From: Acarospora socialis
Lineage: Eukaryota > Ascomycota > Lecanoromycetes > Acarosporales > Acarosporaceae
DNA length: 64,000 bases
Direction: 5' to 3'
NCBI GenBank assembly: GCA_025617375.2
Contig: JAMYGW020000002.1
Span: forward strand, 3,100,001 to 3,164,000
Shown here one piece after another: positions 1 to 64,000 of the stretch. A program made the translations under genes and the position numbers. The notes under the pieces were generated by a model. It was given only the letters and a program-made list of their open reading frames with translations, did not search any database and was not told the origin of the DNA. How positions within the stretch are numbered: position 1 is the first letter of the stretch; each line of letters opens with the position of its first letter.

Positions 1-120
1 CACCAGGAACCCGGCCAGCCGGCGCCCGACCCGCGGGCGACCCTGGCTTTATTAAGGAGAAAAAACCTCTAAGCCTTTCTCTTTACCTTTTCACTGAACT
101 CCTTTGCCCATCGCGGTTAT

Positions 121-619
121 CTCCCGCCGCAACTCGGACTGCATACTGAGACCCGAGTCGACCGAGTGGCGGCGGGCAGTCTCAAAACCCTTGGCAGGTA
201 GCGAGAATACTGATATTATAAGCTCGCAGAAGGAGCACTGGAGCCATCGCTGTTGGTGTCCGAACCCGATTCGGCGGCGCGCTGCTTTCCCGACTTCTTC
301 TTCGCTCTTTAGGAGTTTCCTTTACTCTTTGCTGATCTGGTGATGTCGGCAAAGTCGTCGGTGGGAAGGAGTCCTAGACAAGAAGCCAGTCAAATCCCAT
401 GGCCATGATTCCAAAGAAAATCTATCAATGAAGTCAGATAGGTTGGCGTCCCGTGGAGGGAGGAAGAAAGTAAGTCTTCTCTATCCCTTCTTGCTGGATT
501 CCCTCACTTCCGGGATTGTTTCCGCCCCGACTCGGACTGCACATTGAATGTTGAGTCGTTCGGATCGTGGCAGGAATGCTTAATACTCCTGGCGGTTGAG
601 TTAGGGTACTGATATTATA
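121..619 (+). repeat. Diverged direct repeat, two copies (121-220 and 521-619)
   Basis: Both copies carry CTCGGACTGCA, then GAGTCG about 15 bases on, and end in TACTGATATTATA, with about 400 bp between them. The middles differ by many substitutions and small indels. The copies are therefore an old duplication or two copies of an unknown repeat family. No coding potential or terminal structure is visible. Confidence 0.5.
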
Positions 620-968
620 CGCGGCTGTCTAGAGAATCAAACCTCTTGCGGAGATGGAAAGATCAGTCTTGATCGTTCTCGTCTTATTGCACCTCTTTGC
701 CTCGATGATTACCCTTAAAGCCGAGTCATTAGAGGCCAGACTTCTCAGCGCCCTGGCATTTTATTTAAGAGAATCTTCTTATTCGCTGGTGTCTAAGGGA
801 AACGGACCTTGCTGGCATTTCCCCTTAGTTTGCCTCAGCTATTGATATGACTATTCGTTAGCTGTGCTTTGTATGCGTCGAATCGAGATACGAAAGCCAG
901 TCAAGACGAAGCTCACTTACGCAAGGATACAGTGTCCATCAATGGGAGCACGCACTGATGAGAAGACT

Positions 969-998
969 GCCGGTGTCACCTTGAAGGCTGACACCGGC
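969..998. repeat. Near-perfect 30-nt palindrome (hairpin)
   Basis: The left arm GCCGGTGTCA (969-978) is the exact reverse complement of TGACACCGGC (989-998). The centre CCTTGAAGG is itself self-complementary, so about 14 bp can pair with a single bulged C and a one-base apex. It is extragenic, about 380 bp upstream of the first Myb-like gene. Its function is unknown; it could be a dimeric protein-binding site or a structured RNA. Confidence 0.6.
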
Positions 999-1374
999 AG
1001 CACAGTCCTCGGTCAACACGTATACCATCGTCTTGTCGGGTTTGGAAAGCGTGGCCTTCAAGGCTATGTGGCATGAAAAGACGGAGGGGAGTGGGATCGC
1101 GCTAGGTGGTTGCTGTGCTGTGAGAAATAGGAAAACGAGCCCTCCGCTAGTGCGGCATTGCACGACTCATACTTCCATTCCAACCCTCACTTTCCTCCTC
1201 TAACCTTACACCTTGCAGCTCCATACATCACGTTGACCGCACAACACTGCTTCGAGAAGCTGACGCCAGGTTGGTCCGCCTTCCTTCTCGAGACTTTGCA
1301 CGTGAGAGGCTCATGCACACTTCTTCAGACTCATACATCATAGACCAAAGCCTACGGAGTGATTCAAAGCCAAG

Positions 1375-2616
1375 ATGACTCCGCTCGAACATACCGATCC
1401 TGCCACTACCCTCGAAGACACCAATCCTACCAATACCCTCGAAGACACCAATCCTATTAGTACCCTTGGGACTTCCGAGGTTTCAGACGAACGCTTCTTG
1501 GCCGAATGCTTCAAGAACATCCAGGGTGTTCCCACCGTAAGTCCTTCTCTGCAAAACTTCACTGTCCCGTCATGAACGCGACCGTGTCAAGCGAACAAAC
1601 TGGCAAGCCCATCGTGCAGTTTGACCAGATTTTGCTGGACAGCATGTACCCTTTTATTTCAGCCCTCTTTATGCACTTCTCCTCCACATCTCGCCTTCTT
1701 TCTGTCCTGCATCTAGGCGAGCGGGATGCATACTTGACATTCACGGTTCAGTTGAGCATCCTGCACTTGGTCTTCCAATTCACTGCAGACTGTCCTGCTA
1801 TGGATTGCGACCGGTCGCAATGTTCCCCTAATCTCGTGAAGGAACATCATCCACAACATGTGTCTTCTCTTCTACACCTAGCTGTGCATACACCGTCGCA
1901 ATCGTACTTTCCCTTTTTGCACTAACCAAATATAACTTGGCCTCGAGCGGTTCTGACACTTAGTGTGGACATAGATCATGATGGATGCTGTGGCGGAGGC
2001 TTGCGGCATGCGGGATTGGAATTCGGCAATGATCAGACTCGTTGAGCTCACGTCCAAGCACCATATCTTCCAGACGACACCAGGTATCGTAGCGTCCCGG
2101 ATGATACAACTCAACCCGGCGGCCATTGCCACTGGTGGTCCAGCCACTATTTTTGACAGAGTCACCAAGCACCCCACCACCATTTCCAAGAAGAAAGGCA
2201 TCGTCCGCATCGTCAGAAAGTGCGAGCATAAGCTCAACTCCGCGACACAGGACAAGAACATTACCAAGGTCGACGAAGCCGGATCTAGTCAGGAGGGGCT
2301 GACTTGTGTCGGTGCCGATGACTCTGCTCACAATTCCGACATATCAAGCGAGCTGACATATTGGAGTTCCACACAAAAGGACCCATCGATCTCTGTCGAC
2401 GAGGATGGTCGAGCCTTCCCGGGCGTGACACGTGACCAGATGGACGACAAGGGCATCACCGTATCCCACCTTGTCTTCGTGAAGAGGGCCAAGAAGACCG
2501 GCACCATGGCAGAGCTCTTGGCCGACAAGACGCCAGAACAGGTCGCGAAGTTTCGTGCTGCGGAGGAGTTGCTCAACAGGGCTGCGGAGAGCACCAAGGC
2601 TGACGAGAGCAAGTAG
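1375..2616 (+). CDS. Myb/SANT-like domain protein, array member 1 (divergent)
   Basis: The CDS joins 1375-1536 and 1975-2616 (267 aa), phase 0. The intron is long (438 nt), starts GTAAGT and ends ACATAG, with CTGAC close to its 3' end. The junction rebuilds a short helical domain at about residues 39-85 (RFLAECFKNIQG, then AVAEACGMRDWNSAMIRLVEL) that aligns with the four downstream genes. The N-terminus holds a DNA-level tandem repeat of about 30 bp encoding two TLEDTNP units (1405-1465). The remainder is hydrophilic and ends in a charged, Ala/Glu-rich helix-like stretch (EQVAKFRAAEELLNRAAEST). It is the most diverged member: the second half of the domain lacks the basic residues seen in the others, so DNA binding is doubtful. 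Nuclear transcription factor is an inference from family type only. Confidence 0.72.
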
Positions 2617-3218
2617 CAACGTCATGTACACTCGAGCATGTATCAACATGTATCACTTGCGATTGTTGGTGTTGCCGGTCGAGCTTTACGAGCTGAATGG
2701 ATATCAGAAAGAGAGTTTGAATAAGTCAAGGCACGGCGGAGATTCTTGTCTGTAGTTAGCATTTCACCGACGAGCTTCTCGGGCTTGTTTCAAGAAGGCA
2801 ATAATGCAGATACGTCAAACACTTGCGAGAGAAGCTTGTGGAACCATCACCTTCATGCGACGGCCATGCAATGACAGCGGTGTTCAATGGATGCTGCCTA
2901 GCTAGCCCGTGATGCAGTAACTTTCAAGTCCTACCCAGTGCTTTCGGCGACTTCGAGTTTCTTCTTTCTTCACCAACCCCTTCCTTTCCACTTCCACTTC
3001 TAACTTCAACACCAACCACCCTTTCCACTTGCAATTCTTTATCCACAACTCTGCACATATCAGCAACTATATCCAGTGAGTATCGCAACTTTATCAAATA
3101 CCTGACTTTACTTCTCCCACCCATTAACAAACCACAGCCTGGGATCCGCAAGCCGTCCGCGAACCAGAGCCCCCGATAACACTCAGCAAGTAAATCAAAT
3201 TCGGCTCCACCATCGAAA
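2617..3218 (+). promoter_or_regulatory. Intergenic region with a predicted 5' UTR intron of the next gene
   Basis: No coding sequence is seen. A good intron candidate lies at 3076-3137 (GTGAGT donor, CCTGAC branch point, CACAG acceptor), upstream of the ATG at 3219. This suggests the array member 2 transcript begins before 3076 and has a spliced leader in its 5' UTR. Confidence 0.5.
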
Positions 3219-4102
3219 ATGACGACTTTCACCGCCGCAGAAACGAAGCTCCTCACGGCCTGCATGCGCTGCATGAATTCTGATGTCAGTAATTGCGTAA
3301 GTCTCTCGGTCTCTATCCCTTCGGTTTCTTCTCACATTCACTCCTCCTCTCTCCTTAAGATCGTTATGGTGGTTACCGTTGCAATCACATCTTGGACCTC
3401 ACTTTTCGCTCTCGTACCCCGCATTCCAAGCCTAGCAGCAGCAACAAGACAATCCACACCCCTTTCCTCCAGACCTCTCACTTCATTTCACATCCCACCA
3501 GAACCCCGACCACTCTCGCCGCAGCTATCTCCCGCTCTTTCTCTCTTACACGTCTCAAGCCAAGCTAACCCTTCTCCAACCCTCAGATCGACTTCGACAA
3601 AGTCGCCCTCGAAGCCGGCTACAAGGATGCGAAAAACGCCAAGGTCATGTTCTCGCGCCTCAAGAAAGCGAAGCTCGACGGCGCCACGACCGGCGCCGCC
3701 CTCACGAAGCCCACGACGCCGTCAAAGAAAGGCACAGGCGGCACGACGGCGGCGAGGAAGGGCGGGAATGGTGGCGTCGTGAAAGGTACGGGCGGAGGAG
3801 GCGCGACGGGTGGAAGAGGGAGGAAGGGCGCGAAGGCGGTCGCGGTGGCGCATGGAGGCGCTGTGGGTATGGGTGTGGAAGTGCGGGATGATGATGAGGA
3901 GGAAGTCATGGGTGTTAAGGCGGAGAACGGCGATGGTGGCGATGGAAACGGTAACGGGCTGAAAATCGATGGTAGTGGTGAGGATGTCGTCAAGGAGGAG
4001 CATGACGGGGTCACGGAGGGGCAGGTCGTCAACGGCTTCACTGCTATTAACCGTGCGAGCGTTTCGGAGGCGGATGAGCTCGGGGATCAGGAAGAGGCTT
4101 AG
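3219..4102 (+). CDS. Myb/SANT-like domain protein, array member 2
   Basis: The CDS joins 3219-3296 and 3587-4102 (197 aa). The 290-nt intron is phase 0 (GTAAGT..CTCAG) and falls at the same point of the domain as in members 1 and 3, just before IDFDKVALEAGY. Domain residues 5-60 run ETKLLTACMRCM, then IDFDKVALEAGYKDAKNAKV, then MFSRLKKAKL, matching the fungal small Myb-like domain (Pfam has a Myb_DNA-bind_8-type family, from memory). The tail is Gly/Lys/Thr-rich and then acidic (DDDEEEV), with two psi-K-x-E sites (VKAE, VKEE) that fit a SUMO acceptor consensus. A nuclear DNA-binding regulator is the likely role; target unknown. A large antisense open frame here is a by-product of GC-rich codon use. 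Confidence 0.8.
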
Positions 4103-4782
4103 GTTGCGCGGTCAAGTTTATGGCTCGTTTTTCGTTTTCGCGGAAATTTGCGCAGGAACGTTCAGCGGTCTAGGTTCTATGCGTCTGGTCGGTGCTGGAA
4201 AGTGGCTTCGGAGGCTCGACGTAAGGTTGGAGAAGCTGGTTTTCAGCGGTCACGAAGTCGAGGTAGTTCACCGCGTTCAGGCATGACCATTTCCACTTCA
4301 AGCTTCCTTGCGACTCCATGACTTGAAGTAAAGATACCTAAAATATCTCGAAGTAAGACTCAGTCCCGGATTACCACGAGTAGAACTGCCTATGTTTTGT
4401 TACGCTCGATTCGATAGGCTTCATTTCTCCTCCTGCAACGGTTATGCTCCAACCTATCCGTCGCCCTCTCGCTCTTCTTTAATGCACCAATGCGGCTGAA
4501 TTATTCTTGCAGCGATCAATAGAGGTTTGCTCGGCAAGGTGCACTCAAGCATTCTACCTATCGACCAGAACTGACGTCCTCGTAAGTCATCCCACAGTCG
4601 CTGTCAGGCTGCCCTATAATTCCAGACAAACCCACCTTCGTCTCTTATTACATCTTGTCCTGCAAACAAGCTTAGCAGACATCATCAGTCAGTTTCGCTT
4701 AGCGTCCAGCCACCATCAACCTTCACCAAGCCCTGAAGCCTGCTTTGCTTGCACGGCATATCCAGCTCACCAGATAAGCACC
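4103..4782. other. Intergenic, no feature recognised
   Basis: This holds the 3' region of array member 2 and the promoter/5' UTR of member 3. A CT-rich stretch precedes the ATG at 4783. I see no further gene. Confidence 0.5.
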
Positions 4783-5550
4783 ATGGCTCCAGCTAGCAAT
4801 GAAGCTCAGTTCAAGTTCCTCATCTCATGTATTCGTTATTCGAACAACGGAAAGGTACAAGCTGAGCCTACCCTTCGTGAGGAAGCTGAACACTGACGTT
4901 TGGCAGGTGGACTTTGGCGAAGTCGCTCGCGAATGTGGCATCGTCACCAAGGGGGCAGCGTAAGTGCTTGTTGTTGCCCGCCCTGTCATCCCTCAACTTC
5001 TTCGTGCAATAGCCACGTGATGCTGACATCTTCTGTCACGGATAGCGCAAAGCGATATGAGCGAATGATGAAAGCTCATGGCATCCACCCAACCAGCCCG
5101 GTTGCTCGCGAAACCCCAACTCCAGTCAAGCCCAAAGACACCGCCAAGCTAAGCGCGATGAAGAAGCGCAAACTTGATCAATTCTCCGACGTTCCAAGTG
5201 GTCTGACCGATGACGACGAAGGCTTGGCTAGGGTCAAGGACGAGATGGAAACAGTCAGGATCAAAGACGAGCCAGCAACCGCCGGTACAGGGTATCATCC
5301 AGCAGAGGAGTTGCAATATCCGACTTTGCAAGCGGACTGCAGCATTGGGGAAGGCAACAGTAGCTATCGCTCTGACGATGCCAGTGTCTTTAACGACTTC
5401 ATGCAGTCGGGTACGTTCAGCCAGACCTCCCCTGAAACCCAGCCAAGCTTTCCTTTTGAAAGCAGTTCATCGGTCTACGGCGACCTAATGACTGGTGGGC
5501 CCGAGGAGGCTCCACAGACTGCGAATGAGATCATCCTGATTACCGATTGA
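4783..5550 (+). CDS. Myb/SANT-like domain protein, array member 3
   Basis: The CDS joins 4783-4854, 4907-4959 and 5046-5550 (209 aa). The first intron (52 nt) is phase 0 immediately before VDFGEV, the position shared with members 1 and 2; the second (86 nt) is phase 2. The domain at about residues 8-58 is the clearest of the set: QFKFLISCIRYSNNGK, VDFGEVARECGIVTKGA, AKRYERMMKAHGI. A KKRKLD basic stretch follows as a likely nuclear localisation signal, then VKDE and IKDE, both psi-K-x-E SUMO-type sites. The rest is Ser/Gln/Glu-rich and disordered, resembling an activation region. It is probably a nuclear DNA-binding regulator; the target is unknown. Confidence 0.85.
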
Positions 5551-6591
5551 GTGCACGAAGACTCTAAGCTGTATTTCTTCGGCCGGCGAGGGTTTCTGAG
5601 GTTTCGTGCGTCGGTGGCGTTGGTGGCCTATTTCTTCTCCATTTGATACAAAGCAACTGGAAACCCGTTCAGGTGTCGGCAAAGCTGCTGAGCAATAAGG
5701 CACTTCTGAAAACATCGACTGGGCGAGTGTTTCGGACACATTCGAGTAATTGACGTGATTCGGACCTGTCTCAAGTCCTATCGTCTCTTCTCTAGCCCAG
5801 CAATGTAAACTTAGCTCAGTACGACGCAGCGAAGAACGTGCAGCTAGCAGTAGAACTCAAAGAAGACTAACCAGGTAGCATTTCAGACGCGTAGTTCGCA
5901 CAGATCTCTCTCCCACTCATGATCTTACTAGTAGCAAGTCCGAGAAAACGTTCCCTTAGACGCTCGATGCCACAACATCAACTTGTACGAAATGTAGAGA
6001 TGTATAACAATTAGTCAACATGAACAGCTACCTCAAACGAGGAAAGAGGATGTGACGTCGAAATTGTCTTGTACGCTAAAGCATCGGCGTTTACGATACC
6101 CGTTCTCCGGGCGGGAACTTGCATGCATTTAGTTAGCCGTTCCCCAGATTCCCCAAACTTTAGGGCTCCGACTCCTGTAACCTGGAGATGAAGTCCGCTG
6201 ATAAAGGCATACTATATAATACAACATGTTGCCTGGCTACATTTGACCGTTATGGAGTGCTGTTTCGTAATCGCTCTTGCGACGAGCCCTCGACCGCCTA
6301 ACCATGACACTCTATCGAGCTTCTATCCTGGTCCATTCCGAACTATCACGCGCTGTCAACTGATCTTCTGAAAGTGAGTGTATGGTCTTTCGGTCTTCTA
6401 GCACTCCAGCTCAAGTCACATGGAGCTGCTTCCCGTTGCATTGTCTACTGTTTCGAAACTTCCTACCTACCACAACTTACTTACCAACTACCTCTTCGAA
6501 CCAGCTTCAGTTCACTCAACACCACGCAAGCTTCTAACATTTCAACTCAACTCCTCACTCCAAGCAAACGATCAAGACAAACCTCGCAAGA
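5551..6591. other. Intergenic, no gene recognised
   Basis: The stretch of about 1 kb between array members 3 and 4 has no convincing coding sequence. The last 250 bases are C/T- and A-rich and look like the promoter and leader of member 4. Confidence 0.5.
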
Positions 6592-7315
6592 ATGGCTAAC
6601 AAGATGACCTGGGACGGTAAGCTCCACGTCCCCATCCTCCCTCCTCCTTCACCACACTCGAGTCTCTTCAACCCTTCACTCAAGATTTACTCACCTCATC
6701 TCCACCCACAATCTCGTCAGCACACCTCACCTCACCCCGCACTAACCCCTCCCCAACACAGGTGCCGCCGACCAACACCTCCTCCTGTCGATCCTCACCA
6801 CGCACGACGTGAAAGTCGACTTCGACATCGTCGCCACTCATCTCGGCTGCACGCCCCGCGCCGTGCAGGAGCGCCTCAAGAAACTCCGCAAAATGGCCGC
6901 CGAACACACTACTTCCGATCCCACCACCGCTGCCGCCGTCGTCGGTCCCAAGACGCCAACTAAGGGCAAGACCAAGTCGCCGATGAAAACCAAGACTAAG
7001 ACCAGCACTGTGGCTGCGGATGAAGTTGCGGTGACGCCGAGCCCGAAGAAACGTAAGGTTGCGACGCCGAAGGGCGGGAAGGGCGGTGGGGTGAAGGAAG
7101 AGACGGGGGAGAAGGCTACGGGTATGGTGGAGATTGTTGGGGAAGGAGGTGGGGAGGCGGTTGATGAGGGGGGTGTGGGTAATGAGGAGGAGATGGGGGA
7201 GTATGCGATGGGACCGGAGATGAGTCAGGTAGTTAAGGAGGAAGATCTGTTGAGCGATGGTCACGATCCGGTCCTCTACGACGCGCAGATCGGATTGCTG
7301 TCTAGCGAGATCTAG
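6592..7315 (+). CDS. Myb/SANT-like domain protein, array member 4
   Basis: The CDS joins 6592-6616 and 6762-7315 (192 aa); the intron is phase 1 (GTAAGC..ACACAG). The first exon encodes only MANKMTWD plus one base. The domain at residues 7-60 reads WDGAADQHLLLSILTTHDVK, VDFDIVATHLGCTPRAVQER, LKKLRKMA. Unlike members 1-3 it has no intron before VDFD; the intron sits upstream, as in member 5. The tail contains PKKRKV, identical to the classic SV40-type nuclear localisation signal, and two psi-K-x-E sites (GVKEE, VVKEE). It ends in an acidic stretch. It is likely a nuclear DNA-binding protein. Confidence 0.85.
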
Positions 7316-10098
7316 GGGTGCTTTGGAGACAACGGAAGTGCGGTGCCACAGAGGCCTTGAGAGATTCTTGGGTTTTGTTGCTCTTGGTTTGGGGTGGGGC
7401 TGGCGTGCAGATCTGGTTAGGAGAAGATCTCTTGGCGCGGGGTTGATACCAATGTTGGGTGGCAGTTGGTGTTTTCATAGCGCGACCCCATTGATGAACT
7501 CATACGCCTTCTCCATGTCTGTGAATTTAACATCCCGTAGACCAAGATCATCGTCGGCAATAATCTCAAATTCAAAAAGAGGTGTCTCCTCGCTCTAATC
7601 ACTTCGATTGTTGAGTTGACACTAGACAGATTCGACACCTTGTCTTCCATAACAGATCATATACCTCCTAAGTACAACGCTCATCACCTACCTAGGTACG
7701 CACCTCAATACACTGTTGATGGTCATGATAGCATGGCACAACATGACCAGTTGAGCTGCTTCCAGTCCAGTCGCCGGAGCCAGATCGTGATGGAATGAGC
7801 GACGTCTAAGTAGTATCCAGCAGCGACTAACAAGGGGATCCGTCTCGCTACCGACCCTCTGCAGCTACATGAAGCTGGACGGCTTCTAGGACTAGCCTCT
7901 GTTCATTTTATCTGCTTCAAAGAAGACCATGTCCCTCAGGAGTAGTTTCCCCGGACGGAAACACAAGCTAGCTTTAGCCCCAAAGGACCAGCAACAGCCA
8001 TCTAGGCGAGCGCGGTGCCGAGTGTTATGAATGCCAATAGGTAGACTGACCTTTCGCTGTCATTTTCGTGCTGCACGAGCGAGGATGTCAGATTTAAAAC
8101 GGTAGTACCGGTCTAAAAGGAATAGAGTTCAGCTAAATCGAAAGTTGAGATACATAGATCTTGTCTGCGAAACACGTATGTCTACTCTTTAGAGAACGGA
8201 TAGGGCACCGATCAACATACGGGGTCGGTTCGTTGCTTGTCGCAAGGTGAAAGTGTGTTGTGTCCCACCAAGCAGCTGTTACGGAAGACGGACATTTGAA
8301 GCCGGAGCTATCATATCAGGGCTCGAAAAAACGTCTTCAGTCCTACGGCGGGAGTCCATGCTGAAGACCTACGCCCCTATATCAGCTTCGCCAAACTGAG
8401 GTAGTGAACCAGCAACACAGAGTCGTATCCGCATGTTAGGCGTGTGACGGTTACCTCTGGATGAGGCAGCTTGGTCTGAGAGCAGTTGCTATACCGGCGA
8501 TAGAGGAGCATTTCTAAGTTTGCGTGGCTTCAATTGGATTATCTTTCCGTTACCGCATCAGTAACATAGTAATGCATTGGCTGTGTGTGGGAATGCCAGG
8601 AGAAGTGCCAGGTTTATGAAGAATATAACGTGAGGACCATGAATTGGAATTGTCTGAGGTTTGGAGACCTCCTGCCGTGAAGTCTTTTGAAAGAGCTCAA
8701 TGGATACTAGTCAGGTAATTCTGTAGATATTGCATTGCCGGGTCTATACCTGTCCTGTTGGCGCAACCCTGAGAAGAGGTTGCTATAGTGGCAGACAAGC
8801 CATAAGGTCTTATAATTTGCTCTTAAGCGGAAACTAGGCATGATATCTTCAAATTGTACCGAGGGGTACGTTGTGACGAACCAATCGTAGAATTGAGTCG
8901 GTTGGGGCTTGTTAAACTAGCTCTATATCTTTGAAGAACGCTTTAAAGTCGAATGGGCACGCGTCCAGGATGTTGTTTGCAATGTATTCTCGCTCTGTAT
9001 CGAAGTTATCTTCTAGGGTGACTCACCAGAGTGAAGCATCGCATCCTGCAAGTGCTTTTAGCACACAGAATGATTGCGTTGCTGAGCTCGTTGCTCCAGC
9101 ACAATCCGACTCATGTGACCGTAGAAGCCGGCTTCGGTCACAGTGAATGTGCCCTAGCGATGCGATGAGCAAGGAACGCAGATAAGTCCGCCTCTTACTA
9201 TCTGCAGCAACGCCCGCCAACTGTAGGCTTATGATAACACGTATAGCATGCTGGAAACTTACTCTGCCAGGGAGACTATATAGCATGACTGAAGGCTCTC
9301 GCAGCTCTAAAGGGCGACCAAAGTAGGGCCTCGGAGCGTGGTCCGCTTGAGCAATAACCCACTGTAACGCCTGCGCTCCTTCGACAGCTCAAAAGCTGTG
9401 AGCCCGCTCGTTGCTCGTTACTCGTTGCTCGTTGCCTGTTGCTATGCGGCGGCTGGAAATGAGGGGTAATCAGTGAATCGTCAGTGAAGTTAATGCGGGC
9501 GTGCTTAGAACGTGCTCTGCTGCCAGGGCTATACAGTGAATGCCCACGCAACCTTCACGTCAAATACCTCTCTTCCACCTCAACGAACCTCCCTTTCTTG
9601 TGTAACCTCAACCCAGTCCTCTTGAGGTGTTTCATCTCTTCGACTCAATCGTTTAGACCTCACCTTAGTGCGAGGTCGTATCCTTCTGCGGAGCTCATAT
9701 CAAAATTCAAGGTACGTACCGCGAGTCACATCCCGAGCAGTCCTATCTTAGAGCGGCCACAACGTGGATGCGCCGTCACCCGCTCAGGTTTGCGACGGTC
9801 TTTCGTGCCGTGAAGCAGTGACAGGCTAGAGCCGTGCTCCTGATCGAAAGCTCTGGCATGTATTGCCGATTAGAGCTCTACACCGCGCACCATTCGAGCT
9901 CTCGAAGCGCGGAGTTCGCTCCAGACCGCATTCCAAGCCACCAGAATGCACATTTGCAGAATCTTCTGTTTCCTCGTCACTGTTGACAGATTGCACTCGG
10001 CAATAGCGAGCTCCTTTACTAATACCATATCTGTTAACTTAGAATTCTCGTTTTCCTTTCGGACTCGCGCCAAGTCTCCCAAGTCCGGGAACTCCATC
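7316..10098. other. 2.8-kb gene-free gap inside the Myb-like array
   Basis: I see no gene with domain or splice support in this stretch. All frames are broken into short pieces on both strands, and composition is more balanced than in the GC-rich coding tails around it. A heptamer array (CTCGTTG) lies at 9407-9441. A decayed further paralogue or old insertion could be hidden here, but nothing in the translated frames resembles the Myb-like domain. Confidence 0.45.
9407..9441 (+). repeat. Short heptamer tandem repeat (CTCGTTG)
   Basis: About five consecutive 7-bp units: CTCGTTG, CTCGTTA, CTCGTTG, CTCGTTG and a diverged CCTGTTG. It is non-coding and probably arose by replication slippage. Confidence 0.7.
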
Positions 10099-11992
10099 AT
10101 GGCGGGTCAAAAGACTCCTCGGCCCCCGAAGCGTCATTTGGTTCGTTGGACAGGTACGTTGGTTCTTGAAAAGATCGAATTCGATCGAGCAAGATATTAT
10201 AAGTCTCCCATCGTCCCGACTTAGACTTGTTGGGATCTTGGGGAGTTGCGCTTTGCTGGCCACCCAATCTTTGTTGGAGTGTCCTTTTTCAGGTCAGGTA
10301 GTGCGATGGGCTTGTTAGAGAACCGTAGATTGCAGTAATCAATAATCAACCCGGCGTTTGCTTGACAATTCTGGGGCTTGTGTTCATCCTCCCTTCCTAG
10401 CATTGTTGATTTAGTCTTCCAGAATTACGGACTCTATTCCTGCTGATTAAATATTGCTGTTGCCTGCTGTTCTCCCAACTGGTCTCACATTTGCTTCGAT
10501 GTGGCATCCTAAATAAGCAGGGCCGCTAACTTCGAAAGCAGACGAGATGGACAAGAAGCTTCTTCTGGCTATCCAGTCGTGCTGCAATGCAGATGGCGTG
10601 AGAATTCCCTGGGAAAAGGTCGGCAGGGTCATGGGCGATAAAATCAGCGATGGCGCTGTCATCCAGCATCTGGCGAAACTCCGCTCGCGCATGGTCAAAC
10701 AAGGCCTTTCGGTCCCTCCCCCTCTAAAACGCGGTGGCGGCAACATCATCTCCACTGGAAATAGTTCCGGGTCCGCGAAGGTGGCGGTCGCCACCCAAGG
10801 TGGAAAGCTCTCGGATCCTGCTCATGAAACAAATGAAGATGACGAAGAGGAATTTGACGCAGACAAAGCGACGGATATGGACGAAGAGTATGGGCAGCCT
10901 CCCACCAAACGCGCAAAGCGCGGAAAGAAGAGCGACACTGCCGGGAAAGCGGCGAGCAAGCTCAAGGGTCAGGTTAGCATCAAAGTTGAAGAGAGCGACG
11001 GGACTGAAGGCTCGAATGTTGATCAGAAAGACACGCACGAGGTAATGAGCAAGAAACGCAAACGTCAGATGAAGAAGACTGGCCTGGGCAAAGGAAAAGG
11101 TCTCCCAAAGGGTAAAGGCTTGAGCCCTAGTACCCGTCCTCGCCGCTCCAGTGTTGATTATGCCGAGCTCAATGGCGGCTATGACTCAGAAGACGATTAC
11201 GACAGCGCCGAGGGTGAAGAGTACGTCGGAGCTGCGGCACCATATATGAAATTCGCGGAATCTCCCGTGTCGGACGACGTCGAAGTGAAGGACAACAAAC
11301 AGCGCGTAGAAATGTCTAAATCCGCTACTCCCAGTAAGGTGGTGGTTCTTCAGGTTGGAACCGCCAATCTCTTGGAAGAAGCTAAGCGCATGGAGGTGGG
11401 AACGGCCATCAAATCAGGACAGAGTAGTGAGAGCGATGAAGGGAGTGAGGTTGAGACAGACGATGAGCACGTTGAGCTCATGGAGCCGCAACTGGTGAAC
11501 ACCGAACCCAGCATGGGTCATTACGAGTCTTTCGGACCAGTGTATGCGAATCAGGATCCTACCGTTCATCAGCAGTATAACGCCACAACTCCAGTCTATG
11601 GTGGATTCACCCCCGCCGCCAATGGGCCACTTACTGTTGGTTATGGTTATAGCTCCTCGGCAGTGAACAACGGTAGCTGGTATCAAGGATCTGGATACAC
11701 TCACAGCTCCTTCAATGCAAACGCAGTCCCCAGCTCTTTTGTCCAACCGCTAGCGACATCGACGCGCGTCACTATACCCCAGCAGGCGAGTGGACCTAAC
11801 GTCGAGATGATTCCGATGTCTGCCACGTCCACGTACTCTGATCGTACCCCAGCCCTGATGGGGGACCAATACTACGCCGCGCTTGACGAAGGTATGGATG
11901 GTATGGATCCCTTTAGCCAAGCGTATAACGACCCGACACCTCAAGACCCTGTGTTTGGGCCAGACGGTGGATTTGGTTACTTCGATTTTTAG
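10099..11992 (+). CDS. Myb/SANT-like domain protein, array member 5 (long)
   Basis: The CDS joins 10099-10153 and 10542-11992 (501 aa) through a 388-nt phase 1 intron (GTACGT..AAGCAG). The junction restores VRWTDEMDKKLLLAIQSC, a typical start of a Myb-type helix, followed by IPWEKVGRVMGDKISDGAVI and QHLAKLRSRMVK (domain about residues 15-72). It is much longer than its neighbours. Residues about 100-215 alternate acidic and basic blocks with two likely nuclear localisation signals (KRAKRGKK, KKRKRQMKK) and an IKVE psi-K-x-E site. The C-terminal half is Gly/Ser/Tyr/Pro/Gln-rich, resembling a low-complexity activation domain, and ends GYFDF. It is the most transcription-factor-like member of the array. 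Confidence 0.85.
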
Positions 11993-13087
11993 AGGTATCG
12001 ATATCGGTGGAACCTTGTGATGTACCTGAAGGAGGCTTTCTGGGCGTTTCGAGAACTGGAGCTTGTTCTTGTCTTCATCAGGATGTAGTTGGGAGGCTCA
12101 CTCAATTCTATACGGCTCCGTCATAAGTCTGTATGCTGGTGTCAGTTGCGGCGGGATAATGATCTTAGCTAAAACCTTGCTTTCTCCAACCAACCGCACG
12201 CATACACCAGCACGTTCATTCTCTTTGTCTCTTTGTTGATATCTGCAGTTTGCGGGTGTTAGACCCAAGAAATACAAGTGAGTTCATTGACTTTTGTGCG
12301 AACGAGTGAAGCTGTGAATGAGGATGCAGGAATGTGATTCACCACGTGGAATAGATGAGAGTGATACAGCTACAGTGACTCGCTGACGAATGTAGTGACT
12401 GAGAGAGCGCGTGGGCAAGTGAGAGTGAGCGAATTCGCAGTCTTGATATTTGATGCCGACGTTAAGGAAGCGCCTTGAATCCCCGCGGCGACCAATCACC
12501 ACGAGCCCTAATTCGCTGACCTGCGTTGCGGCTGGCAACATTGGAGAAACTGTGCGCCATGACATCAAACATAATACTGCAAGCTCCTGACAGAAATCAT
12601 ACATCTAACAAGCCGGATCAGGGCCATCTTTAATGGACGGAGGGCGTGTAGTTGTAGACAGGCGGTCCGGATTGCTTGGTCAAGTGACTGCAGCACTGCA
12701 TCATAACGATAACTTTGCATGGAGAAAATAGATCCACATCACATATTCATGAGAGTCTTGCTGTATGAAGGTTCAATATCTAAATCAATTCCAGCATCAT
12801 GACTACCTATACGACATCTCAGGTGATGGACGGTGTGGTTTCCCCTCGGCTTGGTTAAGGTACCTAGGTAGAGTAGGTAGTCTCGGGACTTAGGACTAAC
12901 CGAGTTCATCCTAGCTTACCCGTGTCTAGCAGTTCTGGAAATTTCCTGAGTAGCAAAAAGCTCAGAATTTCTGTGTCGATACGTATATCTTTGCTCTCTT
13001 CCACACATCCTTACTGCTTTTTCAGTCCAGGCTTTCGGGACGGTGGTAAGACCTTGATTCACAGATATAGGGTTTGCAACGCCGATA
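11993..13087. other. Intergenic region; 3' flank of array member 5 and hsp60 promoter
   Basis: No coding sequence is recognised. A TACCTAGGTA-type motif lies at about 12859-12875 and a heat-shock element at 12933-12945, so the right part is the Hsp60 promoter and leader. Confidence 0.5.
12933..12945 (+). promoter_or_regulatory. Heat-shock element upstream of hsp60
   Basis: TTCtgGAAatTTC is three perfectly spaced, alternating inverted units of the heat-shock factor consensus nTTCnnGAAnnTTCn. It lies 143 bp upstream of the Hsp60 start codon. Heat induction by Hsf1 is inferred from the motif and the gene identity. Confidence 0.75.
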
Positions 13088-15049
<1,962 letters not shown>

Positions 15050-15733
15050 ATAAATCACTAACATTACGCACTTTGCGCATCTTGTATACCTTTCCGATAT
15101 TCAGTTCGTCTCTGCAGCATTGTCATTTAGCGCCCCTTGACTCAACTCATGTACTTTGCAGCTTGTTTTACTACCCGGTGGACCAAAAGCGGCCTCTCGA
15201 TGTACAATACAGTGGGTATAGATCTTAATCAAGGACTAGAGCATATGGACCGTAATCCGGAGGTCCAGGCCATTAGCCGTGACAGGAGATTCAACTTATA
15301 ATAAACCCTCTGTAGGTACCTACTTGCGCAACTGACGCTTCCCCTTCGTCCCATGTCCCATAAGTCACTCAACTTGAAAGTCAACGGGTTTTCCTGACTA
15401 GGCCCAAAGCAGTTGGCGCCGCGGGTGTCATCCACGCAACCCCCACCGAAGTAAGTTGCGCATCGCTGAATGCAACAGTGCCCCTCCAATACACAATACT
15501 CATTGTCTTTTCACGAATCCAAATCGCCATACATATAGCGAACAACAAGCAACATCAGCGATTACCACATTCTGAGTACGTTCTACGCTCCAGCCCGGGA
15601 TCTCATATCTGCAACAGCCTGGTTGCCCTCTAATTCAACGTTACTCATTTACTCTGCTGACGACGACAGCCTAGAAACTCCCGCTCCTTGGTATCTCCTG
15701 TCAACTAGAACACTCAGACAAAGCACCGACATC
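15050..15733. other. Intergenic between hsp60 and cofilin
   Basis: This holds the hsp60 3' flank and the cofilin promoter/leader. A GTAGGTACCTAC palindrome lies near 15313. No gene is recognised. Confidence 0.5.
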
Positions 15734-16492
15734 ATGGTACCAGCCCCGTGCTTATATACCTATAAGACCATGAGCACGTCACTGACCGATAGAAACAGTC
15801 CTCCACATCAGGGTACGCCTGTGCGATCTTTCATAACATCTTGACGCCCTATTTCCGCCATAGTGCCGGCGTGCTTTCGTGTTGGAAGGACTAAAGTATC
15901 CCGAAGCTGACAAGCGTGGCGATATAGCGCTTCAGTAGCACCCGAGTGCATCAAGACATTCGAGCAACTCAAGCTCGGCAAAGGTTCGATCAAATTTATC
16001 ATTTACAAACTCTCCGACGACTTCGAGCAGGTGGTGGTCGAGGAGGCCTCCCAGGAGCCGGACTGGGAAGTATTTCGGAACAAACTTCTGTCAGCGAAGG
16101 TGATGCATAAAGGCAAGGAAGGGAAGGGGCCGCGTTATGCTGTCTATGATTTCGAGTACGAGCTAGCAGCCGGTGAAGGGAAGAGGTTCGTCTACCGCCT
16201 ATGGTCCAGACAGAATCCAAGCATCGAAGCACTAAAGCTCCGCAGAAACAAGATCACTTTTATTTCTTGGGCCCCTGACGACTCTCCGATGAAGGTAAGT
16301 AGTCTTTGACATCTGCATGGGCGCGAGTGGTCGACTAACTCGAGCGGAAATTAGCCTCGATTTACGTACACTTCGTCAAAGGCTGCCTTGACGAAGGCCT
16401 TGAACGGCGTTGCTGTCGAGATACAGGCGAATGACGAAGACGACCTTGAATACGGAGAAATTTTGAAAAAAGTCAGCAAAGGTGGTCACTGA
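15734..16492 (+). CDS. cof1: Cofilin / actin-depolymerising factor
   Basis: The CDS joins 15734-15736, 15799-15812, 15928-16185, 16246-16294 and 16355-16492 (153 aa). The start codon alone forms exon 1 and exon 2 is 14 nt, an arrangement usual for fungal cofilins. The spliced N-terminus reads MSSTSGASVAPECIKTF, followed by YAVYDFEYE, NKITFISWAPDDS and YTSSKAALTKALNGVAVEIQ, the ADF-homology landmarks including the actin-binding helix. The 60-nt intron at 16186-16245 is a multiple of three without a stop, so it is easily missed. Splicing it restores EGKRNKITF, as in other cofilins, whereas retention inserts 20 unrelated residues. The product severs and depolymerises actin filaments. Confidence 0.9.
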
Positions 16493-16852
16493 AGGATCTA
16501 TTCGATAGCTTTCATTGGAGCGAGTACACGAGATGGGAAGTCCGAGTTGCTTGGAACTTTTCAAGCGTTGCATTATTACCATTGCCGAAATGCCTACAAT
16601 ACAGAACGACCCCGAGGTCAGTGCTATGTCGTGCTGTCAGATCTCGAAGCCGAACACATGCCAGCAGCCTACTCTGCCTGTTGAGTTTAGGTTTGTCGAA
16701 CCTAGTATATCGTGATGTACCTCTAAGCCAGCCCAGAGGCTTATCGTCACTTGTGCAGGTTGTCTTCACTACAGGAAGGCCTATAACATCCAGCAACCAA
16801 TAACCAAGTTCCCAAGATGAGAGTATAAGAAGGTATTGCAATACTATTGACA
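16493..16852. other. Convergent 3' intergenic region
   Basis: Short spacer between the cofilin stop and the Get5-like stop on the opposite strand; it should hold both 3' UTRs. No gene is seen. Confidence 0.55.
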
Positions 16853-17571
16853 CTACTGCCTCTGATTACGCTCCCCCCAAGCCCGTCTAAAAACCCCCGA
16901 TAACTGCTCACTCATCTTCTGATCCTTCAACCGCTGCATCAAGTACCCCCTCAAATCCTCCCAAAACTCCTCCGTCCCCAGCAACGCCTCCCCACTCGGT
17001 CCCTGCGCCGCCAGCCCTTCCGACACCCCTTCCATCGCCACATTCTCCTCCGCCGCCCCACCCACCGGCGTCGACGAAGCCGACCCCCCTCCCATCACCA
17101 TCACACTAAACTCCACATCCACTTCCCCTTCCGCCAGCAGATCCTTCAATGTCTTCGCGTCCGCGCACGGCTTCTTCTTGTACAGCAGTCTGATCTTCTC
17201 CGCCGAGATGGCCGCCTGCTCCGCAACCGTCTGCTTGAGGTCGTGGATGCTGGTCGACATCGACTGGTCCGAGCAGATCATGTCGAGCGGCGGGTTGCGC
17301 AGCGAGCGTAGGCGCACTTTGACGGACCGCTCTTGGCCCGGGGCGAGGGTTTGTCGTTTCTTCATGGCTTGGGGCATTTTGGGGAGGGTGTACTGTGGAG
17401 AGCGTTGGTTAGAGGCTGGGTTGGTTGGGGAGGAGGGAGGGAGGGGTGAGAGAGGCTTACGGGGCCTTTGGATTCGAAGGTTTTGGGGTCGGCGACATAG
17501 TCGGGGGGGAGCTTTGAGGGGCGGGCATCGAGGGTGGAGAGGAAGGACTTGGCGAAGCTGAGTTCTGTCAT
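16853..17571 (-). CDS. get5: Get5/Mdy2-like ubiquitin-like protein
   Basis: The CDS joins 17571-17461 and 17392-16853 (216 aa); the intron is phase 0 (GTAAGC..CACAG). The N-terminus (ELSFAKSFLSTL, KLPPDYV, YTLPKMP) matches the Get4-binding region of yeast Get5. Residues about 65-120 form a ubiquitin-like fold (SIHDLKQTVAEQAAISAEKI, RLLYKKKPCADAKTLKDLL). The C-terminal helix (GTEEFWEDLRGYLMQRLKDQ) fits the Get5 homodimerisation domain and ends with a conserved-looking Trp. Get5 works with Get4 and Sgt2 to hand tail-anchored proteins to Get3 for ER insertion. It shares a 245-bp divergent promoter with NOP2. Confidence 0.8.
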
Positions 17572-17816
17572 GGTTGCTGCAGAGAGAATTTGGTTGTTTT
17601 TGGGTACAGATGATGATGCTGGTTTGCTATATTACCAGTCGTAGCTGTGATGCATGGGCAATCGATAACTTGGCGGGAGCTTGGATGGCAGCTAAGATAG
17701 AGTTTGGCGCTAGGCAAGCCCTGTCGGGCGGTGTGATGTCGAAAAGTGTTCTAGCGAACTAGCAGAGCATACAGCGCCGTAGAAGAGACATATTTCAATT
17801 GTTTACAGCAGTCACG
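17572..17816. promoter_or_regulatory. Divergent promoter shared by get5 and nop2
   Basis: Only 245 bp separate the two start codons on opposite strands, so both promoters must lie here or overlap. I recognise no specific factor site. Confidence 0.6.
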
Positions 17817-19985
17817 ATGGGTGTTGGACGTCGGATGAAAAAGCAAGGACCACCGCCAACATTGGACGAGTCCCATTTTCTGGCACTGAAAAAGCGCAAA
17901 GCCGGCGAAGTCGAGAGGGAAGACCGGACTAAGAAGCGAAGGACGTCAGGTGAAGGGAAGCAGTCACGCCCGTTGAATGGTGTGCCGAATGGCGATTCAA
18001 GTTCGGCGCGTGTTCCGAAGAACAAGTACATCAAGCCAGACCCAGCTCAACCGAACATCGGGAAGAGAATACCTACAGCCAGCACCGTCCGCAAACCAGC
18101 CGCAATACCATTGTCGACGGGGAGCTCGGACGACGATGAAGAGAATATAGATTTGAACGGGGAAGGCAATCTACAGGATGAGGTATCAGACTTAGAATCT
18201 GAACAGAATGGAGATACCAATGGCCAGCAAGACGAGTTTCTGGACTCAGGTTCCTCCGTGTTCGACTCGGATCCCGAGCATGAGCAAACCATGTTCTCAG
18301 AAGACGAAGGGGACTCCTCAGCTGAGGAGAAGCTCACTGCTGCCAATATTGAGGGTCTGTCCCGTCGTTTGGACGCGCAGCAAGATGATGAGGCGGCGGA
18401 CGCACAACTAGAGTTGGAGGAGGCAGCCCTGCAGACCAACATCGCTGGAGATCGGCCCAAAGTGTTGGAGGATACAGAGGGCGACGAGGACGGCGGGAAC
18501 CTGCGGATAGCTCCGGATCTACAATTACTGCGGACACGCATCACAGACACAATTCGAGTGCTCGATGATTTCTCTAATCTGTCCGAAGCGGGACGGTCCC
18601 GTGCGGAATATACTGCCCAGCTTCTGAAAGATATCTGCACTTACTACGGCTATTCACCTTTCCTTGCCGACAAGTTGTTCAATTTGTTTCCTCCTCGCGA
18701 AGCTTTTGCTTTCTTCGAAGCCAACGAAACAGCTCGACCGGTGGTCATCCGAACAAACACATTGCGAACGCATCGGCGAGACCTGGCACAAGCGCTTATC
18801 AATCGAGGTGTGACTTTAGAACCTGTTGGCAAGTGGTCGAAGGTCGGCCTGCAGGTCTTTGAGAGTCAAGTACCGTTGGGTGCAACACCCGAGTACTTGG
18901 CAGGGCACTACATCCTCCAAGCGGCGTCTTCTTTCCTGCCCGTCATAGCGCTCGCACCGCAAGAGCACGAACGAATCTTGGACATGGCGGCGGCGCCTGG
19001 TGGGAAGACGACTTACATTGCTGCTCTCATGAAGAATACCGGCTGCATATTTGCGAACGACAGCAATAAATCAAGAGCTAAGGGCTTGATCGGTAACATC
19101 CACCGCCTCGGAGCCAAAAACACCATCGTATGCAATTACGACGCCAAAGAATTCCCCAAAGTGATCGCTGGCTTCGACCGCGTGCTTCTCGACGCCCCCT
19201 GCTCCGGCACTGGCGTCATCGCCAAGGACCCCAGCGTCAAGACAAATAAGACAGAGAAAGACTTTATGCTGTTACCGCATCTGCAGAAACAGCTTCTGCT
19301 ATCCGCCATCGACTCGGTCGACCATGCGAGTAAGACAGGAGGCTACATCGTCTACTCGACCTGCAGCGTCACGGTCGAAGAGAACGAGCAGGTGGTGCAA
19401 TACGCGCTGAACAAGCGACCGAACGTCAAGCTTGTCGAGACGGGCTTGACGTTCGGCGTCGAGGGGTTTACCAATTACATGGGGAAACAATTTGATGCCA
19501 GGATGAAGATGACGAGACGCTTCTACCCGCACGCCTACAATGTCGACGGCTTTTTTGTGTCGAAGTTCAAGAAGACTGGCCCGACTGGCGGATCTGCTGT
19601 CAAGGTGGAGACGAATGGTACGAAGCAGGTTGATGGCGTGGCGGTGGACAAGACGCCTGTAACTTCGGAGGCCGAAGAGGGAGATGATTTTGGTGGATTT
19701 GACGACGAGGAAGATAAGGAGTATATTGAGAGGGCACAACGTAGTAGATTACGACGGAAGGGGGTCAACCCGAAGGCAGTACAGACGGGAGCTAAGGTCC
19801 AGGTCCGGGACCAGCAGACGGCCAATGGCATCACTACGAAAGCGTCTGAAGGCTCGTCGAGAGCCAAGGCCGATGATAAGGTTGATGGTGAGTTGGCTTC
19901 GCCGTTGTCGAAGGTCAAGAAGACGTCTGCCAAAGCTCCGAGTCTGAATTGGAAGTCGAAAAGTGTCCGGAAACGTAAAGGCTAG
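17817..19985 (+). CDS. nop2: Nop2, 25S rRNA (cytosine-C5)-methyltransferase
   Basis: A single exon of 722 aa. The ATG at 17817 gives MGVGRRMKKQGPPPTLDE, the usual fungal start. The N-terminal 240 residues are Lys-rich and then strongly acidic, as in nucleolar proteins. The RsmB-type catalytic core holds the SAM site APGGKTTYIAAL (about 390), motif IV DAPCSGTG (Cys about 461) and motif VI YSTCSVTVEENEQVV (catalytic Cys about 516), so both active-site cysteines are present. After the core comes a fungal Lys/Glu-rich tail ending KSVRKRKG. Nop2 makes m5C in domain V of 25S rRNA and is needed for 60S subunit maturation in the nucleolus. Confidence 0.96.
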   Translation: MGVGRRMKKQGPPPTLDESHFLALKKRKAGEVEREDRTKKRRTSGEGKQSRPLNGVPNGDSSSARVPKNKYIKPDPAQPNIGKRIPTASTVRKPAAIPLSTGSSDDDEENIDLNGEGNLQDEVSDLESEQNGDTNGQQDEFLDSGSSVFDSDPEHEQTMFSEDEGDSSAEEKLTAANIEGLSRRLDAQQDDEAADAQLELEEAALQTNIAGDRPKVLEDTEGDEDGGNLRIAPDLQLLRTRITDTIRVLDDFSNLSEAGRSRAEYTAQLLKDICTYYGYSPFLADKLFNLFPPREAFAFFEANETARPVVIRTNTLRTHRRDLAQALINRGVTLEPVGKWSKVGLQVFESQVPLGATPEYLAGHYILQAASSFLPVIALAPQEHERILDMAAAPGGKTTYIAALMKNTGCIFANDSNKSRAKGLIGNIHRLGAKNTIVCNYDAKEFPKVIAGFDRVLLDAPCSGTGVIAKDPSVKTNKTEKDFMLLPHLQKQLLLSAIDSVDHASKTGGYIVYSTCSVTVEENEQVVQYALNKRPNVKLVETGLTFGVEGFTNYMGKQFDARMKMTRRFYPHAYNVDGFFVSKFKKTGPTGGSAVKVETNGTKQVDGVAVDKTPVTSEAEEGDDFGGFDDEEDKEYIERAQRSRLRRKGVNPKAVQTGAKVQVRDQQTANGITTKASEGSSRAKADDKVDGELASPLSKVKKTSAKAPSLNWKSKSVRKRKG

Positions 19986-20596
19986 AAGTCAGAGCGATAT
20001 AAAACTGAAATACTTTTCAACTAGAAGTCGTCCGCGACATGATGCTTTGTTTTTACAGCATACGCCGTCTCGCTGTTTAGGTACCAAGGGTCTCTTTAAT
20101 GGCTACTGAAGTGGATACGGCCCATAAAGATCGCTGCCACCATTCTTCCCATCACCCTTTCTGTGCAAGTCGCGGTCATCCAACAAATTCCTTCTTGACT
20201 ACATTCCATGTATGAACAGAGCGGTCATATTATTTATACAGATCCTCCAACCGTACTTATAAACAAACCCTCATTCCCACCTGAAGTTATTCAGTCTATA
20301 CACTGAAGCCCCTTTCTTACTCCCCCGTCCGTCCCAGCCAAACTCCCCTCCTCTCAACCAACTTCCCAACCATCCCAACCATCCCCACCATCACCGACAC
20401 CCCAGCACCGGCTTGACCGAAACGTCACAATCAGGCTTCGGACCACTGCACTGGCCACCTATCACCCAGCAATCCGGTCCCAGTCAGTAATCTCATTTCT
20501 CCAACACCCATCTCGAGACACGAAGGCGTATTTAAGCGGCATCCCAGAGATTCGGGAAAGGAAAATATCCCAGAAAGAAGGAAAGAAAAGATCCAA
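19986..20596. other. Convergent intergenic, CT-rich
   Basis: Spacer between the NOP2 stop and the end of the minus-strand cysteine-rich gene. It contains a long C/T-rich stretch (about 20310-20400). No gene is recognised. Confidence 0.5.
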
Positions 20597-21380
20597 CTAA
20601 CCAGCCCGATCGACGCTCTTCGCAAACCCCTTAACAGTACATATCCCCGGTGTGCCTTGCTTCCCTGAACATCTATACCCCACCAACAGGATCAGCGTAA
20701 CTTGGTTCAAACCCATTCCATCCCTTGGGAGATAAATTTTAGTGGAAAAACCGACAAAACATACCGCTGAAACGCCGGCTTCGCACAATTAGGCGCCAGC
20801 AAACCGCGCCCGAAGCATCCGGGCACGCATTCCGCGCAGTGCGAGCTGCCGCCCGCGATGGCGATGCACATCTACGCCCCCATCACAATCAGCAAAGTGA
20901 TATTATCTCCTCGCTCCCCTCTGCATTCTCTTCGACATTCTCTTCGCTCTACACTCTACCTCTCCGTCCTCGCAGCCCCCAACCCTTCCACGCCAATCTC
21001 AACCCGGGGCAACCCCCCTCGTCCCCTCCTTCACCCCCTCGAAACGAAAGAGACGAGCAATGGGGGGGGGGAGAAGAAAAGCTCACCGCACAAACGGCCG
21101 GCTGCCACGGATCCGGCAGCACGCACGCGACGGTGCAGCCGGCGATGACGGCGGTGCACTCGATGCTGCAGGCGACGCAGGCCCAGGAGGGGAGGAGGTG
21201 CACGTTGTTATTGTCGACACCGCCGCTGCCGGGGACGAGGTTCGGGTTGGGAGGGAGGCGCAGACCGGGGGGATGGAGTGTTGTTGGTGGCGTTAAAAGC
21301 AGGGGGTTGGGGGAGGGGAGGGCGGTGGTGAGGGGTAGGAGGAAGGATAGGAGGAGGGTGATGGGGATGACGGAGAGCAT
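20597..21380 (-). CDS. Small secreted cysteine-rich protein (candidate effector)
   Basis: The CDS joins 21380-21087, 20871-20765 and 20672-20597, giving 158 aa with a consistent frame (477 nt). Introns have GTGAGC and GTATGT donors and TAG acceptors, with CTGAT branch points. Residues 1-20 are a signal peptide (MLSVIPITLLLSFLLPLTTA). A Pro/Leu-rich linker to about residue 65 follows, then a compact domain with 13 Cys: ACVACSIECTAVIAGCTVAC, AVCAMC, SSHCAECVPGC, NCAKP, RCSGK, GICT. No membrane helix is seen after the signal. The spacing suggests disulphides or metal binding. I do not recognise the family. Length, secretion and cysteine content fit a fungal effector or antimicrobial-type protein, which is an inference. 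Confidence 0.7.
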
Positions 21381-22383
21381 GGTTTGATGGGCCTGGGGAG
21401 GGTGGGTGTTCTGGCCGACGTTACAGGTCGGCTGATTCGTTGCAGTTTTTGTCGATGGAAGGCGGTCAAGGAGGGAAGGGGTTGGACTGCGTTATAGAGC
21501 AGATCGCAGCGATTCCTTGAACGTAGCTATTCGCCCAGCAGCCCGCATCTCTCAGGCTGAGGTGGCTCTTTATACCCTCCTTTCCCATGACCTCTTTTCG
21601 CTATCTTCACTTCTTTCCGTCCCGTCCGTCTGTCATAGAAAGAACCGGTGCGGTTTCAGGTCACTCCTCATAGTTTAACGTAGTGTAGCATGCATAAAGC
21701 GCATCAAACGTAGCGGAGAAAGGATACTCGCGACGGAAGTGACATAACGGAGAGAAATGAACGATGCAGTCGCGTTCGATGCATCGTACATGGAAGGAAA
21801 AGAACTTTCGCTGGAGGCGGGCCATACGCTGGAGAAGACAGCTTCGAGCTAGGGTGGACTGGTGGTGTCTGTGGAGGCAGCTTGTGGTGGCTGTTCATCC
21901 GTAGCCTGCCGTAGGTATCCAGCACTGTCGACATGGTATGCCAGCGTTGGTTACGCCACTGCTAGTTGTGGTTGTCGTAGAAAATGGCGCCTGTCTGACG
22001 TCCCTACTATGGGCGACTAAGACTGACTTAACAATCAAAAATTCTTCTGACTACCTTATTGATAACTTTCACATTCAAATGCAACCAACATCAGCAAGAT
22101 AAGTGTCATCAGTCTGACTTCTCTCTATCTATTATACAAATAAATATATTGAATATTATAGCTACTTCTTCATACAACACATTATGATCACTACACAACA
22201 TTCTATCGTCAACATTCATCTTTGTCATTATTATTTCTCATGTGACTTGATCTACTTGTTGAAAGCATCTAGTCAAAAAGTGACTTGTCACCACCTCACT
22301 CACACCTGTCAAGGAAGCTCCATCACCAAAAAATTCACCACTGTATTCAAACAAAATAAGGGCACACACACATAAAAAATAAT
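21381..22383. other. Intergenic, right part AT-rich, holds one copy of a direct repeat
   Basis: The left part is the promoter of the cysteine-rich gene (minus strand). The first copy of an about 85-bp direct repeat lies at 21914-21999. From about 22020 the sequence becomes markedly AT-rich and leads to the tRNA gene. No coding gene is recognised. Confidence 0.5.
22374..22379 (-). terminator. Pol III terminator of the tRNA gene
   Basis: A run of six T on the minus strand begins within a few bases of the tRNA 3' end, as expected for RNA polymerase III termination. Confidence 0.7.
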
Positions 22384-22496
22384 TAACCCCGGCGAGATTC
22401 GAACTCACGACAGCCGCATCACTCAGGACAATGAGTCATACCAATTCCAAGAAATTCAGCATAAGTACGGCGCGCTAACCACTGCGCCACGGGGTC
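22384..22496 (-). tRNA. tRNA-Ile(UAU)-like gene with a 40-nt intron
   Basis: Read on the minus strand, a full cloverleaf folds. The acceptor GACCCCG pairs with CGGGGTT (G-U at the tip). The D arm is GCGC/GCGC with A box TGGCGCAGTGG. The anticodon stem CCGTA pairs with TGCGG, the variable loop has 5 nt, and the T arm is GTGAG-TTCGAAT-CTCGC. Without the 40-nt intron after position 37 the exons total exactly 73 nt. The anticodon reads UAU (codon AUA); yeast tRNA-Ile(UAU) also has an intron. A T-run on the minus strand just after the 3' end (22374-22379) is a good Pol III terminator. G at position 37 is unusual for this anticodon, so a pseudogene or misplaced intron edge is possible. Confidence 0.78.
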
Positions 22497-23581
22497 TACA
22501 AATAATAATATTCTCTTCTTTTAATATATAAAGCCACAGTCGGAATTGGGTCAGTTTTGTGTATAGGAATCTTTTTCTAACTCGTCGGAAGTCAAACCAT
22601 CAAAATTCACACATGCACGCCAACATTGGTATTCCAGAATCCTTGTATATTCTACAACCACAAAAGCAGTATCATATGATGAGAATTCCAGACATTCATC
22701 TTGGGTATACAGAGTAGCTCTCCACAAAATTCCGATTCGATAGGGCCTTCTGTGATGGAGTAATGAATGTTAAAGGTGATGTTTTGGTGTTTTCGCGCAT
22801 CGCGGAGACTTATGTCTTCCGACTTCGTACCTACCTAGCACCGTCGACGTGGTAAGGTATGGCAGCGTTGGTTACGCCACTGCTAGTTATGGTTATCGTA
22901 ACGATGGCGTCAGTCTGACACTGGGAGCCGAAAGCACAAAGAAGCGCCCATCCGACGGGCTGCCTGCCGGGGTTTTTCGTTTCTCGAACGCGCAAGATCT
23001 TCGTCGGAGTGTGGGATTGGATGAGGTATGTTTGTGAAACCACGCTGGAAGGGATACTAAGGTAGGGTATGGTTCGGTAGGTTGGATCCTTGACTTTATA
23101 CCGGTTGGTGGGCGGAGTAGCATGTCAAAGGGCGGAAGAAAGCAGTCGATCGTTCCGGAGGCACGGGCGTCCTTCTGGAAGAGAGACTCGGCATATGCAA
23201 GGTGGAAAGTTTTTTCAAATGGTCTTCTACAGCATGCTGACGCTATCTAACGCGCATGAAGGGAAGAGAAAGAGAGAAGAGGAAGGGACAGGCTACCGCT
23301 AATTATGACATCGCCAATCTAATCCCGTTGCTCCAGGAAGAACAAGAGAAGAAATTCCACCCTCGTCATATCCTTCCGGTTGCCTGCGCCTGCTCCTGCT
23401 CGCCCAGTACGTGATCAGCAGTATCGTCTTCATTATCATCATAATCTCGCACGTTGCCTTCCAATCTGATCTGATCTAACATCCATCATCCATAGCTCTT
23501 TACTATCCCCAACAAATCCAACCCTCATCCCCACATGGCCATACCTACTTACCCGCTGACCCATGTACATAGCTCCCGCAA
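22497..23581. other. Intergenic; second copy of the direct repeat
   Basis: This holds the second direct-repeat copy (22828-22920) and a TACCTACCTAGC motif near 22828. The right end is the 3' flank of the RING/MATH gene. No gene is recognised. Confidence 0.5.
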
Positions 23582-26500
23582 TCAAGTCCGATAAATCTTC
23601 ACCACCGCCCTCACCGCCCTCCGACAAACGGGGCAAATCTCCACCTGCCTCGCACACTCGACGCAAGCACAGACATGGCCACAATCGTAAAACAGCGCAT
23701 CCTGTTCGCTCTCGTAGCAGATCTGACACGCTCTCTCCTCCTCGTCCGCGACGAGGTAGTGCATGGTGCCCTTGCCGAAGCGTTTGCCCTTTCGGAAGCC
23801 GCCGACGTACTCGTTGCCCGTGGCGGCGTAGACCATCTTGCCCTCGCCGTGCATCTGGTCCGCTAGCCATTCGCCCTCGTACACGTCGCCGTTCTGGTAC
23901 GTCATCGTACCAAGGCCGGATCGGTTCGAGGCCACCAAACTGCCGGCGTACGAGTTGCCATTCATGTCGGTCGTAACGCAGGGTCCGTATGCGCGGCCGC
24001 GCTTCATCGTGCCAGAGAAGTAGTTGCTGGAGAAGTAGGATTGCGTCATGTAGCCGTTGATTCGGTTGGGGTGGTTCGAGCAGAGGCAGAGGTAGTGCAG
24101 GAAATCGGCGGGGTTGGCAAAGTCACCGCGTTCTTCGATCAGTTTGGTCCTGTTGACGTTAGTCATGTCTATCTAAAAGATAAACAAAGGATTTCGTTTC
24201 TTACTCTTCTGCACTAGGCTGCTGTTGCAAGATAATGATAGACCCAGACGTCAAGTCTTCATCTTCAAATGTGCTGTACGATTCGATAACTTTGGCGTTG
24301 TCCAGACCGACTTCTTTCCAGATTGTCCACGCAGACGCATCGGAAACCTTTGGAAGTGCTAGGTCCGGTATAAGTTTCTTTACTGCATCCTTCACCTTTT
24401 CATGGCGGTTCATAGCAACGCCACACAGACCTGTGAGACTCTGCCGCTCGGTGTCGTAGTGCTTGATGAGGATGTAGGTAAAACCAGAGGCGTGAAATTT
24501 CTCGACAGGAGATAAAGCAACAGTCGCAGCAGGGTCGGCCGACGTCGGTTCTTCTAAGGTGTCTATTGCGGTAACACTAGCGTGATCGACGGTTGCACCA
24601 TTATCGGGTACGACTGGCGAGTCGACCTCATCGTGATGATCCTCCATGTCGACATCCTCGCTATCATCTTCCAGATCTGGGTTTAGCACGTCCATTGGAG
24701 TGGTCTCATCATTCGCTCCGGAGCTGTTGATAGATTCTAACTTGTGGGGCGATGGAAGCGTGGCAAGCCAAAGGCACCTCAAGGGATGATCACGCCGCAT
24801 CTCTTGCATATCAATATCCAGTGACCTGTTGACGAACCTCGGCGCGGTTTGAATGTTCCCGTTAATGATAAACAACAGATTCTGTGTTGAATTCTCCGCT
24901 TGCCGCGTCTGTGAGAGAACCTTCTGTTGAAGTTCCTTGTAAGTTATCTGTCCATCGACGGTGATATGGTAAACGAATTCGGACTGCCCAGAAGCCCAGC
25001 GCGGGTCATACACATCGCCGAACCCTTGACCTTGATGACCCTTGAACACGTCATGATGAAAAACGCGAAACGTTATTTGCTCCGCCTGCGGCTTGACCTC
25101 GTCTGGTTTGACTTGAACACTGGCAGTGGTACCTTGGTCAACCGGTATACCAGTGGAGAAGGGACCGTCAAGGCTACTCTGGGTTTCATTTTCTGTTGGA
25201 GAAGCGTTCAGTAAGCAATGCTACACAGGAGAAGCTAGATCTGAAAGCTCCGGAAATGATAGACTTACTTAGCCACCGAGACACAAGCTTGCTTCGTTCG
25301 CCAGCGTTGTCGTTCCAAACATCATCCCGTAGATACATGACAAGGTATGCAACTGCGGCCGTTTCCTCATCCCGTTCTCCTTCTTCGAACCCTTCGTGTG
25401 CACGAATGGCTTTCTTCGTCGTTATGCACTGAACCTGATAACGTTTTCGTTCCCCATAGAATTTGAACCACTTTGTGCCTGGCCCACCGGGACGGATGAC
25501 TAGATAGTAAAGACCAGACTGTAGAGCTCCTCGATGAACGATCATCCCATAGAGTGAGTATGTGAGCTTGGAACCACAGTCAACCGTTTGCTGGGCAAAC
25601 TCAAGTTTCTCATCCATTATAACCCTAGTGTTTACCTTTTGCCACTTGCGAGTCGTGCCTTCAAACAGCTGTCTCTCAATCTCAACCTGAAGTAGCTTCG
25701 GAGCAGATTCTATGACTTGTCTGGCGAGCTTCTTTCCACCATCGAGAGCCTTGTTCAGGTGTTCTTGAATACTACCACCCCTCCTCGCTGAAATTCTGAT
25801 GCAGGGGTAGTCCTGGGCCCTGGTTTCAACCGACGAAGTTCCGTTAAGATGAAGGTGACTCGGAGAGGTGATAGGACCGAAAAGCTCCACCAGCTTCCTC
25901 TGAGTCTCAGTGCCTTCAGCTTCTTGCTCCATCTTCCACCGGATGATCTCCCAAGCCTCAAGCGTGTCGATCTTAGCTCGGAAGTCAACTCCGTACCAAT
26001 TGAGTGCCCGTACGATAGGGGTGAGCTCGACGGTGTTGTTGGGCGGGACCTCGTGCAATGCGTGGTACAATACGCGTTGCAATGCGAGAAAGAGAGGCTT
26101 CGGCCTTGCGAAAGGCTCTTCCTCTGGGAGTGGAGCGTGGAAGTCATGTACTAGGTCCTGAAAGGGTGCAAGGTGAAGCCAAGCCGCCATGCCAGCAGTG
26201 AAGAAGCCTTCTCCTTCCATCCTGGTGGAAAGACCGCTAAGTCCGGTCTTCGCAATATTATTCCAAGAAGGTCCTTCGTCACGTTGATGCCACCACAATG
26301 ATCCTGTAGGATCCTTGATGATGCGAATGTATGCGGTCAAAGCTAACGTGTCGTTGCGGAGCAAAGCTTGCCTTTGGCCACGCTGACGTACGTGAATGTC
26401 AGTCCAAGGACCATGGAAATACTTTCTTCCAAAATCGTCGTTACCGTTCCAGAATTGATGGTGTTCCTTGAAGCTGTACTGTACGCGTGGTTCTGCAGGA

Positions 26501-27844
26501 TTGTAGAGGACCACACCGAATTGAGCCGCTACCTCCCACGGAGCTTCGTCTTCAGCATTGGGCGAAGAAGGAGAATCTTGCATGGATGAATCTGGGTCGC
26601 GAACCTCGGGATTCGAAGAACCTTCCGGCGCATCGACCGCAGCCCTCAACTTATCATCTTCCGACTCTCTTGATATTTCAGCATCATCAGCAGCACCATT
26701 CTCCCGCTCCATATCATCATCACTATAAGACTCTGTTGAGCACTCTAAGTAAACACTGAGCGAACTCGTCTGATCTCCCCTTGGGTAGAGTTTCAGCCTC
26801 CAATAGAAGCCTCCGATGAACTTGGGCGGTGATCGAAGAACCGCCAATCTATTTGGCTTCTGCCGTGTGCCATGGACATTGTTGACCGTCCAATCAATCC
26901 GAGCAGTTTCGCCTGGGACATACTCTGGATCGTCTAATTCAGGCCAGAACTCGTGCTCCCAGTGCTTGTCTGTTCACTTGTTAGTCTCTGTTCAGTCTGT
27001 GATGTCGCATACACTCACGATCAAGTGCGCTTATCTCTGGACTGCCCTGTTCAATTTCTTTGAGCTCTTCTTCATCGGGTGCAGAAGTATCTTCCGTCAG
27101 GTCGGCCCACCACGGATCCTCCTCGTCGTCTTGCAGTTCCTCATCACGTTCGCCTTCCGGATCTTGGATGCTATCTGGCGGTGGAGGCGGCGGCGGCGGC
27201 GGCGGTACGTTGATCGTTCTTCGGGGTGCCGTACCTCCGGTTCTTACTGGCGGCACAATATCCATACCGGCACCACTGTCGATACTACTGCCATTGGAAG
27301 TTACCCGCACCAGATTCTCACTTTCCGAAGGCGGCGGGGGTGTGTTAGTTCCCACCATCACCGAGACATTAGGCTGCGGCGGTGGTGTTACTACCCCAAC
27401 AGCTTCAGTACCCAGCTCGCCTGATGCAGATTCTTGCGGCGCATTCCCGCCACTTCCATCAACACCTCTCTGCGGTTGATCCGGCGCGGTATCCATAACT
27501 TCCATGTCCGCCTCCGAAGTAATCTCCCGAGACGAAGTTGAAGTAACAGGGTCCGACGCATTTCCGCCAGAAGACGCTCCGCCATTCCCCATATCCGCAT
27601 CTATTCTATCGTGGTTTTGCCCCTCCGGATGAGCTATAACGACGGGAGGATGGAGGTCCATCGCGACAGGACGTGAACGTACAGATGAGGGCGAAGGCAG
27701 TGGAGGCGGACTATAGTGACGTGAGCTGAATTGTGGGGAGTGCTGAGGTGAACGCGATTGAGATGGAGATGAAGTTGGCGATCTAGGAGCGAAGAATAAA
27801 GGTGGAGGGTCAATGTTCACGGGGGAGCTTATGGCGACCTCCAT
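23582..27844 (-). CDS. MATH / inactive-USP / MORN / RING protein
   Basis: The CDS joins 27844-27019, 26969-25269, 25192-24205 and 24149-23582 (1360 aa). Residues 1-275 are Pro/Ser-rich and disordered, with a run of ten Pro. Residues about 276-490 resemble the MATH domain of fungal 'MATH and UCH domain' proteins (HKHWEHEFWPELDDPEYVPG). Residues about 510-840 follow the ubiquitin-specific protease fold but lack the Asn-Thr-Cys box (GLSGLSTRMEGEGFFTAG instead), and the His box reads HRGALQSGLYYLVIRP, with Leu for the catalytic His. Peptidase activity is therefore unlikely. The C-terminus carries MORN-like repeats (YAGSLVASNRSGLGTM, YEGEWLADQMHGEGKMVY, YVGGFRKGKRFGKGTM) and a C3HC4 RING from CQICYES to CPVCRR. 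It is probably a RING ubiquitin ligase using the dead USP fold as a binding module. Confidence 0.88.
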
Positions 27845-29158
27845 CGTTGCACTATGAATGGCGACGGCTATCGAGATTCGCAGTCACTCCGATTTCAGTG
27901 AATAGAGGTGATGCAACGAAGTGAAGGGGCAGGGCGAAGAGCGGCGTCCGTTTGACAAAAGATTATGTAGCGGTGAGCTGCTCTTATCCGTTGCAAGGTT
28001 CAGTGCCACAGGCGTAATATGATGCGTAAGTGCTGCAGTCTTGGTTCTGCGGGGAGCAGAGCTAATGGCTCCAATAGTGTCCGAGTGTAGTTATAGGGTG
28101 TGAAAGCGGGAAGATATGAAGACAGATGAAGAAGAGAAAGTAGGATAAAGAAGGAGAAATCAGTCTCACGGCGACATTAAAGAGCCTTGGAACTGTAGGT
28201 AGAGAGGCACGTCGTTGTCACACAAGGCTGCAGCAATACATGTATGAATCACACAGATGCAAGCGGAGGTCATAAGGTAGCTCGGCAGGTAACATACTTA
28301 GTACTTTAGGTACCTTATAGAGGTGCTATAGAGGGGTAGGTACCTTAACATACTCCGTACTCATACACTCAACAGGTTACTGGTACTGTATATTACCTTC
28401 TTCTAGTAAGCCAAGGCACCAATGCACAGCAGCACAGCCGGCTAGTTCCAGGTCATAAATGAATGCCGTTGTGCACCAAGACAATGTATGGGTGAAGTAC
28501 TGCCCAGTCTAGGCCTATCTGGTAAAAAGAATTTCTTTTCATTCTTGACAGTTTCATGGAGACCTCCATATAACATAGTCAGCTTTCCTCAAGAATCACA
28601 TTTGTTGATGTCTTAATGTTTTGGAGTGCAACATGGAACTATTAGCATTCATAACCGTCCTAGGTAAGGTAGCTCCATTACCGGGTGGAGATAGGTCCCT
28701 TTAGGTACGGAGTAGGCGTACCGTACCTCCATAGGCTGCCTGGTCTTACGATTAGTGGGGAGTTGCCCGGCTCTTTTCATTGGATCGTCGATGGAAGTTT
28801 GGCGGGGCAGATTCAAGCTAGACAAGGTGTTGCAAGCACAGGCGAGAATGAGGCTGAGATACCTTGCAATGGCAGGCAACCGTGCTTCTCGCTTGTTGGG
28901 GAAGAAAGTCCACTCGACCGGTGGAGAGTATAGTAGATTAAACATGGCTGTCAAATAAGGAAAAAATTCCGGTCTGCAAAAAGAGAGTAGTAATGACTGC
29001 GTGTAACTCCATATATGATTAAATATACATCGCCGAGGTACTCCATCATACCGAGACTCCACGCTAACGCTGACTCATGAGAAACCACCACAAGACTCAT
29101 ACCGCCTTGGAACTTCCAAAACAGTAACTCGTACATGACAGCTCTCCAAAATGATTGA
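27845..29158. other. Intergenic with repeated GGTACC/CCTAGG-type motifs
   Basis: This is the promoter of the MATH/RING gene and the 3' flank of Snt1, with both genes on the minus strand. The stretch 28290-28370 has several TAGGTACCTTA and GTACTCCGTACT inverted motifs. No gene is recognised. Confidence 0.5.
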
Positions 29159-32100
29159 TCATCGACGCTCCTGATAGCCCCTCGGTACAGGTACGCCATA
29201 GGAACTCGGTCTGTAATCTCCACCTGCCGGCGGTGTGAATGTCCTCCCACCAGCTTGTGCTTGCTGCTCTCTCCTCATCTGATCTTGCCTTGCCTGCTCG
29301 TGATGCAGTTGCTGCATCCGCTGCTGTTGCAAATCTTGTGGGTACGCCATCCCTTGCCTCAAGCTGTTGATTTGTTGCTGTTGTTGATGGATCTGGGTTG
29401 GAGCGTGGTGGTATAGCTGTTGATGTTGAGGTCCAGCGGCGTACGAAGACTGCTGAAGAGGGTATGAGGGCGCCGGTTGTTGATGCGGAGTTTGAGTGTA
29501 GCTTGAACTCCTCGAGTGGCTGTTGAATACTGGCGGTGCTGGGCTAGGCGCACGAGCGTGCTGGTACGTAGGCCGCGAAGGCTGGGCGTGTGCGCTGTGA
29601 ACCTGAGGAGATGGTACACGCTGGGGCTGATATGTAGGCCGAGGGTCATAGTAGGTACGATTATGGACAACGGCGGGCCAACTGGCACTAAGCTCTGGGT
29701 AAGTGCGCACTGGCGTTTGTTGTGGTTGCGGCTGGTTTGGCAGACCGAAGGATTGCCTTTGCTGAGATTGCACGACATGCTGATCTATGGGAGCGTCCTT
29801 TCGAACGGTATGCTGCGATTGTTGCGATTGAGGTTGCGGAGGATGATAGCGTACAGTCTGAGGCGCAGGCGAGTGAGAAGGCGGCGTCGGCGCCAGGACT
29901 TTCTGATCACTGATCCGCTTTCGAGGTGATGGCTCGGTCGGCTCATCATTGAGAATTGACATGATATTTGATCTTTTCACAGGAACTTGCGGTGGACGCG
30001 TTAGCTCTGGAGCAATAACCCCTCCCGGCAGTGTACCCGGTCGAGGCTCGTCCCTTGCCGACAACGGCGCGACTACCGGGCCAGCAACAGCTGGCGAGCC
30101 GATCGGTGACTGCATATATTGTTTCTGATGCTCATAGGAGTCTAAACGCCGTAGAGAGGTAGGAGGCTCAGTATGTTGTTGGTGCAGGTTCAACCGTGGA
30201 CGTGGCTCGATTTGTATCGCTTCCGATGGACCTGATCTGGATTGTAGGGCTACAACAGATTTCGTAGGATGGCTTGCTGGGTAATGTTGTTGTACTGGAA
30301 GCTGCTGCTGATTGTGGGGGAGACATTCTGCTTGCGAAAGGTCGATTTTCTGGGGGATTCTAAACGTCGGTGGATATCGTGACTGCGATTCCTGCGCCCG
30401 ATGCTGTATCCGAGCAGCTCGACCTTGTTCCGATTGCTGTAATTGTTGCAATTTCTGTTGGTCAAGTTGCTGTTGACTTCGCATTTGAGACGTAGACGTA
30501 GACTTAGACTGCATTTGAGACGTAGACGTAGACTGCATTTGAGACGTAGATGGAGAATGCGTATGAGACGTAGATGGAGAATGCGTATGAGACGTAGACG
30601 TAGACTGCATTTGAGAGGTAGACTGCATTTGAGAGGTAGACTGCATTTGACTAGAGAGACGACTATCCTTCCGATCATCCGGGAAGTATCCAATGCGCGG
30701 ACCTTGTGGGGCTTTCTGTGATGCCTGCGGCTGCACTTGGTTCGGCACGTGTACAGATTTTTGAAACGGCGTCTGTGAGATTGCCACGGTGGGGACCGGT
30801 GCTGCTTGGGCCAGTGTTGCGAGTCTGGGCGGAGCTTGGTTGTATTGCTGTGGGGAACCTTGAACGGGTACAGCGTGCGCAACGTTGGGAGAGAGATCCT
30901 CGACTTCCATCACGTCAGAATTCGGAGCAAGCGGACGGTGCTGTGCTGATTGCGGTGTTATCTCATAACGTCGCTTCTGAACAACTGTTGGGGGAGGTGG
31001 AGGACCCAGCGGCTCCCCACGCCTCCTCTTGTCGTCTGCTTCTCGGGCCATATCCTCTAAATCAGTCCTGCCTTGTTCCACCAGCCGGAAATAGTAGTTC
31101 TTAGCCTGTTGTGGAGGTGAGCCAGATGATCAGAAAATGTTGTTGGGAGTCAGGAGTTACGTACCATAGTATGTGTCTTAGACTTCATCCAATTTGCGAT
31201 TGCTGGCCAGTCGGTGCCGAAATGCGCGAGCAACTTGATGAAATCTGTCTGTTCTGGTACAGACCAGTAACTCGAGGTCTGAGAGGCAGGCTTCTGTTGC
31301 TGTTGCTGCCGTGCGGTTTCACTATGACCAGCCAGGGGTTGAGCTTGTGGGAACCAACTTTCACTTTGAGAGATTTGTGTAGTGCCCGGTCCAGCAAGCA
31401 ACGAGGCCAGAGAGCTCGCCACCTCTAAATCCTTGGCTTTCTGCTCGTCTTCTATCTTCGGTTCTCTGCTTTTGCCTCTGCTGCCTTCCCGTTCAGACTT
31501 CTGAGGTGATGGACCAGGAGCGGCGGCCAATAATGGAGCTTTACCCCTCTTTTGTCCCTTCTCCCTGGCATGGACTGTCTTCGTTCGCTTCGGAGTTGGT
31601 CTTTCCACGTTGCTTTCTAGGCTGACTTCACCTTTTGCTACAACCGGTTTTCGTGCTGGTGTTGGAACGGGAGTGGGATCGGTTTCGACAGCGTTGTCCC
31701 CAAAAGTGGGGGCGGCAGCTCTTTTAGGTCTCCCTGTATCTGTTACGGCAATGGCTGGAGCATCGGGTTCATCTCCGTCATACATCTCCGGATGAACGCC
31801 AAGATCGGACATCAGAGCATTCGATTTGGGTCGAGATTGTGGTGCTCTCCCCGCCCTGCGGCCTTTCTTACTCCACCTCCTGTTAAGCTTGACCTTATAC
31901 TTGGCCTCCTCCTTCGTGAGGTAGTAGTGCTCAATGCATTGCTTGTAGTCGCGCCCTGGCAGAGCCTCTGCAATCTTGCCCCATTTCTTGGGATACGCCA
32001 AGAAGTTCTCGGTGAAGATCTTCTGTTCTTCAGTGGTGAAGTCGTCAACAGGTGGCACAAAGGCGAACACACCCAAGGCTAGTTTGGCGTCCACGAACTG

Positions 32101-35100
32101 GTTAGTGTCTTTGAATACCCCAGCTTCAGCCTCATACTCGTCCAGCATGTCAGGTATCTTGGCTTCCTTCTCCGTATCTGTTTTTGCCTTCGCTTCACGT
32201 TCCGCTCTCTCCGCGGCTTCTTTTGCTACCAGCTCCGACTCCCTCAACACTCTCTGAAGATCAAACTCGGTGCCGAACTTCCCTCCTCTCCGTCCCTCAA
32301 CCAGAGGAGCAGATGCCACGATGGGAGACGTAGCTGTTGCAGGGGACGTTGGCGCAGGTGTGATAGTCTTTTCCTCCTTCTTCTTGTTGTCCAATTCCTG
32401 CACCATCATCCTCCAAGGTTTGTATAACGCTGCATACTCTTGCCGCAATTGCTTGTGCTTCTTAGCAACTTGGTTTCGCTGCTTCAGAATCTCAGCCCGA
32501 ATCGCCTCTTTCACCTTCTCGTAATTGCTGATATTTTCTTGAACCACTTCCAGTTCCGAGAATGGTGTTGGCGGTCCAGCGTTTAGAAACGGTAGGCTCT
32601 CGATTGCAGGAGTCGGGATTCTGTTCATGGGCACTTCTCGTAGAGCCGAAGCTGCATCTTCCATTTCGACATCACTAGAATTGTCGCGCTCCGGCGAGGG
32701 CAGGCCAGTGTGGCTTTGGCGAGTAGCATTGGGAAGGTCTGCTGGTACATCTCCTGTAACAACTACAGACTTGCCGTGATTATCCGCTAGTTCCTCAAGG
32801 GATATAATCTTCAGAATCTCCATGACCCTAGTAGTGCCATACCGAGGTGGGGCAGGCTTCTTGGCTTCCAGGATAGCCATCTCCCTAGCAAATCTACTCT
32901 CGCTATCGGCAAAGTCCTCCTCATCTAGATCCATGTCATCGTCATCGTCAGCTTCATCACTAGATCCGTCGGAATCGAAACTCAAGCCTATGGACTCTGG
33001 CCCCGTCATCGTCGGCTTGTCCTTGGAAGAAGTTCCAGACGCAGGTGAGTTCTTGGGTTCATCTACCGATTCTTCCTTCTTGACAGAGGGGCTTAGATTC
33101 CGAGACACTTGGTCCGATGGCTTGGGAGCTTGACAATCCGGCCGAGGAATCTCGTGCGCAGTTATACCGCCCCACGGAGGTGGTTCGGTTCTTGTCACGG
33201 ATGATATCGTACGGGACATTCGATCCTTCTCTTCACCAGCCCTATCGCGCTTGGCAGGGACAGTGTTCATGATGGAAGGAACTTTAGGATACTTTGGCGG
33301 GGCCGAGCGAACCCACTGATGGGCTTTCGGCGAGCCTTGTGCAAGCAAGGCAGACGGCGCGGTCGGCCTACCCTGAGGCTGGGGTCGTGAAGGTGGAATT
33401 ATCCTCCCAGCCCGCGGCCCTGTAGGGATATGTGTATTGAGCGGTCGAGGCGACGTCGTCGACCCATTTGGAGTCACTGCGGAAGCGGAACCGGGTGGAC
33501 CACCGGGTGTGACAGCCCGGACAGGCGTTGTATAGCTGGACCTAATTGAAGGCTGAGGTGACGAGGACAGAGCCGGCCGCGGCATTGCTTGTGCAGCTGA
33601 TGGTGTGACACGTAACGGCGCCGTTGGTGGCGCATGGTTGTCCAGACTGCGAGGTCCCCAAGGAGGATTACTGTTAATATCTACAACTTGCGCCGTGGCC
33701 GAGATCATGGCTGGGGTGGACCCCGTACGAGACGGATGGTGAATGTCATTGAACCTTGGGTTATTCGTCCCTTGATTCACCTGGTCCTTAGATTCAAAGG
33801 CTTGCCTTCTGTCCACAGAGTGATCCGCTCGAGGTCCAGTCGGCGCCTGGAGTGTCACCTGAGCTTTTGGCCCGGTCGGCACAGCCTTCGACACCGTCGA
33901 GACTTGTGCAGACCGCTCGTCCTTCGGTGCTCTCCACACATTGGTGCCAAACCCAGCCCCTGGCATTGATCGATTAGTCACAGATCCAAAGGCCGGCACC
34001 TGAGGCGCCTGAGGTGGAGGAGAGGATGCACGCGGTCCATATCGTTCTCGTGACGCTTCGGCACGGGTTGTGAAGTAGTCAAGTCTCTCTACGTCGCGGC
34101 GAATGTCCCGGTTAGCGGTGGAGGACACGACCGCACTCGAAGCCCGTCTATCGGAGACGGGTCCCAGAAAGCCATCCTTCAGGGCTGACCTGTCGGTGCC
34201 GGACAGATGTAAATTCCCTGCTGATGGAGCCAGTGGCGTTGAGGGTGCGGTCGACGACCCACTTGGATTGCGAGACTCCACACGATTCACTCCTTGCTCC
34301 CTTCTCCAGCGTTCGGCGTCGCGCTCTCTTTCCACCCGATCAGGCAGCTTTCTTTCCTCATCTCGAAGATCAGCTCGCCGGTCATCCCGCCGATCTGGGA
34401 CACGATCTCGCTCGCGGTCATAACTCGAATCTTGAACCCACCGTCGATCCTGAGAGCCACTTCTCGCCCGATAGCCTTCTCGATCATCCAGGAAAGTGCC
34501 GCGTCCTCGGCCCCTGAAATCCCAATCACCTCTGCCACGTCCTTTGAATCCACCGCGAGTGAAACCTCCTCCCGTGCTGATTGGCGGATCCGACGCGGTG
34601 GAAGTGGCGGACAAAGGCGCGTCTCGGGAATCTCTCCGGATACGGCTCAAATCCAGATCTCTCGGTTGACCATCTCTCAGGTCCCGAAAGCCTCTTCCGG
34701 GCGGTGTCCTCGACCGCGCTCGGGCCGGAGGTGACGGACGTGACTCTCGAGCCTCAAAGTCCCGATCCCGTCGCGGCCACTCCCGATCGTTCTCTCTGCG
34801 GAATGGTGCATCGTCCCGCAGATCCCTGCTTTCTCGAAAATCTCGTTCGCGCTCACGATCTCGATCTCGAAAGTCCCCGCGACCTGCAAAACCTCGACCC
34901 CTCGGCCCACCCGGGATGTGGCCCCCTCCTCTTGGACCGTCCACGAACCCTTTCGGTCCCCTGGGCGGTTCACGAGGTAGATCTCTGTTTAGATTAGGCG
35001 GTCCGTTATCTTCCAAGTTTCGAGATCCCGGATCCGGAGCGCGTGATCCTAGCAACCCTCCATGCTGAGTTGAAGCTCGTCTCTCCGCAAATCTTGGCGG

Positions 35101-35163
35101 TGACCGGTCTCGTGGTGCGTAGCGTTGATCACCCGGGTTAGGTGGAGGAAAACGTGAAGACAT
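29159..35163 (-). CDS. snt1: Snt1-like SANT-domain corepressor (Set3 complex)
   Basis: The CDS joins 35163-31165 and 31105-29159 (1981 aa) through a 59-nt phase 0 intron (GTACGT..CAACAG). The N-terminal 400 residues are Arg/Asp/Gly/Pro-rich. The first SANT domain at about 1040-1090 reads FTTEEQKIFTENFLAYPKKW, then GKIAEALPGRDYKQCIEHYY. The second at about 1295-1345 is interrupted by the intron, and joining restores WSVPEQTDFIKLLAHFGTDW, then THTM/AKNYYFRLVEQ. This is the Snt1/SMRT/N-CoR arrangement; in yeast Snt1 scaffolds the Set3 histone deacetylase complex with Hos2 and Sif2. The C-terminal 640 residues are Gln/Pro/Ser-rich. They include a minisatellite-encoded repeat (STSQMQ and STSHTHSP units, DNA 30480-30660) likely to vary in length between strains. 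Confidence 0.88.
30480..30660 (-). repeat. Coding minisatellite inside snt1
   Basis: Tandem units of 18-24 bp built from GACGTAGACTGCATTTGA and close variants (plus-strand reading). They keep the frame and encode STSQMQ and STSHTHSP repeats. Unit lengths are multiples of three, consistent with tolerated slippage. Confidence 0.8.
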
Positions 35164-36813
35164 GAACCATTATCTCCAAATGGCTCTCCGAATAAAAAAC
35201 CAGATAATCCAAATCAGGCTGATTTAACGTTGCCTTGATTGGCGCTAATGAAGTTTCCACCCCCTTGGCGTGACTCTTGATTAGTCCAGCGATAGTATAT
35301 GTCTCATCTAATGAGTGCGTCAATGAGGCCTCGACGAAAAGTGAGTATGACAGTTGCCGTTGTCAAGAAGGCTGCGCTTCGGTCGACAATGTAAAAATAC
35401 CTTTCGATTACAACGTTGAATTTGCTGTTACCACTTCAACGTTCCTGTGATACTCGGAATCTTCGAGCTAAGCGAGGTTGATGGACGTTCTTCGGTCCTA
35501 GTGGCGCCTAGAAAACCGCTTCCCAGGCGAAGCGGAAGGAAATGTCGTGTACAGAGTGGTCCAACGGGATACTCAAAATGAGTCCGGACCCGAGTCGCTG
35601 AGATCAAATAAACGCGATGGAGGAATGATCGGTGATAGAGGGATGTATGACAGAGGTTACCGGTCGAGATTGGCGTGGTTGTCGCTCCGGCTTCAACTCT
35701 CAGCAGCGAAAGGCGAAGTGGAAGGGACAAAGCAACGGACAGTTTAAACCACGCAACCAGACTGATTCCAAGCGCGATGGACTACATGTAATTAGATTGT
35801 AGAGGTGCCCCGTGCGTAGCGATCGCGTCTTCGTCGTTGGTCTTCTGATGACGATCCGATGTGGTACTTCTTAATGGAAGATGGTAGGAATGAAAGAGAA
35901 AGCGAAGAAGCGTGAAAAGATGCAAAGTAGATGTTGATTAGATGCAGCAGCAAGTAAGGTATGCGGTAGGGAGGGCGTTAGCTTGCACCTTTCAGTTCCC
36001 TTAGGCAGACCTTGCAGGTTGTGCGGTAGCGTTGAAAGTATACAGAAAAAGGTGGGTGTGGGTGTGGGTGTGGGTGCAGACTCTGGATTTGGGGCGGCGG
36101 CAGGGAGGTAAACTTTACCGTATTGGATCTTTAAAAACCCGCAACCTTGAACCCACGATCGATGAAAGGAGGCTAATGCGGGACCCACTGACGCTAAAAG
36201 ACGCCAATGTCGCGCTCTGACTTAGCCGAGACTGCAAGGCCCGAAAGAAGGAAGGAAGGAAGTCGGCTGTGATTGGTGGTGCTTCGACAATTTTGAAGAT
36301 CTTGGCGTCGTTCATCCCGCACGAGCGACCCATGTGGGAGATCCAACGTCGTCACTTTTCTCATCTTAGTCTATGTCATCGATGTATTTAAGGTCTCTGT
36401 AGACTAATCTGGCGCTGACTTGATTTGCTTCTACACAGCTGAGACAATCTACAAGAGTTAGACACACATCTACCTTCACGTTATCCGCAAGTTGCATGCT
36501 TTGACGAGGTATGACTCGTACCTTAGTACCATAAGCCTAATTCAGCCGACCGGTCACGTGCATGGCGTGTCAGATATTCTCCGTTGTGGGGGTCCACACT
36601 GGCATTGAAAAGCTAAGAATGATGGCATTGGCATGAATCTTGTTGTCTTCATACCATGCCTTTATTAGGATAACCGTACCTTAGTACTTGCTCTTAAAGC
36701 CTTGATCTTAACCACATAGGAGGGACCTTTAGTCAGTATACTCTGCACATAAGCTTGTCCAAACCCTACCTTACCTGACTGATCGAACCACGTAGTGCTA
36801 CCTCTTCTGACCG
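35164..36813. promoter_or_regulatory. 1.65-kb divergent intergenic region between snt1 and dys1
   Basis: No gene is recognised. The region must contain the promoters of both flanking genes. It holds a GGGTGT simple repeat at 36051-36077 and TACCTTAGTAC-type motifs near 36520 and 36680. Confidence 0.5.
36051..36077 (+). repeat. GGGTGT microsatellite
   Basis: About four uninterrupted copies of a G/T hexamer (GGTGTG). It is extragenic, and a telomere-like function is not supported because it is short and internal. Confidence 0.75.
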
Positions 36814-38124
36814 ATGTCAAAAACTCCAGATGTCACCACTGCAAACCCAAGCACCAATGGCCACTCCCTCAACGCAGCCCCCGCAGCCGCAACATCCGCC
36901 GTCCTCCGTCCCTCCGATCCCGCCCCAACAGACGCACAGAAGGTCCAAGGTCTCGACTTCGACCACTACGCCGGGCGCAACATCACCGTCGACGAACTAG
37001 TCCAGGGCCTGGCGAACACGGGCTTCCAAGCGAGCGCCGTGGCCGACGCCGTCCGAATCATCAATGACATGGTACCGCCCCCTGCCCCTGCCCCTGCCCC
37101 AGCGCCTCCCACCTCTTCCCCTTCGCCTCGACATCGCAACAGATCGCAGTCTCTCACTGACTCGCTGACCTCCCCAATCCCTAGCGCACATACCGCTCCC
37201 CCACCACCGGCGCCCGCACCACCATCTTCCTCGGCTACACCTCCAACCTGATCTCCTCCGGCCTGCGCGAAACCCTCCGCTACCTCGCCCAGCACTCCCA
37301 CATCTCCGCCATCGTCACGACCGCCGGCGGCGTCGAAGAAGACCTCATCAAATGCCTCGCGCCCACCTACCTCTCCTCCTTCTCCGCCGACGGCGCCACC
37401 CTGCGCGCCCAGGGCATGAACCGCATCGGCAACCTCGTCGTGCCGAACAGCAACTACTGCCTGTTCGAAGACTGGGTCGTTCCGATCCTGGACGCGATGC
37501 TGCGCGAGCAGGAGGAGAGCGCGGCCACGGAAGCGCCGGTGCGCTGGACGCCGAGCAAGGTGATTGCGCGGCTGGGGAGGGAGATCGACGACGAGGCGTC
37601 GGTCTGCTACTGGGCGTACAAGAACGATATCCCGGTCTTTTGCCCCGCCCTGACGGATGGGAGTTTGGGCGATATGCTGTACTTTCACACGTTCAGGGCA
37701 TCGCCAAGGCAGTTGCGGATTGATATCGTGGAGGATATCAGGAAGATCAATACCATGGCCGTGCGGGCGGAGAGGGCGGGCATGATTGTGCTGGGGGGCG
37801 GCGTGGTGAAGCATCATATTGCGAATGCGTGTCTGATGCGGAATGGGGCGGAGAGCGCGGTGTATGTCAATACGGCGCAGGAGTTTGATGGGAGTGATGC
37901 TGGGGCCAGGCCGGATGAGGCGGTCAGTTGGGGGAAGATCAAGGCTGATGGCGATAGTGTCAAGGTATGTCTGGTTTATGGTGAGGTTTCTTAGCATGCT
38001 TATGTAGTCAAACTGACGCATTTACATACAGATTTACGCCGAAGCGACGGTCGTTTTTCCGCTCATCGTAGCTGCCACGTTCGCCAAAGTCGAGAATGAT
38101 ACACTAGAGAAAACTACTCCATGA
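36814..38124 (+). CDS. dys1: Deoxyhypusine synthase
   Basis: The CDS joins 36814-37071, 37185-37964 and 38032-38124 (376 aa), both introns phase 0. The first intron is C-rich with a GTACCG donor and CCCTAG acceptor; the junction gives [22 protein letters not shown], as in other fungal enzymes. Landmarks are [34 protein letters not shown] (residues visible as IVTTAGG..), [25 protein letters not shown] for the NAD site, and SWGKIK with the catalytic Lys. The enzyme transfers the aminobutyl group of spermidine to a Lys of eIF5A, the first step of hypusine formation. Its last 11 coding bases overlap the end of the gene on the other strand. Confidence 0.95.
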
Positions 38125-39103
38125 GAACCGGCTCCGGTGCCTGCCGTTCATCTCCACTGCTCGATTCCTCGTCCTCCTCCAAGCCCTCCGCGTCTCCGGA
38201 GGTCTCTTCATCCATAACGTCTTCGTCAAGCTCCTCGTCGTACGGTTCATCGCCGGTCTCGGGCTCGAGCCCCTGCTCCCTCATCTTTCGCTGCGCCTCA
38301 AGCATCTCTAGCTGGGAGTTTTTGGTGTATATGCTCGCCAAATCCTTGGCGGCCTCCTTGGTCAGGGTACCGTCTCGTCTCCCTAGCTTAATCCGTTCAT
38401 GCATGGCCTTGCGGTCTTTTCTCAGGGAGTAGAGCTCTTCATCACGCGCATGCTTCGCTTGGCCTTTACGTGGTAGCAGTACCGTAGTCAGTAAGGCTTG
38501 ATGACTGCTAACGCGAAGAAGGATGAGAGATGTGGAAAGCACACCAGGCATCAGCTTCCGTGCTCTCTTGAGGGCCCTCTTCCTACGCGTATGCTTCTTG
38601 CGGAGAGATTCAGCACGTTTTTCCGCCGTCATGATCGTACTCCCGTCCTCGTTCAGCATCGTACGCTTCGGGAAGTACTTCATAAAGAACTGAATCGTAT
38701 CCACGTGATCGCTGTGCGGAGCTCTCGCCAACTTGAAGAGTTCGTATTCTTGCCAGTACAGAGAGATTTCCGTTCGCTGGAAGGCTTCTTTCCACCCAGT
38801 GGTGGGTGCGACGGTGGGCGCCGTCGCATGCTTACTGATGGTCAAACTTCCGACCTTGCGTTGTATGCGCTTGAGCTCTTTGTCGAGAGCTTGGAGAACG
38901 ACGGCGTCGATGTTGTGCTCTTGGAGGTAGCTCTCGAGAACTGGTAAACTCAGGGATTTCAGGGAGGGGACCACGAAGGTGGAGAGTTCTGAGACACGAG
39001 GGTGCATCTCCTCCATTTCGTGGTCGAACCAGATGCCCATCGTCTGTCTGGCTCGGCCCGAAAGCTTCATGAGGTCCTCCTTGGTAAGAGTTGAAGACGC
39101 CAT
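38114..39103 (-). CDS. Unknown conserved-looking charged protein
   Basis: Read as one exon the product has 329 aa; I do not recognise the family. The N-terminal half looks folded (LSGRARQTMGIWFDHEMEEM, LPVLESYLQEHNIDAVVLQA, LYWQEYELFKLAR). A basic helix RKKHTRRKRALKRARK follows, then a predicted coiled coil (TKNSQLEMLEAQRKMREQG) and an acidic tail (DEELDEDVMDEETS). A hydrophobic 27-residue insert (VLSTSLILLRVSSHQ..) is probably an intron at 38464-38544 (81 nt, GTGTGC donor, CTGAC branch, AAAG acceptor). Splicing it gives 302 aa in the same frame. The basic and acidic regions suggest a nuclear or nucleolar protein. Its 3' coding end overlaps that of deoxyhypusine synthase by 11 bp. Confidence 0.65.
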   Translation of the reverse strand: MASSTLTKEDLMKLSGRARQTMGIWFDHEMEEMHPRVSELSTFVVPSLKSLSLPVLESYLQEHNIDAVVLQALDKELKRIQRKVGSLTISKHATAPTVAPTTGWKEAFQRTEISLYWQEYELFKLARAPHSDHVDTIQFFMKYFPKRTMLNEDGSTIMTAEKRAESLRKKHTRRKRALKRARKLMPGVLSTSLILLRVSSHQALLTTVLLPRKGQAKHARDEELYSLRKDRKAMHERIKLGRRDGTLTKEAAKDLASIYTKNSQLEMLEAQRKMREQGLEPETGDEPYDEELDEDVMDEETSGDAEGLEEDEESSSGDERQAPEPVLME

Positions 39104-39404
39104 TGCTCTGGTAGAGGGAGCTTGAGTTGTTACAATCGTGATATTGAGGTGAGGTTTGTGATGGTGGACTAAGACACGAGTTAGTACGAGTTGGCGGGCC
39201 CCCTAGCAATAGACGACATACAAGCAGAAGAACAAGGAGCTTGTAGATCTTTTATTGCTGTGGTAGAAAGAGCTTGAATTGATGCGATCGAGAGGTGGAA
39301 ATGAAGTTTGGTATGGTGGACCAACACGCGAATAATTAGGAGCTGGCAGCTTCCCCTAGCAGTAGACAACGATACGAGCAGAACAACGAGGAGCTTGTAG
39401 AGAT
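39102..39404 (-). repeat. Tandem duplication of a 5' flanking segment (about 154 bp x 2)
   Basis: Copy 1 (39102-39252) begins at the start codon of the minus-strand gene; copy 2 (39256-39404) follows directly. Shared landmarks in order are ATTGCTsTGGTAGA, GAGCTTGA, TATGGTGGAC-like, CCCCTAGCA, ACGAG and GAGCTTGTAGA. The copies differ by many substitutions, so the duplication is not recent. It doubles the proximal promoter and leader of the unknown gene. Confidence 0.75.
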
Positions 39405-39540
39405 TTGTCAGAAGATACGCTTCACAGTGATTCAAGGGCCCTTAGGACAATACCATCTAAATCTTGCTCAGTATAAATGGTTGTGTTGTGTGGATAGGGC
39501 TGGGATCTCATGAAGCAAGCCACTAAGTCACTCCTGTCAA

Positions 39541-39733
39541 GGTTATATATCAGTGAGCAGAGGTACTTGTATAGGTGGCCTGGTAGCCTGGCTCAGTGGA
39601 CTTCAGCTTAGATTCCTCCACTTGGAGCCAACGTCAATGCCCTAAATGCCTCCCTTAAATGCGCTAGAGTTCGACTCCCGGTCGGCTCGAATGCATTTTT
39701 GCATTTTATTGGCGTAAAACTCAATCTTGCTGA
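39541..39733 (+). ncRNA. tRNA-like Pol III unit, copy 1
   Basis: The order of elements is TATA-like GTTATATAT (39542-39550), A box TGGCTCAGTGG (39589-39599), B box GTTCGACTCC (39669-39678), and T-runs from 39696. AGTGGA in the A-box region can pair with TCCACT about 16 nt downstream. A conserved block CGTCAATGCCCTAAATGCC lies between the boxes. The acceptor and T arms do not fold into a proper cloverleaf, so it is not a normal tRNA. It is either a small Pol III transcript gene or a tRNA-derived repeat. Confidence 0.5.
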
Positions 39734-39928
39734 AGGTTATATATTATCGAAAAGGTGTTCTTGTATAGGTGGCCTGGTAGCCTGGCTCAGTGGACTTTCG
39801 ATGAAGGTCTCTCCACTGGGACAACGTCAATGCCCTAAATGCCTCCCTTAAATATGCTCGAGTTCGAACCTTGGTCCGACCTCGAGTATGTTTTTGAATT
39901 TTTCTCAACAAGAAATTCGTGCTTGAAA
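39734..39928 (+). ncRNA. tRNA-like Pol III unit, copy 2
   Basis: Same layout as copy 1: TATA-like GTTATATATT (39736-39745), A box TGGCTCAGTGG (39783-39793), B box GTTCGAACCT (39862-39871), T-run at 39891-39895. The hairpin CAGTGGA/TCCACTG is perfect, with a loop unlike copy 1. A T-arm-like stem TCGAG/CTTGG forms here with G-U pairs. Confidence 0.5.
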
Positions 39929-40105
39929 GTCTATATATATCAGTGAGCAGAGGTATTTGTATAGGTGGCCTGGTAGCCTGGCTCAGTGGAATTCGATGTT
40001 CGATGAATATCTCTCCCACTGGGACAACGTCAACGCCCTAAAAGCCTCCCTTAAATATCTCGAGTTCGATCCTTGGTCTGCTCGAGTATATTTTTGCTTT
40101 TCTTT
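39929..40105 (+). ncRNA. tRNA-like Pol III unit, copy 3
   Basis: Same layout: TATA-like CTATATATAT (39931-39940), A box TGGCTCAGTGG (39979-39989), B box GTTCGATCCT (40064-40073), T-run from 40091. The hairpin CAGTGG/CCACTG is kept although its loop is longer (about 25 nt) and different. The A boxes of the three copies are 194 and 196 bp apart. Confidence 0.5.
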
Positions 40106-41236
40106 TTGTCTCATCCTCCTTTTGTCTGACTCCCGCACAAGCCACTCAACAACGCCACTCCATCCACGAACACCGCGCGATGTTCCCTTGCACATAGCCT
40201 ATCCACTCACCCAATAACTAATACCTAACGTCCACTACTCAACGTCGAGTCACGCCAGCGCATCCATCATCCAGCCAATTCACTCACTCACCACACAGGA
40301 GCATCACACCAACCCGCGCTCCAAGAAGCATCCCACACATCAGGTCCCCTGCCACGAACATCGCTGTTGTCACAAAGTAAGAAATTCACATCACGCAAGA
40401 GTCACTTCCATGCCTTCAGCGAACCACGTCACGTCGGCGTCACTCCTCCCAGTAACGAGGGAACAACAACAATAATGACCACACACAGAGACTCTGCCAG
40501 AAAAGCAACAGCAGAACACACCAGCTTCAGCATCACAATAATCCAATAGCCAAACAGCAAACAATGAGTGAGCGACGCATAAACAACTCGATGTTATTAT
40601 ATCTCAGAAGCATGCTCCGAAGGAAAATAATTCGGAATAATAGATATCATCGCTGCGATCGCGTAGCAGAACGACCACCGCTCATGATCCTTACGATAGG
40701 ATTTCTCAGGCCATTGGCCGGAGTATGCAAAAGTATTCTGCAATATCAACTGACTACCCTTAGTTATCGTCGGGAGAAGAGATGAGATGTCTTTGGATTT
40801 AGCGCCCCTTATCTTAGTCAGCACCCGGCCGCCGACGACGACGACGTCGAGATCACAACGAACCGTCGGAAAGGCGAGTCTGAAGAAGATTCTACCCACA
40901 AAGCTGAGCCCCTACTACCTATCGACAGCTCTTGCAAATCGATTATAGATCAGAGTTAGATGTGTGTACCACTGAGCTCAACGGGGAGACCTTATGTGGA
41001 GTTACAGCGTCCCAAGAAGTGATGGAGGAGTTGGCAATTCACTTTCATTCAGATCAAGACACGCTATCTGGCCCCAACCGGCACGATATGAGAATGACAG
41101 ATCCATGTCCACGCCATCCATCGCTGGCCACCCACGATTCGTAACGAGATACGCCAGAGGCCCACCCAGAACCTCCCATCCCATCCCATCCCATACTCGA
41201 TAACAGATTCCCGCTCCGAAGGAAGAACACCCTTCC

Positions 41237-44200
41237 CTACATAACAACACAATCCTTATCCTTCCTGCCCGCCTCCAGTTCCAACGCCGTCCCCACTACG
41301 CCCGCACTCCTTCTCCTCGCGATCCCTGACCCCACAGCGCCCGGCCCACCGACGCTGACATCGACCCTAGATCCCCTCGCCCCCGTGCTCCTCCGCTGAC
41401 CCGGCCTATGCTGGGCAGCCACCTCGCCGCCACCATGCAACGCCGCGGTCTGACTATACGCACTCATCTGCCTCCCCTGCCCCTGCGCCGGGCTAGGTCG
41501 TGCACCACCCGGTAACGCGTGCGGGTGCGCCGGGTGGTTGGGCGGAGGATGATATGCGGGACCGCGGGCGGCTTGCTCGTAGCTTGGAGGCGGGCCGTCT
41601 TCGTTTGCGCCACGGCTGTTGGTCGGTCGAGGTGTGCCTCTGGGTGGAACGAGCGGGCGGATCTCCTGACCCTGAGCGCGGGCGCGGCCCCGGCCGCGTT
41701 GGTTGGACGGCGCCTCGGAGTTCAGGAAGGCTTGCGTGAGTTCGTCTTCGCGGCGCCGGGCAGCCGTCTCGCGGCGGTGACGGTCTTCTTCCTCTTCTTG
41801 CAGCTGAAGGGCGAGTGCGAGGTCGTGGTCTTCTTGTTCGGTGGCGGGGGAGGATGGGAGGAGGGTGGTTTGGTCCAATCGCGCTTCCAGGTTGCTTGCA
41901 GATGGCCGAGGAGCGGCTGCGGTGCTAGTTTTGGAGTTGCGAGTTGTATTGCCGCCTCTATGTACGGTCGTCCAGCCCTCCTCGTCTGCGGTTGTGCTTG
42001 AATTTCGACCCTGCGCGTCACTCATGACGTTGCCAACAGGTCGGAAGTCTCCGGCGAAAAACTCGGATCCTTCGCCACTGACGTCCACGAGACTCTCCCA
42101 CACGACTTCGTCGTGTCCTACATAGCCCATGTCCGTCACTAGTGTGAGGAGCTGATTTGATCGGGGATGTTTGTAGAGGGTGCTGAAGTGATCGTTGCGG
42201 AACAGGATAGCAATCGACCCTGGAGGCATAGCTTCTGTTATGATATCCAAGCCGAATGGGGTAAGCTGCGTAGCAGCAGATGACAGAAAGTACTTGATGC
42301 TAGCAATATCCTCCAGCAATATCTGCTCGTCAGGACCTAACCCTTCCCTCTTCAGCTTCTCTTCGAGCTCTTCCTCCCGAAACAGAAGGTTCTGTGCGTC
42401 CTCATAAGTTCTGGCCGATCGCTCAAGCGCTTTATAAGCTATGTGGGTTTGAGGTGCGAGCCATCCGTGAATGAGTGGGACATTGAATGTGCTATAGAGA
42501 CGCATTTCCCGCGTTTCTTCGAATGTCCCAGGCTTGCGGTCATCGCTAACAATCACTAGAGGACTAGACGCTAGAGCGTCCAGGATGTTTGGTACTGCTG
42601 GTAGCGCAACGAAACGCGGGTTTACGTTCATACCAGTGTGTAACGTAATCAGAAAGCTGTAGAGGTCGCCTACATCCGGGAGTTCTTGTGCCGCTCCTCC
42701 TCGTCGGCCCGACATAAGCTCATCAAAAACCGCATCCAGTAACAATCCCAAGCTCACTTGTTCACGCACTCTCAGCGTATCTACCAGAGCAGTAGTAGTG
42801 TCCGCTGGGGTTGAGAGAACGAGAGCATTGACGAGCGCCAGCAAAGGGCATGGTCCATTTGCATTTTGGATTAATATGGGAGATCTTCGCGGATTGGTGG
42901 CTGAGGAGACGTCGTACCAACACACCTGCTTGATCTGATACGTCTCACTGCGTTGCCGCTTTGCTTTGCTTTGTTGGGTCTCCACACCAGAATTGTACGC
43001 CGCTAGATCTGGTTGAGGGGCCGGAGCTCCCTTAGCAGGCGGGTCTTGACTCTTTTCGTCTAGCCGGGCAGATGGTCCTGAGACTGGAACTTCTCGTTGC
43101 AAAGGTATAATGTCGGGATTTCGATAGGTTTCACGTGAGTCATGAAAGCTGTTGCTTCCTTTGTGATCCTGCACTTGATCGTATCCGCCCGTTTGCGCCG
43201 TACCTACCTGTGCCGTACTCTCAGTCCCCAATAGTTTGGCCTCCCCCGTGTGCCATTCTTCTTCGGCCTTCCTCTCCATTTCCGCCCTTTCGGCTCGCTT
43301 TGAAGCAGCCAAGACTTGTTCGACTCTCATTTGTCTTTCCTTCCTTTCCCAAGCTTGCTGTTCTTCCCAGGTGCGTGGAATACTCTGTGATTCGAGACTT
43401 TCGCCAACGCTGGGCAGTCCATGATTTCGAGACGTATCTGCGTCAAGTGCAGATATGTCCAATCCGGGATCCCATTCGATAGACCCAGTGGTACGATGAG
43501 TAAAACTGGATTGCGCTGAAGTGACCGAGCCTTGCACTGGTCTCGATGGAGGCCAAGGGGATGAAATCGCTGGAGGTGGACTTGTCGGCGAGGAGGGCGC
43601 GAAGACATTATACGGTCTGTCTCCGTGAGGACTGACCGGTGACGAGACCTCGCTCGTCGATTGCAATGGGCGACGCTCGAAGGCCTGATATTGTTCATTC
43701 GAATTCGCATTCGAAGGTCGGAAAGAAGTGGAAAATTCCGAGACTGGTCGGTCAGTGAGGGAAAGGTTGGCTGTCATATTAATCGGGCTGTCGTCTTTCA
43801 AGAGATGTTATTAGCTTACCGCGACCATGTCTACGTTCGCAAATGCGCGGATGCTGACCAACACACCTGTTTCATTCTCAGCCAGCGGAGGAGGAGGCAG
43901 TGCTTTGGATGATGCTACTGGTGATGCCTCCATCTCGGACCAGATGCTGACAAGCGACTCATCGTCACTGCCGATAGACTGCCATACATTTGTGGCACGA
44001 GGTATTCCATAGAATGGGTTGGTTCCATGCCTCGATTCTTCAGCATATTGCTGCCCTTTATCTCCTTCAGCTGCCTGCGACGACCGGGCTTGTAATCTCG
44101 AGCTTTTGAACCGCTGATTCTCTTCTCCCGCTTTCTGGTTCGCTTCTGGAGATCCTATTCGCAGCGAGGAAGGTAGGTTTTCTTGCTGCATCCTAGCGTC

Positions 44201-44458
44201 GTCTGCGCTTTGTCTACCGTTCTCCACACCATGTAGAGAGTCTGAATTGCCGAACAGCTTTGACCTCTCCACAGTCTCATCTGCCCATACGTCGTTCGTT
44301 TCATAGAATTTCGGGGAAGTGCTCGGACTTTTTGAGCGCCTTGGGTGAGGGGTTGTCTCTTGGTTTGAGGTCGATGATGTCGCATATGGCCGATCACTTG
44401 GTATGTGCCACCCGTGTGGTAATACGCCTCTTGAGGGTACAGGTTTCCGAGTCACCAT
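41237..44458 (-). CDS. MINDY-family deubiquitinase
   Basis: The CDS joins 44458-43867 and 43794-41237 (1049 aa) through a 72-nt phase 1 intron. The start MVTRKPVPSRGVLP is preferred; an in-frame ATG at 44515 would add 19 residues. Residues 1-480 are disordered. The catalytic domain (about 490-790) contains ILIQNANGPCPLLALVNALV with the nucleophile Cys about 513, and FRNDHFSTLYKH with the catalytic His about 733, both intact. This is the MINDY (FAM63) family, which trims K48-linked polyubiquitin. A Gln/Glu-rich helix (ALALQLQEEEEDRHRRE) after the domain resembles a ubiquitin-interacting motif. The protein ends in CVVM, a CaaX box, predicting prenylation and membrane attachment. Confidence 0.9.
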
Positions 44459-45432
44459 GGTGAATGAGTAGGTGAATCGGTATATGTGTTGGTATATCGC
44501 CACCACGTCCGCCAAGGAACCCTAGGCGATGGTTTCCACAACTGATCTGTAACCACGGTGTATCCTAACAGCGGCTCGAGGCAGTGATACGTCTTGTGAG
44601 GCGCATGTCATAAGAACACAGTGACAGAGTAGAATTACCCGAACTGAATTGGGGCTTAGCAGGAGTAGCGACATCGGCCTATCCTGGGTTCGACTGAGCG
44701 GGATACGATATGAGTATGTGTTCACGTAACGCCTATACGCGTACAGGATGGTTGAATCCCAGGCAATGGTTTGAGGTGGCAATCAGAGTGAGTTGTTGCG
44801 GCCATGAAACCGGCGTATTCGCATTCGCGCGATTGCGCGTCTCCCAACGGTCGATTTCAAGTTCTGGCAATCGATACGGCCGTTGAAGCTAACCCGATCC
44901 AGAGCTTCTAACTTAACGTTACCTAGGTACGTAGCTTGCTGCCTCTCTGGGTTAGTGGTCGCGGCGCACTGGACCCCAACGAGATTCCTCGAATTGTTGG
45001 TGTAGATCTTTTGTCATCCATCGTCCTCCAGAAAAGTAATCTAATTGGCATGTTCTGGTACTGTGACCCTCACAACAGGACATGAGTCAAAACTGTAGCG
45101 CCAAACATAGCATAGCAGGTCAGTGAGCAATATTCATTGTTATCGTACAGTACAACTCTCAACCAACGCCCTGCGACGTGAACATCAAGGGTGCAATACA
45201 AGCCGGCAAATGGAGAAGAAGTTGTGATGAGTCCCCCCTACTCCATCCAAAAGAAGTAGGAAAACGGACAACCCAACCGAACAGGATCCACAGTACCCCG
45301 CCCTCGCCCAGCCGTTAGCCATCCCAAGTCTTCCTGTCCGAAGCCTAGATTATAGGTTGCAAGACGACCTCCACCCCACATCCCATCCATAGAAGTGAAC
45401 AGAAAGAAAGCGGAGCGGATGCGACCGCGGCT
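44459..45432. other. Intergenic between MINDY and JmjC genes
   Basis: This is the promoter of the MINDY gene (minus strand) and the 3' flank of the JmjC gene. A TTACCTAGGTACG motif lies near 44920. No gene is recognised. Confidence 0.5.
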
Positions 45433-49694
<4,262 letters not shown>

Positions 49695-50663
49695 GCGAAT
49701 GGACGGTACTCAATGGCGACGGTGCTGTCGGGAGGAGAGGTTGTTACTGGTTGAATGAGACGTTGCTGTGATTAGTCGACGGAGGGGATGAGTGGCTCTA
49801 CTTGCAAAAAACGGAGGTGCAAGATCGCTTTCCCATAAGCGAGTCCTCGAGGAGGCAACGATTGCGGCTCTGTGAGACTTCACGACGGCCTTGACGTTTG
49901 ATCGAAAAACTCAGGAACTGAGTGAGCGCTCTACTGCAGTAGCTGAGCGAGGTGCAGTTCGTCAAGAGGCCCTGGTAATGTAATCCAAGATGCAGTTATG
50001 CTTGCGTTTCCGTGAAATCGGCACCAATGGCACCTTGGGCCGCTCGCTTAGGCTGTGCTCCAGAATGCCGATCGCCCCCGAGATCATGCTTACATAAGGC
50101 ATACATATGCATCCACTTACCGTTCTCAGGCTCACTGTTGGCCATGGATCCTCCCCTGCATGAATCTAAGGTAAGGTAGCTTGGAGGCTGTCAAGTTCAC
50201 TCAAAACAAGGAGCTCCAGTAACATAAAGAACAACGGCGGAGGGACTTCCTTGGTGGACATTTAGAAGAGGTATAATTATGGGCGCACATGATGTTACCT
50301 TAGGCTTTCTCTACTATAATGTAGCTTATCGATACTCGTAAGATTTCCAAAGCTTTTACGATCAATTCGTAAAGGATACCATCGACAGGTCAAGCGGACT
50401 TGACTTTACCAAATAATATCCGAAAATTCTAGCCTACCAACTGAATGCATTCTAGCTCAGTACTGTCGTGTGCTGTCTTGAAACAACACAAAGACGTAGA
50501 TGCCATATGCCACCAGAAGAACACTACCGTACAAAAAAAGCCGGCTATGCTCCGCTAATGAGGTACACAAGCAAGATGACCAGAAGTCGAAAGGGCGGTA
50601 GAGCGACACGCAAAGGAACTGCAAGGCTCGCGTCCAACCTGAAATGATAGCCCGCCCAACTGG
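49695..50663. other. Intergenic, no gene recognised
   Basis: Promoter of the JmjC gene and 3' flank of the YAG7-like gene. It is AT-richer around 50240-50560. No feature is recognised. Confidence 0.5.
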
Positions 50664-52352
50664 TCACTGAGAGCCTTCGCCACGGCCGCGTTGCCCTCTG
50701 AACCCACCCCTTCCACGGCCCCGGTACCCGCCCTCCCCTCCACGATCACCCCGGAAACCTCCACGACCGCGATACCCACCATCTCCACCTCGGTCACCGC
50801 GGAACCCGCCTCTGCCGCGCCATCCACCGCGATGCTCCCCGCCACGACCCCTGCCGCCTCTACCGTGATGCACCTCATGGAATCCATCTCCGCTATTCGT
50901 CGGCTGTTGAGCTGTGTCAGTCTCGTATGCGGGCGGCGCTGGTTCATTAGGAACGTCTTCGGCCCAGCTTTGTGTGCTGTTCATCGCGGCAGGAGTGGCG
51001 TTCAGGCCGGTCTCCGTCTCGGCAGGATCACGAGGGACTTCGACCCAGCCTTCAGCGCCTGACTCGGCCGATGCTGAGAGCTCGGGACCCCAGTTGGCCT
51101 CTGCTGCGGCGTTGGCGGCACCGGCGTCGATGTTCGATGCCTCAGGAACGGTGGGTGTTTCTAGATGACTATCTCCGTTGGTCGTCGGGTCGGGAGGGTT
51201 GTCAATCTCGGTTAGACCAGCATGGGCGACGGTCGGGTCAGTTTCTACCGGTGGAGGATTCTCATCAGCTCCAGGAGGAACCGGTTCGGACTGCGCCACG
51301 TCTTCCGCCCAAGCTTCCTCTGCAGCGTAAGGAGCGTGTTCTAGAGACGCCTGCTTTACCTGATTGTCTATGGTAAGATAGCATTAGCTTTTCCCGGGAT
51401 AGTTAAGAGGCAACAACCGTGAATTGACCGGAAACTTGACGTACATGTCAAGTCTGAAGGCTCCTGATCAACGCTGGGCACCTTTTCTTCACTACCGCAA
51501 ATCAGTTTCTCCATGGCAACGACGGCACCGGCGTCACCGCCGTAGACGAGCAGCAAAGCTCCTTCGAAGGCGCGGTTCTCGCTGGACGTGTCATCCCCAC
51601 TTTGCCGCTTCGCAGCAGCAGCTCTGAGAAACTTGCTGACAACCAACAAATTCTCTTTCTCCCCTTTCTTGGCTTCCAGCTTCGCCTCTGCGAAGCTGGC
51701 CTCCTTCAGCTTCTCCAGGGCATCCTTGTGCGACGTCTCTAGAGCAGCTTTCTCGGTCGCTATTCGAGTTTGATACTCTCGATCGAACTTCTTATACTGG
51801 GCGATCTGTTCTTCGAGCTGGGCAAGGGAGGCTTGAAGGGCGGGCTTCTTCAGGGCCTGGGCTTTCTGGTCGTTGTTGATCTTGCGAGTGGCGACAAGCT
51901 CATCAAGGGTCTTGTCAGGATTCTCGGCGATGATAGAGTCGACCTTCTGAGTAGCATTCTATAAGAACAAGATTTCAGCAACCTCCCAGAAATCAAGGAT
52001 AAGGTACTGATTTAACCTACCAGTTTCTTGTTGATGTTACGGATATTCCTGCGTATATATATTGTCAGCCTTCCGTCCCAAGCTCTGGGTGAAACCTGTT
52101 CCCAGCCTCGAGGTCAGTTATATGGTCGGGCGAGTCTAACTTGTACAGTTCTTTCAGGTATGGACTCTCGTAGCTTCCTTCGACGCCATTCGTGGTACCT
52201 TCGGCAGCCGTCGCCCCAGCTCCAACTTCACCACTGGTCGTGTTTGACGTCTCATTGGACGCGTTTGCTGGCACCTCGGCCTTCGCTTGCTTCTTCTTCC
52301 TGCTTTTGGACTCGGTTGCCATTGGTGGGTTGGAGGTAGCTGCGGAAGACAT
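50664..52352 (-). CDS. YAG7-like RGG-rich protein
   Basis: The CDS joins 52352-52141, 52048-52021, 51958-51445 and 51367-50664 (485 aa); exon 2 is only 28 nt. The joined N-terminus (SPYLKELYK/NIRNINKKL/NATQKVDSIIAENPDKTL) followed by a long coiled coil matches the fungal family I know as YAG7-like. The middle (NLLVVSKFLRAAAAKRQ, ALLLVYGGDAGAVVAMEKLI, SEEKVPSV) looks like its helical dimerisation domain. The C-terminal 70 residues are an RGG/RG-box (repeats of GGFRGDRGG and GGYRGRG), typical of RNA-binding, arginine-methylated proteins. The role is probably in RNA or ribosome metabolism, by inference; the family name is from memory. Confidence 0.78.
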
Positions 52353-53550
52353 GGTGAGTGTAGACAGTAGATGCGAGCTTCAAGGTTTATGTGACGGGAT
52401 ATATGGGTTGCAAATGAGGTTCAGGTATGTAGTATTGGGTTACTTGTAACTTTTAATTGCACTGAGAAGATGTGAGTAGGTTTCGAATAGACTGTGACAG
52501 ACTAGGGAAGTATGTTTGGCTGAGAAACTCGGGAGGTGTAGAAAGTTGACTGTTTGGAGCTCTGCCCACTAGCGCGGCTTGCCGGACACTTTTCTACGAA
52601 GTCCGCTGTTTACTCAGCTTGTGCAACACAGGGGCTCTCAGTAGAGTAGTAGTATATAGCAGAGGTCTTAGAGGTTCGGTCAGTCCACCCGTTACTTGCC
52701 GCAGGGAAATGGCATCTCTACAACGTCGCTCACTCACTCTCAGGCGCCACATCAGGACCTCGCTGGTTCCAAAGTTACGGACTATTGACAGTGCTAATTT
52801 GACAGAGTACAAACAGTAGCTCGTACATTATTAAGACGCGTATGCGGTCTCCTTTCCTCTCTTCGACGCAGAGGACGTACATATACGGATGAAACAGCCC
52901 CATTCACATGCCTTCATAGCAAACAACCCATCCATTCGTTCCACTCCACGGCGTTCTCGGTTGAAAGCCACAAAGTGTGAAAAAGAGGAAGAATGGAGAG
53001 GGAGAAGGATGCAGATATGAAAAAAGAACAGGACGAAATAAAGCAGAAAACGATTCGGAGAATGGTGTAAGAGTCGTGTTCCTGGATATGAAGGTGTCGT
53101 ATTGAAACGGAGATTAATCGTAAACCATCGATCGAGAGATGCTCATACTGTGCTGGGTAGACCTGTCGTTATGCATTTGTTCGTTTGTCGTAAATCTGTC
53201 GGCCGTGAAAGATGGAACAGGTCCGATGGAGGTTGTCATTGAATATGAAAGAAAAAGAGAAATTTCGAAGAGATATGCCGAACGGACCATCAGATAGCCG
53301 CAAAGATGATAGTTATCTGAAGTAGAAACACGCAAAAGGTGCAAAGATGTCGAAACGATGTTAAGACACCAAACATTGCTGAGTACATGTCGGCGGTGGT
53401 ACGCTCCACCCATTATGTTTTCTGATCCAATGTGATGATGATGGGTAGCCCCGGTAGTTTTTCTACTTTCGTTTCGTCATCCTTCATTAGCTCGTCAAAG
53501 GCACCAGCTCCGTCCGATGCAATGGCGCCATCCCTCGCCGATGGCCGCTT
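52353..53550. other. Intergenic, no gene recognised
   Basis: Promoter of the YAG7-like gene and long 3' flank of the RRM/R3H gene. A frame of 99 codons at 53114-53413 on the minus strand has no domain, ordinary non-coding composition and a likely 3' UTR position, so I do not call it. Confidence 0.5.
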
Positions 53551-55478
53551 TCACTCAACAATAATCTCCACGCTCGACGTAGCTCTCAACTCGTCACTTC
53601 CACGGCCTTGATGACCGTTCTGACGTCCCCTCGAAAATCCAGATCCCCTCTCTGACGGCGGTCCTCTTGGCTGTCTCATCGGCAACGCCTGGCCTCGTTC
53701 ACGTGACTGTTCATCGTACGCAGAGCTGAATGAACGATTGCTTCCAATGGGGCCAGTGGCTGATTGTGGGGTGTCCTGATCCCAAGAGAACATCCCACGG
53801 AGGCGTCGTGGACTTCCGTTGTTAGGTCCTAGACTCCCGCCTAGTGACATCCCTCCAAAGCCATTGACCAGCAGACCTTCATCTCGAAGTGCCGATCCCG
53901 AAAGTGCAGGCGTCAGTGTGGGAGTACTGGACATCGCACTACCAGGACCGTAATCCTGATATCTAGCAACGTTTGACTGCAGGGCTAGAGGAAAGCTCGC
54001 CGAAGACGGAACTGGAGAGGGCGTATACGATCGAAGATCGGCAAAAGATTTGGCCGCGCGTAAGTTTTGAGCTGAGCCAAAACCACCTGGGGAATCTGGA
54101 ATGCCCAGAAAGCCCGACGATTGACCACGAAGCGTACCGTAAAGTCCCGGATCCGAGCCTCTGGCTTCACTGAAATCGATGGTCGCAGCCCGGTTAAGAC
54201 CGCGCCTTGACGGATCACCAGGGTAGACCGTGTTGGAGACCTGTGGTATAGGCGGGCTAGTGTTGCTGCCGGGTGGAGCGCGAAATACGTGCACTTGTCG
54301 TTGCTCTCCGTTGCCGCGAGAAACATGTGCCAGTTGCATGTGATGCGCCAACGTGTGCACAATCCGTCGTTGTTGGGGTGAAAGAGTCGAGGGGAAGATC
54401 AAAGCTTCCCTGTTGAGATCGTCTCTGAATAAGAGCATCTGCGAGTAAAATTGAAGAGTTTGGGGGTCATTGAGATCTACGTCTTAGAGGTGAGTCAGCC
54501 CCGCGCCGGCCAGCAACTCAAGTGGGTGCCACTCACCTGGCTTTACATTGCGCTGCGACACGGGAGATGGCGATGGGGCCGGGACATGCGATGACAACGA
54601 GGACATCGAAGGCTGGTTATTCAATTGTGATGCCACCATCGGCCGGTGCTGCTCTTCCAGCTGTCCACGCCTTTCTCGTTTCTCCCGTTCGATCCTCTCC
54701 CTTTCCTGCAACGGTAACATCTTCTTATATTCGACCCGCAGTTTTCTTCCTTGTAGCTCAAAGTGGTTCAGACGATCGATGACAGCAGCAGTTTCATCCG
54801 AGCTTGTGAAGTTCGCAAAGGCCAAGCCTCGGAAAACACCACTATCAAAGTGATAGTTGAACGCATACGGAAGTGGCAGGTTGAGATCGGTCATCAGTTG
54901 GACCAGCTGTTCTTTCTTGACGGCGAAAGGGATGTTTTTGATGACAATAGCGGTTGGAATCAGCTCTTCGTCAGGATCCGAACTCAAAGCCTCCGTCCGA
55001 AGCTGCGATCCGCCAAGAGATGGAACACCGAGGTTGGAGAATGGATTCATGGTAGGCATTGGATGTTGCTGATCAAGCCAGGTCTGTCACGTTCGTGGAT
55101 TTTCATGTCAGCCACATCGAATGGAAGGTCAGCGCAAAGAGCGTCCGAACGTACCGATGGGAGGGCACTTCTTCCACGAGCAGATGGCTTCATGCGACCA
55201 GTGGCCCCCATCGCGCCCAGAGTATTTGCTCCACCGAACCCACCAGCATTCCAGGTCTGCGTACTGGACATGTCGTAGCCGTAGTTGTTGGCCTGCATCG
55301 TCGCATTGATTCGATCGTACCTGTTGGGCTCGTACCCTGTCGCATGATCGTCGGCCGTGTACAAGCCAGAGGGCATCTGTCCGTAGGCGTCGAACTGTCG
55401 CGACGATTGTCGATGAAGGGTTTGCGGCTGGTGGCGATGAGAGCCTGGCGAGCGGGCCGACGGAGGCTCATAATACAT
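53551..55478 (-). CDS. RRM and R3H domain RNA-binding protein (Pin4/Cip-like)
   Basis: The CDS joins 55478-55155, 55083-54537 and 54476-53551 (598 aa); introns are 71 and 60 nt. The start MYYEPPSARSPGSHRH has a good context (GACATG), and an in-frame Met 12 codons earlier is possible. The RRM at about 150-225 has RNP2-like AIVIKNIPF and RNP1-like FRGLAFANF. A conserved helix LRVEYKKMLPLQERERIERE follows. The R3H-type domain at about 300-355 is restored by the second junction (LNDPQTLQFYSQMLLFRDDL, then RRIVHTLAHHMQLAHVSRG). This order is that of yeast Pin4 and fission yeast Cip1/Cip2, which affect mRNA stability and cell-cycle or stress responses. The tail is Ser/Gly-rich and disordered. Confidence 0.87.
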
Positions 55479-58066
55479 GTCGGCCTGACTGAGATGATTA
55501 CCCACGTTGTACATGAGGAAGGAGCAGCCGGCACGGTTATGATTCGAGCACGGTGTGAAAGCCGCTAGAGCCTGGCTCCCTCGGGGTAGTTGCAGGCGTG
55601 TATTGCGAGCAAGTCTGATTCCAGTTTGACAGCTCCAGGTAGCAGCTTCCAAGCTCTCGGGATCTCGTTTGTCCAGTTGAAATGACCCGTCAATATGGTA
55701 TCGAAGACCCGTCCTCGACCGGGGAAATTAAAATCGATCTCAGACGTCTATAGACTTTGTTTGAGAGAGTGGCAGAGGCTGGATGCGTTGCTAATCTTAA
55801 ATGTCGGAGCTGTTTTGTCGTCGTCGTGAATCATGGAAGGACATCGAAATCGTCACTGAAAACAGCTGAAAAGGGAGAGTGCGACACTAAGGATTTGAGC
55901 TGTGCAGGCAGTCAAGCGCAAAGTGTGTGGTATATAACTCGTATATCTGTGTACGTGTGTCTAGGTAGGTGGAGATGTAGATGTGATGGCGTATGTACGA
56001 GTAGGTAGGTAAAGGTGAAGGTAGGTAAGGTAGGTAAGGTAAGGTAGGGTGTTGTGTGTCGGGTCGTTGCAGGTGCAGGAATGGAAGGTTGTGCGCACGT
56101 CGTTCACTCGTCAAAGACTAAATTCGAAGTTTCCTCAAAAGAAAAGGCAAAGGGTAACAAAGATTATCTCCTTGACCGTGATTGTTGCGAACTCGACTCA
56201 GACAATACAACAGTCCGTTGATGGTGCAGTTATTGAGTCAACTTTCCACAAAACATTTTATAAATGAGTCTGCGTCGGTAAGGTAATGAAGGGCTTTGGT
56301 CTGAGTTATGGAGATGACGGTGGAACAATAATAAGTTGCAGTTTGATCATCACCTTCAAGCTCCGTTCAGGAGGAGGCAACGAGATCACTTTCGGTCTAG
56401 CGGTGCATGTCAACAGCGACCAAACAGAGCAGTGAGTGCAGAGGATCATCGCTGATTGGGTCTTTGGCATCACGGAGTCCTGCAAGAAAAGATACTACAT
56501 CCACTGCGCAAGGTCTCATGTACGAGTACACAACTCTATCATGTACCGTAGTCCTTGGTCTTGCAGAGCTTAACTGATGTTATTATGTATCAGCTCCAAG
56601 ACTGTCTTATCTGCTCAACGTGCTCGTCTGCAGTCAAGTCAAGTTTTGGTTTGGTTTGAAGGGTTCCCCGGCGGTGCGGGACGGGTCGAACAGTTGCTTT
56701 ACCAACTACCTTACACTTACAGTCATAGTACCTCATTTCGGAAAACGAAGGGGACCCTGCAATAGTAATGGTAAGGTATTGATACTAGGGATATCAAATT
56801 ATTGCAGGAGTCGCAATGGCCACCTTTATAGGAATATCCAGAAACAGCACCTGGGAAACGGGGTCCAAGTATCGCAGCCGAATCGAAGATATCTTATTTT
56901 ACATAGCTACCTGGTTACGTCCTACACCCAACTTTGCTGCAGGGTCGAAATTCATCGCGATCCAATCCTCACTCTCGTCGGATCCTCAGAGGGTTCACCA
57001 GCCACGATGCTTACCAGGCCCGACGACCATCCATCCAGGCCTCGGTACGAAGTACACTCTGCATAGTTGAGATTCTATCTTACCCATCTCCGACTCCACG
57101 ACGCATTTCTTCACCGTGTCATCCAGTCAATCCCCTACCCAAAAGCAAGACGATAGGTACGTACTGTATCACCACCGCTCACCTCCCCCCGCCGATGCAA
57201 CGATGCAGCGCCTGCATTCGTCATTATTCTGTGCCCTTCGACCACTCAAACCCCCCACATGCCGCAATCTGTTCGCCATCTTTCGCCAACCGCCTCGCCA
57301 CACTCCTTACTTCCTCCGCCCTCAGCTTATTTGTACCCCATACACACTTACCACCACCCGGGCCCCATCAAGAGAACCAAAAACCCAAAGTCAAACAAAA
57401 TACCGAAAGCCCCACGCCTCACCCCGTCCCAAACCCGTTTTCCACGCCCCTCAACCCCCCGTGCAAATGTACAGACGAAGAAAATCCCCTTCGTATTCCA
57501 CGCCTCACCTCAAGCGTAGCTTCAACATCTAACCGCCGATGCCCCATCTGACCCTTCACTTTACTTCCCAATCCCCATCTCTGTCCTCCGACTGGTCCAT
57601 CCGCGACCCGACAATCCTTCCGCATCCGTCACCCCGCATGGAGGGTGTGCGCCCCCGGTTCCCGCGTCGACTCGGGTGTGGGTGCGGCGGTCGGTCATGT
57701 GACTTCTTGGTGGGTGGGACGAGATTTCGTTTTGCGTCCATGTTTTGTCAGCAGATGGGTACGGGGTTAAGGTACGCCGTACCGCGTTGTGCCGTGCTTT
57801 AGTGTGGTGCAAGGGGAGCGGGCTTTATGCAGCGACGGTCTGGATGGGAAGCTCGATTATGTGTACGGCAATCTGATCACGTATCGATTTCAGAAACGGA
57901 CATGATTACGATGGTTACACTAAGCAACAGCTATACTCGTACAACGGAAGTGTTGCTCCACCAGGGAGCGCGCCTCTCAAAAGCTCCAATATCAAATTGT
58001 CAGAACTTCGAAAATGCGCACAATCATGAGAGACATTGGTAAGGCCAGATCGTCTCCCAAGTCGTA
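55479..58066. other. 2.6-kb gene-free region with TAGG-type simple repeats
   Basis: No gene is supported. The left part is the promoter and leader of the RRM gene. A simple repeat of TAGGTAAGG/TAGGTAGG units lies at 56001-56050. Part of 57100-57540 is C-rich with open frames on the plus strand, but no start, splice or domain evidence supports them. Confidence 0.5.
56001..56050 (+). repeat. GTAGGTAAG simple repeat
   Basis: Degenerate tandem array of GTAGGT and GTAAGG units in the leader/promoter side of the RRM gene. It resembles the CCTAGGTA-type motifs found in several other intergenic regions of the window. Confidence 0.65.
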
Positions 58067-60231
58067 TCATCCAGACACGGTCGAAGCGCCATCCATCGCC
58101 AAGACCGCGAAATGGCCACCCACGACCGGCCGAGCGCGGTAATCAAACGACTGACCTGTCCGATCGCCAGTGACGAAATACCGATCACTGAACGGCGCGT
58201 CGTTCAACTGGTCCGCGACGAACCCGTGCACGTCGTTGATGAACATGCTCTTGGTGTCCTTCTGGCAGTACGCGGCCGCGAAATGCATCCAGTCCGTCTT
58301 GCCCCAGGGCACGCGCGAGTCGAGCGGGACGCCGGCCTCGCGGTGCTGCGAGGGGTAGTATCGGCTCTGCATGTCGAAGGCCGAGGCGTTGAAGGTCTGG
58401 AGCTTGAGGTTGACGTCGGGAAAGAGGTTGAAGGCCGTGGTGAAGGTGGTGGCGTTGCCGTAGACGAGGGTGAAGTGCGTCTTGTCGGGATCGGTGCCGA
58501 GCCCGTCGTCGTAGAGTTGGGTTGCGTATCCGATGCCCGTGTCCGAGTAGTTCTTCATGCCGGAGAGTTGGCCGAAGGCGTTGAGGCCAATGGCTGCTTT
58601 GATGGCGAGGTTGGTCTGGTTGGCTAGGGCTCCGGCGCCGTCGTCGGTGGAGATCTGGGATGGCATGTTGAGACCATCTCGGACAAGGAAATCTGCATAA
58701 CCTTGGAAGAGCGAAATGTATTTCGTGGCCCAGTCCTTGTTACCGGTTGCGAAGGCGTACGCGTAGGCGAGGATAAGCAGGTTCCCGCACTCTTCTACCG
58801 GTTGCGCCTCGGCGTTTTGGTCGTCATGACCCGTGGCATTAGGGTAACGGCTGCCAATGTCGTGAATGGTATAAGGCTAAATAGTCACAGTCAGCTTGGG
58901 GGTTTTTCTGTTAAAAGGCGTATCTCTTACCTGCTTCCATCGGCCGGTGGCTAGATATTGCACTACTGGCTCGAGTAGTAGTCTGATGTACTCCGGGTCC
59001 ATGACGAAGAAGATGGGATAGGCTGGAAAGATGACGTCCACGGTATTGACATTCCCGTCGCTAGATATTTCCTTCATGAAAGCCATGGTGTCATTTGTAT
59101 TAAGAGAGTCGTTCGGGATCGTTAGATCAATCGCGCCGTATGCCTGTCTGGTTGATAAGGTCACAATGTCGGAATAGTTCGTGCCGGCCGATGCGGATGC
59201 CTTGCCTGCAAGGCTAGTATCAAGGCCCTGTGACTCAGTCTGGGCATCAGAAAAGTCATCCAGAAAGTGCGTCACTGCGGCCGGAGTATCACTGTATGTC
59301 GCGCGGTAATAGGAAGTCCGAGCGTTGCCCAAATAGTTGACGGCTTCTTCGCGAACATATCCAACAGCGAATGTAACGGACGTCTCAGTGCTGACCGTAC
59401 CAAGGTCGTGAGCGAGGGCAACTACGCCTCCAACGGTCCATGGTGGCTGTTGCCCGGTCAATGTACCGTTGATTGCGAACTGAGACCGAACGGTATTAGC
59501 AGGTCCAGATTGGGTAGATAGTTTGGAACTGTTGGATGGCCGAGATGCATATACCGCCTGACCCCACAAAGCCTGGTCTTTGTTTTCAGAGTAGGTAGCA
59601 GCACCGTTCGCAGACAACTGGTAGAGGGACGTTGCGCCAGATGTGGTGTAGTTCCACGTCGTACTCGCCGACTGGCCAGTCCAAGTATCATCGATGTCGG
59701 AGTACAGCTGAACGCTGGCGCTGACATTAGTGCCAGAGGCGGAGACGGTCAGGTAACTGAAAGGTAAAGACTGGCGGACATAGTTTGCAGGCGACACTGG
59801 GGAGAAGAAGTCGAGCTTAAAGGAAGCACTCCCGGCTGTGATTGTGAAAAGAGTGTGTGTTGATGTGTACTCGGCGCTAACGACAGAGGCCGGCTGCGTG
59901 CCATTTCCTGGCACAGGCACACCGAACAAATTATAAGTCTTGCCATCTACTCTGGCGAAGACGGACCATGTCAGATTGGCACCGGTCCAGAACTGGGCTG
60001 AAGACGACGGTAGCGTATCGACAAGTCTCCCTGGCATCCATGCTGTTGGAAGGTGAGCAGCCTTTCCATAACCCACTCTGTCGAAAACTCACCAGAAAGG
60101 TACGGGTTTCGCACAGCTAAAGGATAAGACGGTGGCTGTAGCGGTGTGTATGTGGGCGCCGAATCGACGATAGTAAGGAACGTAGGCAGTACCAAGGCAG
60201 TCAGCAGCGCTTTAAGGGTTCGGTAGAACAT
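58067..60231 (-). CDS. gtaA: Secreted glutaminase (GtaA family)
   Basis: The CDS joins 60231-60093, 60042-58931 and 58876-58067 (686 aa), near the usual family length. Residues 1-24 are a signal peptide (FYRTLKALLTALVLPTFLTI core, cut near DSA/PTY). The first junction gives NPYLS/AWMPGRLVDTLPSS, as in known GtaA proteins. The second gives GRWKQ/PYTIHDIGSRYPNATGH, followed by EECGNLLILAYAYA. Many NxS/T sites fit extracellular glycosylation. The last third (TDWMHFAAAYCQ, FSDRYFVTGDRTG, ARPVVGGHFAVLAM) is the family's (alpha/alpha) barrel end. The enzyme deaminates glutamine to glutamate outside the cell for nitrogen nutrition. Confidence 0.93.
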
Positions 60232-61870
60232 CGTGCTGAAAGATAGTGGACTAGAACTGGTAGAATGTTTATTCATAAAGTAAGTGGCAGAAACGAAGAG
60301 TTGAAGGCCAGGACCGGCCTGCTGAATATGTGTGTTTGAAGGAGTGGAATGCTGCGTTGCTGCTGTCCATGGTAATCCAGATGGTTACCCCCTCTTTATA
60401 TATCCACAATCCTCGCATCCAAATGATATCCACTGGACATGGAGCAAGCAAGCCATGTAGTGCCATCTGACCGCAAGAGATCTGACGCCAACATCGTCAC
60501 CAGCGCGCGGCACCTGGTCATGATGCCCAACCCCTTTTGCCCACTGGCCAAGAGGAGTATGACAATCTCTCATTTCCGTATGCAGGATGTTGGCAGATGG
60601 ACTTTGAGTTGTCACCAGCGTCTAGGGCATACCAAGACGGAGTGCCCTAGGGTCGGATCGTGGACCGAAGGAGGGAATAATTGGGTCAGGACTGGTCGGC
60701 CGACTCGAAAGGAACGGCCCTCATTTCCGCTTGACTGGAATGTAGCATTTTAGCGCTGCCCAGAACGAAAAGAAACGATTTAGGCCTTCGGACATAGCTC
60801 AGGATAGGTAACTCCACACTCAACCGCCTCCCTTGCATGTTATTAGGTAAAGAGAGCAATATGAACATTCTGCGATACGGTCATATGGTACTATCATTGA
60901 CACGGCGAGTGCAACTTCATTTCTTGTTTGCGATGGCTTGAATGACTTGAAAGTTTTCCTTGAGCGACACACCTCTATACGTGTTTCCAGTATAAGTCAG
61001 GGATTGCCTTAGTCAGGGTAAGACAGCACAGCCAGCACAGATGCGGGGTAGAACAAATAAACACCCCGCGATGCCTCATGATGTACTATAGAAGGGTAGG
61101 GTAGGTATGAGTGTGTGTTCCATCAGATATCGATAAGATTTGATTAAGGGAGATAAGGTGGGTTTCCCTTGCTCGGAGATGAACAGTTGACATGCCCGCA
61201 CGAGGACAGGCCAAACGCCAAAATAAGCAAGGGAAAGGAGATACTCGGAAACATCTTGGGATGAACATGAGAGATGTGCTTACCTGCCGAACGATGTAGT
61301 AGGCGGGTAGGCCAGATGGCATGATGCATTGAAGCGATGATAAATAACACGTTGTCGTGCAACCCAGAGAGTTACCTAGGTAGAGCCTTTGAATGACGAG
61401 CATGAGGCGCTCGACATGCAGCCACAACCGCGGTTTAAGATCAGATCCTTCAAGGCCAAGGCCAACGTCGACGGTAAACCTTGACGCTTCCCTTTCCCGT
61501 CGAACCTATCGCGAGACCCTACCATGCCCTTTGGTTTGTGGGGATCATCGAAGATCATCCAGTCGCCTAGTCTGTAGACCGCGTAGATCAGATGCACGAT
61601 CCTCATAATTCTACTCCCGAACAGTCGCAAAATGAGTGGAGGAAGTACACGCTATACAACCAAGAGTAGTCTGACCGTGATGCCGCCTTTTCTACCGCAG
61701 ACTTGCGCGAGCGAGTAGAAAACGGTGCGCACTCCCGTGCTAAGTGGATTCTGTTGGCTCTGGTGATTTGGTCTCATGAGGACGGCTTACGATAATACTT
61801 GAATCTGCGGGTGTCGCTCCTAAAGGTAGTTACAACCGAGGACCACCGCCAAGTCCATATCTCTCCCCGA
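60232..61870. other. Intergenic between glutaminase and amine oxidase
   Basis: Promoter of the glutaminase gene and 3' flank of the amine oxidase gene, both on the minus strand. A TTACCTAGGTAGAG motif lies at about 61371. No gene is recognised. Confidence 0.5.
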
Positions 61871-64000
61871 TCACAATTTGCTGGTGACATCCTTCGGTGC
61901 GATGTCATCCGTGCCCTGCCAATGCGTCGCGGGCGCACTTTGAACACTCCCCGAGCAGCAACCCCCCTTTTGGCTCTCACCACCTGGCGCCAGCTCGCTA
62001 GACATGTTCTGTCGGCTAGGCACGTCCAAGGCAGGATTCCGCGTGAAGAAATCCGCGGGTCGGAGGTGGACCTCGTGCTTTTCCATCGGCATCACAGGCC
62101 AATCCTCCACACGCGGGTTATGCGTCAAGCCGAAGACGGTCCAGACCACGACATCCTCGTCTTCGACGTTCTCGCGGCGAGCGGCAGCATCAGCGACGCC
62201 GTCAACCTCCGATTGGGATTGATTGGTAAACTCGCCGCCGGCCCAGAACTCGCCATCGCGGTGTTTGGTCACCCATACATGGTGCTGGGCGAATTGTGCT
62301 CGCTTGGCCATGGTGCTGTCAGGTTGTGCGAGAATAAGTTGCGATGGCGAGGGTGTGAACATGTAACCTACGGGTTTGCCGGAGACTGGGTTCGAGTGAC
62401 GTTGATTGACCATCTTGACAATGCGGTTGGTGGAGGGTGACGCATCTAGCCACTGGGATGTGGTGATCGGTTTCGAAACAACTTGATAGCCATTACCCCA
62501 TGGATTTGTGTGCTGTGAAAACGGAAGTGGTAGCGATTCCTCTTGGAGAACTGTGTTTCTGGTGCCATCTATAGCTGGATCGATACGGATGCAGAACAGG
62601 TGCTGGTGATTTTGGGCAAGCACGCCTGGTGCCACAACATTCCCCCAATGTGATGTTTTGCCAGGATCAATATTGACAACGGAGACAATGCCAGTAGCTC
62701 GAGTCTCAACGGTGATGCCACCGGCTTGGTCAAATTTGTACGCAAAAACGTATTCGTAATTTGCGAGCGTGATGATAAACTGTACGACCAGCTCTCGAGA
62801 CCTAGCGACGACTGCACGGTTCGTCTGAGATCGAAAGTTCGTATGCTTGAAAAGAATGCCGTTGTCCTGCTCGTGAATACAAACCACGTTCTTGGAGACC
62901 GTAGGTTGACCGGATCGTGTGACCATTACTGCATCAAGGTATTTGATCACCCCTAAACAGTCACATCCGAGTTCGAGATTATTCGCAGCGCGGCCAGCGC
63001 CAGTATCTCCGAGGTCGAAGGCTTGCTTGCGATGAAAAGGCGGACGTGGATCGCCGTAGGGCACGGTCATCTCACTGAAGCTAAGGCGGTAGAGCACGCT
63101 GCGGCCGTCGTAGCGGACGTCATGGACCGTTGCTCCTTCGCGTGGGTTGAATCCGACCCTGAAGCGCCATTTCTGCCATTCGACCAGACTCTCATTGCTG
63201 ACCGAGAATGAAGGACCTTCAGGCTGTACGAGGTTGAGAGGCTTCAGATCCGTCCGCATACCTCCTTCCACGAGCTCCGGTACATATTCTGAGGGCACAC
63301 AGTGATCCAGGACATTCGGCACTACCGTATCATATCGAATGCCGTCATCATGCCCACCGGTAGCCAGCTTGTCCACTCTCACTATCTCACACGTGTGAGT
63401 GTCCATCACTGGTATAATGGGAAGGGGATAGCCATAATGATTTGAGTCGGGATTGCCATTCCTAGTGTCCCGGGCGAAGCAAAGTCCCTGAGTATAACGC
63501 TGACAGTCTTCACCAGGGTCTGGTCCGCCATATGGCCAAGGATCGAAAGTAATGTTGAAACCTTCTGGGAGTTTGAAGGTTGCTATCGCTTCTTTAAAGA
63601 TTGGCGACGCAATACAGGCACCCTCAAAGACACGGAATTCCTCTCTGATGAAGGTATCAGCACTGGGGTGTCCGTCTCTCAGAACGAAGTTGAACAAACA
63701 TTGTCAGACTAGGCTGATGGGTCTTGTCCACGACTCTGTGCAATGTTTCCCTCTTCCTATCAAGGTCGACCAGAGACTCTGTGTACTCATGGCTTCCGTC
63801 AGCACGCACAAGATCATACTGTAGTCTCGCTACCCGTTCTGGTCTTCGTGTTTGGCTGCTTAAGAAACCATTGTGTTCAATATCCAAGAAGGCCAGAAGT
63901 TCGGCTTTTGGGGGTTCCTCAAGAGCAATGGAGCGAAACTCAATGACTGAACTGCTTCGAGCATTGACGATAACCTCGCGAGCTATTCTGGTTTCACTGA
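61871..64000 (-). CDS. Copper amine oxidase (partial, 5' end beyond the window)
   Basis: The main exon (from about 63690 to 61871) holds the N3 and catalytic domains. The topaquinone precursor Tyr is in NYEYVFAYKFDQAGG, the copper-binding pair in NHQHLFCIRID, and HHVWVTKHRDGEFWAGGEFT is near the end. An upstream exon runs to the right edge in another frame and encodes the N2-like start (REVIVNARSSSVIEFRSIAL, LAFLDIEHNGFL). An intron must therefore lie at about 63640-63740, but several splice pairs fit and I cannot fix it. No signal peptide can be judged because the start is missing. The enzyme oxidises primary amines to aldehyde, ammonia and hydrogen peroxide; the C-terminus does not end in an obvious peroxisomal SKL signal, though it finishes TSKL, which is a weak variant context. 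Confidence 0.88.

Follow-up and report, generated by a model that had tools for sequence, protein, structure and literature searches.

A recurring array of diverged paralogues in Acarospora socialis: candidate Myb-like regulators with SUMO-type tail motifs

The genome of Acarospora socialis (31.1 Mb in 38 contigs) contains an array of about twelve diverged paralogous genes, spread over 34 kb on both strands (C2:3077677-3111992), and several of these gene types are found linked again in other ascomycetes. We favour, with slightly better than even confidence, the view that the array is old and encodes small Myb-like regulators, nuclear proteins that would bind DNA under predicted SUMO control, whose tails would carry SUMO and whose linkage may have been selected. 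The domain profile in Pfam, PF22980 (Myb_DNA-bind_8), captures just part of the family, which the profiles and synteny described here enlarge. Our literature search found no paper that uses the name Myb_DNA-bind_8 or the accession PF22980.

Extent of the array and gene models

The window, by which we mean the whole stretch of DNA analysed (64,000 nucleotides, C2:3100001-3164000; a C2 coordinate is the window coordinate plus 3,100,000), takes in the 3' end of the array, with the following five genes, given in window coordinates.

1375..2616, plus strand: g1, 267 aa; exons 1375-1536 and 1975-2616; domain at about 1480-2088
3219..4102, plus strand: g2, 197 aa; exons 3219-3296 and 3587-4102; domain at about 3228-3682
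4783..5550, plus strand: g3, 209 aa; exons 4783-4854, 4907-4959 and 5046-5550; domain at about 4789-5094
6592..7315, plus strand: g4, 192 aa; exons 6592-6616 and 6762-7315; domain at about 6601-6904
10099..11992, plus strand: g5, 501 aa; exons 10099-10153 and 10542-11992; domain at about 10138-10711

A sequence-only reading of the window had described an array of five. The five plus-strand genes at 1375-11992 were confirmed, but the array itself is larger: seven further members (A, B, C, D, X, Y and Z) lie upstream, on mixed strands and reaching about 22 kb beyond the window, and they were missed by that reading because only the window was visible to it. One dispersed copy, E, on contig C10, is an extra member and brings the total in this genome to 13. 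Outside the array, genome scans whose queries were PF22980 and segments of A, B, C, g1 and g5 found, besides E, only a match on C4 (15.4 bits, E-value 0.42). A match of the Y profile at window positions 46426-46521 (E-value 0.0051) was rejected as a 32-residue piece, too short for the domain.

Soon after copy E the GC content drops to 27-29% (L007:6001-10000, equivalent to C10:178001-182000), as happens in repeat-rich, RIP-mutated blocks; the sole copy found outside the array borders a block of this kind. Within the array, a protein kinase frame on the plus strand (C2:3084753-3085844, or L019:4753-5844; PF00069, E-value 1.7e-32) lies between X and Y. A plus-strand UFD1-type frame (L018:6384-7295) adjoins member X.

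Spliced by GT-AG introns, the five genes are credible models, each encoding a putative N-terminal helical domain of roughly 50-60 residues; in g1, the most diverged of the five, it starts after about 35 residues. That each gene begins with a short domain, as stated earlier, stands when the frames are read across the introns; Pfam does not unite all five. The exon joins of g3 are supported by an annotated relative, with which its domain shares 96% identity in an alignment of 56 columns that runs across both introns; the joins of g1, g2, g4 and g5 were checked solely by their match to relatives. Two annotated relatives, P0090 and P0092, have inserted residues at the place where g3 has its intron 1, which these models have probably retained, and this supports the suggestion that annotation can mis-model genes of the array. 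As judged from exon lengths, a phase-0 intron directly precedes helix 2 in six of the 13 members (g1, g2, g3, D, E and Y). Both the introns and the homologues are, as read here, those of a filamentous ascomycete.

Domain family and relations among the members

Against PF22980, which has a cut-off of 27 bits, g3 scored 85.3 bits (E-value 1.7e-24, with nearly the whole profile matched), D 68.6 bits, copy E 60.3 bits and g2 29.2 bits, all over the cut-off, and g4 lay at its edge, with 26.8 bits for the spliced protein and 29.4 bits as an open frame in the genome scan (its relative P0241 scored 29.1 bits). g1 remained under the cut-off (16.9 bits, E-value 0.0039), g5 matched neither PF22980 nor any other Pfam family below an E-value of 1, and A, B, C, X, Y and Z were below the cut-off or unmatched. 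The description as an array whose paralogues have diverged, and several of which contain a Myb-like domain known to Pfam, is thus supported, whereas the idea that all five genes of the window would share one Myb-like profile holds for g2 and g3, is marginal for g4 and fails for g1 and g5. The proposed signature (V/I)DFxxVAxxxG fared similarly, being present in g3, g2 (IDFDKVALEAG) and g4 (VDFDIVATHLG) but not in g1 (IMMDAVAEACG) or g5 (IPWEKVGRVMG). PF22980 itself differs from what is described here in being a domain profile only, silent on the array and on the tails.

Profile-profile comparisons (hhalign), each with 20 column-shuffled controls, linked g5 to g4 with a probability of 96.8% (highest control 1.3%), A to g4 with 98.6-98.7% (highest control 4.5%), g5 to A with 86.6% (highest control 11.7%) and g3 to g4 with 65-92%, depending on direction (highest control 1.65%). 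There was no direct link of g3 with g5 (0.7%, highest control 1.38%) or with A (0.27%, highest control 0.43%). Because the profiles on both sides link to g4, and g3 does not link directly to g5 or A, the comparison divides the members into two subgroups with g4 as the bridge, one of g2, g3, D and E, to which g1 attaches weakly, and the other of g4, A, B, X, Z, g5 and C; g5, linked to g4 in this way, is filed by its profile as a relative rather than a member of PF22980. In a domain tree of 66 rows (our 13 members and a chosen subset of 53 of the 345 relatives described below), for which the program flagged few columns, long branches and unsettled bootstrap values, A (99/98) and g3 (96/94) each formed a single supported clade, the g5 clade (97/100) also contained our own C on a long branch, and g2 had a support of 97/78; g4 and its relatives did not form one clade (three changes).

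Membership of the classical Myb family PF00249 (cut-off 24.4 bits) was rejected, as no array member reaches the cut-off: none of g1-g5 is listed, the best member is C (15.2 bits) and P0188, a g5 relative, gave 14.3 bits. The model of a g3-type protein, the g3 orthologue P0002, has three helices (residues 6-18, 27-34 and 39-52), with pLDDT values of 93-96 over residues 11-50 and lower at both ends. In structural comparison its best matches were Myb repeats of the Cdc5, c-Myb, Reb1 and TRF2 type (7.8 to 6.1), followed by TnpE (6.0) and Lrp/AsnC (5.4-5.8), all of them under 8, and Foldseek alone gave no match at an E-value <= 0.001. For the g5 type, structural matching yielded nothing informative. 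The array proteins resemble classical Myb repeats in a three-helix domain, as modelled for the g3 type, and in a basic helix 3, but they carry one domain each and stay under the PF00249 cut-off. MYT3 of Fusarium graminearum, described as a Myb-like putative transcription factor with two Myb domains (PMC3983115), is a further ascomycete Myb-like protein, which differs in having two such domains and is likened to the array proteins by description alone. Sequence matches to solved structures were not retained: there was one weak match to the g3 profile (E-value 0.97) and seven to g5, the best of which, to NF-kappa-B-activating protein (E-value 8.2e-5), lay over the charged tail and was judged low-complexity.

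Domains of this kind might instead be SANT-like chromatin readers that bind histone tails or other proteins, in which case the array would encode subunits of chromatin complexes. We regard this as unlikely, because helix 3 is basic in 12 of the 13 members, the usual Myb rather than SANT pattern, and because Myb repeats are the top structural rows for the g3-type model, even with every value under 8. DNA binding is the most likely role of their putative three-helix, Myb-like N-terminal domain with its basic helix 3, and the array proteins are plausibly nuclear DNA-binding proteins.

Relatives and recurring neighbourhood in other fungi

Searches with g3 and g5 gave 232 and 153 relatives, respectively, at an E-value <= 0.001, of which the best 120 were listed in each case (for g5, scoring was limited to the 7994 candidates with the most words in common), and a profile built from A, B, g1, g2 and g4 and used in a third search gave 105 matches at an E-value <= 0.1. 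When the 345 listed proteins were assigned by best BLAST match to ten spliced proteins of our own, 120 went to g3, 120 to g5, 74 to A, 28 to g4, two to g2 (P0330 from Hypocenomyce and P0341 from Candelina) and one to B; none of the 105 had g1, one row of that profile, as its best match. The nearest among the named relatives listed are P0002 from Pleopsidium flavum for g3 (63% identical over the whole length), another Pleopsidium flavum protein for g5 (57%) and an Acarospora protein for g4 (50%). Relatives of g5 come from lichen fungi, Geoglossum, Trichophyton and Aspergillus (the last with A-type relatives as well), array-type relatives also from Botrytis and Xylaria, and the g4-type relatives include one from Tuber; where names are given, the listed relatives are called hypothetical, uncharacterized, Myb-like and similar. 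Orthologues of g3, g5, g4, g2, A and B thus occur in other genera, and those of g3, g5 and A in other classes. The classes looked up were Candelariomycetes (Pycnora), Geoglossomycetes, Coniocybomycetes (Chaenotheca), Lichinomycetes (Peltula), Sareomycetes and Xylonomycetes, together with the Thelocarpales, which are of uncertain place.

For linkage, types on contigs of identical size, read from each protein's longest contig, were taken to share a contig, and overlaps and tag distances were read by eye from the listed matches. Among these matches, 22 named organisms have at least two types, and in 19 of them at least two types share a contig; Pleopsidium enters this count through a contig with A and B, the rest of its matches lying on separate contigs under 10 kb. 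In the three exceptions, Sticta canariensis, Candelina submexicana and Gyalolechia sp. 1, the matches are on different contigs, and at 6.7-16.2 kb these do not reach the length of the array. Seven further contigs hold two or three types. There were 29 list-pair coincidences in contig size, where 40 perturbed versions gave either none or a single one; one coincidence, at 16227, between a Rostrohypoxylon protein and another, was dropped as probable chance. Gene tags look positional in 17 of the 19 organisms (not Usnea or Xylona), and same-contig tags are at most 8 apart. The tag distances were 2, 2, 2, 3 and 1 for g3-g5 (here 2, counting array genes only), 1 and 1 for g3-g4 (here 1), 1 for A-B (here 1), 5 for A-g2 (here 5), 8, 7 and 6 for A-g5 (here 8) and 7, 7, 7, 7, 5, 5 and 4 for A-g3 (here 6), so that the recurrence is one of the matched members. 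Pycnora has three types ordered as here (g5 003489, g3 003491 and A 003496).

The cluster had been proposed to be lineage-specific, and a recent tandem expansion would explain why some physical neighbours also sit together in the tree, as duplication would give: g1 joins g2 (96/77), on a very long branch, and X, Y and Z group with A (84/97). B, however, though it adjoins A, groups with g5 (96/99), and the g3 domain is 15-35% identical to those of nine paralogues, yet the nearest orthologue domains are 96% identical for g3, 91% for g4 and 69% for g2, with A-type alignments at 34-72% (median 61%). Since, in addition, the clades of g3, g5 and A span ascomycete classes and the linkage recurs, lineage-specific expansion was rejected for the six types searched (g2, g3, g4, g5, A and B), and we hold a recent origin of the array to be very improbable. 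The alternative that an old tandem array was simply never broken up, so that its linkage is without function, is a good deal harder to dismiss, and we treat it as a real, if less than even, possibility. It would agree with the mixed strands, with the unrelated kinase gene inside the array and with the want of a common promoter motif beyond chance (the top 7-mer occurs in 7 of 12 upstream stretches and the top 8-mers in 5 of 12, within the range of 60 resampled sets), and the Discussion of Hane et al. allows kept runs of two to about ten genes (PMC3219968). The same paper, though, reports that gene order in filamentous ascomycetes is randomised within chromosomes, and that fungal genomes compared in previous work had shown either no synteny or microsynteny, usually of no more than five genes (Hane et al. 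2011, PMC3219968), against which retention across classes is unexpected; this reported randomisation would argue for selection on the linkage, and a row of about twelve putative regulators, with a neighbourhood found again in several classes, calls for an explanation.

A more far-reaching proposal, which we offer only as speculation and consider improbable as a whole, is that the array works as one unit, at a locus that goes back to the ancestry of filamentous ascomycetes and has stayed together for several hundred million years despite strong scrambling of gene order, its linkage being selected and its products, small DNA-binding proteins in a graded series, acting jointly through SUMO; a SUMO-dependent repressive complex or a nuclear body would be possible examples. 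Animal Hox clusters are ancient tandem transcription-factor arrays, and the likeness is that old paralogues, putative DNA-binding proteins, have stayed next to one another; the present array differs in its protein family, its mixed strands and the absence of evidence for positional regulation.

Tail motifs, the proposed mechanism and nearby genes

The tails that follow the domain in g1-g5 are 136-426 residues long, in agreement with the earlier estimate of 130-430, but the accompanying statement that they diverge completely is not correct. The motif psiKxE (where psi is V, I, L, M or F) occurs 17 times in 12 of our 13 tails, g1 having none, compared with a mean of 2.67 and a maximum of 9 in 1000 composition-keeping shuffles, and a basic patch, K[KR]x[KR], occurs 18 times, again in 12 of the 13, g2 having none (shuffles, mean 2.45 and maximum 8). 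Eleven other long ORFs of the window, used as a control, contained 5 psiKxE motifs against 5.6 expected. The motif search found a pair in the g3 tail, in window coordinates.

5233..5271, plus strand: psiKxE pair of g3, VKDE at 5233-5244 and IKDE at 5260-5271

The columns of these two motifs hold psiKxE in 50 and 59, respectively, of 62 aligned orthologues, and what at least 80% of the 62 rows conserve in the tail is KKRK, two acidic residues, one glycine and the lysine and glutamate of each psiKxE. Of the g5 orthologues, 43 of 61 have psiKxE at a single column (K167), the lysine itself being present in 92%. The position drifts in A-type and g4-type proteins (best columns 28/73 and 11/24), whose tails conserve chiefly basic residues and prolines, along with a threonine or aspartate. 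Past residue 60, psiKxE is found in 119 of 120 listed g3 relatives, 110 of 120 for g5, 60 of 74 for A and 18 of 24 for g4 (four of the 28 were under 100 residues and left out); such relatives are not mutually independent, and the comparison within the 13 paralogous tails tests the motif more cleanly.

The sequence psiKxE is the SUMO consensus, and acidic residues after it are described as an enhancer (PMC3856066). The motifs could instead reflect the composition of the tails, or some other use of short charged motifs; the charge of the tails and the drift of psiKxE in A- and g4-type relatives would fit such an origin. We nevertheless doubt this, because the shuffles keep the composition and reach no more than 9 motifs against the 17 seen, because look-alike motifs number just 0 to 2 (psiRxE 0, psiKxD 2, ExKpsi 2), and because the columns are fixed in g3 orthologues and mostly so in those of g5. 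It is most likely that the psiKxE lysines take SUMO, and the basic patch we infer to be nuclear-import-like.

In the favoured reading of Myb-like regulators under SUMO control, the domain would target each protein to a DNA site, and the disordered, mostly acidic tail would contribute the import-like patch and one or two psiKxE sites. SUMO on the tail might then recruit or release SUMO-binding co-regulators, or tether the protein in chromatin, and the paralogues would differ in their DNA sites but have SUMO control in common. The basic and SUMO-type motifs that they share offer a direct test of the proposed control.

Several other frames of the window were also noted. Nineteen kb downstream of g5, a 1339-residue frame on the minus strand (31153-35169) contains one classical Myb/SANT domain (PF00249, E-value 6.1e-13) and is unmatched by the array profiles. 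Also downstream of g5 is a Cpn60/HSP60 chaperonin frame (13358-15046, plus strand; PF00118, E-value 1.2e-55). Two deubiquitinase-type frames, MATH-UCH and MINDY, lie about 14 kb apart on the minus strand (25189-26973 and 41240-43807), and a minus-strand frame at 46264-49230, with JmjC, a PHD-type zinc finger and DUF7072, is possibly a histone demethylase.
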